Assembly (NCBI RefSeq): GCF_016887565.1
Contig: NZ_CP069396.1
Location: forward strand, 6,430,001-6,494,000
Source: Archangium violaceum
Lineage (GTDB): Bacteria > Myxococcota > Myxococcia > Myxococcales > Myxococcaceae
Reading direction: 5' to 3'
Length of the DNA: 64,000 nt
Shown: positions 1-64,000 of the stretch, piece by piece
Layout: the number at the start of each line of letters is the position of its first letter
Numbering within the stretch: position 1 is the first letter of the stretch
Notes under the pieces: generated by a model
What the model was told of the DNA's origin: nothing
Seen by the model: only the letters and a program-made list of their open reading frames with translations
Databases searched by the model: none
Position numbers and translations under genes: made by a program

Positions 1-132
1 CTTCCCCAGGACGAAGCCCACCACCAGGTAGAGCAGCGAGGTGGACAGTGGCAGGCGCTTGAGGACGGAGCCCCCGAGTGCCATGGCGATGAGCAGCACG
101 CCGACCACGATGAACCAGATCACGATCTGCAT
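1..132 (-). CDS. Cation:proton antiporter, N-terminal fragment (runs off left edge)
   Basis: Only the first 44 residues are present; the gene continues beyond position 1. They form one clear membrane helix (residues 2-20, starting MQIVIWFIVVGVLLIAMALG), a short basic loop (LKRLP) and the start of a second helix (LLYLVVGFVLG). This pattern is typical of the first helices of CPA1/CPA2-type sodium or potassium/proton antiporters in the inner membrane. The start is the ATG at 130-132. It lies on the same strand as the SlyD-type gene, 39 bases downstream of its stop, so co-transcription is possible. Family assignment rests on a short fragment and is moderate. Confidence 0.6.
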   Translation of the reverse strand, partial: MQIVIWFIVVGVLLIAMALGGSVLKRLPLSTSLLYLVVGFVLGK

Positions 133-171
133 GGGGGCCGGCGGCTCTCGCGGCGGGCGTGGACGCCCGGC

Positions 172-660
172 TCAGTGCTCGTGATCGTCGTCCGGACCGT
201 GCGCGTGCCCGTGCTCGAGCTCCTCCTCGGTGGCCTTGCGCACCTCGCGCACGGTCACCTCGAAGTGGAGCGTCTTGCCCGCCAGCGGGTGGTTGAAGTC
301 CACCACCACCGTCTTGGGGCGCACCTCCTTCACCAGGAAGTCCACGTCGTCGCCCTCTTCATCCGTGGCGGTCACGACGCCGCCCGCCTCCAGCTCCATG
401 TCCGGCGGGAAGTCCTCGCGCGGCACCTCCTCCACGCCATCCGGATCGTAATCCCCGTACCCCTCCTCGGGAGTGACCTGGACCTTCAGCGAGTCGCCCA
501 CCTTCTTGCCCGCGAGCGCCTTCTCCAGCCCTGGGACGATCTGCTCGTGGCCGTGCAGGTAGACGAGCGGATCTCCCGCGTCGCTCTCGTCGATGGTCTT
601 CCCGTCTCCCAGATGCAGCCGGTAGTCGATGGAGACGACGCTGTCCTTCGCGATTTCCAT
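172..660 (-). CDS. slyD: FKBP-type peptidyl-prolyl cis-trans isomerase, SlyD-like
   Basis: A 162-residue SlyD-type protein: an FKBP fold interrupted by the insert-in-flap chaperone domain, followed by a His/Asp-rich tail (HGHAHGPDDDHEH) that should bind nickel or other divalent metals. The N-terminal FKBP strands (IAKDSVVSIDYRLHL), the LVYLHGHEQIVPGLEKAL segment and the return strand (HPLAGKTLHFEVTV) are all visible, so the protein is full length. It is expected in the cytoplasm, speeding proline isomerisation and helping metallocentre maturation. The ATG at 658-660 was chosen because it follows a GAGGAGG-type ribosome site and begins at the conserved domain; the frame is open further upstream but without family sequence. 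Confidence 0.9.
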   Translation of the reverse strand: MEIAKDSVVSIDYRLHLGDGKTIDESDAGDPLVYLHGHEQIVPGLEKALAGKKVGDSLKVQVTPEEGYGDYDPDGVEEVPREDFPPDMELEAGGVVTATDEEGDDVDFLVKEVRPKTVVVDFNHPLAGKTLHFEVTVREVRKATEEELEHGHAHGPDDDHEH

Positions 661-880
661 GAGTGCCCTCCTCGGGCGTGGCAGCGAGGGGGAAGGGGAC
701 TCCTGCCACACCTGGCTGATGATGGGGTTGCGCACGGGCTCGTGCAGCGGAGGTAGACGCTCACCTGCCTGCCAGGCGAGCGCGTGCCGGTGCCCTCTAC
801 CACAACGGCTCGGCCGCCTGCCCACTCATTGCGGAGATCGCGTGTCCTCCCAGGCGCCTTCTGCGAGGATGCTCGGCCGC

Positions 881-1351
881 ATGAAGATCTGGGTCGACGC
901 CGATGCGTGTCCGGGGCCGGTACGGGACATCCTCCTGAGGGCAGCGCAGCGCCTGGGGGTGGCCACCGTCTTCGTGGCCAACAAGCGCCTGTCGCTGCCC
1001 CGCTCGGAGCTCGTCTCCACGGTGCAGGTGGGCGCCGGGCTCGACGTGGCGGACAGCTACATCGCCGCCTCGGCCCAGACCGGGGATCTCACCGTCACCC
1101 AGGACATCCCCCTCGCCGCGCTGCTCGTCCCCAAGGGCGTGGTGGTCATCGACCCGCGCGGAGAGCTCTTCAGCGAGGAGAACATCGCCGAGCGCCTCTC
1201 CGTGCGGAACTTCATGCAGGAGCTGCGCGACAGCGGCGTGATGACCGGCGGCCCCAGTGGCTTCTCCGCCCAGGATCGCCAGCAGTTCGCCGCTACCCTG
1301 GACCGCGAGCTCACCCGGCTCCTCCGAACCGTCTCGAAACCTGGACCGTGA
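881..1351 (+). CDS. UPF0178 (DUF188, YaiI/YqxD) family protein
   Basis: A 156-residue protein beginning MKIWVDADACPG, the signature start of the UPF0178 family. Acidic and Asn residues of a PIN-like nuclease fold (DADACP near residue 5, ITLAVTQDIPLA-type strand near 75, DPRGELFSEENI near 95) can be followed through the sequence. The family is thought to be nuclease-related, but no reaction is established. A GAGG at 865-868 lies at suitable distance. A second in-frame ATG at 869 overlaps that site and would add only four residues, so 881 is preferred. It is divergent from the SlyD-type gene across about 220 bases. Confidence 0.88.
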   Translation: MKIWVDADACPGPVRDILLRAAQRLGVATVFVANKRLSLPRSELVSTVQVGAGLDVADSYIAASAQTGDLTVTQDIPLAALLVPKGVVVIDPRGELFSEENIAERLSVRNFMQELRDSGVMTGGPSGFSAQDRQQFAATLDRELTRLLRTVSKPGP

Positions 1352-1393
1352 AGAACACGGACCCTGGCCTCGGGATTGCTTCGCCAGGGGGTC

Positions 1394-2017
1394 ATGCTGA
1401 AATCTCCTCTCATGAACCCCCGTCGCCCCCCAGAGAATGGGTCCACCGAGCGCAACGCCCCGTCCGTCGAGGCGGCCTTCCAGGCGGTCCCGCCGGAGAT
1501 GGTGGCGGAGATCCTCGACGGTGAGCTGCACGTCAGCCCTCGCCCGGCCCGCCCACACGCCAACGTGGCGTCGAACCTGGGCGGCATCCTCCTGGCTCCC
1601 TTCAAGTTCGGCAGGGGAGGTCCGGGAGGGTGGGTCATCATCGATGAACCCGAGCTCCATCTCGGTCCCCGCCCGGACAAAGTGGTGCCGGATCTCTCCG
1701 GGTGGCGGCGCGAGCGCCTGCCTCATGCGGTCGGAGGGGATGATGCCCCGGCGCATTATGCTCTCGCCCCGGATTGGGTCTGCGAGGTCCTCTCCGCGCG
1801 CACGCGGAACAGGGACAAGGGTCCGAAGATGCGCATCTACGCCCGCGAAGGGGTGCGGCACGTGTGGCACGTGGACCCGCTCGCGCGCACGCTCGACATC
1901 TTCCGGCTCGTGGAGGGCCAGTGGCTCGTCGCCCAGTCCTTCACGGGCGACGAGAAGGTTCGGGCTGAACCGTTCGAGGCCATCGAGCTCGAGCTGGCGC
2001 TCGTCTGGTCCGGGTGA
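1394..2017 (+). CDS. Uma2 family (DUF820) restriction-endonuclease-fold protein
   Basis: About 207 residues of the Uma2/DUF820 family, a PD-(D/E)XK nuclease-like fold that is heavily expanded in myxobacteria and cyanobacteria. The conserved parts are visible: the entry helix ending in EILDGELHVSPRP, HANVASNLGG, the acidic residue in VVPDLSGWR, then CEVLSART and KGPKMRIYAREGVRHVWHVDP, supplying the D...E-x-V...K pattern. The biological role is unknown. The start is uncertain: a TTG at 1376, ATGs at 1394 and 1412 are all in frame and none has a well-spaced ribosome site. It sits alone between UPF0178 and the mannosidase gene. Confidence 0.82.
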   Translation: MLKSPLMNPRRPPENGSTERNAPSVEAAFQAVPPEMVAEILDGELHVSPRPARPHANVASNLGGILLAPFKFGRGGPGGWVIIDEPELHLGPRPDKVVPDLSGWRRERLPHAVGGDDAPAHYALAPDWVCEVLSARTRNRDKGPKMRIYAREGVRHVWHVDPLARTLDIFRLVEGQWLVAQSFTGDEKVRAEPFEAIELELALVWSG

Positions 2018-2112
2018 ATAATACCGGGGAAACCAGAATGACTTGAATTACCAGATATCCATGTTAAGCCGCGCCTTTCCCCCCGGGCAGTCACACGAAA
2101 GGCGGCGCACTG

Positions 2113-4833
2113 GTGATTCAGAGAGATTCGAGACGAGTACCCCCGCGATTCATCCGCGGTCTGACGGGATTGGGCCTGAGCGTCCTGTTGCCGTTGTGGA
2201 CGGGCACCGCGCTGGCGCTTCCCTCCGACTTCGTGAACACGCTGCGAGGGAGCAACTCCAGCGGCGGCTACTCCCGAGGCAACACGTTCCCGGCGACGGC
2301 GGTCCCCTTCGGCTTCAACTTCTGGACGCCGATGACCGATGCGAATTCGAAGAGCTGGATCTACGACTTCAACCGGAGCGCGATCCAGGCCTTCACCATC
2401 AGCCACATGCCCAGCCCCTGGATGAGCGACCGCCAGACGTTCCAGGTCATGCCCCAGTCCGGCTCGGTGACCGTGGACCGCGCGACCCGTGGCGCGGCCT
2501 TCAGCCACGCGAACGAGACCGCCAGGGCTCACTCCTACAGCGTGAAGTTCAACAACGGCATCCAGACGGAGATCGCTCCGACGGACCATGCCGCGTCCTG
2601 GCGGTTCACCTTTCCGGGCACCAGCTCCTACCTGCTGTTCGACACCGTCGATGGCGTGAACGGCTCCATCACCCTCGACAAGGCCAATGGTGTCGTCTCC
2701 GGCTACACCGACCATGCGACGGGCTGGGGACCGGCGCCCCGCATGTACTTCTACGCGAAGTTCAGCAAGGCGATCGCCGAGTCGGCGAACGTGACGGGAC
2801 AGCGCGCCGTCACCTCCTGGGTCCGCTTCAGCACCACCGCGGGCGAGAAGGTCACCATGTCGATCGCCACGTCCTTCATCAGCGTGGCCCAGGCGCAATC
2901 CAACCTGTCCCAGGAGATCGGCACGAAGAGCTTCGACACCGTCAAGCAGGAGGCCCAGGACGCCTGGAACGCCCTGCTGGGCAAGATCGAGGTGGAGGGC
3001 GCCACGGACGATCAGAAGACGATCCTCTACTCGAACATGTACCGGTCGTTCCTGTACCCCAACTCCGCCTGGGAGAACGTCAACGGCACGCCCACCTACG
3101 CCTCCCCGTACGCCAGTGGCCACCCGCTGAAGACCGGCAAGGTCTACGTCAACAACGGGTTCTGGGACACGTACAGGACCACCTGGCCGCTCTATGCGCT
3201 GCTGATCCCCACACGGACCGGCGAGATGCTCGACGGGTTCGTCAACGGCTACAAGGACGGAGGCTGGGTCACCCGCTGGTCCGCTCCGGGCTACGCCAAC
3301 ATCATGGTCGGCACCAACTCGGACGTGATCTTCGCCGATGCCTACCTCAAGGGCGTCCGCAACTTCGACGTCTCCGCGGCTTATGACTCGATGCTGCGAA
3401 ACGCGATGTCCTACAGCAGTGATCCGGCCCGGGGCCGCAAGGGCATGAATCGCTCCATCTTCCTGGGCTACACGCCGCAGGACGTCGTGGGGGAGTCCAC
3501 CTCCTGGTCCCTCGAGGGCTACCTCAACGACTTCGGCATCGCCCAGCTCGCCCAGGCCCTGGGCAGGACCGAGGACGCCCAGTACTTCCTCAACCGCTCC
3601 CTGAACTACGTCAACATCTTCTCGTCCTCCGTCGGGTTCTTCCGCGGCAAGAACTCGAACGGCTCGTGGCGGACGTCGGATGCGGACTTCAAGGCCAACC
3701 GCTGGGGCTGCGAGTACACCGAGGGCAATGCCTGGCATTACAGCGTGCTCGCTCCCCAGGACGGGCAGGGGCTCGCCAACCTCTACTTCGGCAAGAGCGG
3801 ACTGGCCAACAAGCTCGATGCCCTGTTCGCCGCTCCCCGGGATTACGACGTGGGCTGCTACGGCGGCGTCATCCACGAGATGGTCGAGGCCTATGACGTG
3901 AACATGGGTCAGTACGCCCACTCCAACCAGCCCGTGCACCACACGCTGTACATGTACAGCTATGCCGGCACGCCGTGGCGCATCCAGCAGCGCGTCCGCG
4001 ACGTCATCAACACCGGCTACCAGTCCGGTCTCGGCAACGGCTACGGCTACCTGGGCGACGAGGACAACGGCGAGATGTCCGCGTGGTACCTCTTCAGCGC
4101 CATGGGCTTCTATCCCGTCAGCATGGGACGGCCCGAGTACGCGATCGGCGCGCCGTACTTCACGAAGATGACCGTCCACCTGGAGAACGGGAAGGACCTC
4201 GTCATCAACGCCCCCAACGTCAGCAACACGAACCGGTACATCCAGAGCGTGGCCCTGAACGGGCAGGCCTATACCCGCAACTACCTGCCGCACTCGGCCC
4301 TCGTGAATGGCGCCATCCTGGACTTCAACATGGGCTCGGCCGCGACGGTCTGGGGCTCGGGCAGCGCGGACGTGCCCGTCTCCATCACCACGGGCACCGC
4401 CGTCCCGCAGCCGCTGGCCGATGTCGCCAAGGGCGGGACGATCTCCGCCAGCGGTGACAACGCGGCGAGCGGCGAGGGCACCGCGCAGGGCTTCGACGAC
4501 AACTCGCTCACGAAGTGGCTCGCCTTCCAGAGCACCCCGTGGATCCGCTACCAGCTCACCGGTGGGGCGAAGACGGTCAAGATGTACACGCTGACGTCCG
4601 CCAATGACTTCCCCGGGCGCGATCCGAAGGCGTGGACCCTCCAGGCCTCCAACGATGGGACCACCTGGGTGACGCTGGATACCCGCACCGGGCAGGACTT
4701 CCCCTGGCGCTACCAGACGCGGGCGTTCACCATCAACAACGCCACGGCCTACAGCCAGTACCGGCTGCAGATCAACGAGACCCACGGCGATTCGATCACC
4801 CAGCTGGCGGAGATCGAGCTGCTCGGGAAATAA
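2113..4833 (+). CDS. Secreted GH92 alpha-mannosidase with C-terminal F5/8-type C (discoidin) domain
   Basis: A 906-residue exported glycoside hydrolase. Residues 1-35 are a signal peptide (basic start, LGLSVLLPLWTG core, ALALP cleavage site). Family GH92 follows: SHMPSPWMSDRQ, SNMYRSFLYPN, NNGFWDTYRTTWPLY, GWVTRWSAPGY, EGNAWHY, and GDEDNGEMSAWYLFSAMG, which carries the catalytic acidic residues of the family. GH92 enzymes are calcium-dependent exo-alpha-mannosidases that trim mannan and N-glycans. Residues from about 770 form a discoidin-like carbohydrate-binding domain (ending RLQINETHGDSITQLAEIELLGK minus edge residues). The GTG start has AAAGGC-type spacing upstream. A terminator hairpin follows. 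This fits a predator or saprophyte digesting yeast or fungal mannoprotein. Confidence 0.93.
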   Translation: MIQRDSRRVPPRFIRGLTGLGLSVLLPLWTGTALALPSDFVNTLRGSNSSGGYSRGNTFPATAVPFGFNFWTPMTDANSKSWIYDFNRSAIQAFTISHMPSPWMSDRQTFQVMPQSGSVTVDRATRGAAFSHANETARAHSYSVKFNNGIQTEIAPTDHAASWRFTFPGTSSYLLFDTVDGVNGSITLDKANGVVSGYTDHATGWGPAPRMYFYAKFSKAIAESANVTGQRAVTSWVRFSTTAGEKVTMSIATSFISVAQAQSNLSQEIGTKSFDTVKQEAQDAWNALLGKIEVEGATDDQKTILYSNMYRSFLYPNSAWENVNGTPTYASPYASGHPLKTGKVYVNNGFWDTYRTTWPLYALLIPTRTGEMLDGFVNGYKDGGWVTRWSAPGYANIMVGTNSDVIFADAYLKGVRNFDVSAAYDSMLRNAMSYSSDPARGRKGMNRSIFLGYTPQDVVGESTSWSLEGYLNDFGIAQLAQALGRTEDAQYFLNRSLNYVNIFSSSVGFFRGKNSNGSWRTSDADFKANRWGCEYTEGNAWHYSVLAPQDGQGLANLYFGKSGLANKLDALFAAPRDYDVGCYGGVIHEMVEAYDVNMGQYAHSNQPVHHTLYMYSYAGTPWRIQQRVRDVINTGYQSGLGNGYGYLGDEDNGEMSAWYLFSAMGFYPVSMGRPEYAIGAPYFTKMTVHLENGKDLVINAPNVSNTNRYIQSVALNGQAYTRNYLPHSALVNGAILDFNMGSAATVWGSGSADVPVSITTGTAVPQPLADVAKGGTISASGDNAASGEGTAQGFDDNSLTKWLAFQSTPWIRYQLTGGAKTVKMYTLTSANDFPGRDPKAWTLQASNDGTTWVTLDTRTGQDFPWRYQTRAFTINNATAYSQYRLQINETHGDSITQLAEIELLGK

Positions 4834-4850
4834 GCTCCCGCCCGTCGTCC

Positions 4851-4878
4851 CCGCGGCACCGCGCGCACGGTGCCGCGG
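4851..4878. terminator. Strong hairpin between convergent genes
   Basis: A perfect 11-bp GC-rich inverted repeat (4851-4861 with 4868-4878, six-base loop) lies 18 bases after the mannosidase stop and 10 bases before the end of the opposing gene. It has no T-tract, so it is inferred to be a bidirectional transcription barrier rather than a textbook intrinsic terminator. Confidence 0.6.
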
Positions 4879-4887
4879 GTCCGTTCC

Positions 4888-5298
4888 CTACCGGCGCTGG
4901 CCGCCGGGAGGGCCCTGCATGTGCTCGGGGACACAGGCGCTCTGCTGGTTGTCGGGGCCGGTCCGGCACTGCCCTTGAATCTGCTGGTCACGGAACGTCA
5001 CCGAGCAGGCCTCTCCGTCCTGCTTGCCCTGGCAGGCCGCGAGGGCCTCGGGGGGAGGGCCGTGGTGAAGATGCGCCGGACGGCAGGCGAGTGTTTCTCC
5101 ATCGGCCGCCGCACAGGTGCCTTCCAACTGGCGGTCCTGAAGGGTGATGGTGCAGGCGTCACCACTGCTCCTGGACGCGCACGCCTCGATGGCTTCGGGG
5201 GGAGGTGCCCTCCGGTGTGGCGGCTGGGCGGCGACGGGCAGGCAGAACAGACTCCCTCCGATGAGCAGCGCGCTGAGGGTGAGGGGATGCGGACGCAT
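4888..5298 (-). CDS. Secreted Cys-rich protein with two tandem repeats
   Basis: A 136-residue protein with a signal peptide (about 25 residues, ending PVAAQ) and a mature part of two copies of one module of about 45 residues. Each starts near APPPEAIEAC or GPPPEALAAC and ends CRP or CVP, with four cysteines in a fixed pattern (C, GDAC or GEAC, GTC or GQC, AC). The modules share T-x-x-DxQ-x-x-G strands. The spacing suggests two disulfides per module. I do not recognise a named family. The ATG at 5296-5298 follows a GGAGG ribosome site, so the longer open frame upstream is not used. It is probably periplasmic or secreted. Confidence 0.75.
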   Translation of the reverse strand: MRPHPLTLSALLIGGSLFCLPVAAQPPHRRAPPPEAIEACASRSSGDACTITLQDRQLEGTCAAADGETLACRPAHLHHGPPPEALAACQGKQDGEACSVTFRDQQIQGQCRTGPDNQQSACVPEHMQGPPGGQRR

Positions 5299-5405
5299 GA
5301 GACCTCCTGGGGTGGGACTTCGACGGTCCCCAGTGTCGAAGCGGCATGTTTCCGCTTGATGTCTCTTCCGTTGCGAACGGCTTCCCACCTCGCGCGTGTG
5401 CTCGC

Positions 5406-5981
5406 TCACCGGCCGGCCTGGCGAGGCTCGCGCCCGAGCGCCATCGCCGAGCCGACGAAGGGAATCACCTTCGTGTACCCGGGCGGTGGAGGTATCTCCG
5501 TGCTGCTGGCCATGCCGAGCTGGGTGATTCCCCCGGGAAGGAGGTCCGCCAGGTTCCAGGTCCTGCCCTCGAACGTGAAGTCGACGCTGGAGCGCAGCGC
5601 CGCCGAGAACAGGTTGTTCACGATGGGTCCCACCGTCGTGCCCACCACGAGGGAGAAGCGCTCGAAGGTGGCGATGGGCTCGCCCTGGGAGAACGTGTCC
5701 GGTTTCGAGAAGTCTCCGCGGGGCTCCCGGTTGAGGTACAGCGTGAAGCCGCCCCGGGCCTCGAGTGACACCGACAGGTCTCCATTCTGGAGCGTCTGGG
5801 AGGTGAAGGGCTCGGCCCGGAAGGTGAAGAAGGCGGTGGCCTCGCCCGGTGGGCCCGCGAAGAGGGGCTCGATGCCGCCGAGGTGGGCGAAGTAGCCCAG
5901 ATCCCGCGACTTGCCGTCCTGGGATTCGTAGAAGCGTCCGATGGCGTACCAGACGACGCTCGCGATGGGTGGGAGGTGCAT
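5406..5981 (-). CDS. Hypothetical protein
   Basis: A 191-residue protein with no signal peptide and no recognisable domain. It opens MHLPPIASVVWYAIGRFYE, is rich in aromatic residues and beta-strand-like stretches (AFFTFRAEPF, GGFTLYLNREP), and ends with a proline run (EIPPPPGYTK) and a hydrophobic IPFVGSAMAL segment. It could be a small beta-sandwich protein. The ATG at 5979-5981 is the start of compositionally protein-like sequence; upstream in-frame sequence is Arg-rich shadow. No clear ribosome site is seen. It is divergent from the DUF2252 gene over 70 bases, so they may share a regulatory region. Confidence 0.6.
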   Translation of the reverse strand: MHLPPIASVVWYAIGRFYESQDGKSRDLGYFAHLGGIEPLFAGPPGEATAFFTFRAEPFTSQTLQNGDLSVSLEARGGFTLYLNREPRGDFSKPDTFSQGEPIATFERFSLVVGTTVGPIVNNLFSAALRSSVDFTFEGRTWNLADLLPGGITQLGMASSTEIPPPPGYTKVIPFVGSAMALGREPRQAGR

Positions 5982-6051
5982 GGGGGGAGCGTAGGGTGTT
6001 GCCCGCCCCCTGGGGTGACTGATCCGTCCGCGATGCTTAGTTTCCCCGGCG

Positions 6052-7527
6052 ATGGCCGTCCGTTCCAAGACACGTGTCAAGCGAACCGCGTCCCTCCGTT
6101 CCCGCCGCAAGCCCCGGGTCGTGGTGCGGCATGATCTGACCGAGCCCGAGCCCGGTCCGCCGCTGGTGCCCGAGCTCATTCCCGATCGCCGGGAGCGCAA
6201 GCGTCAGGGCCGTGTCCTCCGCGAGAAGACACCGCGGGAGGAGCACGCCCGGTGGCAGCCCCCGGCGGACCGGCCGGACCCCATCGCGCTGCTGGAGGCC
6301 AGCAACAGCGGCCGGCTCCCCTCGCTCGTGCCCATCCGCCATGCGCGCATGCTCGAGGATCCGTTCGCCTTCCTGCGCGGCTCGGCCATCATCATGGCGA
6401 ACGACCTGGCGCATACCCCCAACACGGGCGTCAAGGTGCAGGCCTGCGGGGACGCGCACCTGGCCAACTTCGGCATGTACGCCACCCCCGAGCGCAATGT
6501 CGTCTTCGACGTCAACGACTTCGACGAGACGCTCCCCGCGCCCTGGGAGTGGGATCTCAAGCGGTTGGTGGCGAGCATCTGGGTCGCGGGCCGCTGCGCC
6601 TGTGGCGCGACGGAAGCCGGGTGCGAGGAGGCGGTGGCCGCCTGCGTGCGCAGCTACCGGCGCTGGATGGGGCGGATGTCCCGCTGGTCCTTCCTCGACG
6701 TGTGGTACGCGCGCGTGGACGCCGAGTCCCTGCTGGAGACGATCCACCAGCAGGAGCGGGGGAGCGCGGAGAGGACACTCGCCCAGGCGCGCCGGCGCAC
6801 CCAGCTGGCCACCCTGCCCAAGCTCACCGAGCTGCGCGAGGGCCGCCGCTGCATCATCCATGATCCGCCCCTCATCGTGCGCACGCCGCGGGAGCACGCG
6901 GAGGAGCTGGCCGAGGTGCTCCAGGTGATGGCGGGGGGTTACCTGTCCTCGCTGCAGGGGGACCGCGGCACGCTGGTGCGGCGCTACCAGACGGTGGACG
7001 TGGCGCGGAAGGTGGTGGGCGTGGGCAGCGTGGGGACGCGCTGCTACGTCGCGCTGCTGCTCGGCGCGCATGCGGAGGATCCGCTCTTCCTCCAGGTGAA
7101 GGAGGCGGGGCCGTCCGTGCTGGAGCCCTTCGCCGGCAAGAGCACCTACGCCCAGGCCGGGCAGCGGGTGGTGGAGGGACAGCGGCTGATGCAGGCCGCC
7201 AGCGACATCTTCCTCGGCTGGTGCCAGGTGGGCGGGCGTGACTTCTACGTGCGCCAGTTGCGCGACATGAAGGGCTCCATCGACGTGGAGCGGCTGTCCC
7301 CCCGCGGACTGCGCGAATACGCGTCGATGTGTGGCTGGGCGCTGGCCCGGGCCCATGCGCGCGGGGGAGACGCGGCCCTGCTGCGGGGATACCTCGGCCG
7401 GGGCGACGTGTTCGACCAGGCCCTGTGCCGCTTCGCGCGGGCCTACGCCGACCAGACCGAGCGGGACTTCGCCGCCTTCCAGAAGGCGGTGCGCGGCGGC
7501 CGGCTCCAGGCACACGAGGACGCATGA
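6052..7527 (+). CDS. DUF2252 family protein
   Basis: A 491-residue DUF2252 protein. After a basic N-terminal tail (residues 1-70) comes RHARMLEDPFAFLRG, then CGDAHLANFGMY and VNDFDET, which look like the H/G-D-x-H-x-x-N and D-F-D motifs of aminoglycoside-phosphotransferase-like kinases, followed by WEWDLKRLV. The family is uncharacterised; a small-molecule or protein kinase-like fold is inferred from those motifs only. Length is normal for the family. The 3' end converges on the cupin-like gene with a 33-base gap. Confidence 0.85.
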   Translation: MAVRSKTRVKRTASLRSRRKPRVVVRHDLTEPEPGPPLVPELIPDRRERKRQGRVLREKTPREEHARWQPPADRPDPIALLEASNSGRLPSLVPIRHARMLEDPFAFLRGSAIIMANDLAHTPNTGVKVQACGDAHLANFGMYATPERNVVFDVNDFDETLPAPWEWDLKRLVASIWVAGRCACGATEAGCEEAVAACVRSYRRWMGRMSRWSFLDVWYARVDAESLLETIHQQERGSAERTLAQARRRTQLATLPKLTELREGRRCIIHDPPLIVRTPREHAEELAEVLQVMAGGYLSSLQGDRGTLVRRYQTVDVARKVVGVGSVGTRCYVALLLGAHAEDPLFLQVKEAGPSVLEPFAGKSTYAQAGQRVVEGQRLMQAASDIFLGWCQVGGRDFYVRQLRDMKGSIDVERLSPRGLREYASMCGWALARAHARGGDAALLRGYLGRGDVFDQALCRFARAYADQTERDFAAFQKAVRGGRLQAHEDA

Positions 7528-7560
7528 GGAACGGGCGCGGAGTTTGTCATTGAGCACAGG

Positions 7561-8466
7561 CTATGCGGCCTGCTTCCTCCGGTTGCGCATGCGGCGAAGT
7601 TGATGATCCAGGTGCAGCTTCAAGATGGAGGGCGGCCAGGGGGCGTGCGGGCCAAACGTCTTGAATGCCTCGCTCATGTGAACGAAGTTGTATGTGAGGG
7701 ATACGCTTCGCCCGAGGGTGTAGACCTCGTGGAACCAGGAGCGGGGGATGAAGAGGATGTCGCCGGCCTCCAAGATCGTCTCGAGCGGCTCCGCCGAGCC
7801 ATAGGTCGGACGGCGGTGGATGTTGATGTCCTCGACCTTGCGCAACAGGAACTCCCTGTCCTTGGGGAGGGATGGCTCGCACTCGGGAGGGAAGAGGAAG
7901 CAGCGCTTGCGGCCGTACACCTGGCAGAGGATGGCGTTGCTCAGATCGCCGTCCTGATGGAGCTTCGTGATGGCTCCCCGCGGAGAGATATAGACACCAA
8001 ATCCCGGGTATCTCTCCTGGGTGGGATCCGAATGGAACAGGCCCGCCATGGGGTACAGGTACCCACGGGCTGGCATGAAATACGGTCTCGACCACATGCC
8101 CTGAGCCACCTTCAAGGCCTCGGCGCCGAAGTCCTGTTCCATCTCTGGCTTCACGCTGTACCTCAGATAGGGGAGTGTCCTGCTCACACGCCCGTTCTCA
8201 TCGACGTGACTCTCGTACTCGGGGAGTGCCGCGATGTAGTCCGAGAGCGTCTGCTTCTCCATCGGGGAGAAGAAGTCACCCTGGAGCGTGACCTTCATGC
8301 TCCCCAGCGTCTTCTGGAAGTATTCCGGTGACCACACCGAGGCGATCTTCCAGTCGCGCATCGCATCCGTGATGACGACAGGCCGGTTCTTCCCCAGGTA
8401 GCTCTTGATGAACTCCTTGGGAGAGATGTCGCTACGCCGCTCAATCTGCATGTCTCGCGAAGTCAT
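7561..8466 (-). CDS. JmjC/cupin-like (cupin_8) domain protein, putative 2-oxoglutarate oxygenase
   Basis: About 301 residues of the cupin_8/JmjC class. Features: an N-terminal docking segment (SPKEFIKSYLGKNRPVVIT), KLHQD providing the HxD iron ligands, a helix-strand return (CQVYGRKRCFLFPP) and the second histidine in FIPRSWFHEVYTLGRS. Such enzymes are Fe(II)/2-oxoglutarate hydroxylases acting on peptides or small molecules. The C-terminus is a basic helix (HLDHQLRRMRNRRKQ). Several in-frame starts exist (GTG at 8484, ATG at 8466 and 8451); 8466 is a compromise because none has a good ribosome site. It is divergent from the NdvB-like gene over about 140 bases. Confidence 0.82.
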   Translation of the reverse strand: MTSRDMQIERRSDISPKEFIKSYLGKNRPVVITDAMRDWKIASVWSPEYFQKTLGSMKVTLQGDFFSPMEKQTLSDYIAALPEYESHVDENGRVSRTLPYLRYSVKPEMEQDFGAEALKVAQGMWSRPYFMPARGYLYPMAGLFHSDPTQERYPGFGVYISPRGAITKLHQDGDLSNAILCQVYGRKRCFLFPPECEPSLPKDREFLLRKVEDINIHRRPTYGSAEPLETILEAGDILFIPRSWFHEVYTLGRSVSLTYNFVHMSEAFKTFGPHAPWPPSILKLHLDHQLRRMRNRRKQAA

Positions 8467-8608
8467 TCGGAAGGTATACAGCACGCGAAGTGCTTGATAC
8501 CCTCACTGGGTCGGGCTGGACTGATTTCCTGGTCTTTGCTACAAGCTTCCCGTTTACCCATCATCCGAGAATCACCAGCGTGAGCCTCCCCCGCGCTGTA
8601 CCAAGACC

Positions 8609-11600
8609 ATGAGTACAGTCGATGTCACCGCGGTCGAGCGGCTCCTCGAGCAGGATCCGGCGGGCTTCTACACGGCGATGGATGGCGCCACGCGCGGGCG
8701 CTACATCCGGGCCTGCGAGCAGTTGGCGGAGTGGTCGCAGCGGGAGCCGGCCGAGGTCGCACGAGAGGCCGTCCTGCTCGCGCAAGCCCCTCCCAGCGAC
8801 GATGTCCGCGGACGCCACGTCGGGACGTACCTGATCGCCGAGGGCCGGCCCCAACTGGAGGCCCGCCTGGGCTGCCGCGTCCCGTCGCGGGAGCGGCTCT
8901 CCCGGGTTGCCCACCGCCACGCCGCCACCGCCTACGTTGGAACGCTCGTCGCGCTCACGGCCCTGTCGCTCGCCGGAGTGGAGCGGCTGCTCGCCTCGCG
9001 AGGGATGGAGCCGCTCCACCGCGTGCTGCTGCTCGTCCTCCTGGTCTTCCCGGTGCTGGAGATCCTCCAGGAGCGCGTCGACAAGCTGCTCGCCCGCCTG
9101 GTGAAGGACGCGGGGCCACTGCCCAGACTGGAGCCCGCCCGGGTGCTGGCGCCGGACACCCGGACCCTGGTCGTCACCCCGCTGCTCATCACGAGCGCGG
9201 AGGACATCGACCAGCAGTTGCGCAAGCTGGAGAACAACTATCTGGGCAACATCTCGCCCGACCTGCTCTTCGCGCTGCTGACCGACTTCGGCGACGCGCA
9301 GGACAAGGAGCTGCCGGGTGAGCGCGAGCTGGTCGAGCGGCTGGAGCACGGCCTGCGCGAGCTCAACGCGCGGCATGGGTTCACGGACGCACCGCGCTTC
9401 CTGCTGCTGCACCGCGAGCGGCGCTGGAACCCGGTCGCGCGCCGCTGGATGGGCTGGGAGCGCAAGCGCGGCAAGCTCGAGGAGTTCAACCGGCTGGTGC
9501 TGGGGGCGCGCGACACGAGCTACACGGGCCCCGTGCCGGACGTGGTGCACACCGTGCGCTATGTCATCACGCTCGACGCGGACAACCAGCTCATCCCCGG
9601 TAGCGCTGCGCTCCTGGTCGCCACGCTCCACCACCCCCTCAACCGGGCGAAGTTCGACGCGAGCGGCCAGCGGGTGATCGCCGGCTACTCGATGCTCCAG
9701 CCGACGATCCAGGAGAGCCCCTCCCGGTCCGAGTGGCTCGCCTCGGGCGGGTGGCCCGTCTCCATCGTGTCGCGGGAGCAGAAGGCGCCGCCGGACCAGG
9801 CCATGCGCGCCCTGGGCCAGAACCTCTTCGGGGTAGGGGAGTTCTTCGGCAAGGGCATCTACGACGTGGCCGCGTTCACGCGCAGCCTCGAGGGGCGCAT
9901 CCCCGAGAACATCGTCCTCAGCCACGACAAGCTGGAGGGGATGTTCTCGCGCGTCGCGTTCGCCTTCGACGTCACGCTGCTCGAGGGCCGGCCCAGGGAT
10001 CTCGCGAGCATGGGGCGCATCTGGCACCGGTGGATTCGGGGCGACTGGCAGCTCCTGCCCTGGCTCTTGCCGTGGGTGCCGACCCGGAGCGGCCGTTGGG
10101 TCCCCAATACCCTGTCGCTGCTCGACCGGTGGAAGCTGTTGGCCGACCTCCGCACGAGCCTGGGCCGCCCGATGATGCTCCCCACGTTCGCCTACGGGTG
10201 GCTGTTGCTGCCCGCTGACAGCGTGGGGGCCTGGACGCTCGGTGTGTCGCTCTGGTGCTGCCGCTACCCGCTCTTCTACGCCTCCGCGGCCACGCTGCGC
10301 ACCGCGTTGCGCAAGTCGCGCGAGGAGTCGCCCGCCGCCGCCCTGGGCCACATCGCCTACATGGTGCCGCGCATCCTCCGCAACGCCGCCATGGACCTGG
10401 GGGTCCTCGTCCCGCTCTCCGGCATCGTGCTCGATGCCATCGTCCGCGCCCTGTACCGGCTCGCGTTCGACCGGACGCGGATCCTCGACTGGACCACGCA
10501 TGCGCAGACGCGCCGCAAGGTGGACGGGCTCTCGTCGTTCGCGCTGCCCGAGGTGCGGGCGGGGTTGGTGCTGGCGCTCGGGTGGGTGGCCGTGGTGGCC
10601 GTGTTCAACCCGCGGTCGCTGCCCTGGGCCTGTCCGCTGCTGCTGGCGTGGACTCCCTTCGTCGTGCTCATCCGCCAGGGCGGTGGGGTGGCCACTCCAC
10701 CGCTGGTGCTGGAGTCGGAGGAGCTCGCCCGGCTGCGCGCCCTGGCCCGGCGCTCGTGGGCCCTGTACGAGCACATGGGCCCGACAGGCCAGGAGTTGCC
10801 CTGGCGCATGCTCGCGGAGAACGGCGCGCCCACCGAAGCGGCGGAGACCCGGCCGGAGGACCTCGCCCTCTGGCTCGTGGCGCCGCTGAGTGCCTATCAC
10901 CTGGGCTACCTCGGGTTGGACGGGCTGGGCTCCCGGCTCGAGGCCTCGCTCACCACCCTCGAGCGGCTCGAGCGCCACCGTGGGCACCTCTTCGAGCGGT
11001 ACGACGCGCGCACCGGGCTGCCCCTGGCTCCCCGGCGCATCTGCGTGGCCGGCAGCGGCATGCTGGCCGCGGCACTCACGGTGCTCGAGAGCGGACTGCA
11101 CGCCGTGAGCAAGGCCCCCCATGGCACCGGACCCCTGCGCCAGGGCGTGGCCGATACGCTCGCGGTCCTCGGCGAGGAGGCCGGGCTCGCACCGCCCTCG
11201 GCACGGCGCGAGCGGTTGGCGGGAGTGCTCCGCCTGTTGCGCGAGTGGGTGGCGGATGGCTCGCTGCCGCTCGACGAGGTGCTCGCGCGCATCCAGCGCC
11301 AACGGGCGAGCCTGGCGGCCGAGCGCATCGCCCACCTCAACGCGGTGCCTGCCGAGGCGGCGTCCCTGGCCACGTGGTGGGACCGCTTCGAGCACCAGCT
11401 CTCCCTGCTGGAGGGAGCCCGCCAGATGGAGGCACCCACCCCGTTGGCGCTGGAGCGGCTCGCGGGCGTCGAGGCGCGGGTGAGGGCCCTGCGCGAGGCC
11501 ATGCGCTTCGCGTTCCTCGTCGAGTCCGGTTCGTCCGAGGAGGCCCACGCCGGACGGTTCGCCTCGGGGGCGCTGCTCGCCGCGTTCATGGCGATCGCGC

Positions 11601-12157
11601 GGCGCGAGGTCCCTCTCCAGCACTGGCTGACGCTCGTCGAGTCGGATGAGCGGCCGCGCGAGGAGGAGGCCGTCGTGGCCAGGCGGGCGGCGCTCGGTGA
11701 GCACCTGCCGCCGACGCTCTTCCTCTGGTTTCCCCCGGCGACGCTGCTGGGGCACTCCGCGAACGCCGCGCTCGAGGCCGACGTCGGTGCGGCGCGCGGC
11801 CTGCCCTGGGGCCTGGATGAGCCGCCGCGCGGCATCCAGGGGGACCCGCCCGTCACCGCCCTGCCGCATCTGTCGGTGCTCGCGCTGCGCTTCAGGACCC
11901 GGGACGCGCTGGCCAATCTCTCTCGCCTGCTGGAGCTGGGGGCCCTGGGGCGTTATGGACTCTTCGACTCGGTCCGCGTTTCCACGGCGGCCCCGGAGCC
12001 AGCGGTACGGCGTCAGTTCACCTGCCGGTACCAGGGTATGGTGCTCGCGACCGTGACCAACCTGGCGTGCGACGACATCCTGATCCAGCACTTCCACCGG
12101 CACCGGGAGACCGCGTGGGTGGAAGGGCTCATCTACGAGACGAAGAGCGCCGCATGA
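8609..12157 (+). CDS. Short NdvB-like glucan synthase: GT84 plus glycoamylase-like domain, no GH94
   Basis: A 1182-residue membrane protein aligning by eye with the first part of cyclic beta-1,2-glucan synthases (NdvB/ChvB/Cgs). After two N-terminal membrane segments (about 105-125 and 137-152) comes the GT84 domain: RTLVVTPLLITS, LTDFGDA, RRWNPVARRWMGWERKRGK, LDADNQL at 322-328 (DxD), LFGVGEFFGKGIYDV, LSHDKLEG and HRWIRGDWQLLPWLLP at 473. Further helices lie at about 520-560 and 590-690. The remainder (about 710-1182) resembles the glycoamylase-like/cyclisation region (RLERHRGHLFERYDA; RYQGMVLATVTN near the end). Classical enzymes are about 2,800 residues and end with a GH94 phosphorylase domain that sets chain length; it is absent here. 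It overlaps the next gene by four bases (ATGA). Confidence 0.82.
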   Translation: MSTVDVTAVERLLEQDPAGFYTAMDGATRGRYIRACEQLAEWSQREPAEVAREAVLLAQAPPSDDVRGRHVGTYLIAEGRPQLEARLGCRVPSRERLSRVAHRHAATAYVGTLVALTALSLAGVERLLASRGMEPLHRVLLLVLLVFPVLEILQERVDKLLARLVKDAGPLPRLEPARVLAPDTRTLVVTPLLITSAEDIDQQLRKLENNYLGNISPDLLFALLTDFGDAQDKELPGERELVERLEHGLRELNARHGFTDAPRFLLLHRERRWNPVARRWMGWERKRGKLEEFNRLVLGARDTSYTGPVPDVVHTVRYVITLDADNQLIPGSAALLVATLHHPLNRAKFDASGQRVIAGYSMLQPTIQESPSRSEWLASGGWPVSIVSREQKAPPDQAMRALGQNLFGVGEFFGKGIYDVAAFTRSLEGRIPENIVLSHDKLEGMFSRVAFAFDVTLLEGRPRDLASMGRIWHRWIRGDWQLLPWLLPWVPTRSGRWVPNTLSLLDRWKLLADLRTSLGRPMMLPTFAYGWLLLPADSVGAWTLGVSLWCCRYPLFYASAATLRTALRKSREESPAAALGHIAYMVPRILRNAAMDLGVLVPLSGIVLDAIVRALYRLAFDRTRILDWTTHAQTRRKVDGLSSFALPEVRAGLVLALGWVAVVAVFNPRSLPWACPLLLAWTPFVVLIRQGGGVATPPLVLESEELARLRALARRSWALYEHMGPTGQELPWRMLAENGAPTEAAETRPEDLALWLVAPLSAYHLGYLGLDGLGSRLEASLTTLERLERHRGHLFERYDARTGLPLAPRRICVAGSGMLAAALTVLESGLHAVSKAPHGTGPLRQGVADTLAVLGEEAGLAPPSARRERLAGVLRLLREWVADGSLPLDEVLARIQRQRASLAAERIAHLNAVPAEAASLATWWDRFEHQLSLLEGARQMEAPTPLALERLAGVEARVRALREAMRFAFLVESGSSEEAHAGRFASGALLAAFMAIARREVPLQHWLTLVESDERPREEEAVVARRAALGEHLPPTLFLWFPPATLLGHSANAALEADVGAARGLPWGLDEPPRGIQGDPPVTALPHLSVLALRFRTRDALANLSRLLELGALGRYGLFDSVRVSTAAPEPAVRRQFTCRYQGMVLATVTNLACDDILIQHFHRHRETAWVEGLIYETKSAA

Positions 12158-13995
12158 CGGAGCCAGACGTCGTGAAAGGACCCGGGACCGGTCGCTGGTC
12201 CGTCGTCGCGGAGCGGGTGGCCTCGCTCAAGAACCTCCTGCCGCTGCTGCGCATGGTCTGGGCCTCGGGCCGTGGGGTGGTGGTGGCGAACCTCGTGCTG
12301 CGCCTGGTCGCGGCGCTGGTGCCCGTGGCCGTGCTGGCCGTGGCGCGATGGATCGTCGATGGCGTGGTGGCCGCCGTGGGAGCCCACCAGGGGATGACGC
12401 CGCAGCTGGCCCGGCTGGTCGCGCTCGAGTTCGTCCTGGCCGCGGTGGGGGCGCTCCTCGGGCGCCTCATCCAATACTTCAACATCCTGCTCGCGGAGAA
12501 GTACACGCGGCACGCGAGCCTCCAGTTGATGGACCACGCCTCGCGGCTCGACCTGGCGACCTACGAGGATCCCTCCTTCTACGACCGGATGGAGCGGGCG
12601 CGTGTGCAGGCCACGGATCGGATCGTGACGGTCGAGATGATCGCCCGCTTCCTGCAGCAGGCGGTCACCACGGTGAGTCTTGGCATCGGCATCCTGGTGT
12701 TCTCCCCGTGGCTGTTGTTGGGCATCGTCATCTGCCTGGTGCCGGCGGCCGTGGCCGAGGCGCGCTTCGGGGCCCGCATCTACGCGCTCAACTTCCGGCT
12801 CACGCCCAAGCGACGCGAGCTCGACTACCTGCGCCAGCTGGGTGCGAGCAAGGAGAGCGCCAAGGAGCTGAAGATCTTCGGCCTGAGCCCGTTCCTCCGG
12901 CACCGCTATGAGCAGTTGTCGGGTGAGCTGCTGGGCGAGCTGGTGACGGTGTGGCGGCGGGCCATCGGCGGCCTGTCCATGCTGTCGGTCCTGGGGGTGC
13001 TCGGCTACTACGGCGCGTACGCGTTCGTCGTCTACGAGGCGGCACGCGGCGAGCTGAGCGTGGGCTCTCTGGCGTTCCTGACCGGTGCGATCGTCGCCGC
13101 GAACCGGACGTTCCAGGAGATGTTCTCCACCGCCGTGGGGATCGCCGATCAGTCCCTGTACCTCAAGGATCTGCTGAGCTTCTTCTCCCTGAAGCCGACC
13201 ATCCGGTCCGGTGAACGGGCGCTCAAGGTCCCCCGCCCGATACGCCAGGGTTTCGAGTTCCGGAATGTGACCTTCAAGTACCCGGGCCGGGTGGAGCCAG
13301 TCCTCCAGGGGGCGAGCTTCCACTTGAGGCCGGGAGAGCGGCTCGCGCTGATCGGGGAGAACGGCCAGGGCAAGACGACGATCGTCAAGCTGCTGATGCG
13401 GCTCTACGATCCGACCGAGGGGCAGATCCTGCTCGATGGCGTGGATCTGCGCGAGTACGACATCGAGGACCTGTGGCGCGAGATGGGCGTCATCTTCCAG
13501 GACTTCGCCCGCTACGACATGACGGCCGCCGACAACATCGCGGTGGGGCGCATCGAGCAGCGGGGTGACCGGGCGCTCATCGAGGAGTCGGCGCGCAAGA
13601 GCCTGGCCAACACGGTGATCGACCGTCTGCCCGGAGGGTACGAGCAGATCCTCGGCCGCCGCTTCGAAGGGGGCGTCGATCTCTCGGGAGGAGAGTGGCA
13701 GAAGCTCGCGCTCTCGCGGGCGTACATGCGGGACGCGCAGGTGCTCGTCCTGGATGAGCCGACGGCGGCGCTGGACGCGCGAGCCGAGCTGGATGTGTTC
13801 ACCCACTTTGGCGAGCTGGCGCGGGGCAAGATGGCCCTGCTGATCTCGCATCGCTTCTCCACCGTGCGGATGGCGGACCGCATCCTCGTCCTCACGGGGG
13901 GAAGAATCGTCGAGGAGGGCAACCACGAGCAGCTCATCACGCTGGGGGGGCGCTACTCGACGATGTACGAGCTACAGGCATCACGCTACCGTTGA
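12154..13995 (+). CDS. ABC exporter, fused permease and ATPase (NdvA/MsbA-like)
   Basis: A 613-residue half-transporter. Six membrane helices occupy roughly residues 30-330 (for example VVVANLVLRLVAALVPVAVLA). The nucleotide-binding domain has Walker A GENGQGKTT, Q-loop FQDFARYDMT, signature LSGGEWQKLALSRA, Walker B VLVLDEPTAALD and the H-loop ISHRFSTV. It would work as an inner-membrane homodimer. Its ATG overlaps the stop of the glucan synthase-like gene, so the two are translationally coupled. Cyclic glucan exporters NdvA/ChvA have the same layout and size (about 590 residues), which makes glucan export the most likely job by context. Substrate cannot be read from sequence. Confidence 0.9.
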   Translation: MTEPDVVKGPGTGRWSVVAERVASLKNLLPLLRMVWASGRGVVVANLVLRLVAALVPVAVLAVARWIVDGVVAAVGAHQGMTPQLARLVALEFVLAAVGALLGRLIQYFNILLAEKYTRHASLQLMDHASRLDLATYEDPSFYDRMERARVQATDRIVTVEMIARFLQQAVTTVSLGIGILVFSPWLLLGIVICLVPAAVAEARFGARIYALNFRLTPKRRELDYLRQLGASKESAKELKIFGLSPFLRHRYEQLSGELLGELVTVWRRAIGGLSMLSVLGVLGYYGAYAFVVYEAARGELSVGSLAFLTGAIVAANRTFQEMFSTAVGIADQSLYLKDLLSFFSLKPTIRSGERALKVPRPIRQGFEFRNVTFKYPGRVEPVLQGASFHLRPGERLALIGENGQGKTTIVKLLMRLYDPTEGQILLDGVDLREYDIEDLWREMGVIFQDFARYDMTAADNIAVGRIEQRGDRALIEESARKSLANTVIDRLPGGYEQILGRRFEGGVDLSGGEWQKLALSRAYMRDAQVLVLDEPTAALDARAELDVFTHFGELARGKMALLISHRFSTVRMADRILVLTGGRIVEEGNHEQLITLGGRYSTMYELQASRYR

Positions 13996-14000
13996 GTCCC

Positions 14001-15677
14001 ATGCGCGCTCTCCCTTCCCATTCCCCTGGAGCGTTCCTCCTCTCGCGGCACTGGGCCGCGGTCCTCCTGGCGGGGGTGCTCGCGGCCTCCGTCTCCCAGG
14101 CCGCCGAAGCCGGGCCCGTGGCCAGCGCGACCACCGCGTCGCCTCCCGGCTGGAAGACCGACTGGGCGCGCGGCGCCGTCTTCTACGAGGTCTTCGTCCG
14201 CAGCTTCCAGGACTCGGATGGTGACGGCGTTGGCGACCTGAAGGGCCTCACCTCGCGGCTCGACTACCTGAAGGAGCTGGGCGTCGACGCCATCTGGCTG
14301 ATGCCCATCTTCGAGTCGCCCAGCTACCACGGCTACGACACGGAGGATTACGAGAACATCAACTCCGACTACGGCACCAACGCCGACTTCGAGGCGTTCG
14401 TCCGCGAGGCGCACGCACGCGGCATGCGTGTCATCCTCGACTTCGTCATCAATCACACCTCCGCGGAGCACCCGTGGTTCATCCAGTCCGCGTCCTCGCG
14501 CAGCTCGCCCAAGCGGGACTGGTACATCTGGCGCGAGGATGATCCGGGTTGGATCCAGCCCTTTGGTGACAAGCGCACCTGGCACAAGAAGAACGGCTCG
14601 TACTTCTACGGTGTCTTCTGGGAGGGCATGCCGGACCTGAACCTGCGCAACCAGGAAGTGCGCGCGGAGATGAAGCGGGTGACGCGGTTGTGGTTGGACC
14701 GGGGCGTGGACGGCTTCCGGCTGGACGCCGCGCGCCACATGATCGAGACGGGCCCTGGCAAGGAGGGTCAGAACAACACCCCCGATACGCACGCCTACTG
14801 GAAGGATCTCTCCGACTACGTCCGGAGCATCAAGCCCGAGGCGCTGCTCATCGGTGAGATGTGGGACACGACTCCCGCCATCGCCGCCTACTACGGCTCC
14901 ACCCGCGAGGTCCGCGGCGGCGACGAGCTGCCGATGACCATCAACTTCCCGCTCTCCGACGCCGTCCGCGAGGCGGTGAAGACGGGCGAGACCGTTCCCC
15001 TCGCTGCCAAGCTGGAGGAGATCCATCGCCTCTACCCGGCGGGCGTGCTGGACGGCACCTTCCTGACCAACCACGACCAGCCCCGCCTGGCCGCGCTGCT
15101 CGACAATGATCCGGCGAAGCTGAGGAGCGCCGCCGCCCTCCTGCTCACGCTGCCGGGCTCGCCGTTCCTGTACTACGGAGAGGAGCTCGGAATCTGGAAC
15201 ACCATCGGGGGAGGGGACGTGCGCCAGCGCACGCCCATGCCGTGGGATGGCTCGCCCAACGCCGGCTTCATCACCAACAGGCCCTGGTACTACATCACCC
15301 GAGGTAGGCCCTGGGCCCCCCTCGCCCCCGGCCACGAGACGGCCAACGTCGCCACCGAACAGGCGGATCCGGACTCGCTGCTGTCGCACTATCGCCGGCT
15401 CACGCGCCTGCGGCGGGACTCACGGGCGATTCGTGAGGGCACGCTGAAGCTGCTCACGCCGACGGTGGGCAGCTCGCCCGTGTTCGCCTTCACGTTGGAG
15501 GCGGGCTCGGACAAGGTGCTCGTCCTCCACAACCTGGGCAAGAGCCCCGCCGAGGTGACGTACCCGTACAAGGTGACGGAGACCCTGTTCGGAAAGGACG
15601 TGGGGGGTCAGAAGCTCGAGACCGGGTGGACCGGCACGCTCCCCGCCCAATCGAGCGTGGTGCTGCGAATCCAGTAG
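14001..15677 (+). CDS. Secreted GH13 alpha-amylase-family enzyme
   Basis: A 558-residue enzyme with a signal peptide (about 1-35, AAVLLAGVLAAS core, AEA cleavage). The GH13 barrel is complete: DAIWLMPIFESPSYHGYD, VILDFVINHTS, catalytic Asp242 in GFRLDAARH, Glu286 in LLIGEMWD, and the transition-state Asp359 in LTNHDQPR. MPDLNL replaces the QPDLN of oligo-1,6-glucosidases, a hallmark of neopullulanase-like or intermediary subfamilies, so specificity for malto-oligosaccharides or branched alpha-glucan is likely but open. The ATG at 14001 is chosen because it starts the signal peptide; a TTG at 13992 overlapping the ABC stop is the alternative. It appears to be the third gene of the transcription unit. 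Confidence 0.9.
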   Translation: MRALPSHSPGAFLLSRHWAAVLLAGVLAASVSQAAEAGPVASATTASPPGWKTDWARGAVFYEVFVRSFQDSDGDGVGDLKGLTSRLDYLKELGVDAIWLMPIFESPSYHGYDTEDYENINSDYGTNADFEAFVREAHARGMRVILDFVINHTSAEHPWFIQSASSRSSPKRDWYIWREDDPGWIQPFGDKRTWHKKNGSYFYGVFWEGMPDLNLRNQEVRAEMKRVTRLWLDRGVDGFRLDAARHMIETGPGKEGQNNTPDTHAYWKDLSDYVRSIKPEALLIGEMWDTTPAIAAYYGSTREVRGGDELPMTINFPLSDAVREAVKTGETVPLAAKLEEIHRLYPAGVLDGTFLTNHDQPRLAALLDNDPAKLRSAAALLLTLPGSPFLYYGEELGIWNTIGGGDVRQRTPMPWDGSPNAGFITNRPWYYITRGRPWAPLAPGHETANVATEQADPDSLLSHYRRLTRLRRDSRAIREGTLKLLTPTVGSSPVFAFTLEAGSDKVLVLHNLGKSPAEVTYPYKVTETLFGKDVGGQKLETGWTGTLPAQSSVVLRIQ

Positions 15678-15678
15678 C

Positions 15679-16266
15679 TCACGTCCGGAGCAGGCGCTCG
15701 ACGTCCTCGGGGGTGTCCACGTCCAGCTCACCTCCGGGCAGCGGTACCACGGCCACCCGGCCCGGCTCCTTCGTGAGCAGCGGCCGTGCCCCCGCGCTGG
15801 CCGGAAGCGCCTCCAGCTCGGCGAAGAGGCTCCGGTCGAAGAGCGCGGGCACTCCCACCGTTCCCGCGTACCCCGAGGCGATGATGGGCTGGCCCCGCTC
15901 CTGGTGGGTCCGCGTCAGTGCCATCAGGTGCTCGGCTGTCACCGCGGGCTGATCGCACACCATCAGCACCACCGCCTCCAGCGACGGTTCCCCGCGCAGT
16001 GCTTCCATCCCCAGGCGCAGCGAGCCGCCCATGCCCTCCCGCCAGCGCGCGTTCTCCACCACGCGCACGGGCAGTCCCTCCAGCTCCGCGCGGTGGGCCT
16101 CGGCCTCGGCTCCCAGCACCACCACCACCGGGTGGCAGCCCGAGGCCAGCGCCGTCTCGGCCGCGCGCCTCAGCAGGCTCTTGCCGTTCCAGCGCAGCAA
16201 CTGCTTGGAGTGCCCCAACCGCGTGGAGCCTCCAGCCGCCAGCAGCACCAGTCCCGTGGTGGCCAT
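15679..16266 (-). CDS. mocA: MocA/MobA-like molybdenum cofactor cytidylyltransferase
   Basis: A 195-residue nucleotidyltransferase with the family start LVLLAAGGSTRLGHSKQLL (nucleotide-binding G-G-x-S-x-R-x-G and the following Lys), VCDQPAVTAEHL as the metal-binding acidic motif, and a C-terminal DVDTPEDVERLL. It should transfer CMP to molybdopterin to give the MCD cofactor needed by xanthine-oxidase-family enzymes. It is the last gene of the Pao operon, starting three bases after the chaperone gene stops, which matches the need of a PaoABC-type enzyme for MCD. MobA (GMP transfer) is the alternative but less likely in this setting. It ends one base from the opposing GH13 gene. Confidence 0.85.
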   Translation of the reverse strand: MATTGLVLLAAGGSTRLGHSKQLLRWNGKSLLRRAAETALASGCHPVVVVLGAEAEAHRAELEGLPVRVVENARWREGMGGSLRLGMEALRGEPSLEAVVLMVCDQPAVTAEHLMALTRTHQERGQPIIASGYAGTVGVPALFDRSLFAELEALPASAGARPLLTKEPGRVAVVPLPGGELDVDTPEDVERLLRT

Positions 16267-16269
16267 GCC

Positions 16270-17403
16270 TCAGCTTCCCGAAGGCCCGCCGTGGATGGGA
16301 CCCTTGCGGTCCTTGAGGAAGCCGCCACTCCGTCCCGCCATGATGGCGCGCACCTCGGCGATGATGGAGACGGCGATCTCCTCCGGGCCCTCGGCGCCCA
16401 CGTCCAGTCCGGCCGGCCCGTACACCCGCGCGCGCTGGGCCTCGGTGCCCGCCCGTCCCTCGCGAGCCAGCTCCTCCAGCATGCGCTCGGTGCGGCTGCG
16501 CGGGCCCAGCACGCCGATGTAGCGCACCGGCGAGTGCAGCAGCGCCTCCAGCAGCGTGCGATCCGTCTCGTAGCCGTGGCTCATGATGACGGCCGCCGTG
16601 CGCGGGCCCAGCACCACCGCCGAGAGCGCCGTCTCCGGAGGGCTGCCCACCACCAGGTCCGCCCGGCCCGCCAGCCGCGCGCTCAGCTCCTGCGGCCGGC
16701 GCGACACCACCGTCACGTGCCAGCCCACCGCTCGCGCCGCCTCCACCAGTGGCACCACGTCATGCCCGCTGCCGAACACCACCAGCGGCTGTGGCGGTTG
16801 CACCACCTCGAGGAAGAGCTCCAGCTTCCCGCCCTCTACATCGTAGGTGCGCGTGCGCGAGCCGCCCTCGGCCAGCACGGCCCTCGCGTCCGCCTCCAGT
16901 CCCGGCACGGCCTCCCGAAGCCCCGGCGAGGCCCGCACCTGTCCGTCCGCGTCCAGCAGCAGCCGTGCCGCGAGCTCCACCGGGGACGTGCCCTCGGTGT
17001 GCAGCACCGTGGCCATCAGCCCCGCCTGGCGCCGCCGCACGCAGCCGGAGACGAACTCCACCGGGTTGAGCGCGTCGTCCGGCCGGAGCCGCTCCAGCAG
17101 CAGCTCCACCCGGCCTCCGCACCCGGTGCGCAGGAACACCGCCTCGTCCTCGGACAGCGAGTCGAAGACGAGGCGTGCCGGCCTGCCCTCGGAGGTGAGC
17201 CAGAAGGCCTTGCGCAGCAGCTCCCGCTCCAGGCAGCCGCCGCTGACACTGCCCGCGTGCCAGTGCTCCTCCGTCATCAACATGCGGGCCCCGGGGCGCC
17301 GGTACGCCGAGCCGGTGACTCCCACCACCGTGGCCAGCACACAGGGAGCGCCCTGCGCGCGCAGGGCCTCCCACGACTCCATCAGGGCCCGCGATTCCTT
17401 CAC
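16270..17403 (-). CDS. paoD: XdhC/PaoD-family molybdenum cofactor insertion chaperone
   Basis: A 377-residue XdhC-family protein. The N-terminal XdhC/CoxI segment reads ATVVGVTGSAYRRPGARML and SVSGGCLERELL; the C-terminal Rossmann part reads LVVFGSGHDVVPLVEAARAVGW, ...VIMSHGYETDRTLLEALL and YIGVLGPRSR. Members bind and sulfurate the molybdenum cofactor and hand it to the catalytic subunit in the cytoplasm before Tat export. The start is a GTG overlapping the stop of the catalytic-subunit gene (GTGA), so translation is coupled. At 377 residues it is somewhat longer than E. coli PaoD. The gene name is by position and family. Confidence 0.88.
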   Translation of the reverse strand: MKESRALMESWEALRAQGAPCVLATVVGVTGSAYRRPGARMLMTEEHWHAGSVSGGCLERELLRKAFWLTSEGRPARLVFDSLSEDEAVFLRTGCGGRVELLLERLRPDDALNPVEFVSGCVRRRQAGLMATVLHTEGTSPVELAARLLLDADGQVRASPGLREAVPGLEADARAVLAEGGSRTRTYDVEGGKLELFLEVVQPPQPLVVFGSGHDVVPLVEAARAVGWHVTVVSRRPQELSARLAGRADLVVGSPPETALSAVVLGPRTAAVIMSHGYETDRTLLEALLHSPVRYIGVLGPRSRTERMLEELAREGRAGTEAQRARVYGPAGLDVGAEGPEEIAVSIIAEVRAIMAGRSGGFLKDRKGPIHGGPSGS

Positions 17404-19613
17404 AGCAGCTTGTCCAGGGTGATGGGGAGGTCCCTCACGCGCTTGCCGGTGGCGTGGAAGACTGCGTTGGCCACCGCGGCGGCGACGCCCGTGGTGCCAA
17501 TCTCTCCAATGCCCTTCACCCCCATGGGGTTGACGTGCGGATCCTTCTCGTCGACGAAGTGCACGTCGATGTCGGGCACGTCCGCCTGCACGGGCACGTG
17601 GTAGTCGGCCAGGTCCGCCGTCATCACCCGTCCCGTCCTCGGGTCGCGCAGCGTCTCCTCGGTGAGCGCCATGCCCAGGCCGAAGATGACGCCGCCGATG
17701 ATCTGGCTGCGCGCCGTCTTGGGGTTGAGGATGCGGCCGGCTCCCATGGCGGACACGATGCGGCTGACGCGCACCGTGCCCAGCGCCTCGTCCACACGCA
17801 CCTCGACGAAGTGGACGCCGAAGGCGTGCGAGGAGTACTTGCGCTCCTCCGGGAGGGGCGCCGCGTCGGCCTTGCCCTCCACGTGGGGCAGACCCTGGCG
17901 CGCCAGCAGCTGGGCATACGTCTCGCCCCGGCTCTTGTCCTTGAGCGAGAAGAGCCGTCCAGCCTCGGCGTCCACGTCCTTCTCGGCCAGCCCGTGCAGT
18001 GGCGAGGCCTTGTCCGCCACGGCGAGCTGCACCAGCTTGCGGCGCGCCTCGATGGCGGCGTTGCGGATGGCGGGCGTGGCGGAGGCCGTGGTGGACGAGC
18101 CACCCGCGAGCGGACCAGGCGGCAGCACCGTGTCACCCATCTCCGCGCGCACCTTCTCCGCGGGCAGCTTCAGCTCCTCGGCGGCCACCTGCGTGAAGAC
18201 GGTGTAGGCGCCGGTGCCCAGGTCGGAGCCGCCGCACTGCACCACCGCGGTGCCATCCGCCATCACCCGCGCCAGGGCGGAGGCGGGGCTGCGGAAGGCG
18301 GGGAAGGTGGCGGTGCCCATGCCCCAACCGATGAGCACGTCCCCGTCGCGCATCGAGCGCGGCTGCAGCGAGCGCTTCTTCCAGCCGAAGCGCTCGGCTC
18401 CCCAGCGGTAGCACTCCAGCAGCGACTTGCTGGACCAGGGGCGGCCATCCTCCGGATCCTTGTCCGCGTGGTTGATGCGCCGCAGCTCCAGCGGATCCAT
18501 CTTCAGCGCGTACGCCAGCTCGTCCATGGCGCTCTCGAGCGCATAGGTGCCGGGCGCCTCACCCGGGCCACGCATGAAGGTGGGGGTGGACGTGCTCAGC
18601 CGGACGATCTGCTGCGAGGCCGTCACGTTGGGGCACGCGTACAGCATGCCGCTGATGTTGGAGAAGGGCTCGTTGAAGCCGTCGTTCTCGGACGTCTCCG
18701 AGTAGCCCGTGTGGCGGATGGCGGTGAGCTTGCCCTTGGCGTCCGCGGCCAGCTCCACCTTCTGCAGCGTCTTGGGCCGGTAGCCCACGAGGGTGAACAT
18801 CTGCCGGCGGCTGAGCACCAGCTTCACCGGGCGGTTCACGGCCTTGGCGGCCATGATGCTCAGGATGAGGTGGGACCAGGGCAGCGCCTTGCACCCGAAG
18901 CCTCCACCCACGTAGCGCGAGATGATGCGGATGTTCTCCTGCGGCAGCCCGATGAGCCCGGCGATGAACTGGCGCGTGAAGAAGACGCCCTGGTTGGCGT
19001 CGTACACGGTGAGGTGCTCGGGGTCGTCCCACACCGCGATGGAGGCGTGGGGCTCCATGGGGTTGTGGTGCTCGGTGGGGGTGCGGTAGGTGGCCTCCAC
19101 GCGCACCTTGGCCGCCGCCAGCGCGGCCGCCGCGTCCCCGCGGGTGTGGCCCGGGGGCGGGCCGAACTGGGCCGGGGCCGGCTGCCCGTTCTCCAGCTCC
19201 GCCTCCATGTCCAGCTTGGCGGGCTTGTCCACGTAGAAGGTGCGCACCAGCGAGGCGGCGTGCGTGGCGCGCTCCAGCGTGTCGGCCACCACCAGGGCGA
19301 TGGGCTGGCCGTTGTAGAGCACCTCGCTGTCCTGCATCACCGTGAGCCGGGGCAGGATGGGCACGGCGGCGAACTTGTCCACGCCCGGCAGCTTGGGCGC
19401 GTTGCGTGGGGTGAGCACCGCGAGCACGCCGGGCGCCTTCTCCGCCTCCGCCGTCTGCATGCGCAGCACGCTGCCGCGCGGCACCGTGCTCTGCACGATG
19501 ACGGCGTAGGTCATGTTGGGCGGGTTGAACTCCGCGGCGTACTGCGCCTGGCCCGTCACCTTCAGCCGGCCGTCCACCCGATCCAGGGGCTGGCCGATGA
19601 TCTTGTCACTCAT
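17400..19613 (-). CDS. paoC: Molybdopterin-binding catalytic subunit of aldehyde oxidoreductase, PaoC-like
   Basis: A 737-residue xanthine-oxidase-family large subunit, close to the length of E. coli PaoC. The start MSDKIIGQPLDRVDGRLKVTG is typical. Other markers are GGGFGCKALPW, FMRGPGEAPGTYALESAMDELA (cofactor-binding loop), GSSTTASATPAIRNAA and the C-terminal GIGEIGTTGVAAAVANAV, which contains the catalytic glutamate. It has no signal of its own and should be co-exported with the Tat-bearing small subunit. Its ATG overlaps the stop of the FAD subunit by four bases. Substrate is inferred to be aldehydes, as for PaoABC; xanthine is less likely because the whole gene set matches Pao. Confidence 0.92.
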   Translation of the reverse strand: MSDKIIGQPLDRVDGRLKVTGQAQYAAEFNPPNMTYAVIVQSTVPRGSVLRMQTAEAEKAPGVLAVLTPRNAPKLPGVDKFAAVPILPRLTVMQDSEVLYNGQPIALVVADTLERATHAASLVRTFYVDKPAKLDMEAELENGQPAPAQFGPPPGHTRGDAAAALAAAKVRVEATYRTPTEHHNPMEPHASIAVWDDPEHLTVYDANQGVFFTRQFIAGLIGLPQENIRIISRYVGGGFGCKALPWSHLILSIMAAKAVNRPVKLVLSRRQMFTLVGYRPKTLQKVELAADAKGKLTAIRHTGYSETSENDGFNEPFSNISGMLYACPNVTASQQIVRLSTSTPTFMRGPGEAPGTYALESAMDELAYALKMDPLELRRINHADKDPEDGRPWSSKSLLECYRWGAERFGWKKRSLQPRSMRDGDVLIGWGMGTATFPAFRSPASALARVMADGTAVVQCGGSDLGTGAYTVFTQVAAEELKLPAEKVRAEMGDTVLPPGPLAGGSSTTASATPAIRNAAIEARRKLVQLAVADKASPLHGLAEKDVDAEAGRLFSLKDKSRGETYAQLLARQGLPHVEGKADAAPLPEERKYSSHAFGVHFVEVRVDEALGTVRVSRIVSAMGAGRILNPKTARSQIIGGVIFGLGMALTEETLRDPRTGRVMTADLADYHVPVQADVPDIDVHFVDEKDPHVNPMGVKGIGEIGTTGVAAAVANAVFHATGKRVRDLPITLDKLL

Positions 19614-20596
19614 GAGCGACCTCCCAGCGTCGTCAGGGCGCGCACGACGAGCCGCCGCGCCAGCTCCACCTTGAAACCATTGTGCTCGCGGGGACGGGCG
19701 CCCTCGAGCGCCGCCTCCGCCGCCGCCTTGAACACCTCGGGCGAGGGGGCCTGGCCAGCCAGCTTCTGCTCGGCGCCCAGGGCGCGCCACGGCTTGGTGC
19801 CCACGCCGCCCAGCGCCAGCCGGGCCTCGCGGATGCGTCCGCCCTCCACGTCGAGCACCGCGGCCACCGAGGCCAGGGCGAAGGCGTAGGAGGCGCGATC
19901 GCGCACCTTCATGTACAGCGAGCGGCGCGCGGCCGGCAGGGCCGGCAGGTCCACCGAGAGCACCAGCTCCCCGTGCTCCAGGGCCGTCTCGCGGTGGGGC
20001 GTGTTGCCCGGCAGCAGGTGCAGGTCGGTGAAGGGCAGGGTGCGCTCGCCCTTGGGTCCCTTGACGCGCACGGTGGCGCCCAGGGCGGCCAGGGGCACGC
20101 ACATGTCCGAGGGGTGCGTGGCGATGCACGCGTCGCTGGTGCCCAGCACCGCGTGGCCGCGGTTGATGCCCTCGAGCGCGGAGCAGCCCGAGCCGGGCTC
20201 GCGCTTGTTGCAGGGGGTGGCCGTGTCGCGGAAGTAGGAACAGCGGGTGCGCTGCAGGATGTTGCCGCCCACGGTGGCCATGTTGCGGATCTGCCCCGAG
20301 GCGCCCGCGAGCAGGGCCTGGGAGAGCACCGGGTAGCGCTCGCGGATGAGCGGGTGGTGGGCCACGTCGCTGTTGCGCGCGAGGGCGCCGAGGCGGATGC
20401 CGCCGTCGGGGAGCTCCTCGATCTTCGCCAGGGGAAGCTTGCGCACGTCCACCAGCGCGGCGGGGTTCTCCACCCCCAGCTTCATCAGATCCAACAGGCC
20501 CGTTCCGCCGGCCAGGAAGGAGGCCTCGGGCGCGCGGCTGACGCTGTCGACGCTGGAGTCCAACTCCAGCGACTGCACGTAGTTGAAGGGATTCAT
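19610..20596 (-). CDS. paoB: FAD/[4Fe-4S]-binding subunit of aldehyde oxidoreductase, PaoB-like
   Basis: A 328-residue medium subunit: the FAD-binding N-terminus (FLAGGTGLLDLMKLG, QIRNMATVGGNILQR) and CO-dehydrogenase-flavoprotein C-terminus. The segment TRCSYFRDTATPC followed by a third Cys in PGSGC is the extra iron-sulfur cluster loop that distinguishes PaoB/YagS from ordinary xanthine dehydrogenase FAD subunits. The sequence then matches the subfamily closely (GINRGHAVLGTSDACIATHPSDM). It passes electrons from the molybdenum subunit via FAD. The ATG at 20594-20596 lies 15 bases after the small-subunit stop. Confidence 0.92.
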   Translation of the reverse strand: MNPFNYVQSLELDSSVDSVSRAPEASFLAGGTGLLDLMKLGVENPAALVDVRKLPLAKIEELPDGGIRLGALARNSDVAHHPLIRERYPVLSQALLAGASGQIRNMATVGGNILQRTRCSYFRDTATPCNKREPGSGCSALEGINRGHAVLGTSDACIATHPSDMCVPLAALGATVRVKGPKGERTLPFTDLHLLPGNTPHRETALEHGELVLSVDLPALPAARRSLYMKVRDRASYAFALASVAAVLDVEGGRIREARLALGGVGTKPWRALGAEQKLAGQAPSPEVFKAAAEAALEGARPREHNGFKVELARRLVVRALTTLGGRS

Positions 20597-20611
20597 GCTC
20601 GGGACCTGGGG

Positions 20612-21307
20612 CTACAGCTTGGGCTTGGAGAGCTGCCGCACCTGCTGGATGGCGGCGACGATGTTGGGATAGGCGCTGCAGCGGCAGATGTTGCCGCTCA
20701 TGCACTCGCGCACGTCCGCGTCCGAGGGCCCACAGGGCTCGGACATGAGGCCGGCCGCGCTCATGAGCTGGCCGGGGGTGCAGTAGCCACACTGGAAGGC
20801 ATCGTTCTCCAGGAAGGCCTGCTGCAGCGGGTGCAGGGTGTCGCCCTTGGCGAGGCCCTCCACCGTGAGGACCTCCGCGCCCTGCTGCATGACGGCGAGC
20901 GACAGACAGCTCAGCTCGCGCCGGCCATCCACCAACACCGTGCAGGCACCGCACTGGCCGTGATCACAGCCCTTCTTGGTGCCGGTGAGCTGCATGCGCT
21001 CGCGCAGCGCGTCGAGCAGGCTGGTGCGCGGATCCACCTTCAGCGTCCGCTGCTGGCCGTTGATCTTCAGGGCCACCTCCACCTCGGAGGCAGGAGCGGG
21101 GGTGCTGGTGGTGGGGGCGGGGGTGGAGGGCGCGGAGCCCTCGGTGGCGGGGGCCACGTGGCCACAGGCCTCCAACAGGATGGCACTGCCCACCGTGGCC
21201 GCGGTGGCGGTGGCGAGGAATTCGCGGCGGGTGGCTCCCGGGGCCTCTGTTGTGAGGGCCTCCTGGGTTGCCAGCTCGTCCGGGGGGGTTTGCTTCGGGT
21301 CCGTCAT
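20612..21307 (-). CDS. paoA: Tat-exported [2Fe-2S] subunit of aldehyde oxidoreductase, PaoA-like
   Basis: A 231-residue small subunit, first gene of the operon. Residues 25-60 are a twin-arginine signal (TRREFLATATAATVGSAILLEACG), so the assembled complex is periplasmic. A low-complexity Pro/Thr/Ser linker follows (residues 55-75). The plant-type ferredoxin domain has GCDHGQCGACTVLV and CLS-type cysteines; the second cluster domain has CGYCTPGQLMSA and CMSGNICRCSAYPN. The same layout, including the Tat signal, is seen in E. coli PaoA. The alanine/Cys after the signal (LLEAC) could also allow lipidation, which would tether the complex; this is speculative. Confidence 0.92.
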   Translation of the reverse strand: MTDPKQTPPDELATQEALTTEAPGATRREFLATATAATVGSAILLEACGHVAPATEGSAPSTPAPTTSTPAPASEVEVALKINGQQRTLKVDPRTSLLDALRERMQLTGTKKGCDHGQCGACTVLVDGRRELSCLSLAVMQQGAEVLTVEGLAKGDTLHPLQQAFLENDAFQCGYCTPGQLMSAAGLMSEPCGPSDADVRECMSGNICRCSAYPNIVAAIQQVRQLSKPKL

Positions 21308-21424
21308 GGCGTCTCCATCGAGGAAGACAACAGGGACGGCTTTATAACGTACTCAACAGCAGCGTGGGGGACCGAGCTTGCCTGGGCGGTGGGGGCGCGG
21401 GGGTAGGCGCCGCACGCACCCGAT

Positions 21425-22360
21425 TCAAGGCTCTGGCTTCTCGGCCAGGGATGGGAAGGTCACACCGCCGAGCGTGACGGTTCGCGGCCCCTCCGCCTCC
21501 CAGAGCTTCAGGATGAAGGGTCCATCGGTCTGCACGTTCGTGGCTTGTACCTCGATGAAGAGAGTGCGGGTTTCGGTTGGGAGAATGGGGCCCAGGGGCC
21601 ACACGGAGCCCATCAGCTCCTGGCCCTTCGGACCCACCAGCTTCGCCCCTTGTGCGCTCCAGGGGGCCGCACCGTCCGGATTCGTCAATTCCACCAACAC
21701 GGCCATCTTTCCGGGAGCACGGCAGGCCAGGAGCTTCCACCCATTCAGTGTCTCTCCCTTGCGTTGAATGACATGGAGTCGTGAGCAGGGGATGCCCGCC
21801 TCGCCCATCATGCCGGAAGTGTAGAGACCGGTCAGGCCATCCGGCCTGTTCCGCTCCGCATGCAGCCGTCCGAGCTCCGCGCGCAGTCGTGCGTTCTCCT
21901 CGTAGGACTTCGTCAAGTCGGCTTGGATGGAGTCCACCGGACGCGGATGGCGGAAGAGATCCACCTGGCGTTCGGCAATCGCGGGATGAACGACCAACCG
22001 GAAGGTCGCACATGCCGGGGCCGCGCCATCCGCGAAGCACACCATCATCTTGCCGGGTTTTTCACCGTGCATCTTTTCCGAGGGGACGAGCGTGATGAGG
22101 CGCTTGCCAAGTGCCACCTCGAAACGTTCACGATTCTCCAGCGACATCTCGTCAGCGAGCACATCCGAGTCGAAGAGGAAGGTGGTGGGCTGTCCGGGGC
22201 TGAGCTGCACCTCGGACGCATCAGAGGTCCCCTCCGCCATCAACTCGATGCAGCGGCTCTCGCTTTCCCCAGACGGGGGGCACGTTCGCACGGTGGTGGA
22301 GGTGCCTGCCAGAAGTACCAGTGGCAGAACGATGGATGGCGATGCGAACACGGCGTTCAC
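21425..22360 (-). CDS. DUF2381 family protein (myxobacterial paralogous family)
   Basis: A 311-residue protein with a signal peptide (SPSIVLPLVLLAG, then Cys-containing TCPPSG), matching the myxobacteria-specific DUF2381 family by its layout: a beta-rich N-terminal half, a helical centre (IQADLTKSYEENARLRAELGR minus ends) and a beta-rich C-terminal half (VLVELTNPDG, WPLGPILPTETRTLFIEVQ). The role is unknown; an envelope location is inferred. The GTG start overlaps the kinase stop (GTGA), so the pair is translationally coupled. DUF2381 genes commonly sit beside Hanks kinases in these genomes. Confidence 0.85.
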   Translation of the reverse strand: MNAVFASPSIVLPLVLLAGTSTTVRTCPPSGESESRCIELMAEGTSDASEVQLSPGQPTTFLFDSDVLADEMSLENRERFEVALGKRLITLVPSEKMHGEKPGKMMVCFADGAAPACATFRLVVHPAIAERQVDLFRHPRPVDSIQADLTKSYEENARLRAELGRLHAERNRPDGLTGLYTSGMMGEAGIPCSRLHVIQRKGETLNGWKLLACRAPGKMAVLVELTNPDGAAPWSAQGAKLVGPKGQELMGSVWPLGPILPTETRTLFIEVQATNVQTDGPFILKLWEAEGPRTVTLGGVTFPSLAEKPEP

Positions 22361-24273
22361 TCGAAACCACGGACGGCCATCACGTCCGGCGCATTATCGA
22401 TACGGACGGAATCCGAGCCTCCGCTGGGCTCATGGACGACGCCTCTTCCACGGCCCCATCCATCCCACAGCTCGAAGCACACGGGAAACGGTTGCCCGTC
22501 CGCCTTCAAGTCACGCGCTTCGGTGAATCTGCCGAAGACGCGCTCCTTCCCGATGGTGAGTGTCCCCGAAAGGATGATGACGCCCGAACTCTCTCCTGGT
22601 CGGCGGGGTCCGAGCTGGGCGGAGATGGGGCCATCGCGAATGATGATGTCAGGAGGCCCCGCTTTGCCGAGATAGGCGGAGAACTTTTGCCCGACGCGAA
22701 CACCCAGCTTCTCCGCCATGGCCTCGACCGCACCGGCCGGACACGCAGCGGGTTCCGGAGTGGGCCGAACCTGTGGAGCGGGGCACGCCGCCAGGGTCGT
22801 ACAGATGGCTGCCGTCCCCAGGACCTTGCCTGCGGATCCGAGAGACTTCGTCTTCTTCTGCTGGGGCTTCTCTCCGAGGTCGTCCTTGCCAAGCATCGTG
22901 ATCATCACTGGCGCGGAGATGGAGTCCATCGTGGGCGCCGCGCCCTCTCCATCTGGAGGATCTGGTGGCTTCGCCGTGGACGCCACTTCGTGACCGGGCC
23001 CGGTTTGTCGCGTCGTGGCAGTGTTGGAGGACGTGTAGGGTGGCTCCGATACAGAAGTGAAGAGCGGCGAATGAGCGAACAGGAAGAGGCCGAGCACCAC
23101 TCCCGCAACGAGCCCGGCTGACGCGACAAGGCGACCGCGACGCCGCGACGCCGGAGGGGGTGGAACCGAGGTCTCGCTCGGTGCTTCCACTGAAGCCGTA
23201 GCTTGGGAGGCGGGCGGCGCGGTGGCAGGCTCGGGAGCATCTCCGGCCTTCTCCAGGAGCTTCCGCCCTCTCCGGCGCTTCTCCTTCCGCCAACGATGGA
23301 GCCAGCGCTTCGAGTCGTTTGCGTCCACCCGCGCAGGATCTTCCTCCGTTGTCCTGTCATGGGGTTCATCCGGATCGATCAGAGGGAGATCCCAGCTTCC
23401 GTCGAGCTCCGCCCCGGCCAGGGCGGCATCCAGTGCCGCGCAGAACTCCACCACGCTCGGGTAACGCGCCGCCGGCTCCTTCTCCAGCATGCGCATGCAG
23501 ATGTCGGAGAGTGCTCGCGGTACGCGCGGGTTGAGGAGGTGGGGCGCGATGGGCGTCTGGTGGAGTACGCGCTCGGCGAGCCCGCCGTCGTCTTCGTCCC
23601 CCCTGTCACCAAAGGGCAAGACGTCCGTCAGCAGCCAGTAGAACGTCACGCCGAGCGCCCACAGCTCGTCGGCCATGCTGTAATCGTAGCTCGCGGAGTC
23701 GTTCTCCCGGCTGAAGCGCCAGGCCTCCGGAGCTCGGAACTCGAGGGTGCCAGGAGGATGGCGCGCGCTGGTGATGGCCGGAGCCCCCATGAGCGTGCCC
23801 ACTCCGAAGTCGATCAGGAGCGGCCTCACGTTCACATCACGGATGATGATGTTGTCCGGCTTGAGATCTCGGTGCATGGCACCTTGCCGGAGCACCTCGC
23901 CGAGCGTCAGGGCGACATCCATCACGATGCGCGCGGATCTGCGGGCCGAGGGGTTCTCCTCCGAGGCGTACGCCTCCAGTGTTCGCCCTCCAGCGAATTC
24001 CATGACGATGTACCAATGCCCGGTGGAGGGCTCTGGCCAGTAGCCGCACCCGTAGAAGCGGACGACGTCGGGGTGATCCAGATGAAGCAGGATGCGGATC
24101 TCTCGCCGGACCCGTTCATGTAACAGGCGTCCCCGGAGGACCTTCACCGCGTAGAACTTCCCAGCGTGTTCGGCCTTGTAGACATGGCCGTAGCTGCCGG
24201 AGCCGAGCACCTCGACGATGCGGTACTGCCCGAGCAGCTCACCGACTTCGGGCAGCCTGTGGACCCATCCCAT
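22357..24273 (-). CDS. Transmembrane Hanks-type Ser/Thr protein kinase
   Basis: A 638-residue kinase with an intact active site: glycine loop LGSGSYGHVYKAE, Lys44 in YAVKVL, MHRDLKPDN with Asp136, LIDFGVG with Asp155, and APE at 181. The kinase domain ends near 290. A basic/proline-rich juxtamembrane region, one membrane helix (about 382-400, LVASAGLVAGVVLGLFLFA) and an outer C-terminal part follow. That part has a Cys/Pro segment and a compact domain from about 500 (PPDIIIRDGPISAQLG, SGVIILSGTLTIG) which may sense an envelope signal. It is coupled to the DUF2381 gene and divergent from the first XRE regulator. Confidence 0.93.
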   Translation of the reverse strand: MGWVHRLPEVGELLGQYRIVEVLGSGSYGHVYKAEHAGKFYAVKVLRGRLLHERVRREIRILLHLDHPDVVRFYGCGYWPEPSTGHWYIVMEFAGGRTLEAYASEENPSARRSARIVMDVALTLGEVLRQGAMHRDLKPDNIIIRDVNVRPLLIDFGVGTLMGAPAITSARHPPGTLEFRAPEAWRFSRENDSASYDYSMADELWALGVTFYWLLTDVLPFGDRGDEDDGGLAERVLHQTPIAPHLLNPRVPRALSDICMRMLEKEPAARYPSVVEFCAALDAALAGAELDGSWDLPLIDPDEPHDRTTEEDPARVDANDSKRWLHRWRKEKRRRGRKLLEKAGDAPEPATAPPASQATASVEAPSETSVPPPPASRRRGRLVASAGLVAGVVLGLFLFAHSPLFTSVSEPPYTSSNTATTRQTGPGHEVASTAKPPDPPDGEGAAPTMDSISAPVMITMLGKDDLGEKPQQKKTKSLGSAGKVLGTAAICTTLAACPAPQVRPTPEPAACPAGAVEAMAEKLGVRVGQKFSAYLGKAGPPDIIIRDGPISAQLGPRRPGESSGVIILSGTLTIGKERVFGRFTEARDLKADGQPFPVCFELWDGWGRGRGVVHEPSGGSDSVRIDNAPDVMAVRGFE

Positions 24274-24386
24274 GGCGCGGACCTCCGGGAACGCGGAGCC
24301 TGGTACCAGACCCCCTCAAGGGGCTTCGTTGACGGAGCGGCACTCCGAGGGCGCCGGCTCCGCGTTCATCGTGGTAGACGCCCTCC

Positions 24387-24758
24387 ATGGACACGGACAT
24401 TCAGCCAGCGCTGGGCGAGGTAGCGCGTGAAGCCCGCGAGCGTCTTGGTCTCACGCAGACCCAGGTCGCCAACAAGGTGGGACTCGTCCCTGGCGTTTAC
24501 GGGCGCATCGAGCGCGGGGACATGATGCCCAGTGTGCCGACCCTCCATCGCATCTGCCTCGTTCTGGGGATCTCCTCCGATGCGCTGCTGGGGTTGGACC
24601 CTTCGCGAGTCGTCGCCCGGGTGGACGAATCGCCCTCCGAGGAGAAGCTCCCCCCGGAATTGCGGCGCGTCCTTCATCAACTTCGGGCGTGGCCAGCGAA
24701 GCGGTTGAAGATGCTCAGCAGGGTCCTGACCTTGATCGCCTCCGAGACCGAGGACTGA
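24387..24758 (+). CDS. XRE-family helix-turn-helix regulator (paralogue 1)
   Basis: A 123-residue Cro/C1-type regulator. The helix-turn-helix occupies about residues 10-65 (AREARERLGLTQTQVANKVG then IERGDMMPSVPTLHRICLVLG). A short acidic linker and an amphipathic C-terminal helix pair (LPPELRRVLHQLRAWPAKRL) follow, probably for dimerisation. It is divergent from the transmembrane kinase across 113 bases and convergent with a second, similar regulator 19 bases away. No clear ribosome site precedes the ATG at 24387. A role in controlling the kinase/DUF2381 pair is inferred from position only. Confidence 0.85.
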   Translation: MDTDIQPALGEVAREARERLGLTQTQVANKVGLVPGVYGRIERGDMMPSVPTLHRICLVLGISSDALLGLDPSRVVARVDESPSEEKLPPELRRVLHQLRAWPAKRLKMLSRVLTLIASETED

Positions 24759-24777
24759 GACAGGTGGACTTCTCGGC

Positions 24778-25185
24778 TCACTCCGAGGGGTCCTCTGGCC
24801 GTTGTCCCGAGTATCTCAGCAGGGCGGTAGCCGTGCTGCCCACCACGGAGAGCTGCGCGGCATCCATCCGGCGCAGCGTCCGCAGCACCCGGCGCAACTC
24901 CGGGAGATCCTCCGCCTCGCGGTCGGGCTCCTCCGGCCAGGACGGAGCAGTCTCGGCGTCGAGCCCCAACATGGCATTGGCGTCCACGTGCAGTGTGCGG
25001 CACAGCTTGCGCAGGGTCGGCACGCTCGGGAGCATGTTCCCTCGTTCGATCCGGCCAAGCACCTCGGTCGCGAGCTCGACGCGCTCCGCGACATCGACCT
25101 GGGTCAGCTCCGCTCGCTTGCGTGCCTCGCGCAGTGTCTCTCCCAGGTGCATCGCCAGCCGATTCCTGTCTTTGTTTTCCATCAT
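24778..25185 (-). CDS. XRE-family helix-turn-helix regulator (paralogue 2)
   Basis: A 135-residue regulator, clearly a paralogue of the convergent neighbour: both contain GRIERG-(D/N)-M-(M/L)-PSVPTL in the recognition region, then a C/L-rich helix, the sequence LGLD, an acidic linker and an (E)LRRVL helix at the C-terminus. The helix-turn-helix is at about 15-75. Two ATG codons in tandem begin the gene at 25185 and 25182; the open frame extends much further upstream but in Arg/Ala-rich sequence that opposes the monooxygenase gene. The tail-to-tail layout suggests duplication with inversion. Confidence 0.85.
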   Translation of the reverse strand: MMENKDRNRLAMHLGETLREARKRAELTQVDVAERVELATEVLGRIERGNMLPSVPTLRKLCRTLHVDANAMLGLDAETAPSWPEEPDREAEDLPELRRVLRTLRRMDAAQLSVVGSTATALLRYSGQRPEDPSE

Positions 25186-25385
25186 GGGCGTGTGCTCGTC
25201 TCCTCGGGCGGGATATCGGGTCCGGCCATGTATCCCTTCTGTGTGCATGGTGGCCCGTGAGAGGAGGGGAGTGCTCTCATGGGTCACCCGCGTTCCACCC
25301 CGACAGGTAACACAGAAGGGCGGAGGATTGGAAGCCGCCTTACCGGGTAGGTCATCACTCCGGGCCAACCGGCCCGGGTAGGGCT

Positions 25386-26603
25386 TCACGGGAGCTGGGA
25401 CACCGGGACGCCGTAGCGCATCTCCACCTGGGTGACGCCCTGGCTGCTCTGATCCGCCTTCTTCATGAGCCGCAACACCAGGCCGAGCAGGGTGAACATG
25501 ATGTGCTCGACGAACATCGGGGCCATCACCATCCGGTGCACCCGCGTCTGCATGCCCTGGATCATGTCGGTCTCGGGCCGACGCTCGTCCTCGATCTTCT
25601 GGAAGACCCGCTCGTCGAGCGGCTGACCCGCGTGGATCGCATCGAGCAGGTGGTTGGCGGCTACGAGGCTGTCTCGGATCGCCAGGTTCAATCCCAATCC
25701 TCCCGAGGGAGACATCGTATGCGCGGCATCGCCCAGGAACAGGATCCCCGGGGCATGCCAGCGCTCGACGCGATCGACCACCACCCGCAGGAACTGGGAT
25801 TCGGTGCGCTCGTCGAGCTTCGCCTCGATGTGGGGCCGCAGCTTCTCGGGCACCGTCGGCAGCAACCGGCGGCGCAGCTCGGGCAGATCCTTTCGCAAGC
25901 CGCCGAGATCTCCAGGAGCGCTGTAGGCCACCTGCAGTCGCGACCGCGTCGTCGGGACGAAGACGACCACCACGCCCTTGCCGAACATGTGCACGTCGAC
26001 GCTCTCCGGGAGGGCCTCCGGCGTGTCCGAGAGATCGAAGCGCAGCCACACCACGTCCGCGGGAACCTGCGTCGTCTGGACCTGGAGCCCCACGTCCCTG
26101 CGCAGCCCGCTGTTCCGGCCGCTGCAGTCCACGAAGAGATCGCCCTCGACACGGCCCTCGATGCCTTCCCGCCGCGTCTTCAGCGCCACCACCCGGCCAT
26201 CCTCACGGATCGTCTGGAGGGCCGTGGTGCCGAAGTCCAGCTGGTAATGGGGATGGCGGCCGCACAGCTCGTGCAGCAGTTGCAGCAGCCCCGCCTGGGA
26301 GACCAGCGAGCCTCGCTCCTTTCCACCCGGGACCATCACCCGCCGGGTCCGCCCGACGAACAGCCGTCGCTCGACGTTCGGGAGCGCCAGCTTCCGCTCC
26401 ACCAGCAGCGGGAGGATACCGAGCTTCTCCAGCGGGGCGAGCGCCGAGGGTTGCAGCAGCTCGCCGCGGAACTCGCGCTCGAAGTCGGGATGCCGCTCGA
26501 GCACCCGTACCGGGACACCATTCGTCACCAACTGGTAGGCGAGCAGCATTCCGGCGGGACCCGCACCAACGATGACGACCTGGGGATTCGTTTTCTGAGA
26601 CAT
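25386..26603 (-). CDS. FAD-dependent monooxygenase (PHBH fold)
   Basis: A 405-residue flavoprotein of the p-hydroxybenzoate hydroxylase class: N-terminal dinucleotide fold VVIVGAGPAGMLLAYQL, FVDCSGRNSGLRR in the middle and the second FAD motif FLGDAAHTMSPSGGLGLNLA. Such enzymes hydroxylate aromatic or polyketide-type substrates with NAD(P)H and oxygen. The C-terminal 60 residues contain a hydrophobic stretch (HIMFTLLGLVLRLM) that may touch the membrane, as in geranylgeranyl-reductase or squalene-epoxidase-like relatives. The ATG at 26601-26603 begins the conserved strand directly. It is divergent from the PLP enzyme by 29 bases. Substrate unknown. Confidence 0.85.
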   Translation of the reverse strand: MSQKTNPQVVIVGAGPAGMLLAYQLVTNGVPVRVLERHPDFEREFRGELLQPSALAPLEKLGILPLLVERKLALPNVERRLFVGRTRRVMVPGGKERGSLVSQAGLLQLLHELCGRHPHYQLDFGTTALQTIREDGRVVALKTRREGIEGRVEGDLFVDCSGRNSGLRRDVGLQVQTTQVPADVVWLRFDLSDTPEALPESVDVHMFGKGVVVVFVPTTRSRLQVAYSAPGDLGGLRKDLPELRRRLLPTVPEKLRPHIEAKLDERTESQFLRVVVDRVERWHAPGILFLGDAAHTMSPSGGLGLNLAIRDSLVAANHLLDAIHAGQPLDERVFQKIEDERRPETDMIQGMQTRVHRMVMAPMFVEHIMFTLLGLVLRLMKKADQSSQGVTQVEMRYGVPVSQLP

Positions 26604-26632
26604 TGGGCGGACTGTACCCAACGAGGTGATCG

Positions 26633-27829
26633 ATGGCTTCGGAATGGGATGTGCGTACACGGCTGGTGCAGACCGACGCGGACTCGGAGGAAGGGGCTCC
26701 GCTCAATACGCCCCTCGTGATGTCCACCACCTTCCGCGCCCACCCCGAGGGCGTGGGGTTCTCCGCCGTGGACATGGGGGAGGAGTCCCCCTTCTTCTAC
26801 GCGCGCTGGTCCACGCCCACCGTGCGGACCCTGGAGCGGCGTCTGGCCGATCTCGAAGGAGGCGAGGACGCGCTCTGCTTCGCCAGCGGCATGGCCGCCA
26901 TCACCGGCCTCCTGCTGCACCTGCTCAAGCCCGGCGACCACCTCGTTCTCAGTGACGTCTGCTACGCGGGCGCGGCCGAGTTCGCCCGGGGCATGTTGCG
27001 GCGCTATGGCGTGGAGGTGTCGCCCGTGGATACCTCGGACCTCGCCCAGGTCCGTGCCGCCCTTCGTCCGAACACGCGGCTCGTCTACATCGAGACGCCG
27101 TGCAACCCCATCCTGAAGCTGACCGACGTCCAGGCCGTAGCCTCCCTCGCGCACGAGGCCGGAGCGCGCCTGGTGGTCGATGCCACCCTCGCCACGCCCA
27201 TCGGCCTCCAGCCGCTCGCACTCGGGGCCGACTTCGTCATCCACTCGCTCACCAAGTACATCGGCGGCCACGGTGACGTGCTGGGCGGCGTCGTCGTGGG
27301 CCGGAGGACCGAGCTCGCGGCGCTGCGTCAGGACTCGCTCATCCACCTGGGCGCCGTGCTCAGCCCGTTCCCCGCGTGGCTCATCCTCCGCAGCCTGCCG
27401 ACCCTGCCTCAGCGCATGGCCGCTCACGAGGCCTCGGCTCGCGCGGTGGCCTCGTTCCTCCAGAACCACCCGCGCGTGCGCCACGTCATCTACCCGGGGC
27501 TCGACTCCCATCCGCAGGCGGAGCTCGCCCGCCGGCAGCTGCGCAACACCTCCGGCATGATCGCCTTCCAGACCGAAGACGGTCCCGCCATGGCGCGCCG
27601 CCTCGCCGAGCGCATGAAGGTCGTCAAGTACGCCGTGTCACTCGGCAAGCCGCACAGCCTCGTCTTCTACCTGCCGACGGAGGACTTGCAGCGCACGTCC
27701 TTCCAGCTCCCACCCGACCTGCTGGAGCGCTACCGGGCCTGGGCGGGAGACGGCATCTTCCGGCTGTCGATCGGACTGGAGGCCCCGGACGATCTCATCC
27801 GGGACCTCGATCAGGCGCTGGGCCCCTGA
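26633..27829 (+). CDS. Cys/Met metabolism PLP-dependent enzyme (cystathionine gamma-synthase/lyase family)
   Basis: A 398-residue fold-type-I PLP enzyme. Family landmarks: PLVMSTTF, FYARWSTPTVRTLERRLADLEG, ASGMAAI (phosphate-binding loop), IETPCNP, VVDATLATP with Asp183, and HSLTKYIGGHGDV with the Schiff-base Lys208. R-L-S-I-G-L near the C-terminus is also typical. The exact reaction (gamma-synthase, gamma-lyase or beta-elimination) cannot be chosen from motifs. A GAGGTGAT ribosome site fixes the ATG at 26633. It starts 29 bases from the divergent monooxygenase and ends one base from the opposing pseudokinase gene. Confidence 0.9.
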   Translation: MASEWDVRTRLVQTDADSEEGAPLNTPLVMSTTFRAHPEGVGFSAVDMGEESPFFYARWSTPTVRTLERRLADLEGGEDALCFASGMAAITGLLLHLLKPGDHLVLSDVCYAGAAEFARGMLRRYGVEVSPVDTSDLAQVRAALRPNTRLVYIETPCNPILKLTDVQAVASLAHEAGARLVVDATLATPIGLQPLALGADFVIHSLTKYIGGHGDVLGGVVVGRRTELAALRQDSLIHLGAVLSPFPAWLILRSLPTLPQRMAAHEASARAVASFLQNHPRVRHVIYPGLDSHPQAELARRQLRNTSGMIAFQTEDGPAMARRLAERMKVVKYAVSLGKPHSLVFYLPTEDLQRTSFQLPPDLLERYRAWAGDGIFRLSIGLEAPDDLIRDLDQALGP

Positions 27830-27830
27830 C

Positions 27831-29861
27831 TCACTCCTCCGCGTCGAACTCGGGGACGAGGACCTGGCGCTGGTCCCCCATCAGCTGGAAGGTCTTCTCC
27901 CAGACGGCCCCGTCCGAAGCGGTGACTCGCACGTCGTACACGCCCTCGAACAGCGTCATCTCCGCGAGCGGCGCCGTCCCCACGTCCTTGCCATTGAGGC
28001 TGATGCGAGACCCCTCGGGCCCCTGGATCAGGACCGAGCCCATGCCCAGGCGGATGTGGAACGTCGACGTGCCTTCGTGGGTGATGTCGATCATCCGGGC
28101 CGTCTTCAGCCCCTTCGACGTGTCGGTGAACGTCAGCGTGTGACGGCCGAGGGGGAGGGGAACCGTCAACGGCGTGCGGCCGATCACCCGGCCGTTGATG
28201 GACACCTCCACGTCGGGGTTCACGAAGAGCTCGGTCACCGAGGGCGTCGCTGGCGCGGGCGCCGGGGCCTTGCTCGGCACGCGCACCCCGGCGTCCCTCG
28301 GGGCCTCGGGCTCCGCGGTGAGCAGCACGGAAGGCTCGATCGCCGGAAGGTTCGTGTCCTCGAACACCTCCGGCTTGTTCCGGGTGCTCCAGACGGCGCC
28401 AATCCCGCTCAGGAGCAGCACGGCCCCGATGGTGATGGCGATGAGCCCCATCGGGCGCCGCGAGGGCACGGGCGCGGTGGTCCGCTCGGCCCGGGTCGCG
28501 GCGGCGGGCGGCACCGCTTCGGCGGGCTGCGTCACGCGCGAGGAGGTGGTGGCCGCCTCGGTCCCGATGGGAATGGCCCGCTCGGTCTCGACGAGGGACG
28601 TGTCCGCGACGGCCGGCGCGGGCGGGGCACTGGGGGCGACCGGAATGGCCCGCTCGGTCTCGACGAGGGACGTGTCCGCGACGGCCGGCGTGGGCTGGGT
28701 GATGCGCTCGGAGATGGGGCGTATGGGCTGGGTGATGCGCGCGGCCACCGGCACGGGCACCGACTGGCCGGTGGGCATGGCCGCGGCCGGGATGACGGGC
28801 ACGGGCACCGGCTGGGTGATGCGCTCGGAGATCGGAACGGGCACCGGTTGGCTGGTGGGCCGGGCCGGGACGACGGGCACGGGCACCGGCTGGGTGATGC
28901 GCTCGGCCACCGGAATGGGCACGGGCTGGGTGATGGGTCCCCCGGAGAGGCCCTTCTCGAGCAGCTTCTTCCGGGCGAGCCGGGCCTCGCCCTCGGGAGG
29001 CAGCAGCTTGGCGAGCAGCTCCGCGAACGCGGCGGTGGTGGGCAGCGCGCCGCTGGCGGCCACCAGGGCCTCGCGGAAGGCATGGGCGCTCGGGTAGCGC
29101 TGATCGGCGCGCTTGGCCGTGGCGCGGCGCACCACGTCGTTGAGCACGGCCGGCACTTCCACCGGCAGGGGCGGCAGCGGGCGGTTGAGGATGGCCTTGT
29201 CGGGCTCCAGCGAGTCCTGGAACGGCCTGCGCCCCGACAGGCACTCGTACAGCAGCAGGCCCAGGAGGAACACATCCGTCAGCACCGAGGACGCCGCACG
29301 GCCTCCCATGAGCTGCTCGGGGGCGCTGTAGAGGCGCTGGTTGCGCTTGCGCAGGATGTTGCGCTCCTGCGGCGCCACGCTCAGCGCGCCGTAGCCCGAC
29401 ACCTTGCACACGCCACTGAAGGAGACCATCACCGTCTCCGGGCGCAGGTCTCCGTGGATCAGCGGGGTACCGTCATCGCTGCCGGCCACGTGGGCGTAAT
29501 GGACACCCGTCGCCACGTCCGCCACCACGAGCGCGGCGAAGGGCGGCGGCAGGCGGTGGGCCACCTCCAACACCTTGCGCAGGGGCTCACCGTCCGCGTA
29601 CTCCGTCACTCGGGCGAGCCGGCCGTCCAGCGTCACCAGCCCGTGCACCCGCAGGATGTTGGGGTGATCGAAGATGGTGGCGCGCTGCGTCTCCCGCTCG
29701 AGCTTGGTCAGCAGCGTGGGATCCCGCGTTACCTCTGGCGGGGCCCAGACGAGGACGACGGGAAGGGGGGACCTGCCCTCTTCGAGAGCCAGTGCGAGGA
29801 AGGGGCGGGATCCTTCACCCGGGACGAGGGGACCGAGCGGATGATGACGAACCGGGGGCAT
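27831..29861 (-). CDS. Membrane pseudokinase with repetitive Pro-rich linker and two PEGA domains
   Basis: A 676-residue kinase-fold protein with a broken active site. No Lys is seen in the beta-3 position (PVVLVWA, 34-40). The catalytic loop is HGDLRPET (136-143), which keeps Asp138 but loses the metal-binding Asn. DFG is replaced by SGYG (155-158). The C-lobe is normal (SAPEQLMGG, DVFLLGLLLYECLSGRRPF). Residues 308-440 are a repetitive linker of ITQPVPVPV and SERITQP units and a duplicated ADTSLVETERAIP block. A membrane helix lies at 471-491, then two PEGA domains (about 541-600 and 605-670), which bind envelope partners. ATG at 29859-29861; the open frame goes on upstream without kinase sequence. 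Confidence 0.87.
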   Translation of the reverse strand: MPPVRHHPLGPLVPGEGSRPFLALALEEGRSPLPVVLVWAPPEVTRDPTLLTKLERETQRATIFDHPNILRVHGLVTLDGRLARVTEYADGEPLRKVLEVAHRLPPPFAALVVADVATGVHYAHVAGSDDGTPLIHGDLRPETVMVSFSGVCKVSGYGALSVAPQERNILRKRNQRLYSAPEQLMGGRAASSVLTDVFLLGLLLYECLSGRRPFQDSLEPDKAILNRPLPPLPVEVPAVLNDVVRRATAKRADQRYPSAHAFREALVAASGALPTTAAFAELLAKLLPPEGEARLARKKLLEKGLSGGPITQPVPIPVAERITQPVPVPVVPARPTSQPVPVPISERITQPVPVPVIPAAAMPTGQSVPVPVAARITQPIRPISERITQPTPAVADTSLVETERAIPVAPSAPPAPAVADTSLVETERAIPIGTEAATTSSRVTQPAEAVPPAAATRAERTTAPVPSRRPMGLIAITIGAVLLLSGIGAVWSTRNKPEVFEDTNLPAIEPSVLLTAEPEAPRDAGVRVPSKAPAPAPATPSVTELFVNPDVEVSINGRVIGRTPLTVPLPLGRHTLTFTDTSKGLKTARMIDITHEGTSTFHIRLGMGSVLIQGPEGSRISLNGKDVGTAPLAEMTLFEGVYDVRVTASDGAVWEKTFQLMGDQRQVLVPEFDAEE
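28570..28690. repeat. Perfect 49-bp direct repeat inside the pseudokinase linker
   Basis: Two identical 49-bp copies at 28570-28618 and 28642-28690, 72 bases (24 codons) apart, encode the duplicated ADTSLVETERAIP block. Identity at every base, including silent sites, points to a recent in-frame duplication or gene conversion. Confidence 0.85.
28794..28906. repeat. Second direct repeat (35 bp) inside the pseudokinase linker
   Basis: Identical 35-bp copies at 28794-28828 and 28872-28906 (78 bases, 26 codons apart) encode the ERITQPVPVPV units. Shorter, imperfect versions flank them from about 28690 to 28935. Confidence 0.8.
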
Positions 29862-29939
29862 GGGATGCACACATGCTAGGCTGTTCACCCCTTCCATCGC
29901 CAGTCCACACCCCCCCCGGGGCGTGTTCCCCATCGTGCG

Positions 29940-30077
29940 CTACCGCAGGCGCAGGGCGGGCAGCACCAGCGCCAGGGCCAGCAGCAGCACGGCGGCCCAG
30001 AGCGGCACCCGGGCGTTGACCGCATGGGCGAAGCACAGGACGAGGGCGATGAGTCCCAGGATGGTCTGAAGTGACAT
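29940..30077 (-). CDS. Small two-helix membrane protein (45 residues)
   Basis: A short reading frame that is easily missed: 45 residues forming two membrane helices (SLQTILGLIALVLCFAHAV and WAAVLLLALALVLPAL) joined by NARVPL, ending in RLR. The ATG at 30075-30077 is preceded by GAGAGAGGA at good distance, and both helices are uninterrupted hydrophobic runs, so it is probably real. It lies upstream of the pseudokinase on the same strand. Function unknown; short inner-membrane proteins of this type often modulate larger membrane proteins. Confidence 0.6.
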   Translation of the reverse strand: MSLQTILGLIALVLCFAHAVNARVPLWAAVLLLALALVLPALRLR

Positions 30078-30174
30078 GGTCGGTCCTCTCTCTCCGGCTG
30101 AGACGCCCGCGCCCTGGCCCTCGTGACACCTCGCCGGGCCGCTTCACACCCGGAGCCGTGACCCATCGTTTCAC

Positions 30175-30202
30175 TTCACTCTCCGGAAAAAATGGTTAAT
30201 AT
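30175..30202 (+). promoter_or_regulatory. Candidate promoter for the acyltransferase gene
   Basis: An AT-rich patch in otherwise GC-rich sequence contains TTCACT (30175-30180) and TAATAT (30197-30202) separated by 16 bases, an approximate housekeeping -35/-10 pair (four of six matches each). If real, transcription would start after 30205, placing the ATG at 30192 outside the message and favouring the start at 30285. Confidence 0.3.
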
Positions 30203-30284
30203 GTCCACCAACGCTGTAGAGATTCAGCCGGGCTGTCCGAAGCCGCTTGTGTGCGGGGCAGGACACTCCAGAGCGGGAGTGGGC

Positions 30285-31340
30285 ATGCGGCGGACCTTCG
30301 AGGAGTCCCTGATGCGTCACGAGGATCAGGCGGATCGGGACGAGGGCCCGTGCCGACCGGTCTTCGTCTTCTCGGGCCAGGGCTCGCAGTGGACGGGCAT
30401 GGGGCGGGCGCTGCTGGAGTCGCCGGTATGCGCCCCGGTGCTGGAGGCCTGTGAGGCCGAGGTCCAGCGGCACATGGGCTGGTCGCTGCGGGAGGCGCTG
30501 ACGGCGGAGGGCGCGCGCCTGGGCGACATCGAGGTGAGCTGCCCGGCCATCGTGGCGATGGAGATCGCGCTGGCGGCGCTGTGGCGCTCGTGGGGCGTGG
30601 AGCCGGCGGCGGTGGTGGGGCACAGCATCGGCGAGGTGGCGGCGGCGCACGTGGCGGGGGTGCTCTCGCTGGAGGACGCGATGCGCGTCATCTGCCACCA
30701 GGGCCGCATCATCGGGCGCCTGCGAGGGCAGGGGGCCATGGCGGTGGTGGGCCTGCCCTGGGCGCGGGCCGGCGAGGTGCTGCCCGAGTTCGAGGGCCGG
30801 GTGTGGCGGGCCATCCACGCGAGCCCCGACTGGACGGTGCTGGCCGCGGAGCCGGAGGTGCTGGAGGAGGTGTTGGTGGCGCTGCGCCGGAAGGGCGTGC
30901 CGGCCCGGCGTGTCGACTCGGAGGTGGCGGCGCACTGGCCGAAGGTGGATCCGCTCCGCGGCGAGCTGCGCGGGCTGCTCGAGGAGCTCCGCCCCGGCCC
31001 GGAGCGGCTGCCGGTGGTCTCCACGGTGACGGGCGGCACGCTCGCGGGAGCGCGGTTCGACGCGGACTACTGGGTGCGCAACCTGGCCGAGCCGGTGCTG
31101 TTCCGCGAGGCGGTGGATGTGCTGCTCGGCGCGGGGCACGACGTCTTCCTGGAGGTCAGCCCGCACCCGCTGGTGAAGCACTCGCTGGAGTCGTGCCTGG
31201 AGCGGGCGGGACGTCGCGGGACGCTGCTCGTGTCGCTGCGGCGGGGCAGGGCGCCCGGCCAGGAGATGCCGGGTGCGCTGCGCACGCTGTCCGAGCTGGG
31301 TCCTCGGTGCCGGCGCTCGGCGCTGGCGAACGTGGCCTGA
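30285..31340 (+). CDS. Stand-alone polyketide-type acyltransferase
   Basis: About 351 residues of the FabD/PKS acyltransferase fold. VFVFSGQGSQWTGMG opens the domain, VGHSIGEVAAAHVAG carries the catalytic Ser114, and His217 in SEVAAHWPKVDPL is the second catalytic residue; GHDVFLEVSPHPLV closes it. The specificity tetrapeptide before the histidine is VAAH, neither the HAFH of malonyl- nor the YASH of methylmalonyl-specific domains. No ketosynthase or carrier protein lies nearby, so it could act in trans on a distant assembly line. The ATG at 30285 follows GGGAG; an in-frame ATG at 30192 would add 31 residues of non-domain sequence. Confidence 0.85.
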   Translation: MRRTFEESLMRHEDQADRDEGPCRPVFVFSGQGSQWTGMGRALLESPVCAPVLEACEAEVQRHMGWSLREALTAEGARLGDIEVSCPAIVAMEIALAALWRSWGVEPAAVVGHSIGEVAAAHVAGVLSLEDAMRVICHQGRIIGRLRGQGAMAVVGLPWARAGEVLPEFEGRVWRAIHASPDWTVLAAEPEVLEEVLVALRRKGVPARRVDSEVAAHWPKVDPLRGELRGLLEELRPGPERLPVVSTVTGGTLAGARFDADYWVRNLAEPVLFREAVDVLLGAGHDVFLEVSPHPLVKHSLESCLERAGRRGTLLVSLRRGRAPGQEMPGALRTLSELGPRCRRSALANVA

Positions 31341-31472
31341 GGGGGCTGCGCGAGCAGGGCCCCGAGCGGGGGAGCGGGCGCTCGGAGCCTCACCCTTGGA
31401 AGGGCGGGGAGGGGCCGCGCTCGGAGTGTGCCATCCGGGCCCAGGGTCCTCATCGTTTCCTCGAGGGTGGTC

Positions 31473-34400
31473 ATGACCCGGCACAACGACGACAGCCAGG
31501 GGACTCCGTTGGAAGCGCGGCCTGTCTCCGAGGGAAGGGATTCGTCCGACTTCGGGGACTCCTTCCTGCGCGAGGTGAGCCAGTTCTCCCTGGCCTTTCC
31601 GGCGCCCCGGCCAGGAGAGCGCCTCGGGGGACGGGATGGCAGGCGCTTCGAGATCCTCGGGAGGCTCGGAAAGGGAGGCATGGGGTTGGTCGTCCGCGCC
31701 CGTGACGAGCTGTTGCAGCGCATCGTGGCGCTCAAGTTCATCTCCTCGGGCCGGGAGCTCACGCGGGAGTCGTTGGACCAGCTGATCCAGGAGGAGGCCC
31801 GGCTCGTGGCCCAGCTCGACCACGAGAACATCGTCCGCATCTTCGATGTCTCCGAATGGAAGGGCACTCCCTTCCTCATCATGGAGTACCTGGAGGGACA
31901 GTCGCTCGACACGCTGCTGCGGCGCGGAGCACTGGAGCCCCGGCGGGCCCTGCGCATCCTGAGCGACGTCACGGCCGGGCTGGCGCATGCCCACTCGCGC
32001 CAGGTCCTCCATCGGGATCTCAAGCCGAGCAATGTCTTCATCCTCCCGGACGGGCGGGTGAAGCTGCTCGACTTCGGCCTGGGTGGGTTCGCCTCCTCGC
32101 TCGGGTTCGACCTGTTGAAATCGGGCACGCCCGCCTTCATGGCACCGGAGCAATGGCGGGGGCAGCCGCAGGACATGCGCACCGACACCTGGGCGGTCGG
32201 GCTGCTGCTGTACCAGATGCTCACCGGGGAGCTGCCCCATCCCGCGGGGAACCTCCGGATGCTCCGCAAGCGGGTGCTCTCGGCCGAGCCCGTGCCGTCG
32301 GTGCGCGCGCGCCATCCGGATCTGCCCGAGACGGTGGACCGGTTCCTGGCACGGGCGCTCGCCAAGGATCCCTCCCGGCGCTTCCAGAGCGCCCTCGAGA
32401 TGTATGAGCGGCTGCGGGTGCTGGAGTGGAGCCTGGCCCCCTCGGACGAGGCGACGCCTCCACGCTTCACGCCCCACCGCCGGCAGGTGACGCTGGTGTG
32501 CTGCCGGCTCACGGGGCATCTGGCGTCCCTGGATCCCGAGGACCTGAGCGACGTGCAGGCGGCGTTCCACCAGGCCTGCTCGCGCATCCTCGAGCATCAC
32601 GGGGGCTGGGTGACGCTCCGCATGGGTGACGAGGTGCTGGGCTGCTTCGGTTATCCCCTGATCCGGGAGGAGGACGTCGTGTGCGCGGTGCGGGCCGCGC
32701 TCGAGCTCACGCGGATGGTGGAGGAGCTGCCGCGGGCCTTCCAGTCCGAGCTCGCGGTCCAGGTGGGCGTGCATACGGATCTGGTGGTGCTGGACGTGTC
32801 CGAGCCCTCCGCGCCGAGTGGACGACACTCGCCCTCCATTCGCGGCGAGGCGCCCCACCTGGCGAGATGGTTGGCGAGGCAGGCGGAACCCCAGACGGTG
32901 GACCTGAGCGAGAACACTTGGCAGGGCGCTCAGGGAAACTTCGTGACGGAGCCGCTGGGCCAGCGGTTCTTCCAGTCGTCGCTGGGGCCGATGCGGGTGG
33001 GTGTCCACCGGCTGCGGAGCGAGCGGCCGGAGACCACCCGCTTCGGGAGGGCGCTGGCCCGGGGCCTCACGCCGCTGGTGGGCCGGAGCGCGGAGCTCCG
33101 CCAGCTCTTCGCCTGGTGGGAGGAGGCCCGGCGCGGACAGGGTACGGTGGTGCTGCTCAGCGGTGAGGCGGGAATCGGCAAGTCCCGGCTCATCCAGGAG
33201 CTGAGCGAGCACGTGGTTCACGAGGGGGGCGTCCTCGTGTCCAGCCAGTGCTGGCCACAGCTCAGCCGCAGCGCCTTCCATCCGGTGCTCGAATGGGTGA
33301 CGCACCTGGCCGCGCTGGAACCAGAGGCATCACCCGAGCGGCGGAGGGACCACCTGGAGGAAGTGCTGCGCTCCCTCGACATGCCCCTGCCGGAGAGCCT
33401 GCTGCTGCTCGGGCAGCTCCTGGGCCTGCCCCCTCGCGAGGAGCTGCCTCCGCTGCTGCTGTCTCCCGAGCAGCAACGCGCACGGACCCTGGAGACGCTG
33501 ACCACCTTGCTGCTGCGGCTGTCGGCGCGGCTCCCGGGGAGGCATGGACAGGGGCCGCTGCTCCTCGTGCTCGAGGATCTGCACTGGGTGGATCCCTCCA
33601 CGCTGCGCTTCCTCTCACGCCTGGGGGAGCTCATCGACGGCACCCGGTTGCTCCTGCTGTTGAGCGCTCGCCCCGAGCTGCGGCTCTCCTTGCGGCAGCA
33701 CCCCCGCTTCCACCTGCTCGTGCTCGATCGGCTCGCGGCGGACGAGACCGCGGAGATGGTGCGGCGGCTCATCGGAAACCGGCCCGAGCCGTCGGCGGAG
33801 ACGGTCGCGCTGCTGGTGCGGCGGACGGAGGGCATTCCGCTCTTCGTCGAGGAGATGACCCGCAGCATGGTGCTCACGCATGGCTCCCAGAGCACCGCGG
33901 AGGGCACGCTGCCCGTCACCTTGCAGGAACTACTCCTGGCCCGGTTGGATCCGCTCCCTCCCGAGCAGAAGGAGCTGGCGTGGAAGGGGGCCGTGATTGG
34001 CCGAGGCTTCACGGAGGCACAACTGGCCGCCCTCTCGGAGCGGGGTGGCTCCACGCTGAGGAGGGATCTCGAGGAGCTGGTCGAGGCGGGACTGCTCCTG
34101 CACACCGGAGAGGAGCCGGAGCTTCGTTACGAGTTCAGACATGCCCTCATCCAGGAGGCCGCCTACGAGTCCCTGGTGAAGCCTCGCAGGCGGCAGTACC
34201 ACCATCAGATCGCGGTGCTCCTGGAGCACCCGGTGTCGGGAGCTCCCACCGCTCCGCCCGAGCTGATCGCCCACCATTACACCCGGGCCGGGGAACTGCT
34301 CCCCGCCGTCCGGTACTGGGCCCTGGCCGGGGAGCTGGCCTTGAATCGCTCGGCGTTCGAGGAGTCCATCAGTCACCTGGAACAGGCGCTGCGGTTGTTC

Positions 34401-35699
34401 AAACGCTTGCCGGGAGCGGCCCGGCGCGTCGAGGAGGAGCTCCGGCTGCTGGTGCTGCTCGGCCAGGCCCTGATCGCCGCCCGCAACTACTCTGCGCCCG
34501 AGGTGGAGCAGCTCTACGCGCGCATCGCGCAGCTCTTCCATGACGTGAGGAACACGCCCATCCTCGTCTCCGCCAGCATGGGCCTCTTCAACCGGAACCT
34601 GATGCGGTTGAACTTCCCGCTGGCCCGCGAGCTGTCGGAGCAGATCGTCTCCCTGGGCCAGCGCGTCCACGAGCCCCAGCTCCGGGTGGTCGGCCGGTTG
34701 ATGGGGGGATCGAACTGCCTGATCCAGGGAGATGTTCTCGGAGCGGTGCCCCTGCTCGAGGAGGCCGTGGCCCTGGGGACCTCGGAAAGGGAGCGGGCAC
34801 CCCGGACGCTGGGCATGCTCGAGCCCGATCCGTTGGCCATGGCCCAGGCCTATCTGGCCCTGACCCTGACCCTCCGGTGCGAGCAGCGAGAGGGTCAGCG
34901 GCTCAGCGATTCCGCGCTGTGCCGCACCGAGCAGCTGGGCCACCCCTACACCTTCGTCCTGGTCAGCACCGTGACCAACGCCCTGTACCAGATGCGGTTC
35001 GACGCGCGGCGGGTGCTCGCGATGACGGAGCGGGAGGGCCTCATCTACGAGCAGAACCCGTCCCTGCGCGTGGAGTCGTGGATGCCCGTCCTGAGGGGAT
35101 GGGCGCTCGTGCTGACGGGCCAGCGGCGGGAAGAGGGCTACACCCTGATGCTCGAGGGGCTCGATCACCTGCGGCAGAACCACGCGGAGACGGGTTGGCC
35201 CTACCTGCTCTGCCTGCTCGCGGATGCGCGCGCGCGGCTGGGGATGATTCCCGAGGGTCTGGCGGCGGTGGCGGAGGGACTGGCCTGGGGCGAGCGGACG
35301 GGACAGCACCTCGAGGAGGCCGAGCTGTACCGGCTGCGAGGCGAGCTCCTGCTTCTCGATGGCGAGACCGCCAGGGCGGTGAACGAATTCCAGGAGTCCT
35401 CGCGGAGCGCCCGCCGATCCGGCGCCCGGTGTGTCGAGCTTCGGGCCACCTTGCGTCTGTGCCAGCTGCAGCGGGGGCAGGACCGGCTCCGCCACGCGGA
35501 GCGCCTGCTGCGGGACGCCCTCGCGCCCCTGCCACCGGGCCTCGACTCGCCCGAGCTCCGCGTCGCGAGGGCGCTGCTCGACGGACTCCAGGACGAGCAC
35601 TTCGACGAGCATGAGCTGGAGCGGCTCATGTCCGCCGCTCCCTGGGAGCTCGGTCACATCCGCGAAGGGTCTTCTCCAACTTTCATGGAACCACTCTGA
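31473..35699 (+). CDS. Ser/Thr kinase - class III cyclase-like - AAA ATPase - TPR fusion protein
   Basis: A 1408-residue multidomain signalling protein. Kinase: residues 59-320, glycine loop LGKGGMG, Lys88, HRDLKPSN with Asp182, DFG at Asp200, so it looks active. Cyclase-like domain: about 335-510, QVTLVCC then Arg345 where the first metal-binding Asp should be; the second (Asp386 in MGDEVLGCFG) is kept, so catalysis is doubtful. ATPase: about 550-850, LVGRSAEL, Walker A GEAGIGKSR at 564, Walker B LLLVLEDLHWVD. The remaining 550 residues are TPR-like helices. The layout resembles kinase/cyclase fusions of predicted peptide-modification (TOMM) systems and PknK-like regulators. The ATG at 31473 follows GAGGGTGG; a GTG at 31428 is in frame upstream. 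Confidence 0.9.
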   Translation: MTRHNDDSQGTPLEARPVSEGRDSSDFGDSFLREVSQFSLAFPAPRPGERLGGRDGRRFEILGRLGKGGMGLVVRARDELLQRIVALKFISSGRELTRESLDQLIQEEARLVAQLDHENIVRIFDVSEWKGTPFLIMEYLEGQSLDTLLRRGALEPRRALRILSDVTAGLAHAHSRQVLHRDLKPSNVFILPDGRVKLLDFGLGGFASSLGFDLLKSGTPAFMAPEQWRGQPQDMRTDTWAVGLLLYQMLTGELPHPAGNLRMLRKRVLSAEPVPSVRARHPDLPETVDRFLARALAKDPSRRFQSALEMYERLRVLEWSLAPSDEATPPRFTPHRRQVTLVCCRLTGHLASLDPEDLSDVQAAFHQACSRILEHHGGWVTLRMGDEVLGCFGYPLIREEDVVCAVRAALELTRMVEELPRAFQSELAVQVGVHTDLVVLDVSEPSAPSGRHSPSIRGEAPHLARWLARQAEPQTVDLSENTWQGAQGNFVTEPLGQRFFQSSLGPMRVGVHRLRSERPETTRFGRALARGLTPLVGRSAELRQLFAWWEEARRGQGTVVLLSGEAGIGKSRLIQELSEHVVHEGGVLVSSQCWPQLSRSAFHPVLEWVTHLAALEPEASPERRRDHLEEVLRSLDMPLPESLLLLGQLLGLPPREELPPLLLSPEQQRARTLETLTTLLLRLSARLPGRHGQGPLLLVLEDLHWVDPSTLRFLSRLGELIDGTRLLLLLSARPELRLSLRQHPRFHLLVLDRLAADETAEMVRRLIGNRPEPSAETVALLVRRTEGIPLFVEEMTRSMVLTHGSQSTAEGTLPVTLQELLLARLDPLPPEQKELAWKGAVIGRGFTEAQLAALSERGGSTLRRDLEELVEAGLLLHTGEEPELRYEFRHALIQEAAYESLVKPRRRQYHHQIAVLLEHPVSGAPTAPPELIAHHYTRAGELLPAVRYWALAGELALNRSAFEESISHLEQALRLFKRLPGAARRVEEELRLLVLLGQALIAARNYSAPEVEQLYARIAQLFHDVRNTPILVSASMGLFNRNLMRLNFPLARELSEQIVSLGQRVHEPQLRVVGRLMGGSNCLIQGDVLGAVPLLEEAVALGTSERERAPRTLGMLEPDPLAMAQAYLALTLTLRCEQREGQRLSDSALCRTEQLGHPYTFVLVSTVTNALYQMRFDARRVLAMTEREGLIYEQNPSLRVESWMPVLRGWALVLTGQRREEGYTLMLEGLDHLRQNHAETGWPYLLCLLADARARLGMIPEGLAAVAEGLAWGERTGQHLEEAELYRLRGELLLLDGETARAVNEFQESSRSARRSGARCVELRATLRLCQLQRGQDRLRHAERLLRDALAPLPPGLDSPELRVARALLDGLQDEHFDEHELERLMSAAPWELGHIREGSSPTFMEPL

Positions 35700-35784
35700 G
35701 GTGTGAGCCGCCGCGGTGGCGGGGCGCGCGCCTCGGGTGCTCGAGTCTTGTCCTGTGACTCGAGTCTTCGACCTGGAGCAAACC

Positions 35785-37812
35785 ATGCTGCCCCTTCGTA
35801 AACATCCAGCACTCGAGACTTCTTCTGGTGTGGAGCTGGCACCGTCCCGGGCCGAGGAGGCGAGGTGGCGGACCCTATTGAAGCGGGTGAAGGTCTACGG
35901 CTGGCTGAGCCTGACGGGAGCGCTCGCGGGCAGCGTGTACCTGTCACACCCTCGGCTCTTCGGCCGGTCGCGCTCCACGCTGTGCCGGAGCAGGGGGGCG
36001 GCCTGGGCCCTCCACTTCATCGAGGTCCCCATGATGGCCTGCATCTCCACCGTGGCCCTCTACGCGCTGCGCCGGTTCGATCGCACGACGGCTCGCCGGT
36101 TCTCGGAGCTCGTCGGACTGTCCAACATGGTGAAGCTGACGTTCTTCGGGTTCGAGAGCGCCGCCCTCATCGGCAGCTTCCCCCATGGCGCGAAGACGGA
36201 GGAGAAGCTCACCTACGTCGCGGGCGCGTTCCTGTTGCTGACCGGCACGGGCGTGGGCCTCTGGGTCCGGCTGGGAGTGCATGACTACTTCCACCCGGCC
36301 CTGGATCCGAGGTTCGCTCATCCCCAGACGGAGGAGGAGCTCATCCAGCTCGTCAAGCACGCCCGGGCTTCGGGCGTCCAGCTCCGCGTGCGCGGCTCGA
36401 CCCACTGCGTGCCCGGGGGCATCTACACCGACGACAGCGGACATCACATCAACGTGCAGCTCGACCGGTACACACGGATCGTCGGTTGGGACGAGGGGGC
36501 CAGGCGCGTCACCGTCCAGGCCGGTTGCCACCTGGGAGTGGATCCGCACGATCCCCTGTCCAACGAGGACAACAGCCTGCTGTCTCAACTCGAGGCGCGC
36601 GACTGGGCGCTGCCGGACCTCGGCGGCATCACCCATCAGACGGTGGGCGGTTTCCTGTCCACGGGCTCGATGGGAGGCACGGCACGGCACGACCTGGGCG
36701 CGGCCCTCGTGGGCATCCGCCTCATCGATGGGACGGGCAGGGTGCACGACCTGTCGCCCGGGGACGCGGACTTCCACGCCGCGGGCGTGTCCATGGGACT
36801 GCTGGGCATCATCTCCACGGTGACCTTGCAGTGCGAGCCCCGCTACGACCTCGTCGGCAAGCAGGTCACCTGCCGCACCCGCCAGTGCGCCATCTCGTTG
36901 TTCGAGCCTGGAGAGAAGGGCCTGCGGCACTTCTTCGAGACGAATGAGGACACCTATTCCCGGCTGCTCTGGTGGCCCCAGCGGGGCGTCGACAAGGTGC
37001 AGCTCTGGCGGGCGCACCGCGAGACCGGGACCGGGTCGGAGACCTACCGCCCCGCGCTCATCCGCAGACCCTTCGTCGCGATCCCTCGCGTCCTCCAGGT
37101 CCTCGTCAACCTGTTCTTCAAATTCATCGCGCACGATGATCCGCCCTACGGGTGGCTGACCGAGAAGGTGGTGCGCCTCGTCCTGAACGTCTTCGTCCCC
37201 AAAAAGGAGACGAAGGAGTTCCGGGGCTCCTGGCACGAGATCCTGCCGATGGACAATGGAGTCTCGGACGAGCTCGTCCCCACGGACTTCACCGAGTTCT
37301 TCATCGACATCGATCAGGCCGCGGAAGTGATGAAGCTGCTCGAGGGTTATTTCAATCCCGATCCCTCGGACAAGGAGGGGGTCCAGGACGCGAAGGGAAT
37401 GGGGCGCACCGGCCCGTATGCCTTCGAGATCTACGCGGGCTTCGCGAGCTCCTTCTGGATGAGCCCCAGCCATGGGAGGCACTCCATCCGGGTGGACGTG
37501 TTCTGGTTCCGCACGGACAAGGAGCACGCCCGGGAGAACTTCTACGAGCGGTTCTGGGAGCTGCTCGCGCCGTTCGGCTTCCGCCTCCATTGGGGCAAGT
37601 TCCTGCCGAAGCCAGACTCCCTGACGGGGGTCGAATACCTGCGCCGGCAATACCCCATGTGGGACAGGTTCATGGAGGTGCGCCAGCGCATGGATCCGGA
37701 TGGCGTCTTCCTGAGCAGGTATTGGAAGGAGCACCTTGGCATCGAGCCCGCCCTGGCGCGCTCGACGCCCGTGGGTAGTATCGCCTCCTCTTGCTCTGGG
37801 GAGTCCGCATGA
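35785..37812 (+). CDS. Membrane-fused FAD-linked oxidase (aldonolactone-oxidase-like)
   Basis: A 675-residue protein with two parts. Residues 35-190 hold about four membrane helices (VYGWLSLTGALAGSVYL, HFIEVPMMACISTVALYAL, KLTFFGFESAALIGSF, LTYVAGAFLLLTGTGVGLWV). From about 200 comes a PCMH-type FAD domain (VRGSTHCVPGGIYTDDSG, TVQAGCHLG, GITHQTVGGFLSTGSMGG) and a C-terminal lactone-oxidase domain ending MWDRFMEVRQRMDPDGVFL. Gulonolactone or arabinonolactone oxidases share this catalytic part. The membrane module in front is unusual. The ATG at 35785 follows TGGAG; a GTG at 35716 is in frame but less protein-like. Its stop overlaps the patatin start (ATGA). Confidence 0.85.
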   Translation: MLPLRKHPALETSSGVELAPSRAEEARWRTLLKRVKVYGWLSLTGALAGSVYLSHPRLFGRSRSTLCRSRGAAWALHFIEVPMMACISTVALYALRRFDRTTARRFSELVGLSNMVKLTFFGFESAALIGSFPHGAKTEEKLTYVAGAFLLLTGTGVGLWVRLGVHDYFHPALDPRFAHPQTEEELIQLVKHARASGVQLRVRGSTHCVPGGIYTDDSGHHINVQLDRYTRIVGWDEGARRVTVQAGCHLGVDPHDPLSNEDNSLLSQLEARDWALPDLGGITHQTVGGFLSTGSMGGTARHDLGAALVGIRLIDGTGRVHDLSPGDADFHAAGVSMGLLGIISTVTLQCEPRYDLVGKQVTCRTRQCAISLFEPGEKGLRHFFETNEDTYSRLLWWPQRGVDKVQLWRAHRETGTGSETYRPALIRRPFVAIPRVLQVLVNLFFKFIAHDDPPYGWLTEKVVRLVLNVFVPKKETKEFRGSWHEILPMDNGVSDELVPTDFTEFFIDIDQAAEVMKLLEGYFNPDPSDKEGVQDAKGMGRTGPYAFEIYAGFASSFWMSPSHGRHSIRVDVFWFRTDKEHARENFYERFWELLAPFGFRLHWGKFLPKPDSLTGVEYLRRQYPMWDRFMEVRQRMDPDGVFLSRYWKEHLGIEPALARSTPVGSIASSCSGESA

Positions 37813-39644
37813 CACGGTCGTTCTCCTGGTCGCTCGCGCTGGCGTCGCTCACGCTCTGTTCCTGCCACTTCGCGAGGACCGACTTCATCCTCGAGACGCT
37901 GAACAAGCCCGCGGAGAAGGGCGAGCCCGGGCCATCGGTGACGGTGACCGAGCGGGTGGGGCGGCTGACGAGGGATCACCTGGCCGACGCGTACCTGGCG
38001 CCGGCCACGGTGGCGGGCTGGATGTCGGAGCTGGGCAGGTCGCCCGCGCCCCTCGTCACCCTGGTGGACTGTCTGACCCACGCGGCGGGGGCCGACACCG
38101 GCCCCTGCTACCAGGGCTTCTTCGACACCGCGACGAAGTCGCCCTGGGGACTGCCCGAGGTACCCAAGACGGTGGAGCCCGCCGCTCCCGACGCGGCGGA
38201 GGTCGACGCGGCCCGCTTCCTGGCGAACGCCGTGTCGATCGCCCCCTCGCTGGCGGCGCTCCAGCAGGCCGTGGGCAAGCCGTTCGGCAAGGAGGAGCTC
38301 GAGAAGGGAATCCAGGAGGGGGCCGAGGCCGCCGCGCAGTACATCCATGCCCGCCGGTGGCACCGCGAGCTCCAGCGTCCCTCCACCGCGCTCGTGCTGA
38401 GCGGTGGAGCGGCCAACGGGGCCTTCTCCGCCGGGGCGCTCTGGCGGCTGCTGGGCATCCTCGAGCAGTGCCGGGGGAAGGCCACCCCCGAGGGATGTGG
38501 CGACGCGGGGATCGACCTGGTGGCCGGGGCCAGCACGGGCTCGCTCATCGGGACGCTGATCGATCTGTTCCACACGCCGGGACAGGAGCACGCCGCGCGC
38601 GAGCTGCTCGTGAGCAACTACACCTGCTCGGTGGAGTCGGACCTGTACTGCGTCAACTCGGCGTGGGACTGGGAGCTCGTGGACGATGTCCGCGGGCTGG
38701 TGCGCTTCGACGGCATCCAGAACAAGCTGAAGGCCGCCGTCACCCCCGCCATGCTCACCAACCACACGGAGCTCGTCTCCGTCTCCGTGGACTACGCCAC
38801 CGGTGACATCCAGGGCATCAGCGATCAGGATCCCTCGGACTTCCCCGCCACCGCGAGCGAAGCGGAGCGCGTCGAGGGCTTCATCCAGGCCGTCATGGCC
38901 TCCATCGTCGAGCCGGTGCTCGCGGAGCCGGTGGACTGGGTGCCCTCGAAGTCCGGCAGGATGCGCGGGACGTTCGTGGATGGTGGGGTGCGCTCGGGAC
39001 TGCCGTTGCTCCAGGCGGTGCAGCGGGGCGCCGAGCGCGTGCTGGTCATCTCCACCGCGGGGATCGATCCCGAGCGGGTTGCCAACCCACCGCATGCCTT
39101 CGGCGTGCTGATGAGGACGCTCGACCTGTTCGTCGCGCAGCCGCGGGTGGGCGAGGTCCAGCAGGGAGAGATGGCGGCCGTCGCGCGGCGCTTCACCGAG
39201 TACAACCTCTGCATGGAGCGGCTGGCGGGTGTCGCCTCGCGGGCGAACGTCACGAAGTTCTGCACCCGCACGGGCGCGGGCTTCTCGCCCCCCGCGCTGG
39301 TGGGCGGCGTCGAGGTCGCCACCAGCCCGTGGATGGGGCCCGCGCGCTTCGAGCAGGTGGCGTCGAGCTGGCGCAGCGCGTGGATGTACCGTCCCGAGGC
39401 CACGCTGGAAACCGCCTCGGGGTATGCCTTCACGCCCGAGGTGATGCGGCCGCTCTTCCTCCAGGGGGTGAGCACCTTCCAGGCCCGGTGCCAGGAGATC
39501 CTCCGGCTCTTCGAGATCCGCGGCACCCTCGCCGCCAACGAGTGCAAGAGGCCCGCCGAGGAGGTGCTGAAGCAGGCCGAGGAGACCTTCGCGCCCATGC
39601 GGCAGTGCATGGCGAACAAGCCGGAGCAACGCAAATGCCGGTGA
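37809..39644 (+). CDS. Patatin-like phospholipase lipoprotein
   Basis: A 611-residue lipoprotein. The N-terminus (MTRSFSWSLALASLTLCSC) is a signal peptide with a lipobox ending at Cys19, so it is probably anchored in the outer membrane. The patatin domain begins near residue 195: LVLSGGAANGAFSAGAL is the oxyanion loop, GASTG holds the nucleophilic Ser, and FVDGGVRSGLPLL the catalytic Asp of the Ser-Asp dyad. Expected activity is phospholipase/lysophospholipase. The N-terminal 190 residues and the Cys-containing C-terminus are not recognised. Its ATG overlaps the oxidase stop, so the two are translationally coupled. Confidence 0.9.
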   Translation: MTRSFSWSLALASLTLCSCHFARTDFILETLNKPAEKGEPGPSVTVTERVGRLTRDHLADAYLAPATVAGWMSELGRSPAPLVTLVDCLTHAAGADTGPCYQGFFDTATKSPWGLPEVPKTVEPAAPDAAEVDAARFLANAVSIAPSLAALQQAVGKPFGKEELEKGIQEGAEAAAQYIHARRWHRELQRPSTALVLSGGAANGAFSAGALWRLLGILEQCRGKATPEGCGDAGIDLVAGASTGSLIGTLIDLFHTPGQEHAARELLVSNYTCSVESDLYCVNSAWDWELVDDVRGLVRFDGIQNKLKAAVTPAMLTNHTELVSVSVDYATGDIQGISDQDPSDFPATASEAERVEGFIQAVMASIVEPVLAEPVDWVPSKSGRMRGTFVDGGVRSGLPLLQAVQRGAERVLVISTAGIDPERVANPPHAFGVLMRTLDLFVAQPRVGEVQQGEMAAVARRFTEYNLCMERLAGVASRANVTKFCTRTGAGFSPPALVGGVEVATSPWMGPARFEQVASSWRSAWMYRPEATLETASGYAFTPEVMRPLFLQGVSTFQARCQEILRLFEIRGTLAANECKRPAEEVLKQAEETFAPMRQCMANKPEQRKCR

Positions 39645-39869
39645 GCTCGGGGGACATGCGGAGCGTGGTGCACGCCATCGCCTTCGGAGCCCTCGTGCTC
39701 GATCTCGAGGGCCGGGCGGTGGGTCTCCACCTGGGAGGCTTCCAGGGCTTGAGCGTGTGCATGCCCATCCGTTGCATGACCAGGCGTCCAAGTTTTCCAG
39801 CAAGGCGGTGGGGCACCAGCTAGGCTCCCAGGTGGCGACTCATGAGCGCCCGTGAGAAGGAGCCATCCG

Positions 39870-42299
39870 GTGGTGCATGACGGACCGCATGCGAGCGTGC
39901 TGCTGGTGGACGGGCACCCGGAAAGCCTCCAGGCGCTCGTCTCCACGCTCGAACCCCTGGGCCAGCGTCTGGTGAAGGCGGCCTCGGGCAGGGAGGCGAG
40001 CCAGCGGGTCCTCCACGAGGAGTTCGCCCTCATCCTCCTGGACGGAGACGGACTGGAGGATGAGGGGCTGGAGACGCTCCGCCAGCTTCGGGAGCGTGGG
40101 CCTTCCCACTCCATTCCCGTGCTGCTCCTCACTGGAAATGGGGCGCCAGCCTTCGCACTCGAGGGCTACGCGCGGGGGGCGGTGGACTGCCTCGTCAAGC
40201 CCTGGGCGCCGGAGCTGCTCCGGGCCAAGGTGTCCGCCTTCATCGCGCTGCACCGGCGGCGTGGGGAGTCCCGCCCTTCCGACGGGTTGCTCCAAGAGGG
40301 CGAGAGACGGTTCCGGCGCGTCTTCGAGTCCGACATGATGGGAGTGCTCTTCTCTGATCTCGAAGGGCGGATCCTCGACGCCAATGATGCGTTCCTCTCC
40401 ATGGTGGGCCATGGCCGCGAGGAGCTCGAGTCCGGTCTCGTCCGCTGGGACACCATGACTCCGCCGGAGTGGCACGCGACCAACGCCCGGGCCATTCACG
40501 AGCTGAAGACGAAGGGCGTGGCCAGCCCGTTCGAGAAGGAGCTCTTTCGCAAGGATGGCAGCCGCGTGCCGGTGCTGATGAACAGCACGCACCTGGAGGA
40601 GCAGGGGAGGAACATCACCTTCGCCCTGGACATCACGGAGCGGAAGCGGGCCGAGGCGGCCCTGGCCGAGCGCGAGGAGCGGTTGCGCTTCATCCTCAAG
40701 GCGGTGGGGCTCGGCCACTGGCAGTTGGAGCTCTCGACGATGAGGATGGAGTCGTCCGAGGGGTGCAAGGCCAACTTCGGACTGCCGCCCGAGAGCGATC
40801 TGTCCTCGTACGAGAAGCTGCGCTCGCTCATCCATCCGGAGGACAGGGACTCCGTGGCCGAGGCGGTGGAGCGGGCCATCACCACCCGGTCCGACTACTC
40901 GGCGGAGTACCGCGTCGTGCCGCCGGGCGGTGGCGTGCGCTGGGTGGCGGCGCGCGGGCGCGTGGTGTGCGCCGCGGACGGTACGCCGCTGCGCATGGTG
41001 GGCATCACCCTGGACATCACGGACCGGATGCGTGGTGAGGAGAAGCTCGCCTTCCTGTCCGAGGCGAGCCGGTTGCTGACCGAGTCGATGGAGCCGGAGG
41101 AGACGCTTCAGCGCGTGGCCCGGCTCGCGGCCGCGACGGTGGCGACGTATTGCATCGTGGATCTCCGTGAGGAGGACGGGCGCATCCATCGGGTGGCCGT
41201 GGCGCACCGGGATCCGGAGCTGGAGGCACACATCCGGCGGATTCCGCCCTACTCAGCGGAGCGCGGAGCACCCCGGTCCGTGGTCGAGACGCTGAACCAG
41301 GGCCGCAGGAAGCTCATCGCGAGCATCACGCCCGAGCAGAGGCTCGCGTCGGCGGTGAGCCCCGAGCACCTGGCGCTCATGGAGCGGCTGGACGCGCGCT
41401 CGGTCGTGCTGGTGCCGATGCAGTCGCGGGGGAGGAAGTGGGGCGTCATCACGTTCGCCCGGGCCGGTGTGGTCCAGGGGTTCGATGAGCGCGACCTGGA
41501 CATGGCCGAGGAGCTGGCGGGCCGGGCGACCACCGCGCTGGAGAACGCCGAGCTGCTGCGCACGACCCGGGAGGCGGTGCGGCTGCGGGACGAGTTCCTC
41601 TCGGTGGCCAGTCACGAGCTCAAGACGCCGCTGACGCCGTTGAGCCTCAAGCTCCAGGCGATGGCGCGTTCGGTGAAGAGCGGAGGGTTGGAGGCGCTGG
41701 AGCGGCGGTTGCCGGGAGACGTGGAGGTGATGCGCCGGCAGGTGCGGCGTCTGTCGGACCTGGTGGATGATCTGCTCGACGTGTCGCGGATCAGCACGGG
41801 CCGGCTGAAGCTGGAGCTGGAGCAGGTGGACCTGGAAGCGCTGGCGCGCGAGGTGGTCTCCCGGTTCGAGTCGGAGGCGGAGCGGGTGGGGTGCCGACTG
41901 GAGCTGGGAGCGGAAGGCGCGTCGGTGGGGCAGTGGGACAGGCTGCGCCTGGAGCAGGTGATGACGAACCTGCTCTCCAACGCCATCAAGTACGGGGCGG
42001 GCACTCCCATCCACATCCGGGTGGCGGGAGGGGAGTCACGTGTGCGGCTCGTCATCCGGGACGAGGGCATCGGGATCGATCCGGAGGCCCGCGAGCGCAT
42101 CTTCGGGAAGTTCGAGCGGGCGGTGTCCGAGCGGAACTACGGAGGGCTCGGGTTGGGCCTCTACATCACGCGGCAGATCGTGGAGGCGCTCGGAGGAGAC
42201 ATCCGGGTGGAGAGCGCGCCGGGAGCAGGCGCGACCTTCACCGTGGATCTACCGAGGGCCCCTGTGAGCCGGGAATCGCTCCGGGGCAACCTCAGGTGA
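39870..42299 (+). CDS. Soluble hybrid histidine kinase: receiver-PAS-PAS-GAF-HisKA-HATPase
   Basis: About 809 residues with no membrane segment. Residues 5-125 are a receiver domain (VLLVDGHPESL, phospho-acceptor in LILLDGDG, Lys in VKPW); PAS domains follow at about 145-265 (RRFRRVFESDMMGVLFSD) and 270-395, then GAF at 405-565. The kinase core has the H-box SVASHELKTPLTPL, N-box NLLSNAIKYG, G-boxes DEGIGIDPEARERIFGKF and GLGLGLYITRQIVEALGG. An N-terminal receiver means it probably takes a phosphate from another kinase. A GTG at 39870 with AAGGAG seven bases upstream is chosen over the GTG at 39852. The 225 bases before it, after the patatin gene, hold no convincing gene. Confidence 0.9.
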   Translation: MVHDGPHASVLLVDGHPESLQALVSTLEPLGQRLVKAASGREASQRVLHEEFALILLDGDGLEDEGLETLRQLRERGPSHSIPVLLLTGNGAPAFALEGYARGAVDCLVKPWAPELLRAKVSAFIALHRRRGESRPSDGLLQEGERRFRRVFESDMMGVLFSDLEGRILDANDAFLSMVGHGREELESGLVRWDTMTPPEWHATNARAIHELKTKGVASPFEKELFRKDGSRVPVLMNSTHLEEQGRNITFALDITERKRAEAALAEREERLRFILKAVGLGHWQLELSTMRMESSEGCKANFGLPPESDLSSYEKLRSLIHPEDRDSVAEAVERAITTRSDYSAEYRVVPPGGGVRWVAARGRVVCAADGTPLRMVGITLDITDRMRGEEKLAFLSEASRLLTESMEPEETLQRVARLAAATVATYCIVDLREEDGRIHRVAVAHRDPELEAHIRRIPPYSAERGAPRSVVETLNQGRRKLIASITPEQRLASAVSPEHLALMERLDARSVVLVPMQSRGRKWGVITFARAGVVQGFDERDLDMAEELAGRATTALENAELLRTTREAVRLRDEFLSVASHELKTPLTPLSLKLQAMARSVKSGGLEALERRLPGDVEVMRRQVRRLSDLVDDLLDVSRISTGRLKLELEQVDLEALAREVVSRFESEAERVGCRLELGAEGASVGQWDRLRLEQVMTNLLSNAIKYGAGTPIHIRVAGGESRVRLVIRDEGIGIDPEARERIFGKFERAVSERNYGGLGLGLYITRQIVEALGGDIRVESAPGAGATFTVDLPRAPVSRESLRGNLR

Positions 42300-42320
42300 A
42301 GTGACTGCTGGCTCAAGAGT

Positions 42321-42355
42321 GCCTGGAGGCTCTCGGAATCGCGGAGCCTCCAGGC
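42321..42355. terminator. Hairpin between convergent histidine kinase and glgB genes
   Basis: A perfect 12-bp inverted repeat (42321-42332 with 42344-42355, 11-base loop) 22 bases after the kinase stop and 26 bases before the end of glgB. There is no T-tract; inferred bidirectional terminator. Confidence 0.65.
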
Positions 42356-42380
42356 GGGTGGGCGGCCTTCGAGGGGTGGC

Positions 42381-44579
42381 CTACCCCGGAGTGAACCAGA
42401 GCACGGACAGCGGGGGCAGCGTCAGCACGGCCGAGGCATCCTGGCCGTCCCAACCCTGGGGCTCGGTGTGGATGCGCCCCTTGTTGCCGATGCCCGAGCC
42501 GCCGTAGTCCTGGGCGTCCGTGTTCAGCAGCTCCACGTAACCGCCGTGCCGGGGGAAGCCGACGCGGTAGCCCTCGCGGGGCACGGGTGACAGGTTGGCG
42601 ATGCACACCACGTGGCCCCCCGGCTGCCTCGAGCGCCGCACGAAGGCCAGCACGTTGGCCGCCGCCGAGTCTGGCTGCAACCACTGGAAGCCCAGCGGCT
42701 CGCTGTCCGCGTCGTACAGCGCCGCGTGGCTCCGGTAGAGCCTGTTCAGGTCCGACATCATCGTCTGGATGCCCGCGTGGCCCGGCTCTCCCAGCAGGTG
42801 CCAGTCCAGGCTCCGGTCGTTGCTCCACTCGCCGGGCTGGCCGAACTCGCCACCCATGAAGAGCAGCTTCTTGCCCGGGTGCGCCCACATCCACGCCAGC
42901 AGCGCTCGCAGGTTCGCGCGCTTCTGCCACGCGTCTCCCGGCATCTTCCCGTACAGCGAGCCCTTGCCGTGCACCACCTCGTCATGGCTCAGCGGCAGCA
43001 TGAAGTGCTCGCTGAAGGCATACAGCAGACCGAAGGTGAGCTGGTTGTGGTGGTGCTGCCTATAGATGGGATCCTTCGAGTAGTACGTCAGCGTGTCGTG
43101 CATCCAGCCCATGTTCCACTTGAAGTGGAAGCCGAGGCCCCCTTCGCTGGTGGGCTGGCTCACCTTGGGCCACGCGGTGGACTCCTCGGCGATCATCACC
43201 GCGCCCGGGAACTTGCGGCCCACGGTGTCGTTGAGCTCGCGCAGGAAGGAGATGGCCTCCTCGTTCTCGCGGCCACCCCAGCGGTTGGGGATCCACTCGC
43301 CGTGCTTGCGGCTGTAGTCGAGGTAGAGCATCGACGCCACCGCGTCCACACGCAGACCATCGATGTGGTACTCCTCCAGCCAGAAGAGGGCGTTGGCGAT
43401 GAGGAAGTTGCGCACCTCGTTGCGGCCGAAGTTGAAGACGTAGGTTCCCCAGTCCGGCTGCGTGCCCTGGCGCGGGTCCGCGTGCTCGTAGAGGGCCGTG
43501 CCGTCGAACTGGCCCAGCGCATGAGCGTCCCGGGGGAAGTGCCCCGGCACCCAGTCCAGCAGCACGCCAATGCCCTGCTCGTGCAGGTAGTTGACGAGGT
43601 ACCGGAAGTCATCCGGGTGCCCGAAGCGCGCGGTGGGCGCGTAGTAGTTGCCCACCTGGTAGCCCCAGGAGCCTCCGAAGGGGTGCTCCGCCACCGGCAT
43701 CAGCTCCACGTGCGTGAAGCCCATCCGCTTCACGTAGTCCGCGAGCGCGGGCGCCATCTCCCGGTAGGAGAGGGACCGGTCCCCGTCCTCGATGACGCGC
43801 CGCCACGAGGCCAGGTGCACCTCGTAGACGCTCCACGGCTCGTGGTGCACGTTCTTCGTGGTGCGCCCCGTCATCCACTGCTCGTCCGTCCACTGGAAGT
43901 GGTTCAGGTCGTGCACCACCGACGCCGTGGCCGGAGGCACCTCCGTGCGGAAGGCGTATGGATCCGACTTCAAGAGGCGCCCTCCGGCGCCCGGGCGGAT
44001 CTCGAACTTGTAGCGCGTGCCCTCGCCGACCTCGGGGATGAAGAGCTCCCAGATGCCCGAGGCCCCCATGCGCCGCATCGCGTGCAGCCGGCCGTCCCAG
44101 CTGTTGAAGTCACCCACCACGGACACGCCCGCGGCCGTGGGCGCCCATACGGCGAAGGCCACGCCGCTGATGCCGTGGTGGTGGATGGGGTGCGCCCCCA
44201 TTCGCTTCCACAGGTGCTCGTGCCGGCCCTCGCCGGCGAAGTACAGATCCATGTCGCCCAGCGTGGGCAGGAAGCTGTACGGGTCGCGCAGGGTGAAGGT
44301 CTTGTTGCCGGGGTACTCCACCTCGAGCAGGTAGTTGAAGGGCTCCGTCTTGCCGTTGAGCCGGGCCTCGAAGACGCCTGCCTGCCGGTGCGTCATGGGG
44401 ATGCGCCCGCCGAACTCCGGCACCACGTGGATGGAGACCGCGTCCGGACGGTAGGCCCGCACCACCATTCCATCCCCGTCCGGGTGGATGCCCAGCACGC
44501 GGTGGGGCTCGGGGTGCCGCAACTCCACCACCTGCTGCAACTCCGCGTCCACCTGCTGCCGATCCATCGGCTTCTTCAC
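42381..44579 (-). CDS. glgB: 1,4-alpha-glucan branching enzyme
   Basis: A 732-residue full-length GlgB. Residues 1-125 are the extra N-terminal domain, 130-230 the CBM48 module (GVAFAVWAPTAAGVSVVGDFN minus ends), then the GH13 barrel: VELMPVAEHPFGGSWGYQ, nucleophile Asp412 in LRVDAVASM, acid/base Glu465 in MIAEESTAW and Asp533 in LSHDEVVHGKGSL. It introduces alpha-1,6 branches into the linear glucan made by GlgE. The GTG start overlaps the maltokinase stop (GTGA). It is the last gene of the glgE-treS-mak-glgB unit. Confidence 0.96.
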   Translation of the reverse strand: MKKPMDRQQVDAELQQVVELRHPEPHRVLGIHPDGDGMVVRAYRPDAVSIHVVPEFGGRIPMTHRQAGVFEARLNGKTEPFNYLLEVEYPGNKTFTLRDPYSFLPTLGDMDLYFAGEGRHEHLWKRMGAHPIHHHGISGVAFAVWAPTAAGVSVVGDFNSWDGRLHAMRRMGASGIWELFIPEVGEGTRYKFEIRPGAGGRLLKSDPYAFRTEVPPATASVVHDLNHFQWTDEQWMTGRTTKNVHHEPWSVYEVHLASWRRVIEDGDRSLSYREMAPALADYVKRMGFTHVELMPVAEHPFGGSWGYQVGNYYAPTARFGHPDDFRYLVNYLHEQGIGVLLDWVPGHFPRDAHALGQFDGTALYEHADPRQGTQPDWGTYVFNFGRNEVRNFLIANALFWLEEYHIDGLRVDAVASMLYLDYSRKHGEWIPNRWGGRENEEAISFLRELNDTVGRKFPGAVMIAEESTAWPKVSQPTSEGGLGFHFKWNMGWMHDTLTYYSKDPIYRQHHHNQLTFGLLYAFSEHFMLPLSHDEVVHGKGSLYGKMPGDAWQKRANLRALLAWMWAHPGKKLLFMGGEFGQPGEWSNDRSLDWHLLGEPGHAGIQTMMSDLNRLYRSHAALYDADSEPLGFQWLQPDSAAANVLAFVRRSRQPGGHVVCIANLSPVPREGYRVGFPRHGGYVELLNTDAQDYGGSGIGNKGRIHTEPQGWDGQDASAVLTLPPLSVLWFTPG

Positions 44580-45909
44580 TTGCGAACCTCCATCTTCGAG
44601 AGCGCCTGGACGGGGATGCGCACCCAGTCCGGCCGGTTCTGTAACTCGTAACGCACCTCGTAGAGCATCTTCTCCAGCTCGAAGGCGTCAAGCATCGTGT
44701 TGAAGGTCGCGTCGTCCTGCGGGAGGAACGCGGCCCCTCGTGTGACGGTGCGGTAACCGTCCAGGAACGCCTGGCGCGCCGGTCCCACGCGCTCGCCGGC
44801 GGCCTGTCCCTCCAGCTGCAACGTGGCCTCCGCGTAGTCGAAGGAGCGCAACATTCCCGCGACGTCCCGCAGGGGCGAGTACTTCTCCCGCCGCTGGGTG
44901 AAGCTGCGTCCCGGCTCGCCCTCGAAGTCGAAGATGAGCCAGTCCCCCTCCGCCCGGAGCACCTGTCCGAGGTGCAGATCTCCGTGAATGCGGATTTTCT
45001 GCCCCGAGGGGGAAACGTGCGCCAGCCGCTTCGCGTGTTCGATGAGGCCCTCGCGCTTGCCCTCCAGGTCCGGGAACTGGCGCAGGGCCTCGTTGAGGGT
45101 AACGCCCAGCTCACCCACCATGGAGGCGCTCCAGCGCTGGAGATCCTCCGTCTGGATGGGCTCGGGGCTGAAGGCCGGGTCATCGGTGCTGGAGCCGAAC
45201 GCGCGGTGCAGCTCGCCCAGCCGCTGTCCCAGCCCGCGCAGCTCCCCGAGGAACTCCTGCGTCAGCCGGGGCGCGCGGCGGAAATGATCCAACGTGTAGC
45301 GCCAGCCGTCGGCGACATTGGGGACGTAGCGATGCACGACGGCCAGGGTGGCACCCGCGGGGCCCTCGGACTGGAGCGCTCCGAGCAGGGTGGGGGTGGC
45401 GCGGAAGGACGTCTTCGTCGCCAGGTAGCGGCCCACCTCGTACTCGGGGTTGATGCCGGCCTCCAGCTTGCGGATGACCTTGAGGATGACCTTCTCGGCC
45501 ACCACCACCGAGGTGTTGCTCTGCTCCACCTGGAGCCGCCGCACCGGCAGGGGCGAGGGCAGGGCCATCAACCCCTCGGGGGTGTCCAGCCACTCGCCCA
45601 CGAGCTTGCCCGAGGCGCTGGGAACCTCCCGCTTCTCGCGGATGAGCTGGAAGAAGGCGCGCAGCACCTCCACGTCCTCGAAGGCGTCCTGCACGCCCTC
45701 GTCCGAGGCGAGCACGGGCAGCAGGTAGCGGGTGGGGTGGCCCAGCTCGTAGTGGACCTCCACCACGGCGAGGGTGAAGGCGCGCCCGCCGGGCAGGTCC
45801 AGGGAGACGTGGTCCACCACGGAGACCGACTTGATGGGCCAGGCCTTGCCCGCGAACCAGCGCTGGTTGCGGAGGTAGTCGGGGAGCTTGGTCAGATCGA
45901 TCGGCGTCG

Positions 45910-45913
<4 letters not shown>
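44576..45913 (-). CDS. mak: Maltokinase
   Basis: A 445-residue maltokinase (Pep2-type). The N-terminal cap reads [20 protein letters not shown]; the phosphotransferase core has [26 protein letters not shown] (catalytic loop) and [12 protein letters not shown] (metal-binding). It phosphorylates maltose from TreS to maltose-1-phosphate, the GlgE substrate, using ATP. It is a free-standing enzyme, not fused to TreS. The GTG at 45913 overlaps the treS stop; sequence upstream in this frame is a shadow of treS. Confidence 0.93.
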
Positions 45914-47571
<1,658 letters not shown>

Positions 47572-47586
47572 AAAGGGCGAGGGTGT

Positions 47587-49587
47587 CTATTCGTAGTAGT
47601 CGAACGCCTGCTCACTGCGGCGGAAGCGGTAGACCGCCCAGATGGCCGCGGGCTGTTCGGGCGTGAGGCGCACGTGCGCGGTGGGCCCTTGCCAGAGGCT
47701 CCGCTGGTCCGTCATCAGCTCATGCACCTGGTACGTTTCGTCGGGCTGGATGCCCAGCTCGGCCAGGGGCACGTGCAGCACGGACTCCTGGGGCTGGAAG
47801 GGATCGAAGCTCACCGCCACCAGCACCTGGCTGGAGCCGTCCGGCGTGCGCTTCAGGTAGAACATCACCTGCTCGTTCTCCGACTTGAAGAAGCGCAGGT
47901 TGCCGTAGAGCTGGAAGGCGCGGTGCTCGCGGCGGATGGCGTTGAGCCGCGAGATGTAGTCGCGGATGTTGCCCGGCCGGTCCAGGTCCCACGCCTTGAG
48001 CTCGTACTTCTCCGAGTCGAGGTACTCCTCCTTGCCCGGCTTGATGGGCGTGCCCTCGCACAGCTCGTAGCCGCAGTACATGCCCCAGGAGCTGGAGAGG
48101 GTGGCGGCCATGGCGGCGCGCAGGCGGAACCCACCGGGCCCGCTGCGCTGGAGGAACTCGGGGAGGATGTCCGGCGTGTTGGGCCAGAGGTTGCCGCGCA
48201 TGTAGTCGGACACGGGCGGGGTGGTGATCTCCTCCAGGTACTCCTCCATCTCCTGCTTGAAGTTGCGCCAGGTGAAGTAGGTGTACGACTGCTGGAAGCC
48301 CGCCTTGGCCAGGTGCTTCATCACCTTGGGACGGGTGAAGGCCTCGGAGAGGAAGACGGTGTCCGGATGGACGGTCTGCACCTCGCGGATGAGCCAGGCC
48401 CAGAACTGGAGCGGCTTGGTGTGCGGGTTGTCCACGCGGAAGATGCGCACGCCCTGTTCCACCCAGTGCAGCACCACGGACTTGAGCTCGGGCCACAGCG
48501 TGGCGCGGCCGGGGCCCAGCCAGTCGAAGTTGACGATGTCCTCGTAGCGCTTGGGCGGGTTCTCGGCCGTCTTGATGGTGCCGTCCGGCCGGTGCTGGAA
48601 CCACTCCGGGTGCTCCTTCACGTAGGGGTGGTCCGGCGAGCACTGGAAGGCGATGTCCAGGGCGATCTCGATGCCCAGCCCGTTGGCGGCCTTCACGAAG
48701 CTCCGGAAGTCCTCCAGCGTGCCGAGCAGGGGATTCACGGCCTTGTGGCCACCCTCGGGGCCGCCGATGGCCCACGGGCTGCCCACGTCCTCGGGAGTGG
48801 CGGTGAGGCTGTTGTTCTTGCCCTTGCGCGCCTTGCGGCCGATGGGGTGGATGGGCGGCAGGTAGATGATGTCGAAGCCCAGCGACTGCACGTAGGGCAG
48901 CCACTTCTCGGCGTCGCGGAAGGTGCCGTGCGTGCGGCCGTCACGCAGCGCCGAGCGCGGGAAGAACTCGTACCAGGAGCCGAAGCGCGCCTTCTCCCGG
49001 TCCACGAAGACCTCGGGGACGCGGTCGTACCGGGTGGCGATGGAGCGGTCCGCGTACTTCGACGCGACCAGGGTGAGCCCTGGATCCATGGCCGCGGCGA
49101 TGGCGTTGGCGCTCATGCCCTTCTCGAAGAGCGTGGCGGCCTCGACCATGCGCCGGGCCTCATCGGGGCTGCCGGCCTTCTGGGCGCGCTCGGCATGGGC
49201 GCGGAGCATGGCGGCGCCCTCGAGCAGCTCGCTGCGCACGTCCCGGCCCACGTCCACCTTGCGTTTCACTTCCGTGACCCAGGTGGCGTAGAGGTCGGGC
49301 CAGGCCTCGACCGTGAACTCGTAGCGCCCGTTGCGCGCCAGGAGGAACTCGCCCTCCCAGAGGTCGTTGCCCTTGGAGACCATGGGCGTTTCGGCCCACT
49401 CCGTCGCCTGCTCCTTCGGCGCGGACTGCCTCCAGCGCACCACGGCCACCAGGATGTCGTGGCCCTCCTTGAAGATGTCGGCCTGGACTTTGAGGGACTC
49501 GCCCTCGACCCGCTTCACGGCCCAACGGCCCGCGTCCAGTTCCGGTCGGACGTTCTCGATGACCGTGCTTCCGATTCGCTCGCTCAT
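47587..49587 (-). CDS. glgE: Alpha-1,4-glucan:maltose-1-phosphate maltosyltransferase
   Basis: A 666-residue GlgE (GH13_3). An N-terminal beta domain (residues 1-110, DIFKEGHDILVAVVRWRQS) is followed by the helical insert and the barrel: FDIIYLPPIHPIGRKARKGKNN, nucleophile in FRVDNPHTKPLQFW, acid/base in FLSEAFTRPKVM, and the C-terminal beta domain. It extends alpha-1,4-glucan with maltosyl units from maltose-1-phosphate. The ATG at 49585-49587 starts the conserved sequence (MSERIGSTVIENVRPELDAG). It is the first gene of the operon; TATAAG on the minus strand near 49601-49606 may be part of its promoter. Confidence 0.95.
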   Translation of the reverse strand: MSERIGSTVIENVRPELDAGRWAVKRVEGESLKVQADIFKEGHDILVAVVRWRQSAPKEQATEWAETPMVSKGNDLWEGEFLLARNGRYEFTVEAWPDLYATWVTEVKRKVDVGRDVRSELLEGAAMLRAHAERAQKAGSPDEARRMVEAATLFEKGMSANAIAAAMDPGLTLVASKYADRSIATRYDRVPEVFVDREKARFGSWYEFFPRSALRDGRTHGTFRDAEKWLPYVQSLGFDIIYLPPIHPIGRKARKGKNNSLTATPEDVGSPWAIGGPEGGHKAVNPLLGTLEDFRSFVKAANGLGIEIALDIAFQCSPDHPYVKEHPEWFQHRPDGTIKTAENPPKRYEDIVNFDWLGPGRATLWPELKSVVLHWVEQGVRIFRVDNPHTKPLQFWAWLIREVQTVHPDTVFLSEAFTRPKVMKHLAKAGFQQSYTYFTWRNFKQEMEEYLEEITTPPVSDYMRGNLWPNTPDILPEFLQRSGPGGFRLRAAMAATLSSSWGMYCGYELCEGTPIKPGKEEYLDSEKYELKAWDLDRPGNIRDYISRLNAIRREHRAFQLYGNLRFFKSENEQVMFYLKRTPDGSSQVLVAVSFDPFQPQESVLHVPLAELGIQPDETYQVHELMTDQRSLWQGPTAHVRLTPEQPAAIWAVYRFRRSEQAFDYYE

Positions 49588-50149
49588 AAATGCAGGCGGC
49601 CCCTTATAGGTCGCGCGCCACGATGCCCCGGCGGTGTCTTTCACCGTGCGTTGATTCCGAACGCTCCAAGCGTCCGGTTTGTTGGCCCGACAACCTTAGG
49701 AATGGCTCCGCGCGGTGCACACCCGTCGGAAATGGCCGCTCCCTCGACCGGCTTCCATGCCGGGCAGACGGGCGGGCGGGGGAGGGGGCTGGGGGGTCGC
49801 GGGGGCGGAGCCCGGCGCACAGGCTGCCTGCTATCCGGGCGGGTGAGGAGGTACGGTGGCCGGACCCATGCGATGGAACTCCTCTGCTGGAGGGCCCCTG
49901 GTCGTCGTCCCCCCTGTCTGGTGCGGTGGGTCTACGCTCCGTGCTACCGGGCAGGCATGGGGACGGCGCTCAGTGCCCAGGCGGCAGGGGAGGGGACATG
50001 CCCATGAGGAGGGGCCGCCACCAGCTCCAGGGAGCCAGCCACGATGCACTGCTCGGGGAAAACAAGAAGCGCCCCTGGCGATGAACGCGGCGCAGGGGAA
50101 CGCTCTACGGGTGGCTCCCAGCCCTGGCAGGGCAGGGCGGAACCCGGCT
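49588..50149. other. Long intergenic region (562 bp) upstream of glgE
   Basis: This stretch holds no open frame that looks like a protein by composition. The end nearest glgE must carry its promoter. The middle (about 49765-49830) is a G-rich run. A perfect AGGAGGT at 49846-49852 precedes GTG 49856 and ATG 49868, but the frames that follow are Arg/Pro-rich and run antisense to the next gene, so they are not annotated. A small RNA or a long untranslated leader cannot be excluded. Confidence 0.5.
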
Positions 50150-50341
50150 CTACGGCTGCGACTTGTGCTTGTAGAAGAGGACCAGCGTGTAGCAGTGGAA
50201 CTCGTTGTCGCTGGACTGGCACACCACCCGGTCGACGATCTCCAGATCCGAGTTGCTCTTCATCCAGCGGGTGACATTCTCACCCAGCTCCTCGCGCTCC
50301 TTGGCCTTCGTCGCGGAGAACACCTTCACGCCCGTGAACAT
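50150..50341 (-). CDS. Small conserved-looking protein (63 residues)
   Basis: A 63-residue protein starting MFTGVKVFSATKAKEREELG, with a central helix (NVTRWMKSNSDLEIV) and two C-terminal strands (DRVVCQSSDNEFHCYTLVLFYKHK). Alternating strand-helix-strand pattern and lack of Arg/Ala bias argue that it is real, and AAGGAGTGG sits well placed before the ATG at 50339-50341. Function unknown. It is divergent from the next small gene. Confidence 0.7.
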   Translation of the reverse strand: MFTGVKVFSATKAKEREELGENVTRWMKSNSDLEIVDRVVCQSSDNEFHCYTLVLFYKHKSQP

Positions 50342-50543
50342 CGCCTTCCACTCCTTGCACTGAGTTTTGTACTGGGTGTCTGGGGGAAGGTTATCGCGCG
50401 CTATTCACAGGTGTCAAAAAACCTTACTTCCGGCGACCGGGTGGGGGGCCTCACTTCCCACCCGAGGGGGCGTGCCTAGATTTCAGGGGTCGCTGGATCA
50501 GGCCCGGGGGAATGGCCCCCGGCAAGGGGACGGGCGAAGGGGG

Positions 50544-50825
50544 ATGGCCGTGGACGTGAAGACCAAGAAGGACCTGGCGGTGGACTTCATCAACGAGATC
50601 CGCACGATGGATCCCGCCGCGCTGAACGCGCTGATCGTCAAGGAAGCCGGCGAGGACCTCGCCCAGTTCTTCCTCAACTACAGCGCCAACCTCATCTCCA
50701 AGGACCCCTCCCGGGTCCTCGAGAACACCTCCTCCCTCATGCTGATGGGCTACCTCATCCGCACCCACGAGGAGCGTAACTCCCAGACGAAGCAGACGGG
50801 CCTCCAGGGCTACGCTTTCGCCTGA
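50544..50825 (+). CDS. Small helical protein of unknown function (93 residues)
   Basis: A 93-residue, mostly helical protein beginning MAVDVKTKKDLAVDFINEIR, with two helices rich in conserved-looking Leu/Asn/Ser (DLAQFFLNYSANLI and NTSSLMLMGYLIRTHEE). No known domain is recognised. The ATG at 50544 directly follows GAAGGGGG; the frame is open to 50367 but upstream sequence is not protein-like. It lies 66 bases before the PHP gene on the same strand and may be co-transcribed with it. Confidence 0.75.
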   Translation: MAVDVKTKKDLAVDFINEIRTMDPAALNALIVKEAGEDLAQFFLNYSANLISKDPSRVLENTSSLMLMGYLIRTHEERNSQTKQTGLQGYAFA

Positions 50826-50891
50826 TTCCGGGCGGGGCAGGTGCGCCGAGGCTCGACAGCTCCCACGGGAGCCTGTTAGGGAGCGGCGCTC

Positions 50892-51632
50892 ATGCTCATC
50901 GATCTGCACGCGCATTCCTACCTGTCGAAGGGTTGCGACCTGGATCCGCGCGCGGTCCTCGACCGTGCCGCGCTGTTCGGTCTGGACGGCGTGGCCTTCA
51001 CCGAGACCAACACCCAGGACGGCTGTGACGAGCTGTTCGAGATCGGCGCGAAGTCCAAGGTCAAGGTCTTCGTCGGTCTGGAGCTCATCACCGACCGCGG
51101 TCAGTACCTGTGCTTCTTCCCGAAGCCGGAGCTGGCTCCCGAGCCCGTGCAGATGTGGGGCAGCAACCGCGAGAAGCCGTGGAGCGCCGCCGAGTGTCTC
51201 TCGAAGGTCCGCTCGCTGGGCGCCGCCATCGTCGCGGCTCGGCCCTACGATCGGGACACTCCCAACCCCGCCATGGACTATGTCCGGTCCCTGGGGGGCC
51301 TGCTGTGCGCCGTCGAGGGCTACAACGCCCGCGTGAAGCAGACGTCCAACGACCTCGCCGTCGAGGCCGCCGAGGTGCTCAAGCTGCCCTGCACCGGTGG
51401 CAGTGACGCCCGTGGCTCCCTGGACGAGGTGGGTTATGGCGCCACCTGCTTCAAGAAGCCCGTGCAGACCCAGGAGCAGCTGGTCGCCGCGCTGCTGGCC
51501 GGGGAGTTCTACCCGGTCATGGCCGGCGAGCTGCCTCGGCTGACTCGCCCCGGTGAGGCCCAGGCGGCCCGCAGCGGTGGCAAGCGCCGCGGGGGCGGGG
51601 GCGGCGGAGGCGGTGGGCGCCGCCGTCGCTAG
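50892..51632 (+). CDS. PHP-domain phosphoesterase-like protein with Gly/Arg-rich tail
   Basis: A 246-residue protein. Residues 1-205 are a PHP domain: LIDLHAHSYLSKGCDLDP with metal ligands His6 and His8, FTETNTQDG, GLELITDRGQYLCFF, an Arg/Pro motif in AARPYDRDTPNP and the C-terminal TGGSDARGSLDEVG that supplies the last ligands. PHP proteins hydrolyse phosphoesters in nucleotides, histidinol phosphate or nucleic acid ends. The last 20 residues are a run of glycines closed by arginines, unlike ordinary PHP enzymes and suggestive of nucleic-acid binding. The stop is followed at once by an inverted pair of REP-like repeats. Confidence 0.85.
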   Translation: MLIDLHAHSYLSKGCDLDPRAVLDRAALFGLDGVAFTETNTQDGCDELFEIGAKSKVKVFVGLELITDRGQYLCFFPKPELAPEPVQMWGSNREKPWSAAECLSKVRSLGAAIVAARPYDRDTPNPAMDYVRSLGGLLCAVEGYNARVKQTSNDLAVEAAEVLKLPCTGGSDARGSLDEVGYGATCFKKPVQTQEQLVAALLAGEFYPVMAGELPRLTRPGEAQAARSGGKRRGGGGGGGGGRRRR

Positions 51633-51651
51633 GGTTTCCGCCCGTGTATGT

Positions 51652-51687
51652 CCCCTCTCCCTTTGGGAGAGGGCTAGGGTGAGGGTC
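51652..51687 (+). repeat. REP-like palindromic repeat, copy A
   Basis: A 36-bp intergenic element: CCCTCTCCC, short loop, GGGAGAGGG, then GGGTGAGGG. It is inverted relative to copy B 30 bases on, so the two could fold together into one long hairpin between converging genes. The preceding bases CCGTGTATG are shared with copy D near 58755. Confidence 0.8.
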
Positions 51688-51717
51688 TTTCCACGGTGAG
51701 CAACCCGGGGGGCGTAT

Positions 51718-51753
51718 ACCCTCACCCCGTCCCTCTCCCAGAGGGAGAGGGTC
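51718..51753 (-). repeat. REP-like palindromic repeat, copy B (inverted)
   Basis: Same element as copy A in reverse orientation, ending four bases before the stop of the lipoprotein gene on the opposite strand. Together with copy A it probably ends transcription from both sides. Confidence 0.8.
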
Positions 51754-51757
51754 TGAC

Positions 51758-52498
51758 TCACTTCGTCACGGTGGGGGAGCCTTCCTCGACTCGGGTCACC
51801 AGGCCGTCGGTGATGAACACCCGACGCTTTCCTCCCGGGTACGACCACTCCTGCTTCACCTGCTGGCCGTCCAGCGTCCGGCGGATGCTCTCCGGTTTCC
51901 CCCACGACATCTCCACCGCCGCCTCCGGCATGTACTCGAGCACCTTCTTCTGCTTGAGCGCCTCCTGGAAGCGCGGCTGGAACTTCGCCAGCCTCGGCGC
52001 CAGCTCGTGGTCCGCCAGGTGCCGATCCACCTCCGCCAGGAAGTCCTCCTTCGTCTTGATCATCGGCGGCAGCACCAGGATCACCGGCGGCCCCGGCGGT
52101 GCTCCCTCCACCTCCAGGTACACCCAGGGCTGCGTGCGCGGCGAGTACAGCACCCGCTCGGCCATCACCCAGGCCGTCGGGAACTCCACCTTCAGCACGC
52201 GCACCTTCGTGCCCGCAGGCACCAGCGCCTGCACCGGGCCGGGGTTGATCGGGTTGCCCTTGGTGTCGTTGAGCAACCGCACCTCCTCGGGCGGGTAGGG
52301 CGTCAGCAGCCGCTTGGACGCATCCCCGAAGAACGGGGTGATGTAGCTGGAGGCCTTCAGGTAGCGCACCGCTCCCGGGCCGGTGGACAGGTCTTGCTGC
52401 ACCATCGTCCGATCCTCCGCGCTCAGCAGGGTCTGGCTCGCGCAGCCGGTGGTCAGTGCCAGGGGAATGAGGACGAGCAGGGCGAGAAGTCTTCTCAC
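51758..52498 (-). CDS. Lipoprotein of unknown function
   Basis: A 246-residue lipoprotein: signal peptide RRLLALLVLIPLALTTGC with the lipobox at Cys19. The mature part starts with a Ser/Thr/Asp-rich segment, then strands such as LVPAGTKVRVLKVEFPTAWV, LYSPRTQPWVYLEVEG, and ends with a small module (EMSWGKPESIRRTLDG, KQEWSYPGGKRRVFITDGLVTRV minus ends) that resembles SmpA/BamE-like repeats with W-G-x-P. The GTG start follows GAGGTTCC. It is 13 bases downstream of the membrane-protein gene and probably in one operon with it. Confidence 0.8.
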   Translation of the reverse strand: MRRLLALLVLIPLALTTGCASQTLLSAEDRTMVQQDLSTGPGAVRYLKASSYITPFFGDASKRLLTPYPPEEVRLLNDTKGNPINPGPVQALVPAGTKVRVLKVEFPTAWVMAERVLYSPRTQPWVYLEVEGAPPGPPVILVLPPMIKTKEDFLAEVDRHLADHELAPRLAKFQPRFQEALKQKKVLEYMPEAAVEMSWGKPESIRRTLDGQQVKQEWSYPGGKRRVFITDGLVTRVEEGSPTVTK

Positions 52499-52511
52499 GG
52501 TGGAACCTCGG

Positions 52512-53090
52512 TCAGAAGGTGAAGGCGAAGGCGCGGGTGGTGATCGTCGGAGCGTCCCTTCCTCCCGTGACGTCCGAGACGAGCACCGCCTTCTGGCGCG
52601 TCTCCTCGACGATCCGCGGGCCGCCCGCCTTGCCCAGCGCGTCCACGCCCTGGATGACGTGCGAGATGAGCAGCGCGAGCCCTCCCAGCCCCCAGAACCA
52701 GCCGCCCAGGACGAACTTGAAGACGCTGCTCACCACGATGATGGCCAGATCCACCACCAGGAACAGGATGAAGCCGTCTCGATCCCTCGCCACCAGGTGG
52801 CCCGTGCCGAAGCCGATGATCAGCCCCAGCACCAGCGCGAGGATCTGCCGCGTCTCCGCGTCCACGCCGCCTCCGGTGTCCAGGGGCAGGGGAGCGTTCA
52901 TCAAACCGAACCGCATCGCGTCCGTGATGCGCAGCGGTGGAGTCTCGGAAGGCTTGAAGGTGGCCGCCAGCTCCAGCCCCTCCAGAAGCCGCGCGTGGCG
53001 GCCTTCCATGGAAGCGGCGAAGGACACCGTCGGATCTGCGGCGGTGGGGGTGACGGCCAGGAACGACGCGAGCAGCAGGGTAACGACCAT
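52512..53090 (-). CDS. Integral membrane protein with signal peptide, unknown function
   Basis: A 192-residue protein: signal peptide (VVTLLLASFLAVTPTAADP), a helical periplasmic segment with RITDAMRFGLMNAPLPLD, then three membrane helices (QILALVLGLIIGFGTGHLVA, FILFLVVDLAIIVVSSVF, WFWGLGGLALLISHVIQG) and a beta-like tail. No family is recognised. The ATG at 53088-53090 has GAGG eight bases upstream; a GTG at 53099 is in frame. It precedes the lipoprotein gene with a 13-base gap, suggesting an envelope pair. Confidence 0.75.
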   Translation of the reverse strand: MVVTLLLASFLAVTPTAADPTVSFAASMEGRHARLLEGLELAATFKPSETPPLRITDAMRFGLMNAPLPLDTGGGVDAETRQILALVLGLIIGFGTGHLVARDRDGFILFLVVDLAIIVVSSVFKFVLGGWFWGLGGLALLISHVIQGVDALGKAGGPRIVEETRQKAVLVSDVTGGRDAPTITTRAFAFTF

Positions 53091-53136
53091 CGGGCGCACC
53101 TCGGCGTGGACTACGCGGGAGGGGCCCTTCCTTAGC

Positions 53137-53337
53137 TCAGCGGGGGCTCGGCGTCAGCGATGCATTGTCGCCCGCGCGCCGCTGCACTCCACAGCCCTTC
53201 ACCGGCGGGCAGATGGGTCCACGGCCATCGGGATCCGGCACGAGCAGGAATCGGCCCAGGCCGCGAGCATCGATCAGCTCCGGATGGCCACAAAGCACGC
53301 AACGGCGGGGTGGGCGCTTGGAGGGAGGAAATGGCAC
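53137..53337 (-). CDS. Small putative zinc-binding protein (66 residues)
   Basis: A 66-residue frame with paired cysteines: RRCVLCGHPELIDARG near the start and PICPPVKGCG near the end, spaced like a zinc ribbon, with a strand between (GRFLLVPDPDG). A GTG at 53335-53337 preceded by AGGGAG is the likely start. It follows the FmdB-type zinc-ribbon gene by 47 bases on the same strand. The Pro/Arg-rich ends and non-ATG start leave some doubt. Confidence 0.5.
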   Translation of the reverse strand: MPFPPSKRPPRRCVLCGHPELIDARGLGRFLLVPDPDGRGPICPPVKGCGVQRRAGDNASLTPSPR

Positions 53338-53384
53338 GCGGCCAGTCTCCCTCTCCTCCAACGCACGCGCGAATTTTCCGCCAC

Positions 53385-53720
53385 TCAGCTCTTGCTGCCA
53401 GCCGCCGCCGCGGGGGCGCTCGACGTGGTGCTGCTGGAGGAACTGCTCGACCCCGAGTCCGACGAGCTCGTGCTGGACGACGAGCTGCTGGAGCTGGACG
53501 AAGAGGAGGAGCTGGAGGTGCTCCCATCCTTCTTGGTGGAGCTGTAGAGGTCCGAATACCAGCCGCCACCCTTGAGGACGAAGCTGGAGCGGCTGACGAC
53601 CTTGCTCAGCGTGCCCTGGGCACCGCACGCAGTGCAGGTCTCGGGCGTCGGATCGCTCACCTTCTGCAGGACATCGATCGTCTTTTCACAGGACTTGCAG
53701 GAGTACTCGTAGATGGGCAT
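53385..53720 (-). CDS. FmdB-family zinc ribbon protein with poly-Ser tail
   Basis: A 111-residue protein. Residues 1-50 are an FmdB/CxxC-CxxC regulatory zinc ribbon: MPIYEYSCKSCEKTIDVLQK and CTACGAQGTLSKVVSRSSF. Residues 62-111 are almost pure serine with a few Thr, Asp and Ala. FmdB proteins are small putative regulators; myxobacterial versions often carry low-complexity tails. The ATG at 53718-53720 follows GAGGTCAAG. It lies 17 bases after the HTH protein gene on the same strand. Confidence 0.85.
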   Translation of the reverse strand: MPIYEYSCKSCEKTIDVLQKVSDPTPETCTACGAQGTLSKVVSRSSFVLKGGGWYSDLYSSTKKDGSTSSSSSSSSSSSSSSSTSSSDSGSSSSSSSTTSSAPAAAAGSKS

Positions 53721-53737
53721 GGCTTGACCTCGTTCTT

Positions 53738-54946
53738 CTAAGTCGTGGAGGGGCGGGAGCCGTCCGAAGTCCGCTTGCGCAGGTCCTCGGCCACTCCCAG
53801 TCGTTCGAGAGCGCGGAGCACGAGCTCGCTCGGGGCCCCGTGCTTGCGGGCCACGGACTCGGCGAGCGCGGACATCGATGCGGCCGCCGGCAGCTCGTCG
53901 CGCACCAGCACCTCGAGCTCGCGGCGCAGCAGGTCCGTGAACCGCTTCTTGATTCCCAGGTCCGCCAGGTACTTGTCGCGCCCGAGCAGATCCAACCGCT
54001 GGGTCAGGTGGCGCGTGGTGAGGGCCTCGCGGCGGAAGCGCTCGCGCAGCTCCTCGACCTCCTGGGAGATGCCCGCCTTCGCCTCGAGCTGCTTGAGCTC
54101 GGACGGGCTGAGCCCCAGCGCCCAGCCCACCCGGCCGGCGGCGCCGCGGTGCTCGGTGAAGGCGGCGAGGATGGCCGTGCGCTCGCGGGTTTCCATGGCC
54201 TCCATCAACCCATGAGACCTCAGCGCTCCTTCCAGCTCCGACAGCGTCAGGTCTCCCCGGCTGCCGTTGTACTGGCCCTCCAGGGACTTCAGCAGCGCGA
54301 AGCGGTGCTCGTGCGCCTCGAGCGAGGCCTCCAGCGTCTCCTTGCCCGAGGCCCGCGTCAGCTCCTGGAAGCTCGTCTTGGGAGCGTCCAGGCGGGTGAA
54401 GCGCCCGCGGGGCTTGGGCAGATCGCGCTTGAGGAAGCTGGGCGCCTCCTCGATCTCCTCGGGCTCGGGCGGGAGCGGCTCGGGGCCGGAGCGCTTGCGA
54501 GGAGCGATCCGCGCCTGGACCGTCTCGCCACGCGACTTCGGGAGGGCTTCCTTCCTGGCGGGCACGGGGGCGGGGATGGCCGGGGTGGCGAAGGAGGGCA
54601 CCTCCGGGGCGGGGGGCGGCGCGGGCGGCCGCTTCTCCTCCCGGACACGCGCCAGCTCCTGCACCACCTCATAGTAGCCGGACCCTTGCCGCACCGCGGC
54701 GAGCGCCGGCGCCGTTCCCTTCAGGACATCCACCACGGCGAAGGGCCCGAGCGGCGTGGCTTCCGGCTCGGTGTCGGTCAAGGTACGTACCCGGAAGTCC
54801 TCCGATTCGGCGAGCAGGGCGAGTGCCTCGCGAACCTCGGTGGGGGTTGCAGGCGATTTGGCTCGCCGGCAGTAGTCGGAGACGGCCACCGCCACGGGGG
54901 TGGGGACGTCATCGGGTTGCCGCTGTCTCTGCCAGTGACTGTTCAT
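53738..54946 (-). CDS. Putative HTH/Fis-like regulatory protein
   Basis: A 402-residue soluble protein in three parts. The N-terminal 100 residues contain a compact helical domain (AVAVSDYCRRAKSPATPTEVREAL minus ends). A Pro/Lys-rich flexible middle (about 105-190) follows. The C-terminal 200 residues are helical and include a Fis-like helix-turn-helix (GAAGRVGWALGLSPSELKQL) and a coiled region (VEELRERFRREALTTRHLTQ). Fis-type domains recognise DNA, so a regulator is inferred. The ATG at 54944-54946 is the first well-composed start. It is divergent from fur across 216 bases. Confidence 0.7.
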   Translation of the reverse strand: MNSHWQRQRQPDDVPTPVAVAVSDYCRRAKSPATPTEVREALALLAESEDFRVRTLTDTEPEATPLGPFAVVDVLKGTAPALAAVRQGSGYYEVVQELARVREEKRPPAPPPAPEVPSFATPAIPAPVPARKEALPKSRGETVQARIAPRKRSGPEPLPPEPEEIEEAPSFLKRDLPKPRGRFTRLDAPKTSFQELTRASGKETLEASLEAHEHRFALLKSLEGQYNGSRGDLTLSELEGALRSHGLMEAMETRERTAILAAFTEHRGAAGRVGWALGLSPSELKQLEAKAGISQEVEELRERFRREALTTRHLTQRLDLLGRDKYLADLGIKKRFTDLLRRELEVLVRDELPAAASMSALAESVARKHGAPSELVLRALERLGVAEDLRKRTSDGSRPSTT

Positions 54947-55162
54947 GAAAGTTGCGGAAAAATGCTCGTTTACGAGGCCGGGTGCCTCTATCTTCGCTGG
55001 CAGACGGGTGTCAATGAATCCGACCGGCCCCAATCTAAACAGTCAGCGGAAGGTGCAAGTCGGTATCGCACCCGGGCATGGGTGCGTGCATTCCGTACGT
55101 TCGGCCGGTAGACATTCCGCGGATCGAGGGGCCATCGCGGTGGCTCGGAGGGCAGGCGAGCC

Positions 55163-55618
55163 TTGAATCAGAACATGGACGAAGTCCTCCAGCGCTACAT
55201 GGCGCAGCACGGGCTGAAGAGCACGCGCCAGCGCAGTCTCATCATCGACACCTTCTTCTCCGTCGGGGGACATCTCTCCGTCGAGGAGCTGTGGAACAAG
55301 GTGCGCGAGCAGGACACCAAGGTGTCGGTGGCGACGGTGTACCGGACGATGAAGTTGCTCAACGAGTGCGGCCTGGCCCACGCGCGCAACTTCGGGGACG
55401 GGCAGACGCGCTACGAGGCCGCGGCGGGGAGGGAGCACCACGATCACCTCATCTGCACGCACTGCGGCACCATCGTCGAGTTCGAGGACGACCGCATCGA
55501 GGAGATGCAGGACGCGGTGGCGCGCAAGCACGGCTTCACGGTGACGTCGCACAAGATGGAACTGTACGGGCTGTGCAAGAACTGCCAGCGGCGCGCCCCG
55601 GCCAAGAGCGAGGCATGA
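55163..55618 (+). CDS. fur: Fur-family metal-responsive transcription regulator
   Basis: A 151-residue Fur protein: winged helix (HGLKSTRQRSLIIDTFFSVGG, VSVATVYRTMKLLNECGLA), hinge and dimerisation domain with metal ligands (REHHDHLICTHCG, and a second CxxC in LCKNC). It should act as an iron, zinc or peroxide sensor; which one cannot be read reliably. A TTG at 55163 and an ATG at 55175 both fit; GGAGGGCAGGCGAG precedes the TTG. The stop overlaps the start of the next gene (ATGA). Confidence 0.92.
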   Translation: MNQNMDEVLQRYMAQHGLKSTRQRSLIIDTFFSVGGHLSVEELWNKVREQDTKVSVATVYRTMKLLNECGLAHARNFGDGQTRYEAAAGREHHDHLICTHCGTIVEFEDDRIEEMQDAVARKHGFTVTSHKMELYGLCKNCQRRAPAKSEA

Positions 55619-56136
55619 GGCGCGCGGCCCTGGCGCTCGGGTGCGCGTTGGCGCTGGCCCTGGCGGGGTGCCGCACCGTGCCCGAGGGGCAGGCGGCGGG
55701 CCCGGGGCCCTCCGCGTACCTCGGGGCGCTGATGCTGCCCTCGGTGGGGCCCACGCCGTACGAGTGGAACCGGCTGCCCGGGCGCGTGGTGATGGTGGCC
55801 TTCTTCGCCACCTGGTGCTTCCCGTGTCTGGCGGAGCTGCCCACCCTGGAGGCGCTCCAGAAGGAGTACGGCCCCCAGGGGTTCCAGGTGGTGCTGGTGG
55901 GGTTGGATCTGGAGGGGACGCTCGTGCTGGAGCCCTTCGCCAACCAGTACGCGCTGAACTTCCCGGTGCTGGTGTCCGACGAGGGCATGCAGCAGGGGAG
56001 GAGCGCCTTCGGGCTCATCCCCGCGCTGCCCTCCACCTTCCTGCTGGACAAGGAGGGGCAGGTGGCGGGCGCGTGGCAGGGGGTGGCCGGCCACGGGGAC
56101 ATCTCGCGAGCGGTGGAAAAACTGCTGCGGCGCTGA
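55615..56136 (+). CDS. TlpA-like thioredoxin-fold lipoprotein
   Basis: A 173-residue lipoprotein: signal peptide with lipobox LALAGC (Cys19) and a thioredoxin/redoxin fold with FFATWCFPCLAELPTLEALQ, the WCxPC redox site, and GLIPALPSTFLLDKEGQVAG including the cis-Pro. It should face the periplasm as a thiol-disulfide oxidoreductase, for example in cytochrome or envelope protein maturation. Its ATG overlaps the fur stop, an unusual coupling of a regulator and a redox lipoprotein. The longer frame upstream is a shadow of fur. Confidence 0.9.
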   Translation: MRRAALALGCALALALAGCRTVPEGQAAGPGPSAYLGALMLPSVGPTPYEWNRLPGRVVMVAFFATWCFPCLAELPTLEALQKEYGPQGFQVVLVGLDLEGTLVLEPFANQYALNFPVLVSDEGMQQGRSAFGLIPALPSTFLLDKEGQVAGAWQGVAGHGDISRAVEKLLRR

Positions 56137-56235
56137 AGCGCGTTTCCCGTGCCAGCCGAGAGGGCCAGGCACCCGCTACATGCCTGGAGCGGATTTCTTG
56201 CCGGGGGTGTCGCCGCTGGTACCTTCCGACCCCTC

Positions 56236-56511
56236 ATGACGGTGCGGCGAAAGCTCCTCGGTGTGGCGGCGTGCGTGGCCGCGGTCCTGACGCTGGTCTC
56301 GGTCGCGGACGCCAAGGGCTTTCGTCGCTACCTGCTCCTGCGCCAGGACGTGGAGTCGATCCAGGCGCGCAACCGCGCCATCGCCGAGCAGAACGACGCC
56401 CTCCGGCGTGAGATCAACGCGCTGCGCAACGACCCCACCGCCCTCGAGCGCGCCGCGCGCGAGGAGCTTGGCTACATCAAGCCGGGCGAGATCGTCTTCC
56501 ACCTGGAGTAA
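56236..56511 (+). CDS. ftsB: Septum formation initiator, FtsB/DivIC family
   Basis: A 91-residue bitopic protein: short basic start, one membrane helix (LLGVAACVAAVLTLVSVADA), then a coiled coil (LRQDVESIQARNRAIAEQNDALRR minus ends) and the family's closing motif REELGYIKPGEIVFHL. FtsB links FtsL and FtsQ in the divisome at the inner membrane. The ATG at 56236 is chosen because it immediately precedes the helix; no strong ribosome site is seen. It is two bases from the next gene. Confidence 0.9.
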   Translation: MTVRRKLLGVAACVAAVLTLVSVADAKGFRRYLLLRQDVESIQARNRAIAEQNDALRREINALRNDPTALERAAREELGYIKPGEIVFHLE

Positions 56512-56513
56512 CC

Positions 56514-58679
56514 ATGTCCGCCCTTTCGGCCATCCCTCCAGTCTCCAAGCTGTTGCGCCCCCTGGTGCGCGCCGTGCCCGCGGCGGCCGTCCTGTCCGCC
56601 TTCGTCCACATCGCCCGGGGTGGCTTCCGCGGCCTGCAGACGCTGGGCTGGACGGAGGCCTCCATCGTCCTGTTCCTGCTGGCCGGGCTGGGCCTCATGG
56701 CCTGGAGGCGCTTCACCCGTGGCGCCGTGGGCGCTCCGCTCTACCTCCGGGATGATCTGGAGCTGGGGGCGGTGCTCATCGCCGTGGCCTTCATCGTGGT
56801 GGCCATCGCCGGGGGCGAGGTGTTCCCCCTCGTGTACCTGCTCATGGCCTTCCTGGTGGCCTTCCTGCCGCGCAACGCGGGACTGACGCTGCTGGGCGTG
56901 GCGCTGGCCTTCGACGCGCTCGTCTCCCTGCAGGGGCCGGAGCGCAGCATCACCTCCTTCCTCACCCACGCGCTCTTCCTGTCGCTCTTCGCGGGCCTGT
57001 ACCAGCTGGTGCTCGCCTCGCGCATCGCCGCCGCCCGGCGCGCCGAGAGCTCCGCGGTGGAGAAGCGCATCAAGGAGGTCGAGGAGCGCGCCCGGACCTT
57101 CCGCCTCGTCAGCTCCGGCTCCCACGACAACCCGCCGGACGTGAAGGACCAGGAGAAGTGGCTGCTGGCCTCGGTGAAGGAGATCGAGGGCGCGGTGGGG
57201 GCCGCGCTGGAGATCGCCGAGACGGCGCTCAAGACGAACACGTGCGCGGCCTTCCTGCTGACGTCGGACGACAAGGGCCTGAAGCTGTACGACTGCCGCA
57301 GCATGTCGGACCGGGTGCAGCGCGAGAGCTTCAACGCGGGGGAGGGGATGCTGGGCGGGGTGCTCAAGCGCCGGGCGCCGGTGCGGATGCACTCGGCGCA
57401 CGGGCTCAAGGGCATCACCTGGTACGACGGGGGTGCCCCCGAGCTGAAGGCCGTGCTGGCCGTGCCGATCATCGAGGGCAGCGGGCTGGTGCGTGGCGTG
57501 CTGGTGGCGGATCGGCTGACGCACAACCCGTTCTCGGACGACGACGAGAAGCTGTTCACCACGATCGCCGCGGAGGTGCTGCGGTCGATCGAGGTGGAGC
57601 GGGTGATGACGTACATCCGCAAGACGCGCGACGAGAAGGATCGGTTCTTCCGGGCGATCGAGGAGCTCAACCGGGCGGGGAGCCCGGAGCAGGTGTTCCT
57701 GGCGGTGCTGGAGAGCGCGAGGCAGCTGGCGGGTCTGGACTTCTGCGCCGTCACCATCGTGAACGAGGTGGAAGGCAAGCGGATGCACAAGGTGGCGCGG
57801 ATGCTGGGCGTCACGGCGCAGGGGAGCAAGGCGCTCGAGGGCCGCAGCTTCCCGGACAACAACGGGCTGGTGGCCAACGTGGTGCGCTACGGGGCGCCGC
57901 TGCCCGGGCGCGACATCAAGGCGATGGACCGGCAGGTCATCTTCGACGAGGAGACGCAGCTGCGCGGCCTGGCGGCGCTGAAGATCTTCCCGCTCACGGC
58001 GGGAGACAGGATTCTGGGGACACTGGTGGCGGGCTCACGGCGCAAGGCGGCGCTGGACCACGACGTGTTGCGGATGCTGGAGGTGATCGCGATCCAGGCG
58101 GCGCAGGCGGTGCTGCGCGCGCAGCTCTACGAGGCGATGGAGCGGATGGCGACGACGGACGGCATGACGGGCCTGTACAACAACCGCACCTTCCAGACGA
58201 AGGCGGACGAGATGCTGGCGCACTCGCGGCGGTACGGGCGCAAGTGCTCGCTGATCCTCACGGACGTGGACCACTTCAAGAGCGTGAACGACACCTATGG
58301 CCACCTGACGGGAGACCAGGTGCTCAAGGGAGTAGCGCGGATCCTGAAGCAGCAGGCGAGGGACACGGACATCGTGGCGCGCTATGGCGGCGAGGAGTTC
58401 GCGATCCTGATGCCGGAGACGGAGGCGAAGGGAGCGAAGGTGATCGCCGAGCGAATCCGGGAGGCGATCAAGGCCGAGGTCTTCCAGACGGAGATGGGCC
58501 CGTTGAAGGTGACGCTGTCGCTGGGAATCGCGACGGCGCCGGACCACGGAACGGACAAGCTGGTGCTGGTGGAGCAGGCGGACCAGTGCCTGTACTACGC
58601 GAAGAGGCACGGCCGGAACCAGTCGGTGACGGTGGCCGAGGCGCAGGGCGGAAGAAAGCTCCAAGCCGTCGAGGGCTGA
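56514..58679 (+). CDS. Membrane diguanylate cyclase (TM-GAF-GAF-GGDEF)
   Basis: A 721-residue protein. Residues 15-175 hold about six membrane helices, followed by a coiled linker (AVEKRIKEVEERARTFRL). GAF domains lie at about 215-370 and 385-545. The GGDEF domain (555-710) has GGEEF at 625-629, the upstream LTDVDHFKSVNDTYGH metal/nucleotide motif and RDTD exactly five residues before GGEEF, which is an inhibitory c-di-GMP I-site. It is therefore expected to be an active, product-inhibited cyclase regulating motility or matrix. It starts two bases after ftsB, so it may be expressed with cell division genes. Confidence 0.93.
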   Translation: MSALSAIPPVSKLLRPLVRAVPAAAVLSAFVHIARGGFRGLQTLGWTEASIVLFLLAGLGLMAWRRFTRGAVGAPLYLRDDLELGAVLIAVAFIVVAIAGGEVFPLVYLLMAFLVAFLPRNAGLTLLGVALAFDALVSLQGPERSITSFLTHALFLSLFAGLYQLVLASRIAAARRAESSAVEKRIKEVEERARTFRLVSSGSHDNPPDVKDQEKWLLASVKEIEGAVGAALEIAETALKTNTCAAFLLTSDDKGLKLYDCRSMSDRVQRESFNAGEGMLGGVLKRRAPVRMHSAHGLKGITWYDGGAPELKAVLAVPIIEGSGLVRGVLVADRLTHNPFSDDDEKLFTTIAAEVLRSIEVERVMTYIRKTRDEKDRFFRAIEELNRAGSPEQVFLAVLESARQLAGLDFCAVTIVNEVEGKRMHKVARMLGVTAQGSKALEGRSFPDNNGLVANVVRYGAPLPGRDIKAMDRQVIFDEETQLRGLAALKIFPLTAGDRILGTLVAGSRRKAALDHDVLRMLEVIAIQAAQAVLRAQLYEAMERMATTDGMTGLYNNRTFQTKADEMLAHSRRYGRKCSLILTDVDHFKSVNDTYGHLTGDQVLKGVARILKQQARDTDIVARYGGEEFAILMPETEAKGAKVIAERIREAIKAEVFQTEMGPLKVTLSLGIATAPDHGTDKLVLVEQADQCLYYAKRHGRNQSVTVAEAQGGRKLQAVEG

Positions 58680-58696
58680 TAAACCCCCAAGAAACA

Positions 58697-58731
58697 CCCC
58701 TCTCCCTCCGGGAGAGGGACGGGGTGAGGGT
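58697..58731 (+). repeat. REP-like palindromic repeat, copy C
   Basis: CCCTCTCCC-loop-GGGAGAGGG followed by GGGTGAGGG, 17 bases after the diguanylate cyclase stop. It belongs to the same family as the pair near 51.7 kb. Confidence 0.8.
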
Positions 58732-58762
58732 ACCAGTGACAACGGGTTGCCCCCGTGTATGC

Positions 58763-58798
58763 CCCCTCTCCCTCTGGGAGAGGGCTGGGGTGAGGGTC
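58763..58798 (+). repeat. REP-like palindromic repeat, copy D
   Basis: Same element in the same orientation as copy C, 31 bases further on, preceded by CCGTGTATG as in copy A. Located 25 bases before the methyltransferase start. Confidence 0.8.
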
Positions 58799-58823
58799 TA
58801 CCTGTGTCGAGAGCATCCGAGTC

Positions 58824-59627
58824 ATGACCAGTCCGAGACGAGTCGCGCTGGCGGTGACGACGAGCGGCAAGCCGGAGGACGCGCTGGTGGCGCGGGCGCG
58901 AGAAGCGGCGCGCGAGTGGAACCTGCCCTTCATCCCGAGGCGGAAGAAGGAGCCCATCGGCCCGCTGCTCCAATCCGCGGCGGACGCCTTCATCGTCTTC
59001 GAGCGCGAGGGCGTGTCCCTCTGGGACAAGGAAGGCTCCTTCAGCTTCAACCCGGGCATGGCGCACCTGCGCCGGCTGCGAATCCTCTCGGGGCAGCAGG
59101 GAGGAGATGACGCCCTGGTACGAGTCGCCGAGCTGCGAGCGGGGGATCACTTCCTCGATTGCACGCTGGGGCTCGGACAGGACGCGCTCGTGGCGGCGCT
59201 GGTGGTGGGGCCCGCGGGACGTGTCGTGGGCCTGGAGAAGAGCCTCGCGCTGCACGCCGTCGTCTCCGAGGGCCTGAAAGCCTACGACTACGGCCCCGAC
59301 TCCTGCCGCGTGGAGGCGGTGCGCGCGGACTCGCACACCTACCTGCGTTCACTGCCCTCGGGCGCGTTCGACGTCGTCTTCTTCGATCCGATGTTCGAGA
59401 AGCCCAAGAAGTCCCAGCCGGCGTTCGAGATGCTGCGCCGGTTCGCCGAGCATGCGCCGCTCACCCCGGAGACGCTGGAGGAGGCGAGGCGCGTGGCGAG
59501 GCGGTGGGTGGTGGTGAAGGGCTCGAAGTACTCGGAGGATCTCAAGAAGCTGGGCCTCGAGGCGGAGCCCGGCTCGCGCTACACCTCCGTCGTCTGGGGG
59601 CGCGTTCCGGCGGCACCGGCACGGTAG
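58824..59627 (+). CDS. SAM-dependent methyltransferase, RsmJ-like
   Basis: A 267-residue class I methyltransferase. After an N-terminal cap (residues 1-100) the Rossmann core reads FLDCTLGLGQDALVAAL (SAM loop), VVGLEKSLALHAVV, and VVFFDPMFEKPKKSQPA, the D-P-M-F variant of the catalytic motif seen in RsmJ (16S rRNA m2G1516 methyltransferase). Target specificity is inferred from that motif and layout only. The ATG at 58824 is the first in a sensible context, after the repeat pair. Confidence 0.82.
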   Translation: MTSPRRVALAVTTSGKPEDALVARAREAAREWNLPFIPRRKKEPIGPLLQSAADAFIVFEREGVSLWDKEGSFSFNPGMAHLRRLRILSGQQGGDDALVRVAELRAGDHFLDCTLGLGQDALVAALVVGPAGRVVGLEKSLALHAVVSEGLKAYDYGPDSCRVEAVRADSHTYLRSLPSGAFDVVFFDPMFEKPKKSQPAFEMLRRFAEHAPLTPETLEEARRVARRWVVVKGSKYSEDLKKLGLEAEPGSRYTSVVWGRVPAAPAR

Positions 59628-59717
59628 ACGTGCACCTCCGCCGGATCCGGCACGCGTTTGGAACCCCCGGTGCTCGGGGCTGTCTCCTAGGCTCGTGGGC
59701 AAGAGGAGGTTCACACG

Positions 59718-60524
59718 ATGCGTCACGCGATGCGGTGGCTGTCCGTGGTGGGAGGGTTGTGCCTGTCGTGGGCCCCGGAGGCGATGGCGGAGGGCACGCC
59801 CGTCGACTGCGGCGGTGTGGAGTGCGAGGGCATCCGCGAGATGAAGGCGCTGTTCCAGGCGGAGACGTCCTACTTCGCGGAGAGGGACATGTACTCACAG
59901 AGCCTGGCGGCGGTCGGGTTCTCGCCCGCGGCGTGCGCGGATGGCTCACGGGCGCCCGTGCCGGGGCCGGGGTGGGTGGCGGGCTGCCACTTCGCCTATC
60001 AGGTGACGTCGGTGACGGGCCTGCCGGATTCGTCCTTCACCGCCATCGCCCAGGGGGCCGCGGGCACTCCGGCCGCGGGCCTCACGCTGCGGATCGGCTC
60101 GCCCTCGATCCAGAACGTCGTCTTCTGGCTGGAGCGCTCGGGCGTGCGCCGCTCCATCTCCTGGGACGAGTGTCTGCCGGCCGGGTCCTTCACGTGCGCC
60201 GCCCAGGAGCGCGAGGGCATCCAGGGCATCCGGGCCCTCTTCATCTCGGAGCGGGCCTTCCTCCAGGAGAAGGATCGGTACTCGAGCAACCTCGCGGAGG
60301 TGGGCTTCCTGCCCCTGGGCTGCACGGATGGCACGCGCCCCTCGGGTCCGGACAGCTCGTGGGTCGGCGGGTGCCGCTTCATCTACCGCGTCGAGGTGAC
60401 GGGGCCGTTCTCCTTCACCGCCACGGCACGCGCCGTGTCCGGCCTCATCGAGGGCACGACGATCCGGATCGACGAGACGGGCACGCTCACCCTCACCCCC
60501 GTCCACTCCAGCACGTGCCAGTGA
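59718..60524 (+). CDS. Secreted protein with two pilin-like C-terminal domains in tandem
   Basis: A 268-residue exported protein. Signal peptide about 1-25 (LSVVGGLCLSWAPEAMAEG). The rest is two copies of one domain: residues about 35-140 and 160-265. Each copy has C-x-G-I-(R/Q)-(E/G)-(M/I)-(K/R)-ALF, an AET/SER-helix, Y-S-x-(S/N)-L-A-x-VGF, a Cys, ADGS or TDGT, W-V-(A/G)-GC-x-F-x-Y and SFTA-x-A. These are hallmarks of the globular part of type IV pilin-like proteins, but the prepilin N-terminal helix is missing. Cysteines suggest disulfides. AGGAGG eight bases upstream fixes the ATG at 59718. Confidence 0.78.
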   Translation: MRHAMRWLSVVGGLCLSWAPEAMAEGTPVDCGGVECEGIREMKALFQAETSYFAERDMYSQSLAAVGFSPAACADGSRAPVPGPGWVAGCHFAYQVTSVTGLPDSSFTAIAQGAAGTPAAGLTLRIGSPSIQNVVFWLERSGVRRSISWDECLPAGSFTCAAQEREGIQGIRALFISERAFLQEKDRYSSNLAEVGFLPLGCTDGTRPSGPDSSWVGGCRFIYRVEVTGPFSFTATARAVSGLIEGTTIRIDETGTLTLTPVHSSTCQ

Positions 60525-60571
60525 GACGGGCGCGCCACCCGCTCCCTCCTCTCGGAGTGTAAAAAAACAGA

Positions 60572-60608
60572 CCTCGGGACCCGAGACGGAAATTCTCGGG
60601 GCCCGAGG
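60572..60608 (-). terminator. Intrinsic terminator of the HAD nucleotidase gene
   Basis: A 15-bp stem (60572-60586 with 60594-60608, one mismatch, seven-base loop) is followed on the minus strand, after four bases, by seven T residues (60561-60567). It is the clearest intrinsic terminator in the window. It lies about 140 bases after the nucleotidase stop; the region between holds two smaller hairpins (near 60619-60642 and 60651-60667) and no gene. Confidence 0.8.
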
Positions 60609-60746
60609 CCGGAGCATTCCAGGGAGAGGGGGAAAACCCTGGCTGCACGCCCGATGAATAATCGGGTCTGGCTCGCCGCGCATCACCAATCTTCACGTGG
60701 GGTAGGGGGAAATGCCCATCGGGGCACAATGCCCCAGGGGAGGTGA

Positions 60747-62444
<1,698 letters not shown>

Positions 62445-62544
62445 GGGAAGGACAGAGATAACACGCGCTCCCCACGCGGCACCATCCGCACGGGTCGTCC
62501 TTCTTGCGGGGGGACGAGCCAACGTGGCACGCTCGCGGGTCCGC

Positions 62545-62853
62545 ATGCGATCGTCCGCCAGACGCCCCCCGTCCGACGCCGAGCTCCACGCGCGGCTGTC
62601 CGCCCGGATCGAGGCCTTGGAGGACCGTGTCCGCCGGCTCGAGGCCCTGGTGCGTGGCGCCGCCGCGTCCGGACGTGCGCGTGCCTCGGGACAGGTGCGG
62701 CGCAAGGCGGCCGCTCCCCGGGTCGCCGGCCGGGCCCGCCCCCGGTGCCCCGGGTGTACACTGGAGCTGCCCCCGGGCCGCCGGGGCGAGGCGTGCGTCT
62801 GGTGCGGGTTCCAATTCGACGCCGTCCGGCCCCCCCGGAAGAGGAAGGGATGA
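62545..62853 (+). CDS. Small coiled-coil/zinc-ribbon protein
   Basis: A 102-residue protein: an N-terminal coiled coil (DAELHARLSARIEALEDRVR and RLEALV), a basic Ala/Arg/Gly linker (about 45-72) and a C-terminal zinc ribbon of RCPGC and CVWCG cysteine pairs. The tail is basic. It may dimerise and bind nucleic acid or protein. The ATG at 62545 is used; a GTG at 62524 is in frame and also possible. Its stop overlaps the start of the pseudokinase (ATGA), so the two are translationally coupled. It is divergent from the nucleotidase gene by 100 bases. Confidence 0.7.
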   Translation: MRSSARRPPSDAELHARLSARIEALEDRVRRLEALVRGAAASGRARASGQVRRKAAAPRVAGRARPRCPGCTLELPPGRRGEACVWCGFQFDAVRPPRKRKG

Positions 62854-64000
62854 GCAGCTCCTACCGGTTGACCGGCCGCATCGAGGCCGGAGAGCTCGCC
62901 GAGCTGTACGAAGCCGTCCAGGAGCCGGGTGGCTTCAAGTTCGTCATCAAGCTCTTCCACCCCAAGACGTCCGATCCGCGCTACGCCACCGTGCTGGCCC
63001 AGACGTACAGCGTCCTCAACCCCCTGGGCTCCGAGGGCATCGTCCACGTCGTCGACCTGGGCTTCGTGAAGGATCGGCTCGCCGTGGTGCGCGAGGCGGT
63101 GGATGGCTACACCCTCGGCACCGCGCTGCAGCGGCTCAACACCAAGGAGGTCCTCCTCCCTCCGGCCATCGCGCTGCACCTCGTCATCCAGCTCCTCGAT
63201 GCCGTGGAGCGCGCCCACTCCGTTGGAGTCATCCACGGCGCCATCACCCCGGGCAACGTCCTGCTGTCGCGCGCCGGCCAGCCCCGGGTGGCCGACTTCG
63301 GGGCGCTCCGGGCGCTCCTGGAGGTGCCCCAGCTCAAGCGCGTCTTCGCCCACCGGGGCCGCGGCGCCTACCGCGCCCCCGAGGTGGGCCGGGGCGACCA
63401 CCCCGACGTGCTGGCCGACATCTATTCCATCGGCGCCATCGCCTACGAGCTGCTCACCCTGCGCGAGGCCGTCGTCCCGGATGGGGGCGTCAGCACCCGC
63501 CGCGCCGGTCTGCCCCCGCCCAGCCGCCTGGATCGCCGCATCCACGCCCGGTTGGATCCGATCATCCTGCGCGCGCTGGAGGGCATGTCCTCGCGGCGGT
63601 TCCGCTCGTGCGGCGAGTTCGCCAACGCGCTGCGCAACCACCTCGCCACCAACGGGGGCGTGCCCGGCCCCGAGGAGCTGCGCCGCTTCGTCTCCGAGCT
63701 CCTCCCCAACGAGGTGTCCGTCGGGGCGCTCGGCCCGGTGCCGTTCTCCGAGCGCTTCACGCTGACGCCCATCTCCGGTGTGTCGCTGGCGCAGGTGAAC
63801 GCGGACGCGCTGGAGAAGTCCGTGATGGTGCGGCCCTCCTTCAGCCCGGCCCTCAGCGACGCCGACACCATGGAGGCCCCGCCCGCCTTCGAGGACTACC
63901 GGCCCGAGCCCACCGTGGCGCCGGGGCCCGTGATGGATCGCAGCGTCCTCGACTCCACCCACATCTTCGGGCTGTCGAAGGAGGGCTCCGCCGAGGTCAC
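62850..64000 (+). CDS. Kinase-fold protein lacking the HRD aspartate (pseudokinase), partial at right edge
   Basis: The first 383 residues of a protein that continues past the window. The kinase fold spans residues 5-270: Lys34 in FVIKLFHP is kept, but the glycine loop is degenerate. The catalytic loop reads IHGAITPGN (129-136), with Ala131 in place of the essential Asp. DFG (149-151) and APE (176-178) are kept. From about 270 the sequence is Pro/Ser/Thr-rich (AFEDYRPEPTVAPGPV). ATP binding with no or weak phosphotransfer is expected. It starts inside the stop of the zinc-ribbon gene after GAGGAAGG. Confidence 0.85.
   Translation, partial: MSSSYRLTGRIEAGELAELYEAVQEPGGFKFVIKLFHPKTSDPRYATVLAQTYSVLNPLGSEGIVHVVDLGFVKDRLAVVREAVDGYTLGTALQRLNTKEVLLPPAIALHLVIQLLDAVERAHSVGVIHGAITPGNVLLSRAGQPRVADFGALRALLEVPQLKRVFAHRGRGAYRAPEVGRGDHPDVLADIYSIGAIAYELLTLREAVVPDGGVSTRRAGLPPPSRLDRRIHARLDPIILRALEGMSSRRFRSCGEFANALRNHLATNGGVPGPEELRRFVSELLPNEVSVGALGPVPFSERFTLTPISGVSLAQVNADALEKSVMVRPSFSPALSDADTMEAPPAFEDYRPEPTVAPGPVMDRSVLDSTHIFGLSKEGSAEV

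Follow-up and report, generated by a model that had tools for sequence, protein, structure and literature searches.

The closest described relatives of the protein considered here are cyclic-glucan synthases, in which four cooperating activities are carried by one polypeptide. In AtCgs, which combines GT84, GH189 and GH94 (structures 8rf0, 8rf9, 8rfe and 8rfg), the GT84 domain elongates a glucan attached to Y694, and the Y694A substitution abolishes in vivo function with loss of growth rescue (PMC10901819). The same study reports that AtCgs loses function when truncated after the cyclase domain, and that its TM bundle forms no export channel, the product being exported by a separate ABC transporter (described there and in the Cgt paper that it cites). 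For TiCGS, cyclisation is described as very low in the E1356A variant (PMC10834661). In the openly available papers found, so far as consulted, we met no description of a GT84 protein without GH94, and none of the other titles pointed to one.

The stretch of Archangium violaceum DNA analysed here (the window, 64,000 nucleotides) holds an intact open reading frame at 8609..12157 (+), running from ATG to TGA, which encodes a short GT84 protein with a pseudo-cyclase domain and without GH94, of 1182 aa versus about 2,800 in AtCgs. The motifs TLDADNQL, SHDKLEG and HRWIRGDWQ are present. In phmmer searches against the PDB the protein matches AtCgs (8rf9/8rf0, E~1e-127) over AtCgs residues ~304-1520, with homologous N-terminal scaffold, TM helices, GT84 and cyclase-like domain, and its residues 701-1167 match the isolated TiCGS cyclisation domain 8wy1. 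Homology to AtCgs stops at the end of the cyclase domain, and the ~1300-residue GH94 part is missing. The N-terminal scaffold (NTD) is also shortened, ~300 residues of the full-length form being absent: upstream of the L13 column there are 12 residues in the window protein versus about 300-430 in 14 of the 15 full-length proteins. A Pfam-A scan of the protein gave no match at E<=1 and an NCBIfam scan nothing meaningful, and the GH94 profiles PF06165 and PF17167 found no match anywhere in the 13.2-Mb single-contig host genome. The reading frame, the phmmer matches and the genome-wide profile search thus agree with an initial annotation of this DNA, which had described kept GT84 motifs, an end at 1182 residues and no GH94; the absent N-terminal residues and the lost catalytic residues of the cyclase (see below) are additions to that observation. 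A long antisense ORF across the gene, at 8561-12103 (-), was judged a high-GC artefact, and a whole-protein AlphaFold prediction built on 5 aligned sequences was discarded for its poor quality (mean pLDDT 45, pTM 0.34).

Among 195 Myxococcota genomes, 30 give a match. Short genes number 12 and are spread across 10 genomes, all in one Myxococcota family; the remaining matches are either fragments or full-length genes, most frames measuring 2,500-2,950 aa, and among the Myxococcota matches listed short and full-length forms never share a genome. The 11 relatives, from nine other genomes, are 51-61% identical to the window protein, and the 12 short proteins are monophyletic with respect to seven full-length ones (SH-aLRT 100). 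In 11 of the 12 the C-terminus lies 4-6 residues past one shared column; the twelfth gene is cut by a contig end, and its C-terminus therefore falls outside this comparison. The common column indicates that the short form is not a broken gene, and together with the relatives it bears out the earlier view that this is no simple truncation. Since the truncation of AtCgs kills its function, the short form must moreover differ from it in more than length.

Beyond Myxococcota the distribution was sampled lightly. In a GTDB-wide contig scan, C-terminal patterns that recover fewer than half of the known short proteins hit Archangium, Pyxidicoccus and Corallococcus alone. Searching plasmids by tblastn gave no match at >=60% identity, and the eight plasmid regions inspected all contain long forms of 2,464-2,972 aa. 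Full-length cyclic-glucan-synthase genes occur on plasmids of E. coli, Klebsiella, Enterobacter and Pantoea; on an IncF conjugative E. coli plasmid (L070) such a gene adjoins hprR, msrPQ and hiuH. Three short relatives (L036, L037 and L038) seemed to reach further at the N-terminus, by 260-410 aa, but these stretches were rejected as antisense reading of a GT1 gene that lies on the opposite strand.

Catalytic positions reported for AtCgs (PMC10901819) and TiCGS (PMC10834661) and in a review (PMC11842490) were followed through an alignment of the 12 short proteins with 15 full-length ones, eight of which are plasmid-borne Proteobacteria synthases. In the GT84 catalytic domain of the window protein (residues ~165-500, 9101..10108, +, assigned by homology to the AtCgs GT domain), D226, D323, D325, D440, R474 and W475 correspond to AtCgs D527, D624, D626, D739, R773 and W774. 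These six residues, covering the UDP-binding Asp, the catalytic base and the RW motif, are retained in all 12 short and all 15 full-length proteins, and no other large domain is as well conserved within the short clade as GT84 (67% identical). The loop homologous to IF1 (residues ~384-402, 9758..9814, +; PMC10901819) is tyrosine-free, AtCgs Y694 aligning with P395. Across the alignment the priming tyrosine is found in 15 of 15 full-length proteins versus none of the 12 short ones, so the short proteins need another acceptor. Because this tyrosine has gone too, the loss of GH94, on which the initial annotation had centred, is not the main point.

The degenerate cyclase (GH189-like) domain occupies residues ~700-1182 (10706..12154, +) and can still be matched to 8rf9 and 8wy1. 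At the acid/base position (TiCGS E1356, AtCgs E1300; PMC10834661, PMC11842490) the window protein has G987 (codon 11567..11569, +), and the glutamate is present in 15 of 15 full-length versus 0 of 12 short proteins. The nucleophile (TiCGS E1442, AtCgs E1386) is likewise present in every full-length protein; among the short ones it is kept only in the window, as E1071 (11819..11821, +), and its loop is deleted in most of them. The His-His pair that tunes the nucleophile in GH189 (TiCGS H1536-H1537) is conserved in all 15 full-length proteins versus none of the 12, and is replaced by R1140-Y1141 (12026..12031, +) in the window protein, whose E1031 aligns with TiCGS E1400. The cyclase insert (window 836-945) has only 27% of its positions filled across the short clade and the C-terminal half of the domain 78%, while the C-terminal tail, 1146-1180, is strongly conserved (70% identity). 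With the acid/base Glu and His-His lost in all 12, this region is no functional cyclase that has simply become shorter. The glycoamylase-like part noted in the initial annotation is indeed shortened and homologous to 8wy1, but its catalytic acids, once checked, proved to be lost apart from the single nucleophile, a dismantling that had been overlooked. The cyclase remnant with its conserved tail is likely structural.

It is improbable that the cyclase part is active by altered chemistry and yields a cyclic or transglycosylated glucan of another size. The glutamates at 1071 and 1031 and the match of the domain to 8rf9 and 8wy1 would suit such an activity, but the acid/base residue and His-His are missing throughout the clade, no other short member has the nucleophile, and the corresponding TiCGS variant has very low activity (PMC10834661). 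Still less probable is a functionless, decaying remnant of a full-length synthase: the cyclase part does erode, with large deletions, but the frame is open in 12 of 12 genes with a shared C-terminus, the catalytic residues of the well-conserved GT84 are invariant, and the window-type member is strictly paired with its exporter. Conservation of GT84 while the cyclase erodes argues instead that the polymerase is under selection, with priming, ring closure and length control gone. The idea that GH94 and cyclase are supplied in trans by another gene, giving an ordinary cyclic glucan, found no point in its support and is already contradicted by the genome searches: PF17167 hits each of the three full-length control genomes but none of the 10 short-form genomes, and no genome listed has both forms. 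A split-off GH94 gene and loss of GT84 catalytic residues, the two outcomes that the initial annotation had set against its own proposal, were therefore both looked for, with no such gene in 10 of 10 genomes and no such loss in 12 of 12 proteins.

We consider it about an even chance that the short protein is a re-purposed glucosyltransferase which adds glucose to a separate acceptor, giving a non-cyclic product that is then exported. We infer activity, linkage, acceptor and export as follows. The protein would be a derived cyclic-glucan synthase pared to its glucosyltransferase, whose GT84 domain would act on the inner side of the cytoplasmic membrane, using UDP-glucose to add glucose to a non-reducing end, with a linkage that, from the family, is probably beta-1,2. 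It should be unable to prime itself on tyrosine, to close rings by known GH189 chemistry or to trim through GH94; without these steps, one or more glucoses would most likely be added to a separate acceptor and the product would be non-cyclic. The simplest acceptor would be external and probably already glycosylated or lipid-like, and the cyclase-like remainder may serve as a scaffold or acceptor-binding platform. As the TM bundle in this family, where known from AtCgs, forms no export channel, the product would leave through the coupled ABC exporter.

This exporter, MsbA/ChvA-like with fused membrane and ATPase domains, is encoded directly downstream at 12154..13995 (+), and its gene and the GT84 gene share an ATGA stop/start overlap at 12154..12157 (+; likely ATG at 12154, TGA at 12155-12157), which upholds the coupling seen earlier. 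Orthologues of the exporter occur in exactly seven of the 195 Myxococcota genomes (E<=1e-150), always immediately following a short GT84 gene, with the ATGA overlap in five of the seven pairs; the surroundings of the seven full-length Myxococcota synthases examined yielded no related exporter. In Archangium lansinium (L033, 7147-8996) the orthologue lies in two overlapping frames of 458 and 173 aa, from a frameshift or an assembly error. The protein is nearest in profile to MsbA and belongs to the same superfamily as NdvA/ChvA, and the pairing of synthase and exporter recalls ndvB-ndvA; it does match the TIGR01192 (ChvA) and PRK13657 profiles, but far below their cut-offs (174.5 bits for TIGR01192, cut-off 585.4), and scores 219.2 bits against NF010178 (cut-off 733).

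The main rival to the separate-acceptor reading starts from this pairing: a free linear beta-1,2-glucan, periplasmic and of osmoregulatory type, would be started de novo from UDP-glucose and secreted by the ABC exporter, as the cyclic form is by NdvA/ChvA. The intact GT84 residues, the coupled exporter always standing beside a short GT84 gene, its sub-threshold ChvA-type matches and the absence of an NRPS neighbour at four of the 12 loci (the window, L031, L032 and L039) all speak for it. However, known GT84 synthesis is tyrosine-primed (PMC10901819), and de novo initiation would thus be new; 12 loci in only one family are unlike a general osmotic function; and the neighbours of the relatives would be left unexplained. 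We regard this alternative as rather unlikely.

Those neighbours are of several kinds. Giant NRPS or PKS/NRPS genes adjoin eight of the 11 relatives (L033-L038, L040 and L041), and five of these eight loci lack the orthologous exporter and have another ABC exporter instead; the three second-type exporters scanned against NCBIfam all pass the cut-off of TIGR01194 (cyclic-peptide), and close homologues of them stand at the remaining two loci. Macrolide-type GT1 glycosyltransferases lie beside four relatives, and a CmlA-type beta-hydroxylase beside two, at one of which a GT87 is also found. Peptide exporter and tailoring glycosyltransferases taken together are hard to explain otherwise than by a natural-product acceptor, which the relatives' neighbourhoods indicate at least as strongly as a free linear glucan. 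Nevertheless, the short-form genomes are rich in NRPS, with at least 40-69 scored condensation domains each, and the eight loci represent only about four independent lineages, so some adjacency is expected by chance, which is not negligible. Furthermore, the four loci without NRPS genes nearby imply that a peptide acceptor is not general.

Within the reading of a glucosyltransferase acting on a separate acceptor, the acceptor in many relatives would probably be a lipopeptide or its first sugar, in view of the adjoining GT1 enzymes, cyclic-peptide exporters and NRPS genes, and in the NRPS-linked members the lipopeptide could plausibly be primed by the GT1 enzyme. A more specific scheme, possible but tentative, is that a nonribosomal lipopeptide receives its first sugar from GT1, on which the short GT84 then builds a beta-1,2-gluco-oligosaccharide before ABC export, an external primer replacing the tyrosine. 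For the window member, whose GT84 gene has no NRPS genes near it, a lipid, a sugar or a free-glucan product are equally possible. The scheme shares with the macrolide-type GT1 enzymes OleI and MGT, which act in self-immunity or tailoring, the idea of a sugar placed on a natural product that is then exported by an ABC transporter; unlike them, GT84 is membrane-bound with a GT2-like fold, and we know of no GT84 enzyme acting on natural products. If external priming is correct, it would define a class of glucan-decorated lipopeptides and predict that myxobacterial lipopeptide clusters include a glycosylation step so far unrecognised, easily overlooked because the protein matches no Pfam family. 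In any case, the short clade shows that evolution can keep the polymerase and yet dispense at once with primer, ring closure and length control, and the action of GT84 on a foreign acceptor becomes a directly testable question.

Some further genes around these loci deserve mention. At L034 (7198-8640), the short GT84 gene is adjoined by an AHH-nuclease toxin-like gene, after which comes an Imm11 immunity-like gene. The giant NRPS cluster at L033, L054 and L055 (G062:C1 9086000-9126000) starts with a fatty-acyl-AMP-ligase-like domain and has frames of ~9,134 and ~6,758 aa with a P450 between them. In the window, a gene five bases after the exporter stop (14001..15677, +) codes for a GH13 alpha-amylase-family protein whose N-terminus resembles a signal peptide; its membership of the GT84-exporter unit is doubtful, as it was not seen beside the relatives. 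Upstream are a GH92 (alpha-mannosidase family) gene with an F5/8 C-type domain (2113-4833) and a gene for a DUF2252 protein (6052-7527; strong match, E 6e-148), and a molybdenum hydroxylase operon at 15679-20954 encodes a MobA-like protein, an XdhC-family maturation factor and a PaoC-like large subunit.

Follow-up and report, generated by a model that had tools for sequence, protein, structure and literature searches.

A membrane-fused flavo-oxidase-like protein of Archangium violaceum and its recurrent linkage to an upstream kinase gene

Introduction

The known roles of aldonolactone-type oxidases lie in vitamin C and polyol chemistry. In the 64,000-nucleotide stretch of DNA from the soil myxobacterium Archangium violaceum analyzed here (the window), one such enzyme (A) carries four N-terminal helices and is followed directly by a patatin lipoprotein (B), which raises the question of what this protein oxidizes and with which neighbor it works. 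A first-pass annotation had proposed that A and B form an envelope lipid oxidation and hydrolysis module. This coupling, suggested by the window alone, was corrected by genome comparison.

Results

Gene organization of the locus

We confirmed the coordinates of both genes. A spans 35785-37812 on the + strand (675 aa from the ATG at 35785) and B spans 37809-39644 on the same strand (611 aa from the ATG at 37809), so that the stop of A (TGA) and the start of B (ATG) share the 4 nt ATGA, as had been annotated. The overlap is absent from the sister genome G005, where 9 nt separate the A stop from the B start. Given the overlap here and the short spacing there, coupled A-B expression is likely in both genomes. 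Upstream of A lies a kinase gene (31428..35699, +; its true start is possibly the in-frame ATG at 31473) that encodes a Ser/Thr kinase, a class III cyclase-like stretch recognized by eye, AAA_16 and TPR.

Two flanking genes fall outside this unit. On the left, a stand-alone acyltransferase gene (30192..31340, +) occurs in 6/6 Archangium genomes, with or without A. It precedes the kinase gene in four of them and was considered as an operon member; we rejected it because it holds the same position in two congeners (G002 and G004) that lack the kinase gene and A there. The locus is an empty site in these congeners, with a doxX gene present. On the right, Pfam and locus comparison identified glgB (42381..44579, -).

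A is an aldonolactone oxidase-type flavoprotein with a genuine membrane module

The catalytic domain of A (residues 172-654; 36298..37746, +) was delimited by Pfam and fold comparison. It contains FAD_binding_4 (residues 177-324, 59.9 bits) and ALO (residues 346-649, 60.6 bits), both above the curated cut-offs. Its closest fold is 8qmy, an ancestral GalDH that superposes over 412 residues at an rmsd of 2.6 (Z 36.8), followed by alditol oxidase (Z 36.6) and then DprE1 (Z 31.1). A thus has the VAO/PCMH fold in common with the aldonolactone oxidoreductases (plant GalDH, animal GULO and fungal ALO) and with bacterial alditol oxidase, at Z about 36. Nevertheless, it falls below the NCBIfam subfamily cut-offs TIGR01678 (116.8 against 396.8 bits) and TIGR01679 (125.9 against 292.25 bits), and far below that of the DprE1 equivalog NF053785 (33.5 against 500 bits) despite the shared fold. 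DprE1 acts on a lipid-linked sugar and is a precedent for membrane chemistry; it is not known to have membrane helices.

The start codon of A and the residues that follow it align with the sister genome (MLPLRKHPALETSS / MPPLRQHPALETSS), dN/dS between the two genomes is 0.44 over the helices, a sign of purifying selection, and 0.50 over the FAD domain, and AlphaFold predicts a four-helix bundle. The helices are therefore no artefact of a mispredicted start, and the annotated arrangement of four helices before the enzyme is genuine. In the AlphaFold model, the helices comprise residues 22-54, 70-96, 103-131 and 138-169, with pLDDT averaging 70-94 in 10-residue blocks over the helices and 56 in the helix 1-2 loop. 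Modeled alone, the module reached a mean pLDDT of 85. The AlphaFold alignment has only 8 sequences in this region. Hydropathy of the window's own helices is modest (best 19-mers 1.08, 1.52, 1.10 and 1.56) and no higher than peaks in the soluble domain of A, which reach 1.75; helices of module homologues reach 2.46. The four-helix call (residues 28-168; 35866..36288, +) thus depends on the homologues and the models.

Seven residues (W28, H55, H77, P82, F121, L128 and G158) are invariant in 8/8 module copies. No Pfam family, known membrane domains such as DoxX, EXPERA and MerC included, matched the module at cut-off, and the fold comparison gave matches typical of generic helical bundles, with a best Z of 13.8. 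A PDB sequence search returned at best a short FtsQ/lactose permease chain (E 0.18). Kinship with DoxX, considered because a doxX gene lies at the empty site, found no support (comparison probability 0.4%). An EXPERA/TMEM97-like identity was likewise set aside, as Pfam gave no such match at E up to 10 and none was among the listed fold matches, where an absence in itself proves nothing.

The module is rare and was apparently fused to the enzyme twice

When the best 19-20 candidates per genome were scored, 8 intact copies of the module (~145 residues) were found in 7 of 195 genomes of the phylum, which bears out the first impression that the fusion is unusual. All 8 are fused to an A-type enzyme, at the N-terminus in six proteins and at the C-terminus in two. 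Marginal matches in G016, G163, G008 and G160 (E 0.003-0.009) were judged to be chance; the gene lists of G163 and G016 were checked. In the enzyme tree, the N-fused proteins form a clade with support of 100, an unfused relative joins the C-fused clade (support 100), and unfused clades lie between the N- and C-fused groups. A paralogue in G103, whose gene call is out of frame, was omitted from this tree and from the residue counts below. Because N- and C-fused forms sit on separate branches, the module was apparently joined to the enzyme two times, once at each end. The module has also been lost: it is missing from A of G149, and most of a C-terminal copy is deleted in G032, with the enzyme reading frame intact in both. 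These losses indicate that some members can do without the module. For relatives beyond the phylum, genome contigs were scanned with A by a pattern-based search that covers close relatives only; it returned A. lansinium alone.

The active site lacks the catalytic arginine of sugar lactone enzymes

A carries two sequence marks of covalent-flavin oxidases of the GULO/ALO type. One is the FAD-loop His207 (36403..36405, +), which aligns with H in 19/20 members of the A subfamily and in both outgroup rows, and which we take by analogy to be the covalent flavin attachment residue. The other is Gly280 (36622..36624, +), found in 19/20 members, which aligns with position 113 of GalDH; in PMC11099136, this position is described as an oxygen gatekeeper, Gly in oxidases and Ala in the dehydrogenase. 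The same source presents the Arg388-Lys456 catalytic pair as conserved among aldonolactone oxidoreductases. This pair is incomplete in A. The HWxK lysine is kept as Lys605 (37597..37599, +; 20/20 members), but Tyr550 (37432..37434, +) stands at the place of Arg388 in 20/20 members compared, and both outgroup rows have R.

A consequently shares the FAD_binding_4 and ALO domains, the lysine, the oxidase-type Gly and the FAD-loop His with the aldonolactone oxidoreductases and alditol oxidase, and differs from them in the Tyr and in the fused four-helix module. For comparison, GULO is described as membrane-associated in PMC11099136, where the residues responsible are not clearly shown by sequence analysis. 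With the catalytic Arg replaced by Tyr, ascorbate-type chemistry is unlikely on sequence grounds, in agreement with the first-pass annotation. Moreover, this Arg clamps the C2 alkoxide in sugar lactone enzymes, so the substrate is most likely neither an aldonolactone nor an alditol.

A kinase gene, not the patatin gene, accompanies A across genomes

The conserved partner of A is the upstream kinase gene, which the first-pass annotation had omitted. A kinase at least 67% identical lies directly upstream of A in 6/7 A orthologues, at different loci. We searched 16 genomes, chosen with the distribution of A known, and scored the best 37 candidates in each. Seven kinase copies at this level of identity were found. 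Six have A immediately downstream; the seventh is divergent to another ALO flavoprotein, and its genome has just two PF04030 matches, both of them those neighbors. No such kinase turned up in the 10 searched genomes that lack a kinase-linked A, and the other kinases listed were at most 50% identical. In G129, A (51% identical to the window's) has no such kinase and follows a fatty-acyl-AMP-ligase/condensation gene.

The kinase aligns to nearly the whole TOMM_kin_cyc model (TIGR03903; 4-1266 of 1267), but it scores 554.5 bits, under the 705.75 cut-off, and is paired with a flavoprotein. A Pfam scan of nine genes of the window showed no TOMM biosynthesis family. TOMM-type kinases are abundant in this genome (at least 14 matches at E<=1e-150), and no recurring gene was seen downstream of the 13 others listed, as judged by sequence starts.

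B (37809..39644, +) is a patatin-like phospholipase by Pfam (residues 195-403, above the curated cut-off). The catalytic Ser242 (GASTG; 38532..38534, +) and Asp391 (DGG; 38979..38981, +), together with the oxyanion residues G199-G200, are invariant in 33/33 aligned sequences including B, so the full patatin dyad had been read correctly. A predicted lipoprotein signal, read from the sequence, consists of the lipobox LCSC (residues 16-19; 37854..37865, +) with Cys19 as the predicted acylated residue; at this place or adjacent to it, most B homologues read SGC or GGC. B is under selection (dN/dS 0.30, window against G005).

The pair itself is not conserved, an outcome that the first-pass annotation had named as refuting its module. 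B adjoins A in 2/7 A orthologues, both from sister lineages of Archangium. Of the 195 genomes of the phylum, 42 carry a close homologue of B; 40 of these 42 gave no A match at E<=1e-30, and five genomes with A (G001, G003, G123, G129 and G149) have no B match at that threshold; these absences hold among the best 6 candidates scored per genome for both genes. B was again absent from G001 and G003 among 22 candidates per genome. The Myxococcaceae patatin-like phospholipase lipoproteins in 40 genomes of other genera are 58-64% identical to B over near full length, and differ in that placement behind A is found only in the two Archangium genomes. Elsewhere, B homologues lie beside unrelated genes, for example a tRNA-synthetase-like gene together with MiaE, or OsmC together with bestrophin.

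Predicted topology separates the FAD domain of A from B across the inner membrane

A basic N-terminus and a basic helix 2-3 loop occur in 8/8 module copies, and paired Cys residues in the helix 1-2 loop in 5/8. Where the module is C-terminal, the FAD domain comes before the helices. The FAD domain of A is predicted to be cytosolic and B to be exported, a call blurred by the helix 1-2 loop, which is also basic in the three closest Archangium sequences (5, 5 and 8 K/R).

Discussion

We put at about even the chances that A is an inner-membrane flavo-oxidase of a non-lactone alcohol, with its FAD domain in the cytosol, that belongs to a kinase cassette, and that the patatin is separate. The VAO-fold domain would stand on the four-helix bundle, with FAD probably held covalently via His207 and with Gly280 giving O2 access to the reduced flavin. 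The substrate would be another alcohol, plausibly hydrophobic or membrane-borne, which the bundle may help to hold or deliver. The kinase and A would form a two-gene cassette found at varied chromosomal sites, in which the kinase may sense a signal and phosphorylate A or control its use. B would be an exported enzyme with a history of its own; in one sublineage of Archangium it came to follow the cassette, with which it is probably co-transcribed there.

The envelope module proposed at first, in which A oxidizes a lipid and B hydrolyzes the same lipid, draws on the tight gene spacing in the window and G005 and on B itself, which has an intact dyad and is under selection, but we consider it quite improbable. 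A and B meet in too few of their genomes, A occurs without a B match in five genomes, B keeps unrelated company elsewhere, and the predicted compartments are opposite. It is unlikely, if less so, that A is a membrane-bound dehydrogenase whose bundle sends electrons through two invariant His residues to a quinone or bound cofactor rather than to O2. All module copies share H55 and H77, and the helix arrangement resembles generic cofactor-binding bundles; yet those fold matches are at chance level for helical bundles, Gly280 is of the oxidase type, the inferred topology puts both His near the membrane side away from the cytosolic FAD, and the enzyme frame survives module loss in G149 and G032.

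If A were a DprE1-like enzyme that oxidizes a lipid-linked sugar at the inner membrane, a membrane-borne polyol substrate would account for the anchor, and DprE1 does rank next in the structural comparison. The structures of GalDH and alditol oxidase are nearer, however, the DprE1 model score is far too low, and no prenyl-sugar gene was recognized among the neighbors scanned with Pfam, a part of the neighborhood; we regard this reading as very improbable. That the kinase gene and A are merely chance or selfish neighbors with no functional link also seems rather unlikely. Varied chromosomal sites, the missing pair in two congeners and the abundance of TOMM-type kinases make chance neighbors not impossible, but the pair has stayed together in three genera whose A proteins are 55-84% identical to that of the window, gene order is constant and spacing short, and the seventh kinase also adjoins an ALO protein.

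Returning to the cassette reading, an Arg-less branch, a module apparently gained twice and a kinase partner suggest that myxobacteria have an as yet unassigned, kinase-controlled membrane chemistry. We tentatively propose, at somewhat less than even chances, that an undescribed module was joined twice, once per terminus, to a single Tyr-substituted subfamily of aldonolactone-type flavo-oxidases, and that in Myxococcaceae the N-fused line makes up, with a dedicated kinase/cyclase/AAA/TPR protein, a relocatable two-gene cassette for a kinase-controlled membrane oxidase whose substrate differs from those of all known family members. Our search of the open-access literature returned nothing on the module-oxidase fusion or the kinase-oxidase pair.

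An anti-phage role was also considered and rejected: the PADLOC matches listed for the kinase (the best 25 of 34) fell mostly on the kinase domain, and A and B had none. The helix module had no match on plasmids, and tblastn with A recovered 9 plasmid records at 22-34% identity. Three of these nine were aligned; all three have Arg at the place of Tyr550, preceded by Glu in two.

Gene order and the N-terminus of the flavoprotein

The flavoprotein gene A lies in a single-contig genome of 13.2 Mb (G000:C1:6430001-6494000), and the same gene is also carried by Archangium lansinium. An acyltransferase gene (30192-31340) is followed by a Ser/Thr kinase/cyclase gene (31428-35699), A (35785-37812; 675 aa; FAD_binding_4, 177-324; ALO, 346-649), the patatin lipoprotein gene B (37809-39644; 611 aa; patatin domain, 195-403), a hybrid response regulator/PAS/GAF/histidine kinase gene (39852-42299) absent from the corresponding place in the sister genome G005, and, on the opposite strand, glgB (42381-44579). 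The TGA of A shares bases with the ATG of B, as the first-pass annotation had described. The four N-terminal helices that it had assigned to A do not stem from a mispredicted start: the ATG and the residues after it align with the G005 counterpart, codon-position G+C is coding-like, and dN/dS is 0.44 over residues 28-168 versus 0.50 over the FAD domain. An AlphaFold model of A contains four long helices. Their hydrophobicity is moderate (1.08, 1.52, 1.10, and 1.56; soluble-domain maximum, 1.75) and reaches 1.84, 2.46, 2.03, and 2.41 in homologues.

A belongs to a subfamily with an altered active site

The modelled FAD domain best matched ancestral GalDH (8qmy; Z 36.8, rmsd 2.6, 412 residues), followed by alditol oxidase (8ot8; Z 36.6) and DprE1 (4aut; Z 31.1). 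Arg388 and Lys456, described as conserved among aldonolactone oxidoreductases, hold the substrate alkoxide, and position 113 is reported as Ala in GalDH, whereas fungal ALO and metazoan GULO have Gly there (PMC11099136). Our alignment places Gly280 of A at position 113 and Lys605 at position 456; unlike these enzymes, A has Tyr550 for the Arg, a residue that also occupies the place of the Arg in the E-x-R of 8ot8. Tyr550 and Lys605 are present in all 20 subfamily members, and Gly280, His207, and Asp571 in 19 each, the exception at all three being the G022 protein (Asn for Asp571). Both outgroup sequences have Arg at the Tyr550 place, together with Gly280 and His207. The replacement of Arg by Tyr, with Gly280, His207, and Lys605 retained, indicates at the sequence level that A has kept the flavin chemistry and lost the sugar clamp. 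Among three scanned loci of unfused paralogues, two carried SnoaL-like genes (one also DUF2378) and the third a non-specific endonuclease, neighbours that give just a hint of non-sugar chemistry. Unfused paralogues of the Tyr subfamily at L123:5129-7990, L124:6042-8921, and L126:4064-6917 have a small SnoaL-like gene on one side and a DUF2378 gene on the other (flanks assigned by Pfam scan for L123 and by sequence similarity for the others).

The helix module is found fused to A-type enzymes

A profile search scoring about 19 candidates per genome recovered eight intact module copies (E<=1e-63) in 7 of 195 phylum genomes, all fused to an A-type enzyme; no free-standing copy was found among these candidates. 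Three further matches were marginal (E 0.003-0.009). The module is N-terminal in six proteins (G000, G005, G001, G003, G123, and G129) and C-terminal, behind the FAD domain, in two of 790-808 aa (G123 and G124). An eighth genome, G032, has the C-terminal architecture with most of the module removed by two deletions; the remnant (L052:9172-9278) comprises 85 bp and 26 bp and is 96% identical to the intact G123 copy. W28, H55, H77, P82, F121, L128, and G158 are invariant in all eight copies. No Pfam family matched the module, and its matches to solved structures did not rise above helical-bundle noise (best Z 13.8, rmsd 3.6, 139 residues).

An LG+G4 tree was built from 22 FAD domains, two of them from the outgroup and 20 from the subfamily. 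Its N-fused clade has support 100 and includes the G149 protein, which has lost the module. The C-fused clade groups with an unfused G002 protein, also with support 100, and unfused clades lie between the two, some deep nodes being weak (18-47). The simplest reading is that module and enzyme were joined in two separate fusions; one ancient module, followed by rearrangement and several losses, is a less simple possibility.

A and B are predicted to act in different compartments

All eight copies have a basic N-terminal segment, with 3-7 K/R, and a basic helix 2-3 loop, with 2-6 K/R. The helix 1-2 loop has a Cys pair in five, with 0-1 K/R, and 5, 5, and 8 K/R in G000, G005, and G001, respectively. 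Because the helix number is even and these segments are basic, the FAD domain would be cytosolic in both architectures, including the C-fused forms, where it precedes the helices. B should be exported, since it has a lipobox, and the inner membrane is thus predicted to separate it from the active site of A.

The first-pass annotation had read the two proteins as an envelope lipid oxidation and hydrolysis module. B is intact and under selection (dN/dS 0.30). Patatin-like proteins are listed among M. xanthus outer-membrane proteins (PMC3222651). The adjacency of A and B is not conserved: B was seen behind A in one sublineage only. Of the 195 phylum genomes, 42 have a close B homologue; two of these are Archangium, and the other 40, which belong to three further genera, had no A match at E<=1e-30 among six candidates scored per genome. 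More distant B homologues occur in G017 and G022, where distant A relatives lie on other contigs. Neighbours differed among three B loci viewed: a class I tRNA-synthetase-like gene with MiaE, such a synthetase-like gene, and OsmC, bestrophin, and DUF6068.

A usually follows a kinase gene

Among 16 genomes, chosen with the occurrence of A known (six with kinase-linked A, ten without), seven kinases share at least 67% identity with that of the window, and none of them is in the ten. Six are encoded immediately ahead of A (G000, G005, G003, G001, G123, and G149). The seventh, a second G001 copy, lies next to and divergent from the gene of a different ALO flavoprotein, which shares about 21% identity with A; the two PF04030 matches of G001 are exactly the two kinase neighbours. 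This second pair (L141:12347-13891 and 7875-12203) has an E-x-G motif in its flavoprotein and no helix module. The remaining kinases among the matches listed are at most 50% identical to that of the window, and no common downstream gene was seen at the 13 loci of other listed G000 kinases. In G129, A has no such kinase and instead lies downstream of a fatty-acyl-AMP ligase/condensation gene; at this locus (L142:2518-16712), further large genes lie upstream on the other strand.

In G002 and G004, only doxX and Uma2 genes separate the acyltransferase gene from glgB. The kinase-A pair lies between doxX and Uma2 in G001 and ahead of doxX in G003; in G123 and G149, glgB is on a different contig. 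The two genes therefore behave as one unit, found at different sites. We rejected the acyltransferase gene as part of it: this gene is a flank, adjoining the same site in G002 and G004 without the pair. Empty sites with acyltransferase, doxX, Uma2, and glgB genes and without kinase, A, and B span L172:13838-18459 and L173:84-4678 in these two congeners.

Most likely, A is a cytosol-facing oxidase anchored in the inner membrane that works with its kinase partner. It would hold FAD covalently, may use oxygen, and would oxidise an alcohol, probably a hydrophobic one, possibly under kinase control. Two less likely readings are electron transfer through the module, to which the invariant His55 and His77 would lend support, and a DprE1-like oxidation of lipid sugars. 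TOMM-type kinase/cyclase proteins are greatly expanded, with at least 14 matches in G000 and at least 27 in G001 at E<=1e-150 when 37 candidates per genome were scored; they are scattered, and the 13 loci viewed share no neighbour. Table 2 of a study on the transcriptome of an Archangium strain under methyl jasmonate includes, among the genes whose transcription decreased, one for a TOMM kinase cyclase and one for a FAD-dependent oxidoreductase (PMC6997564).
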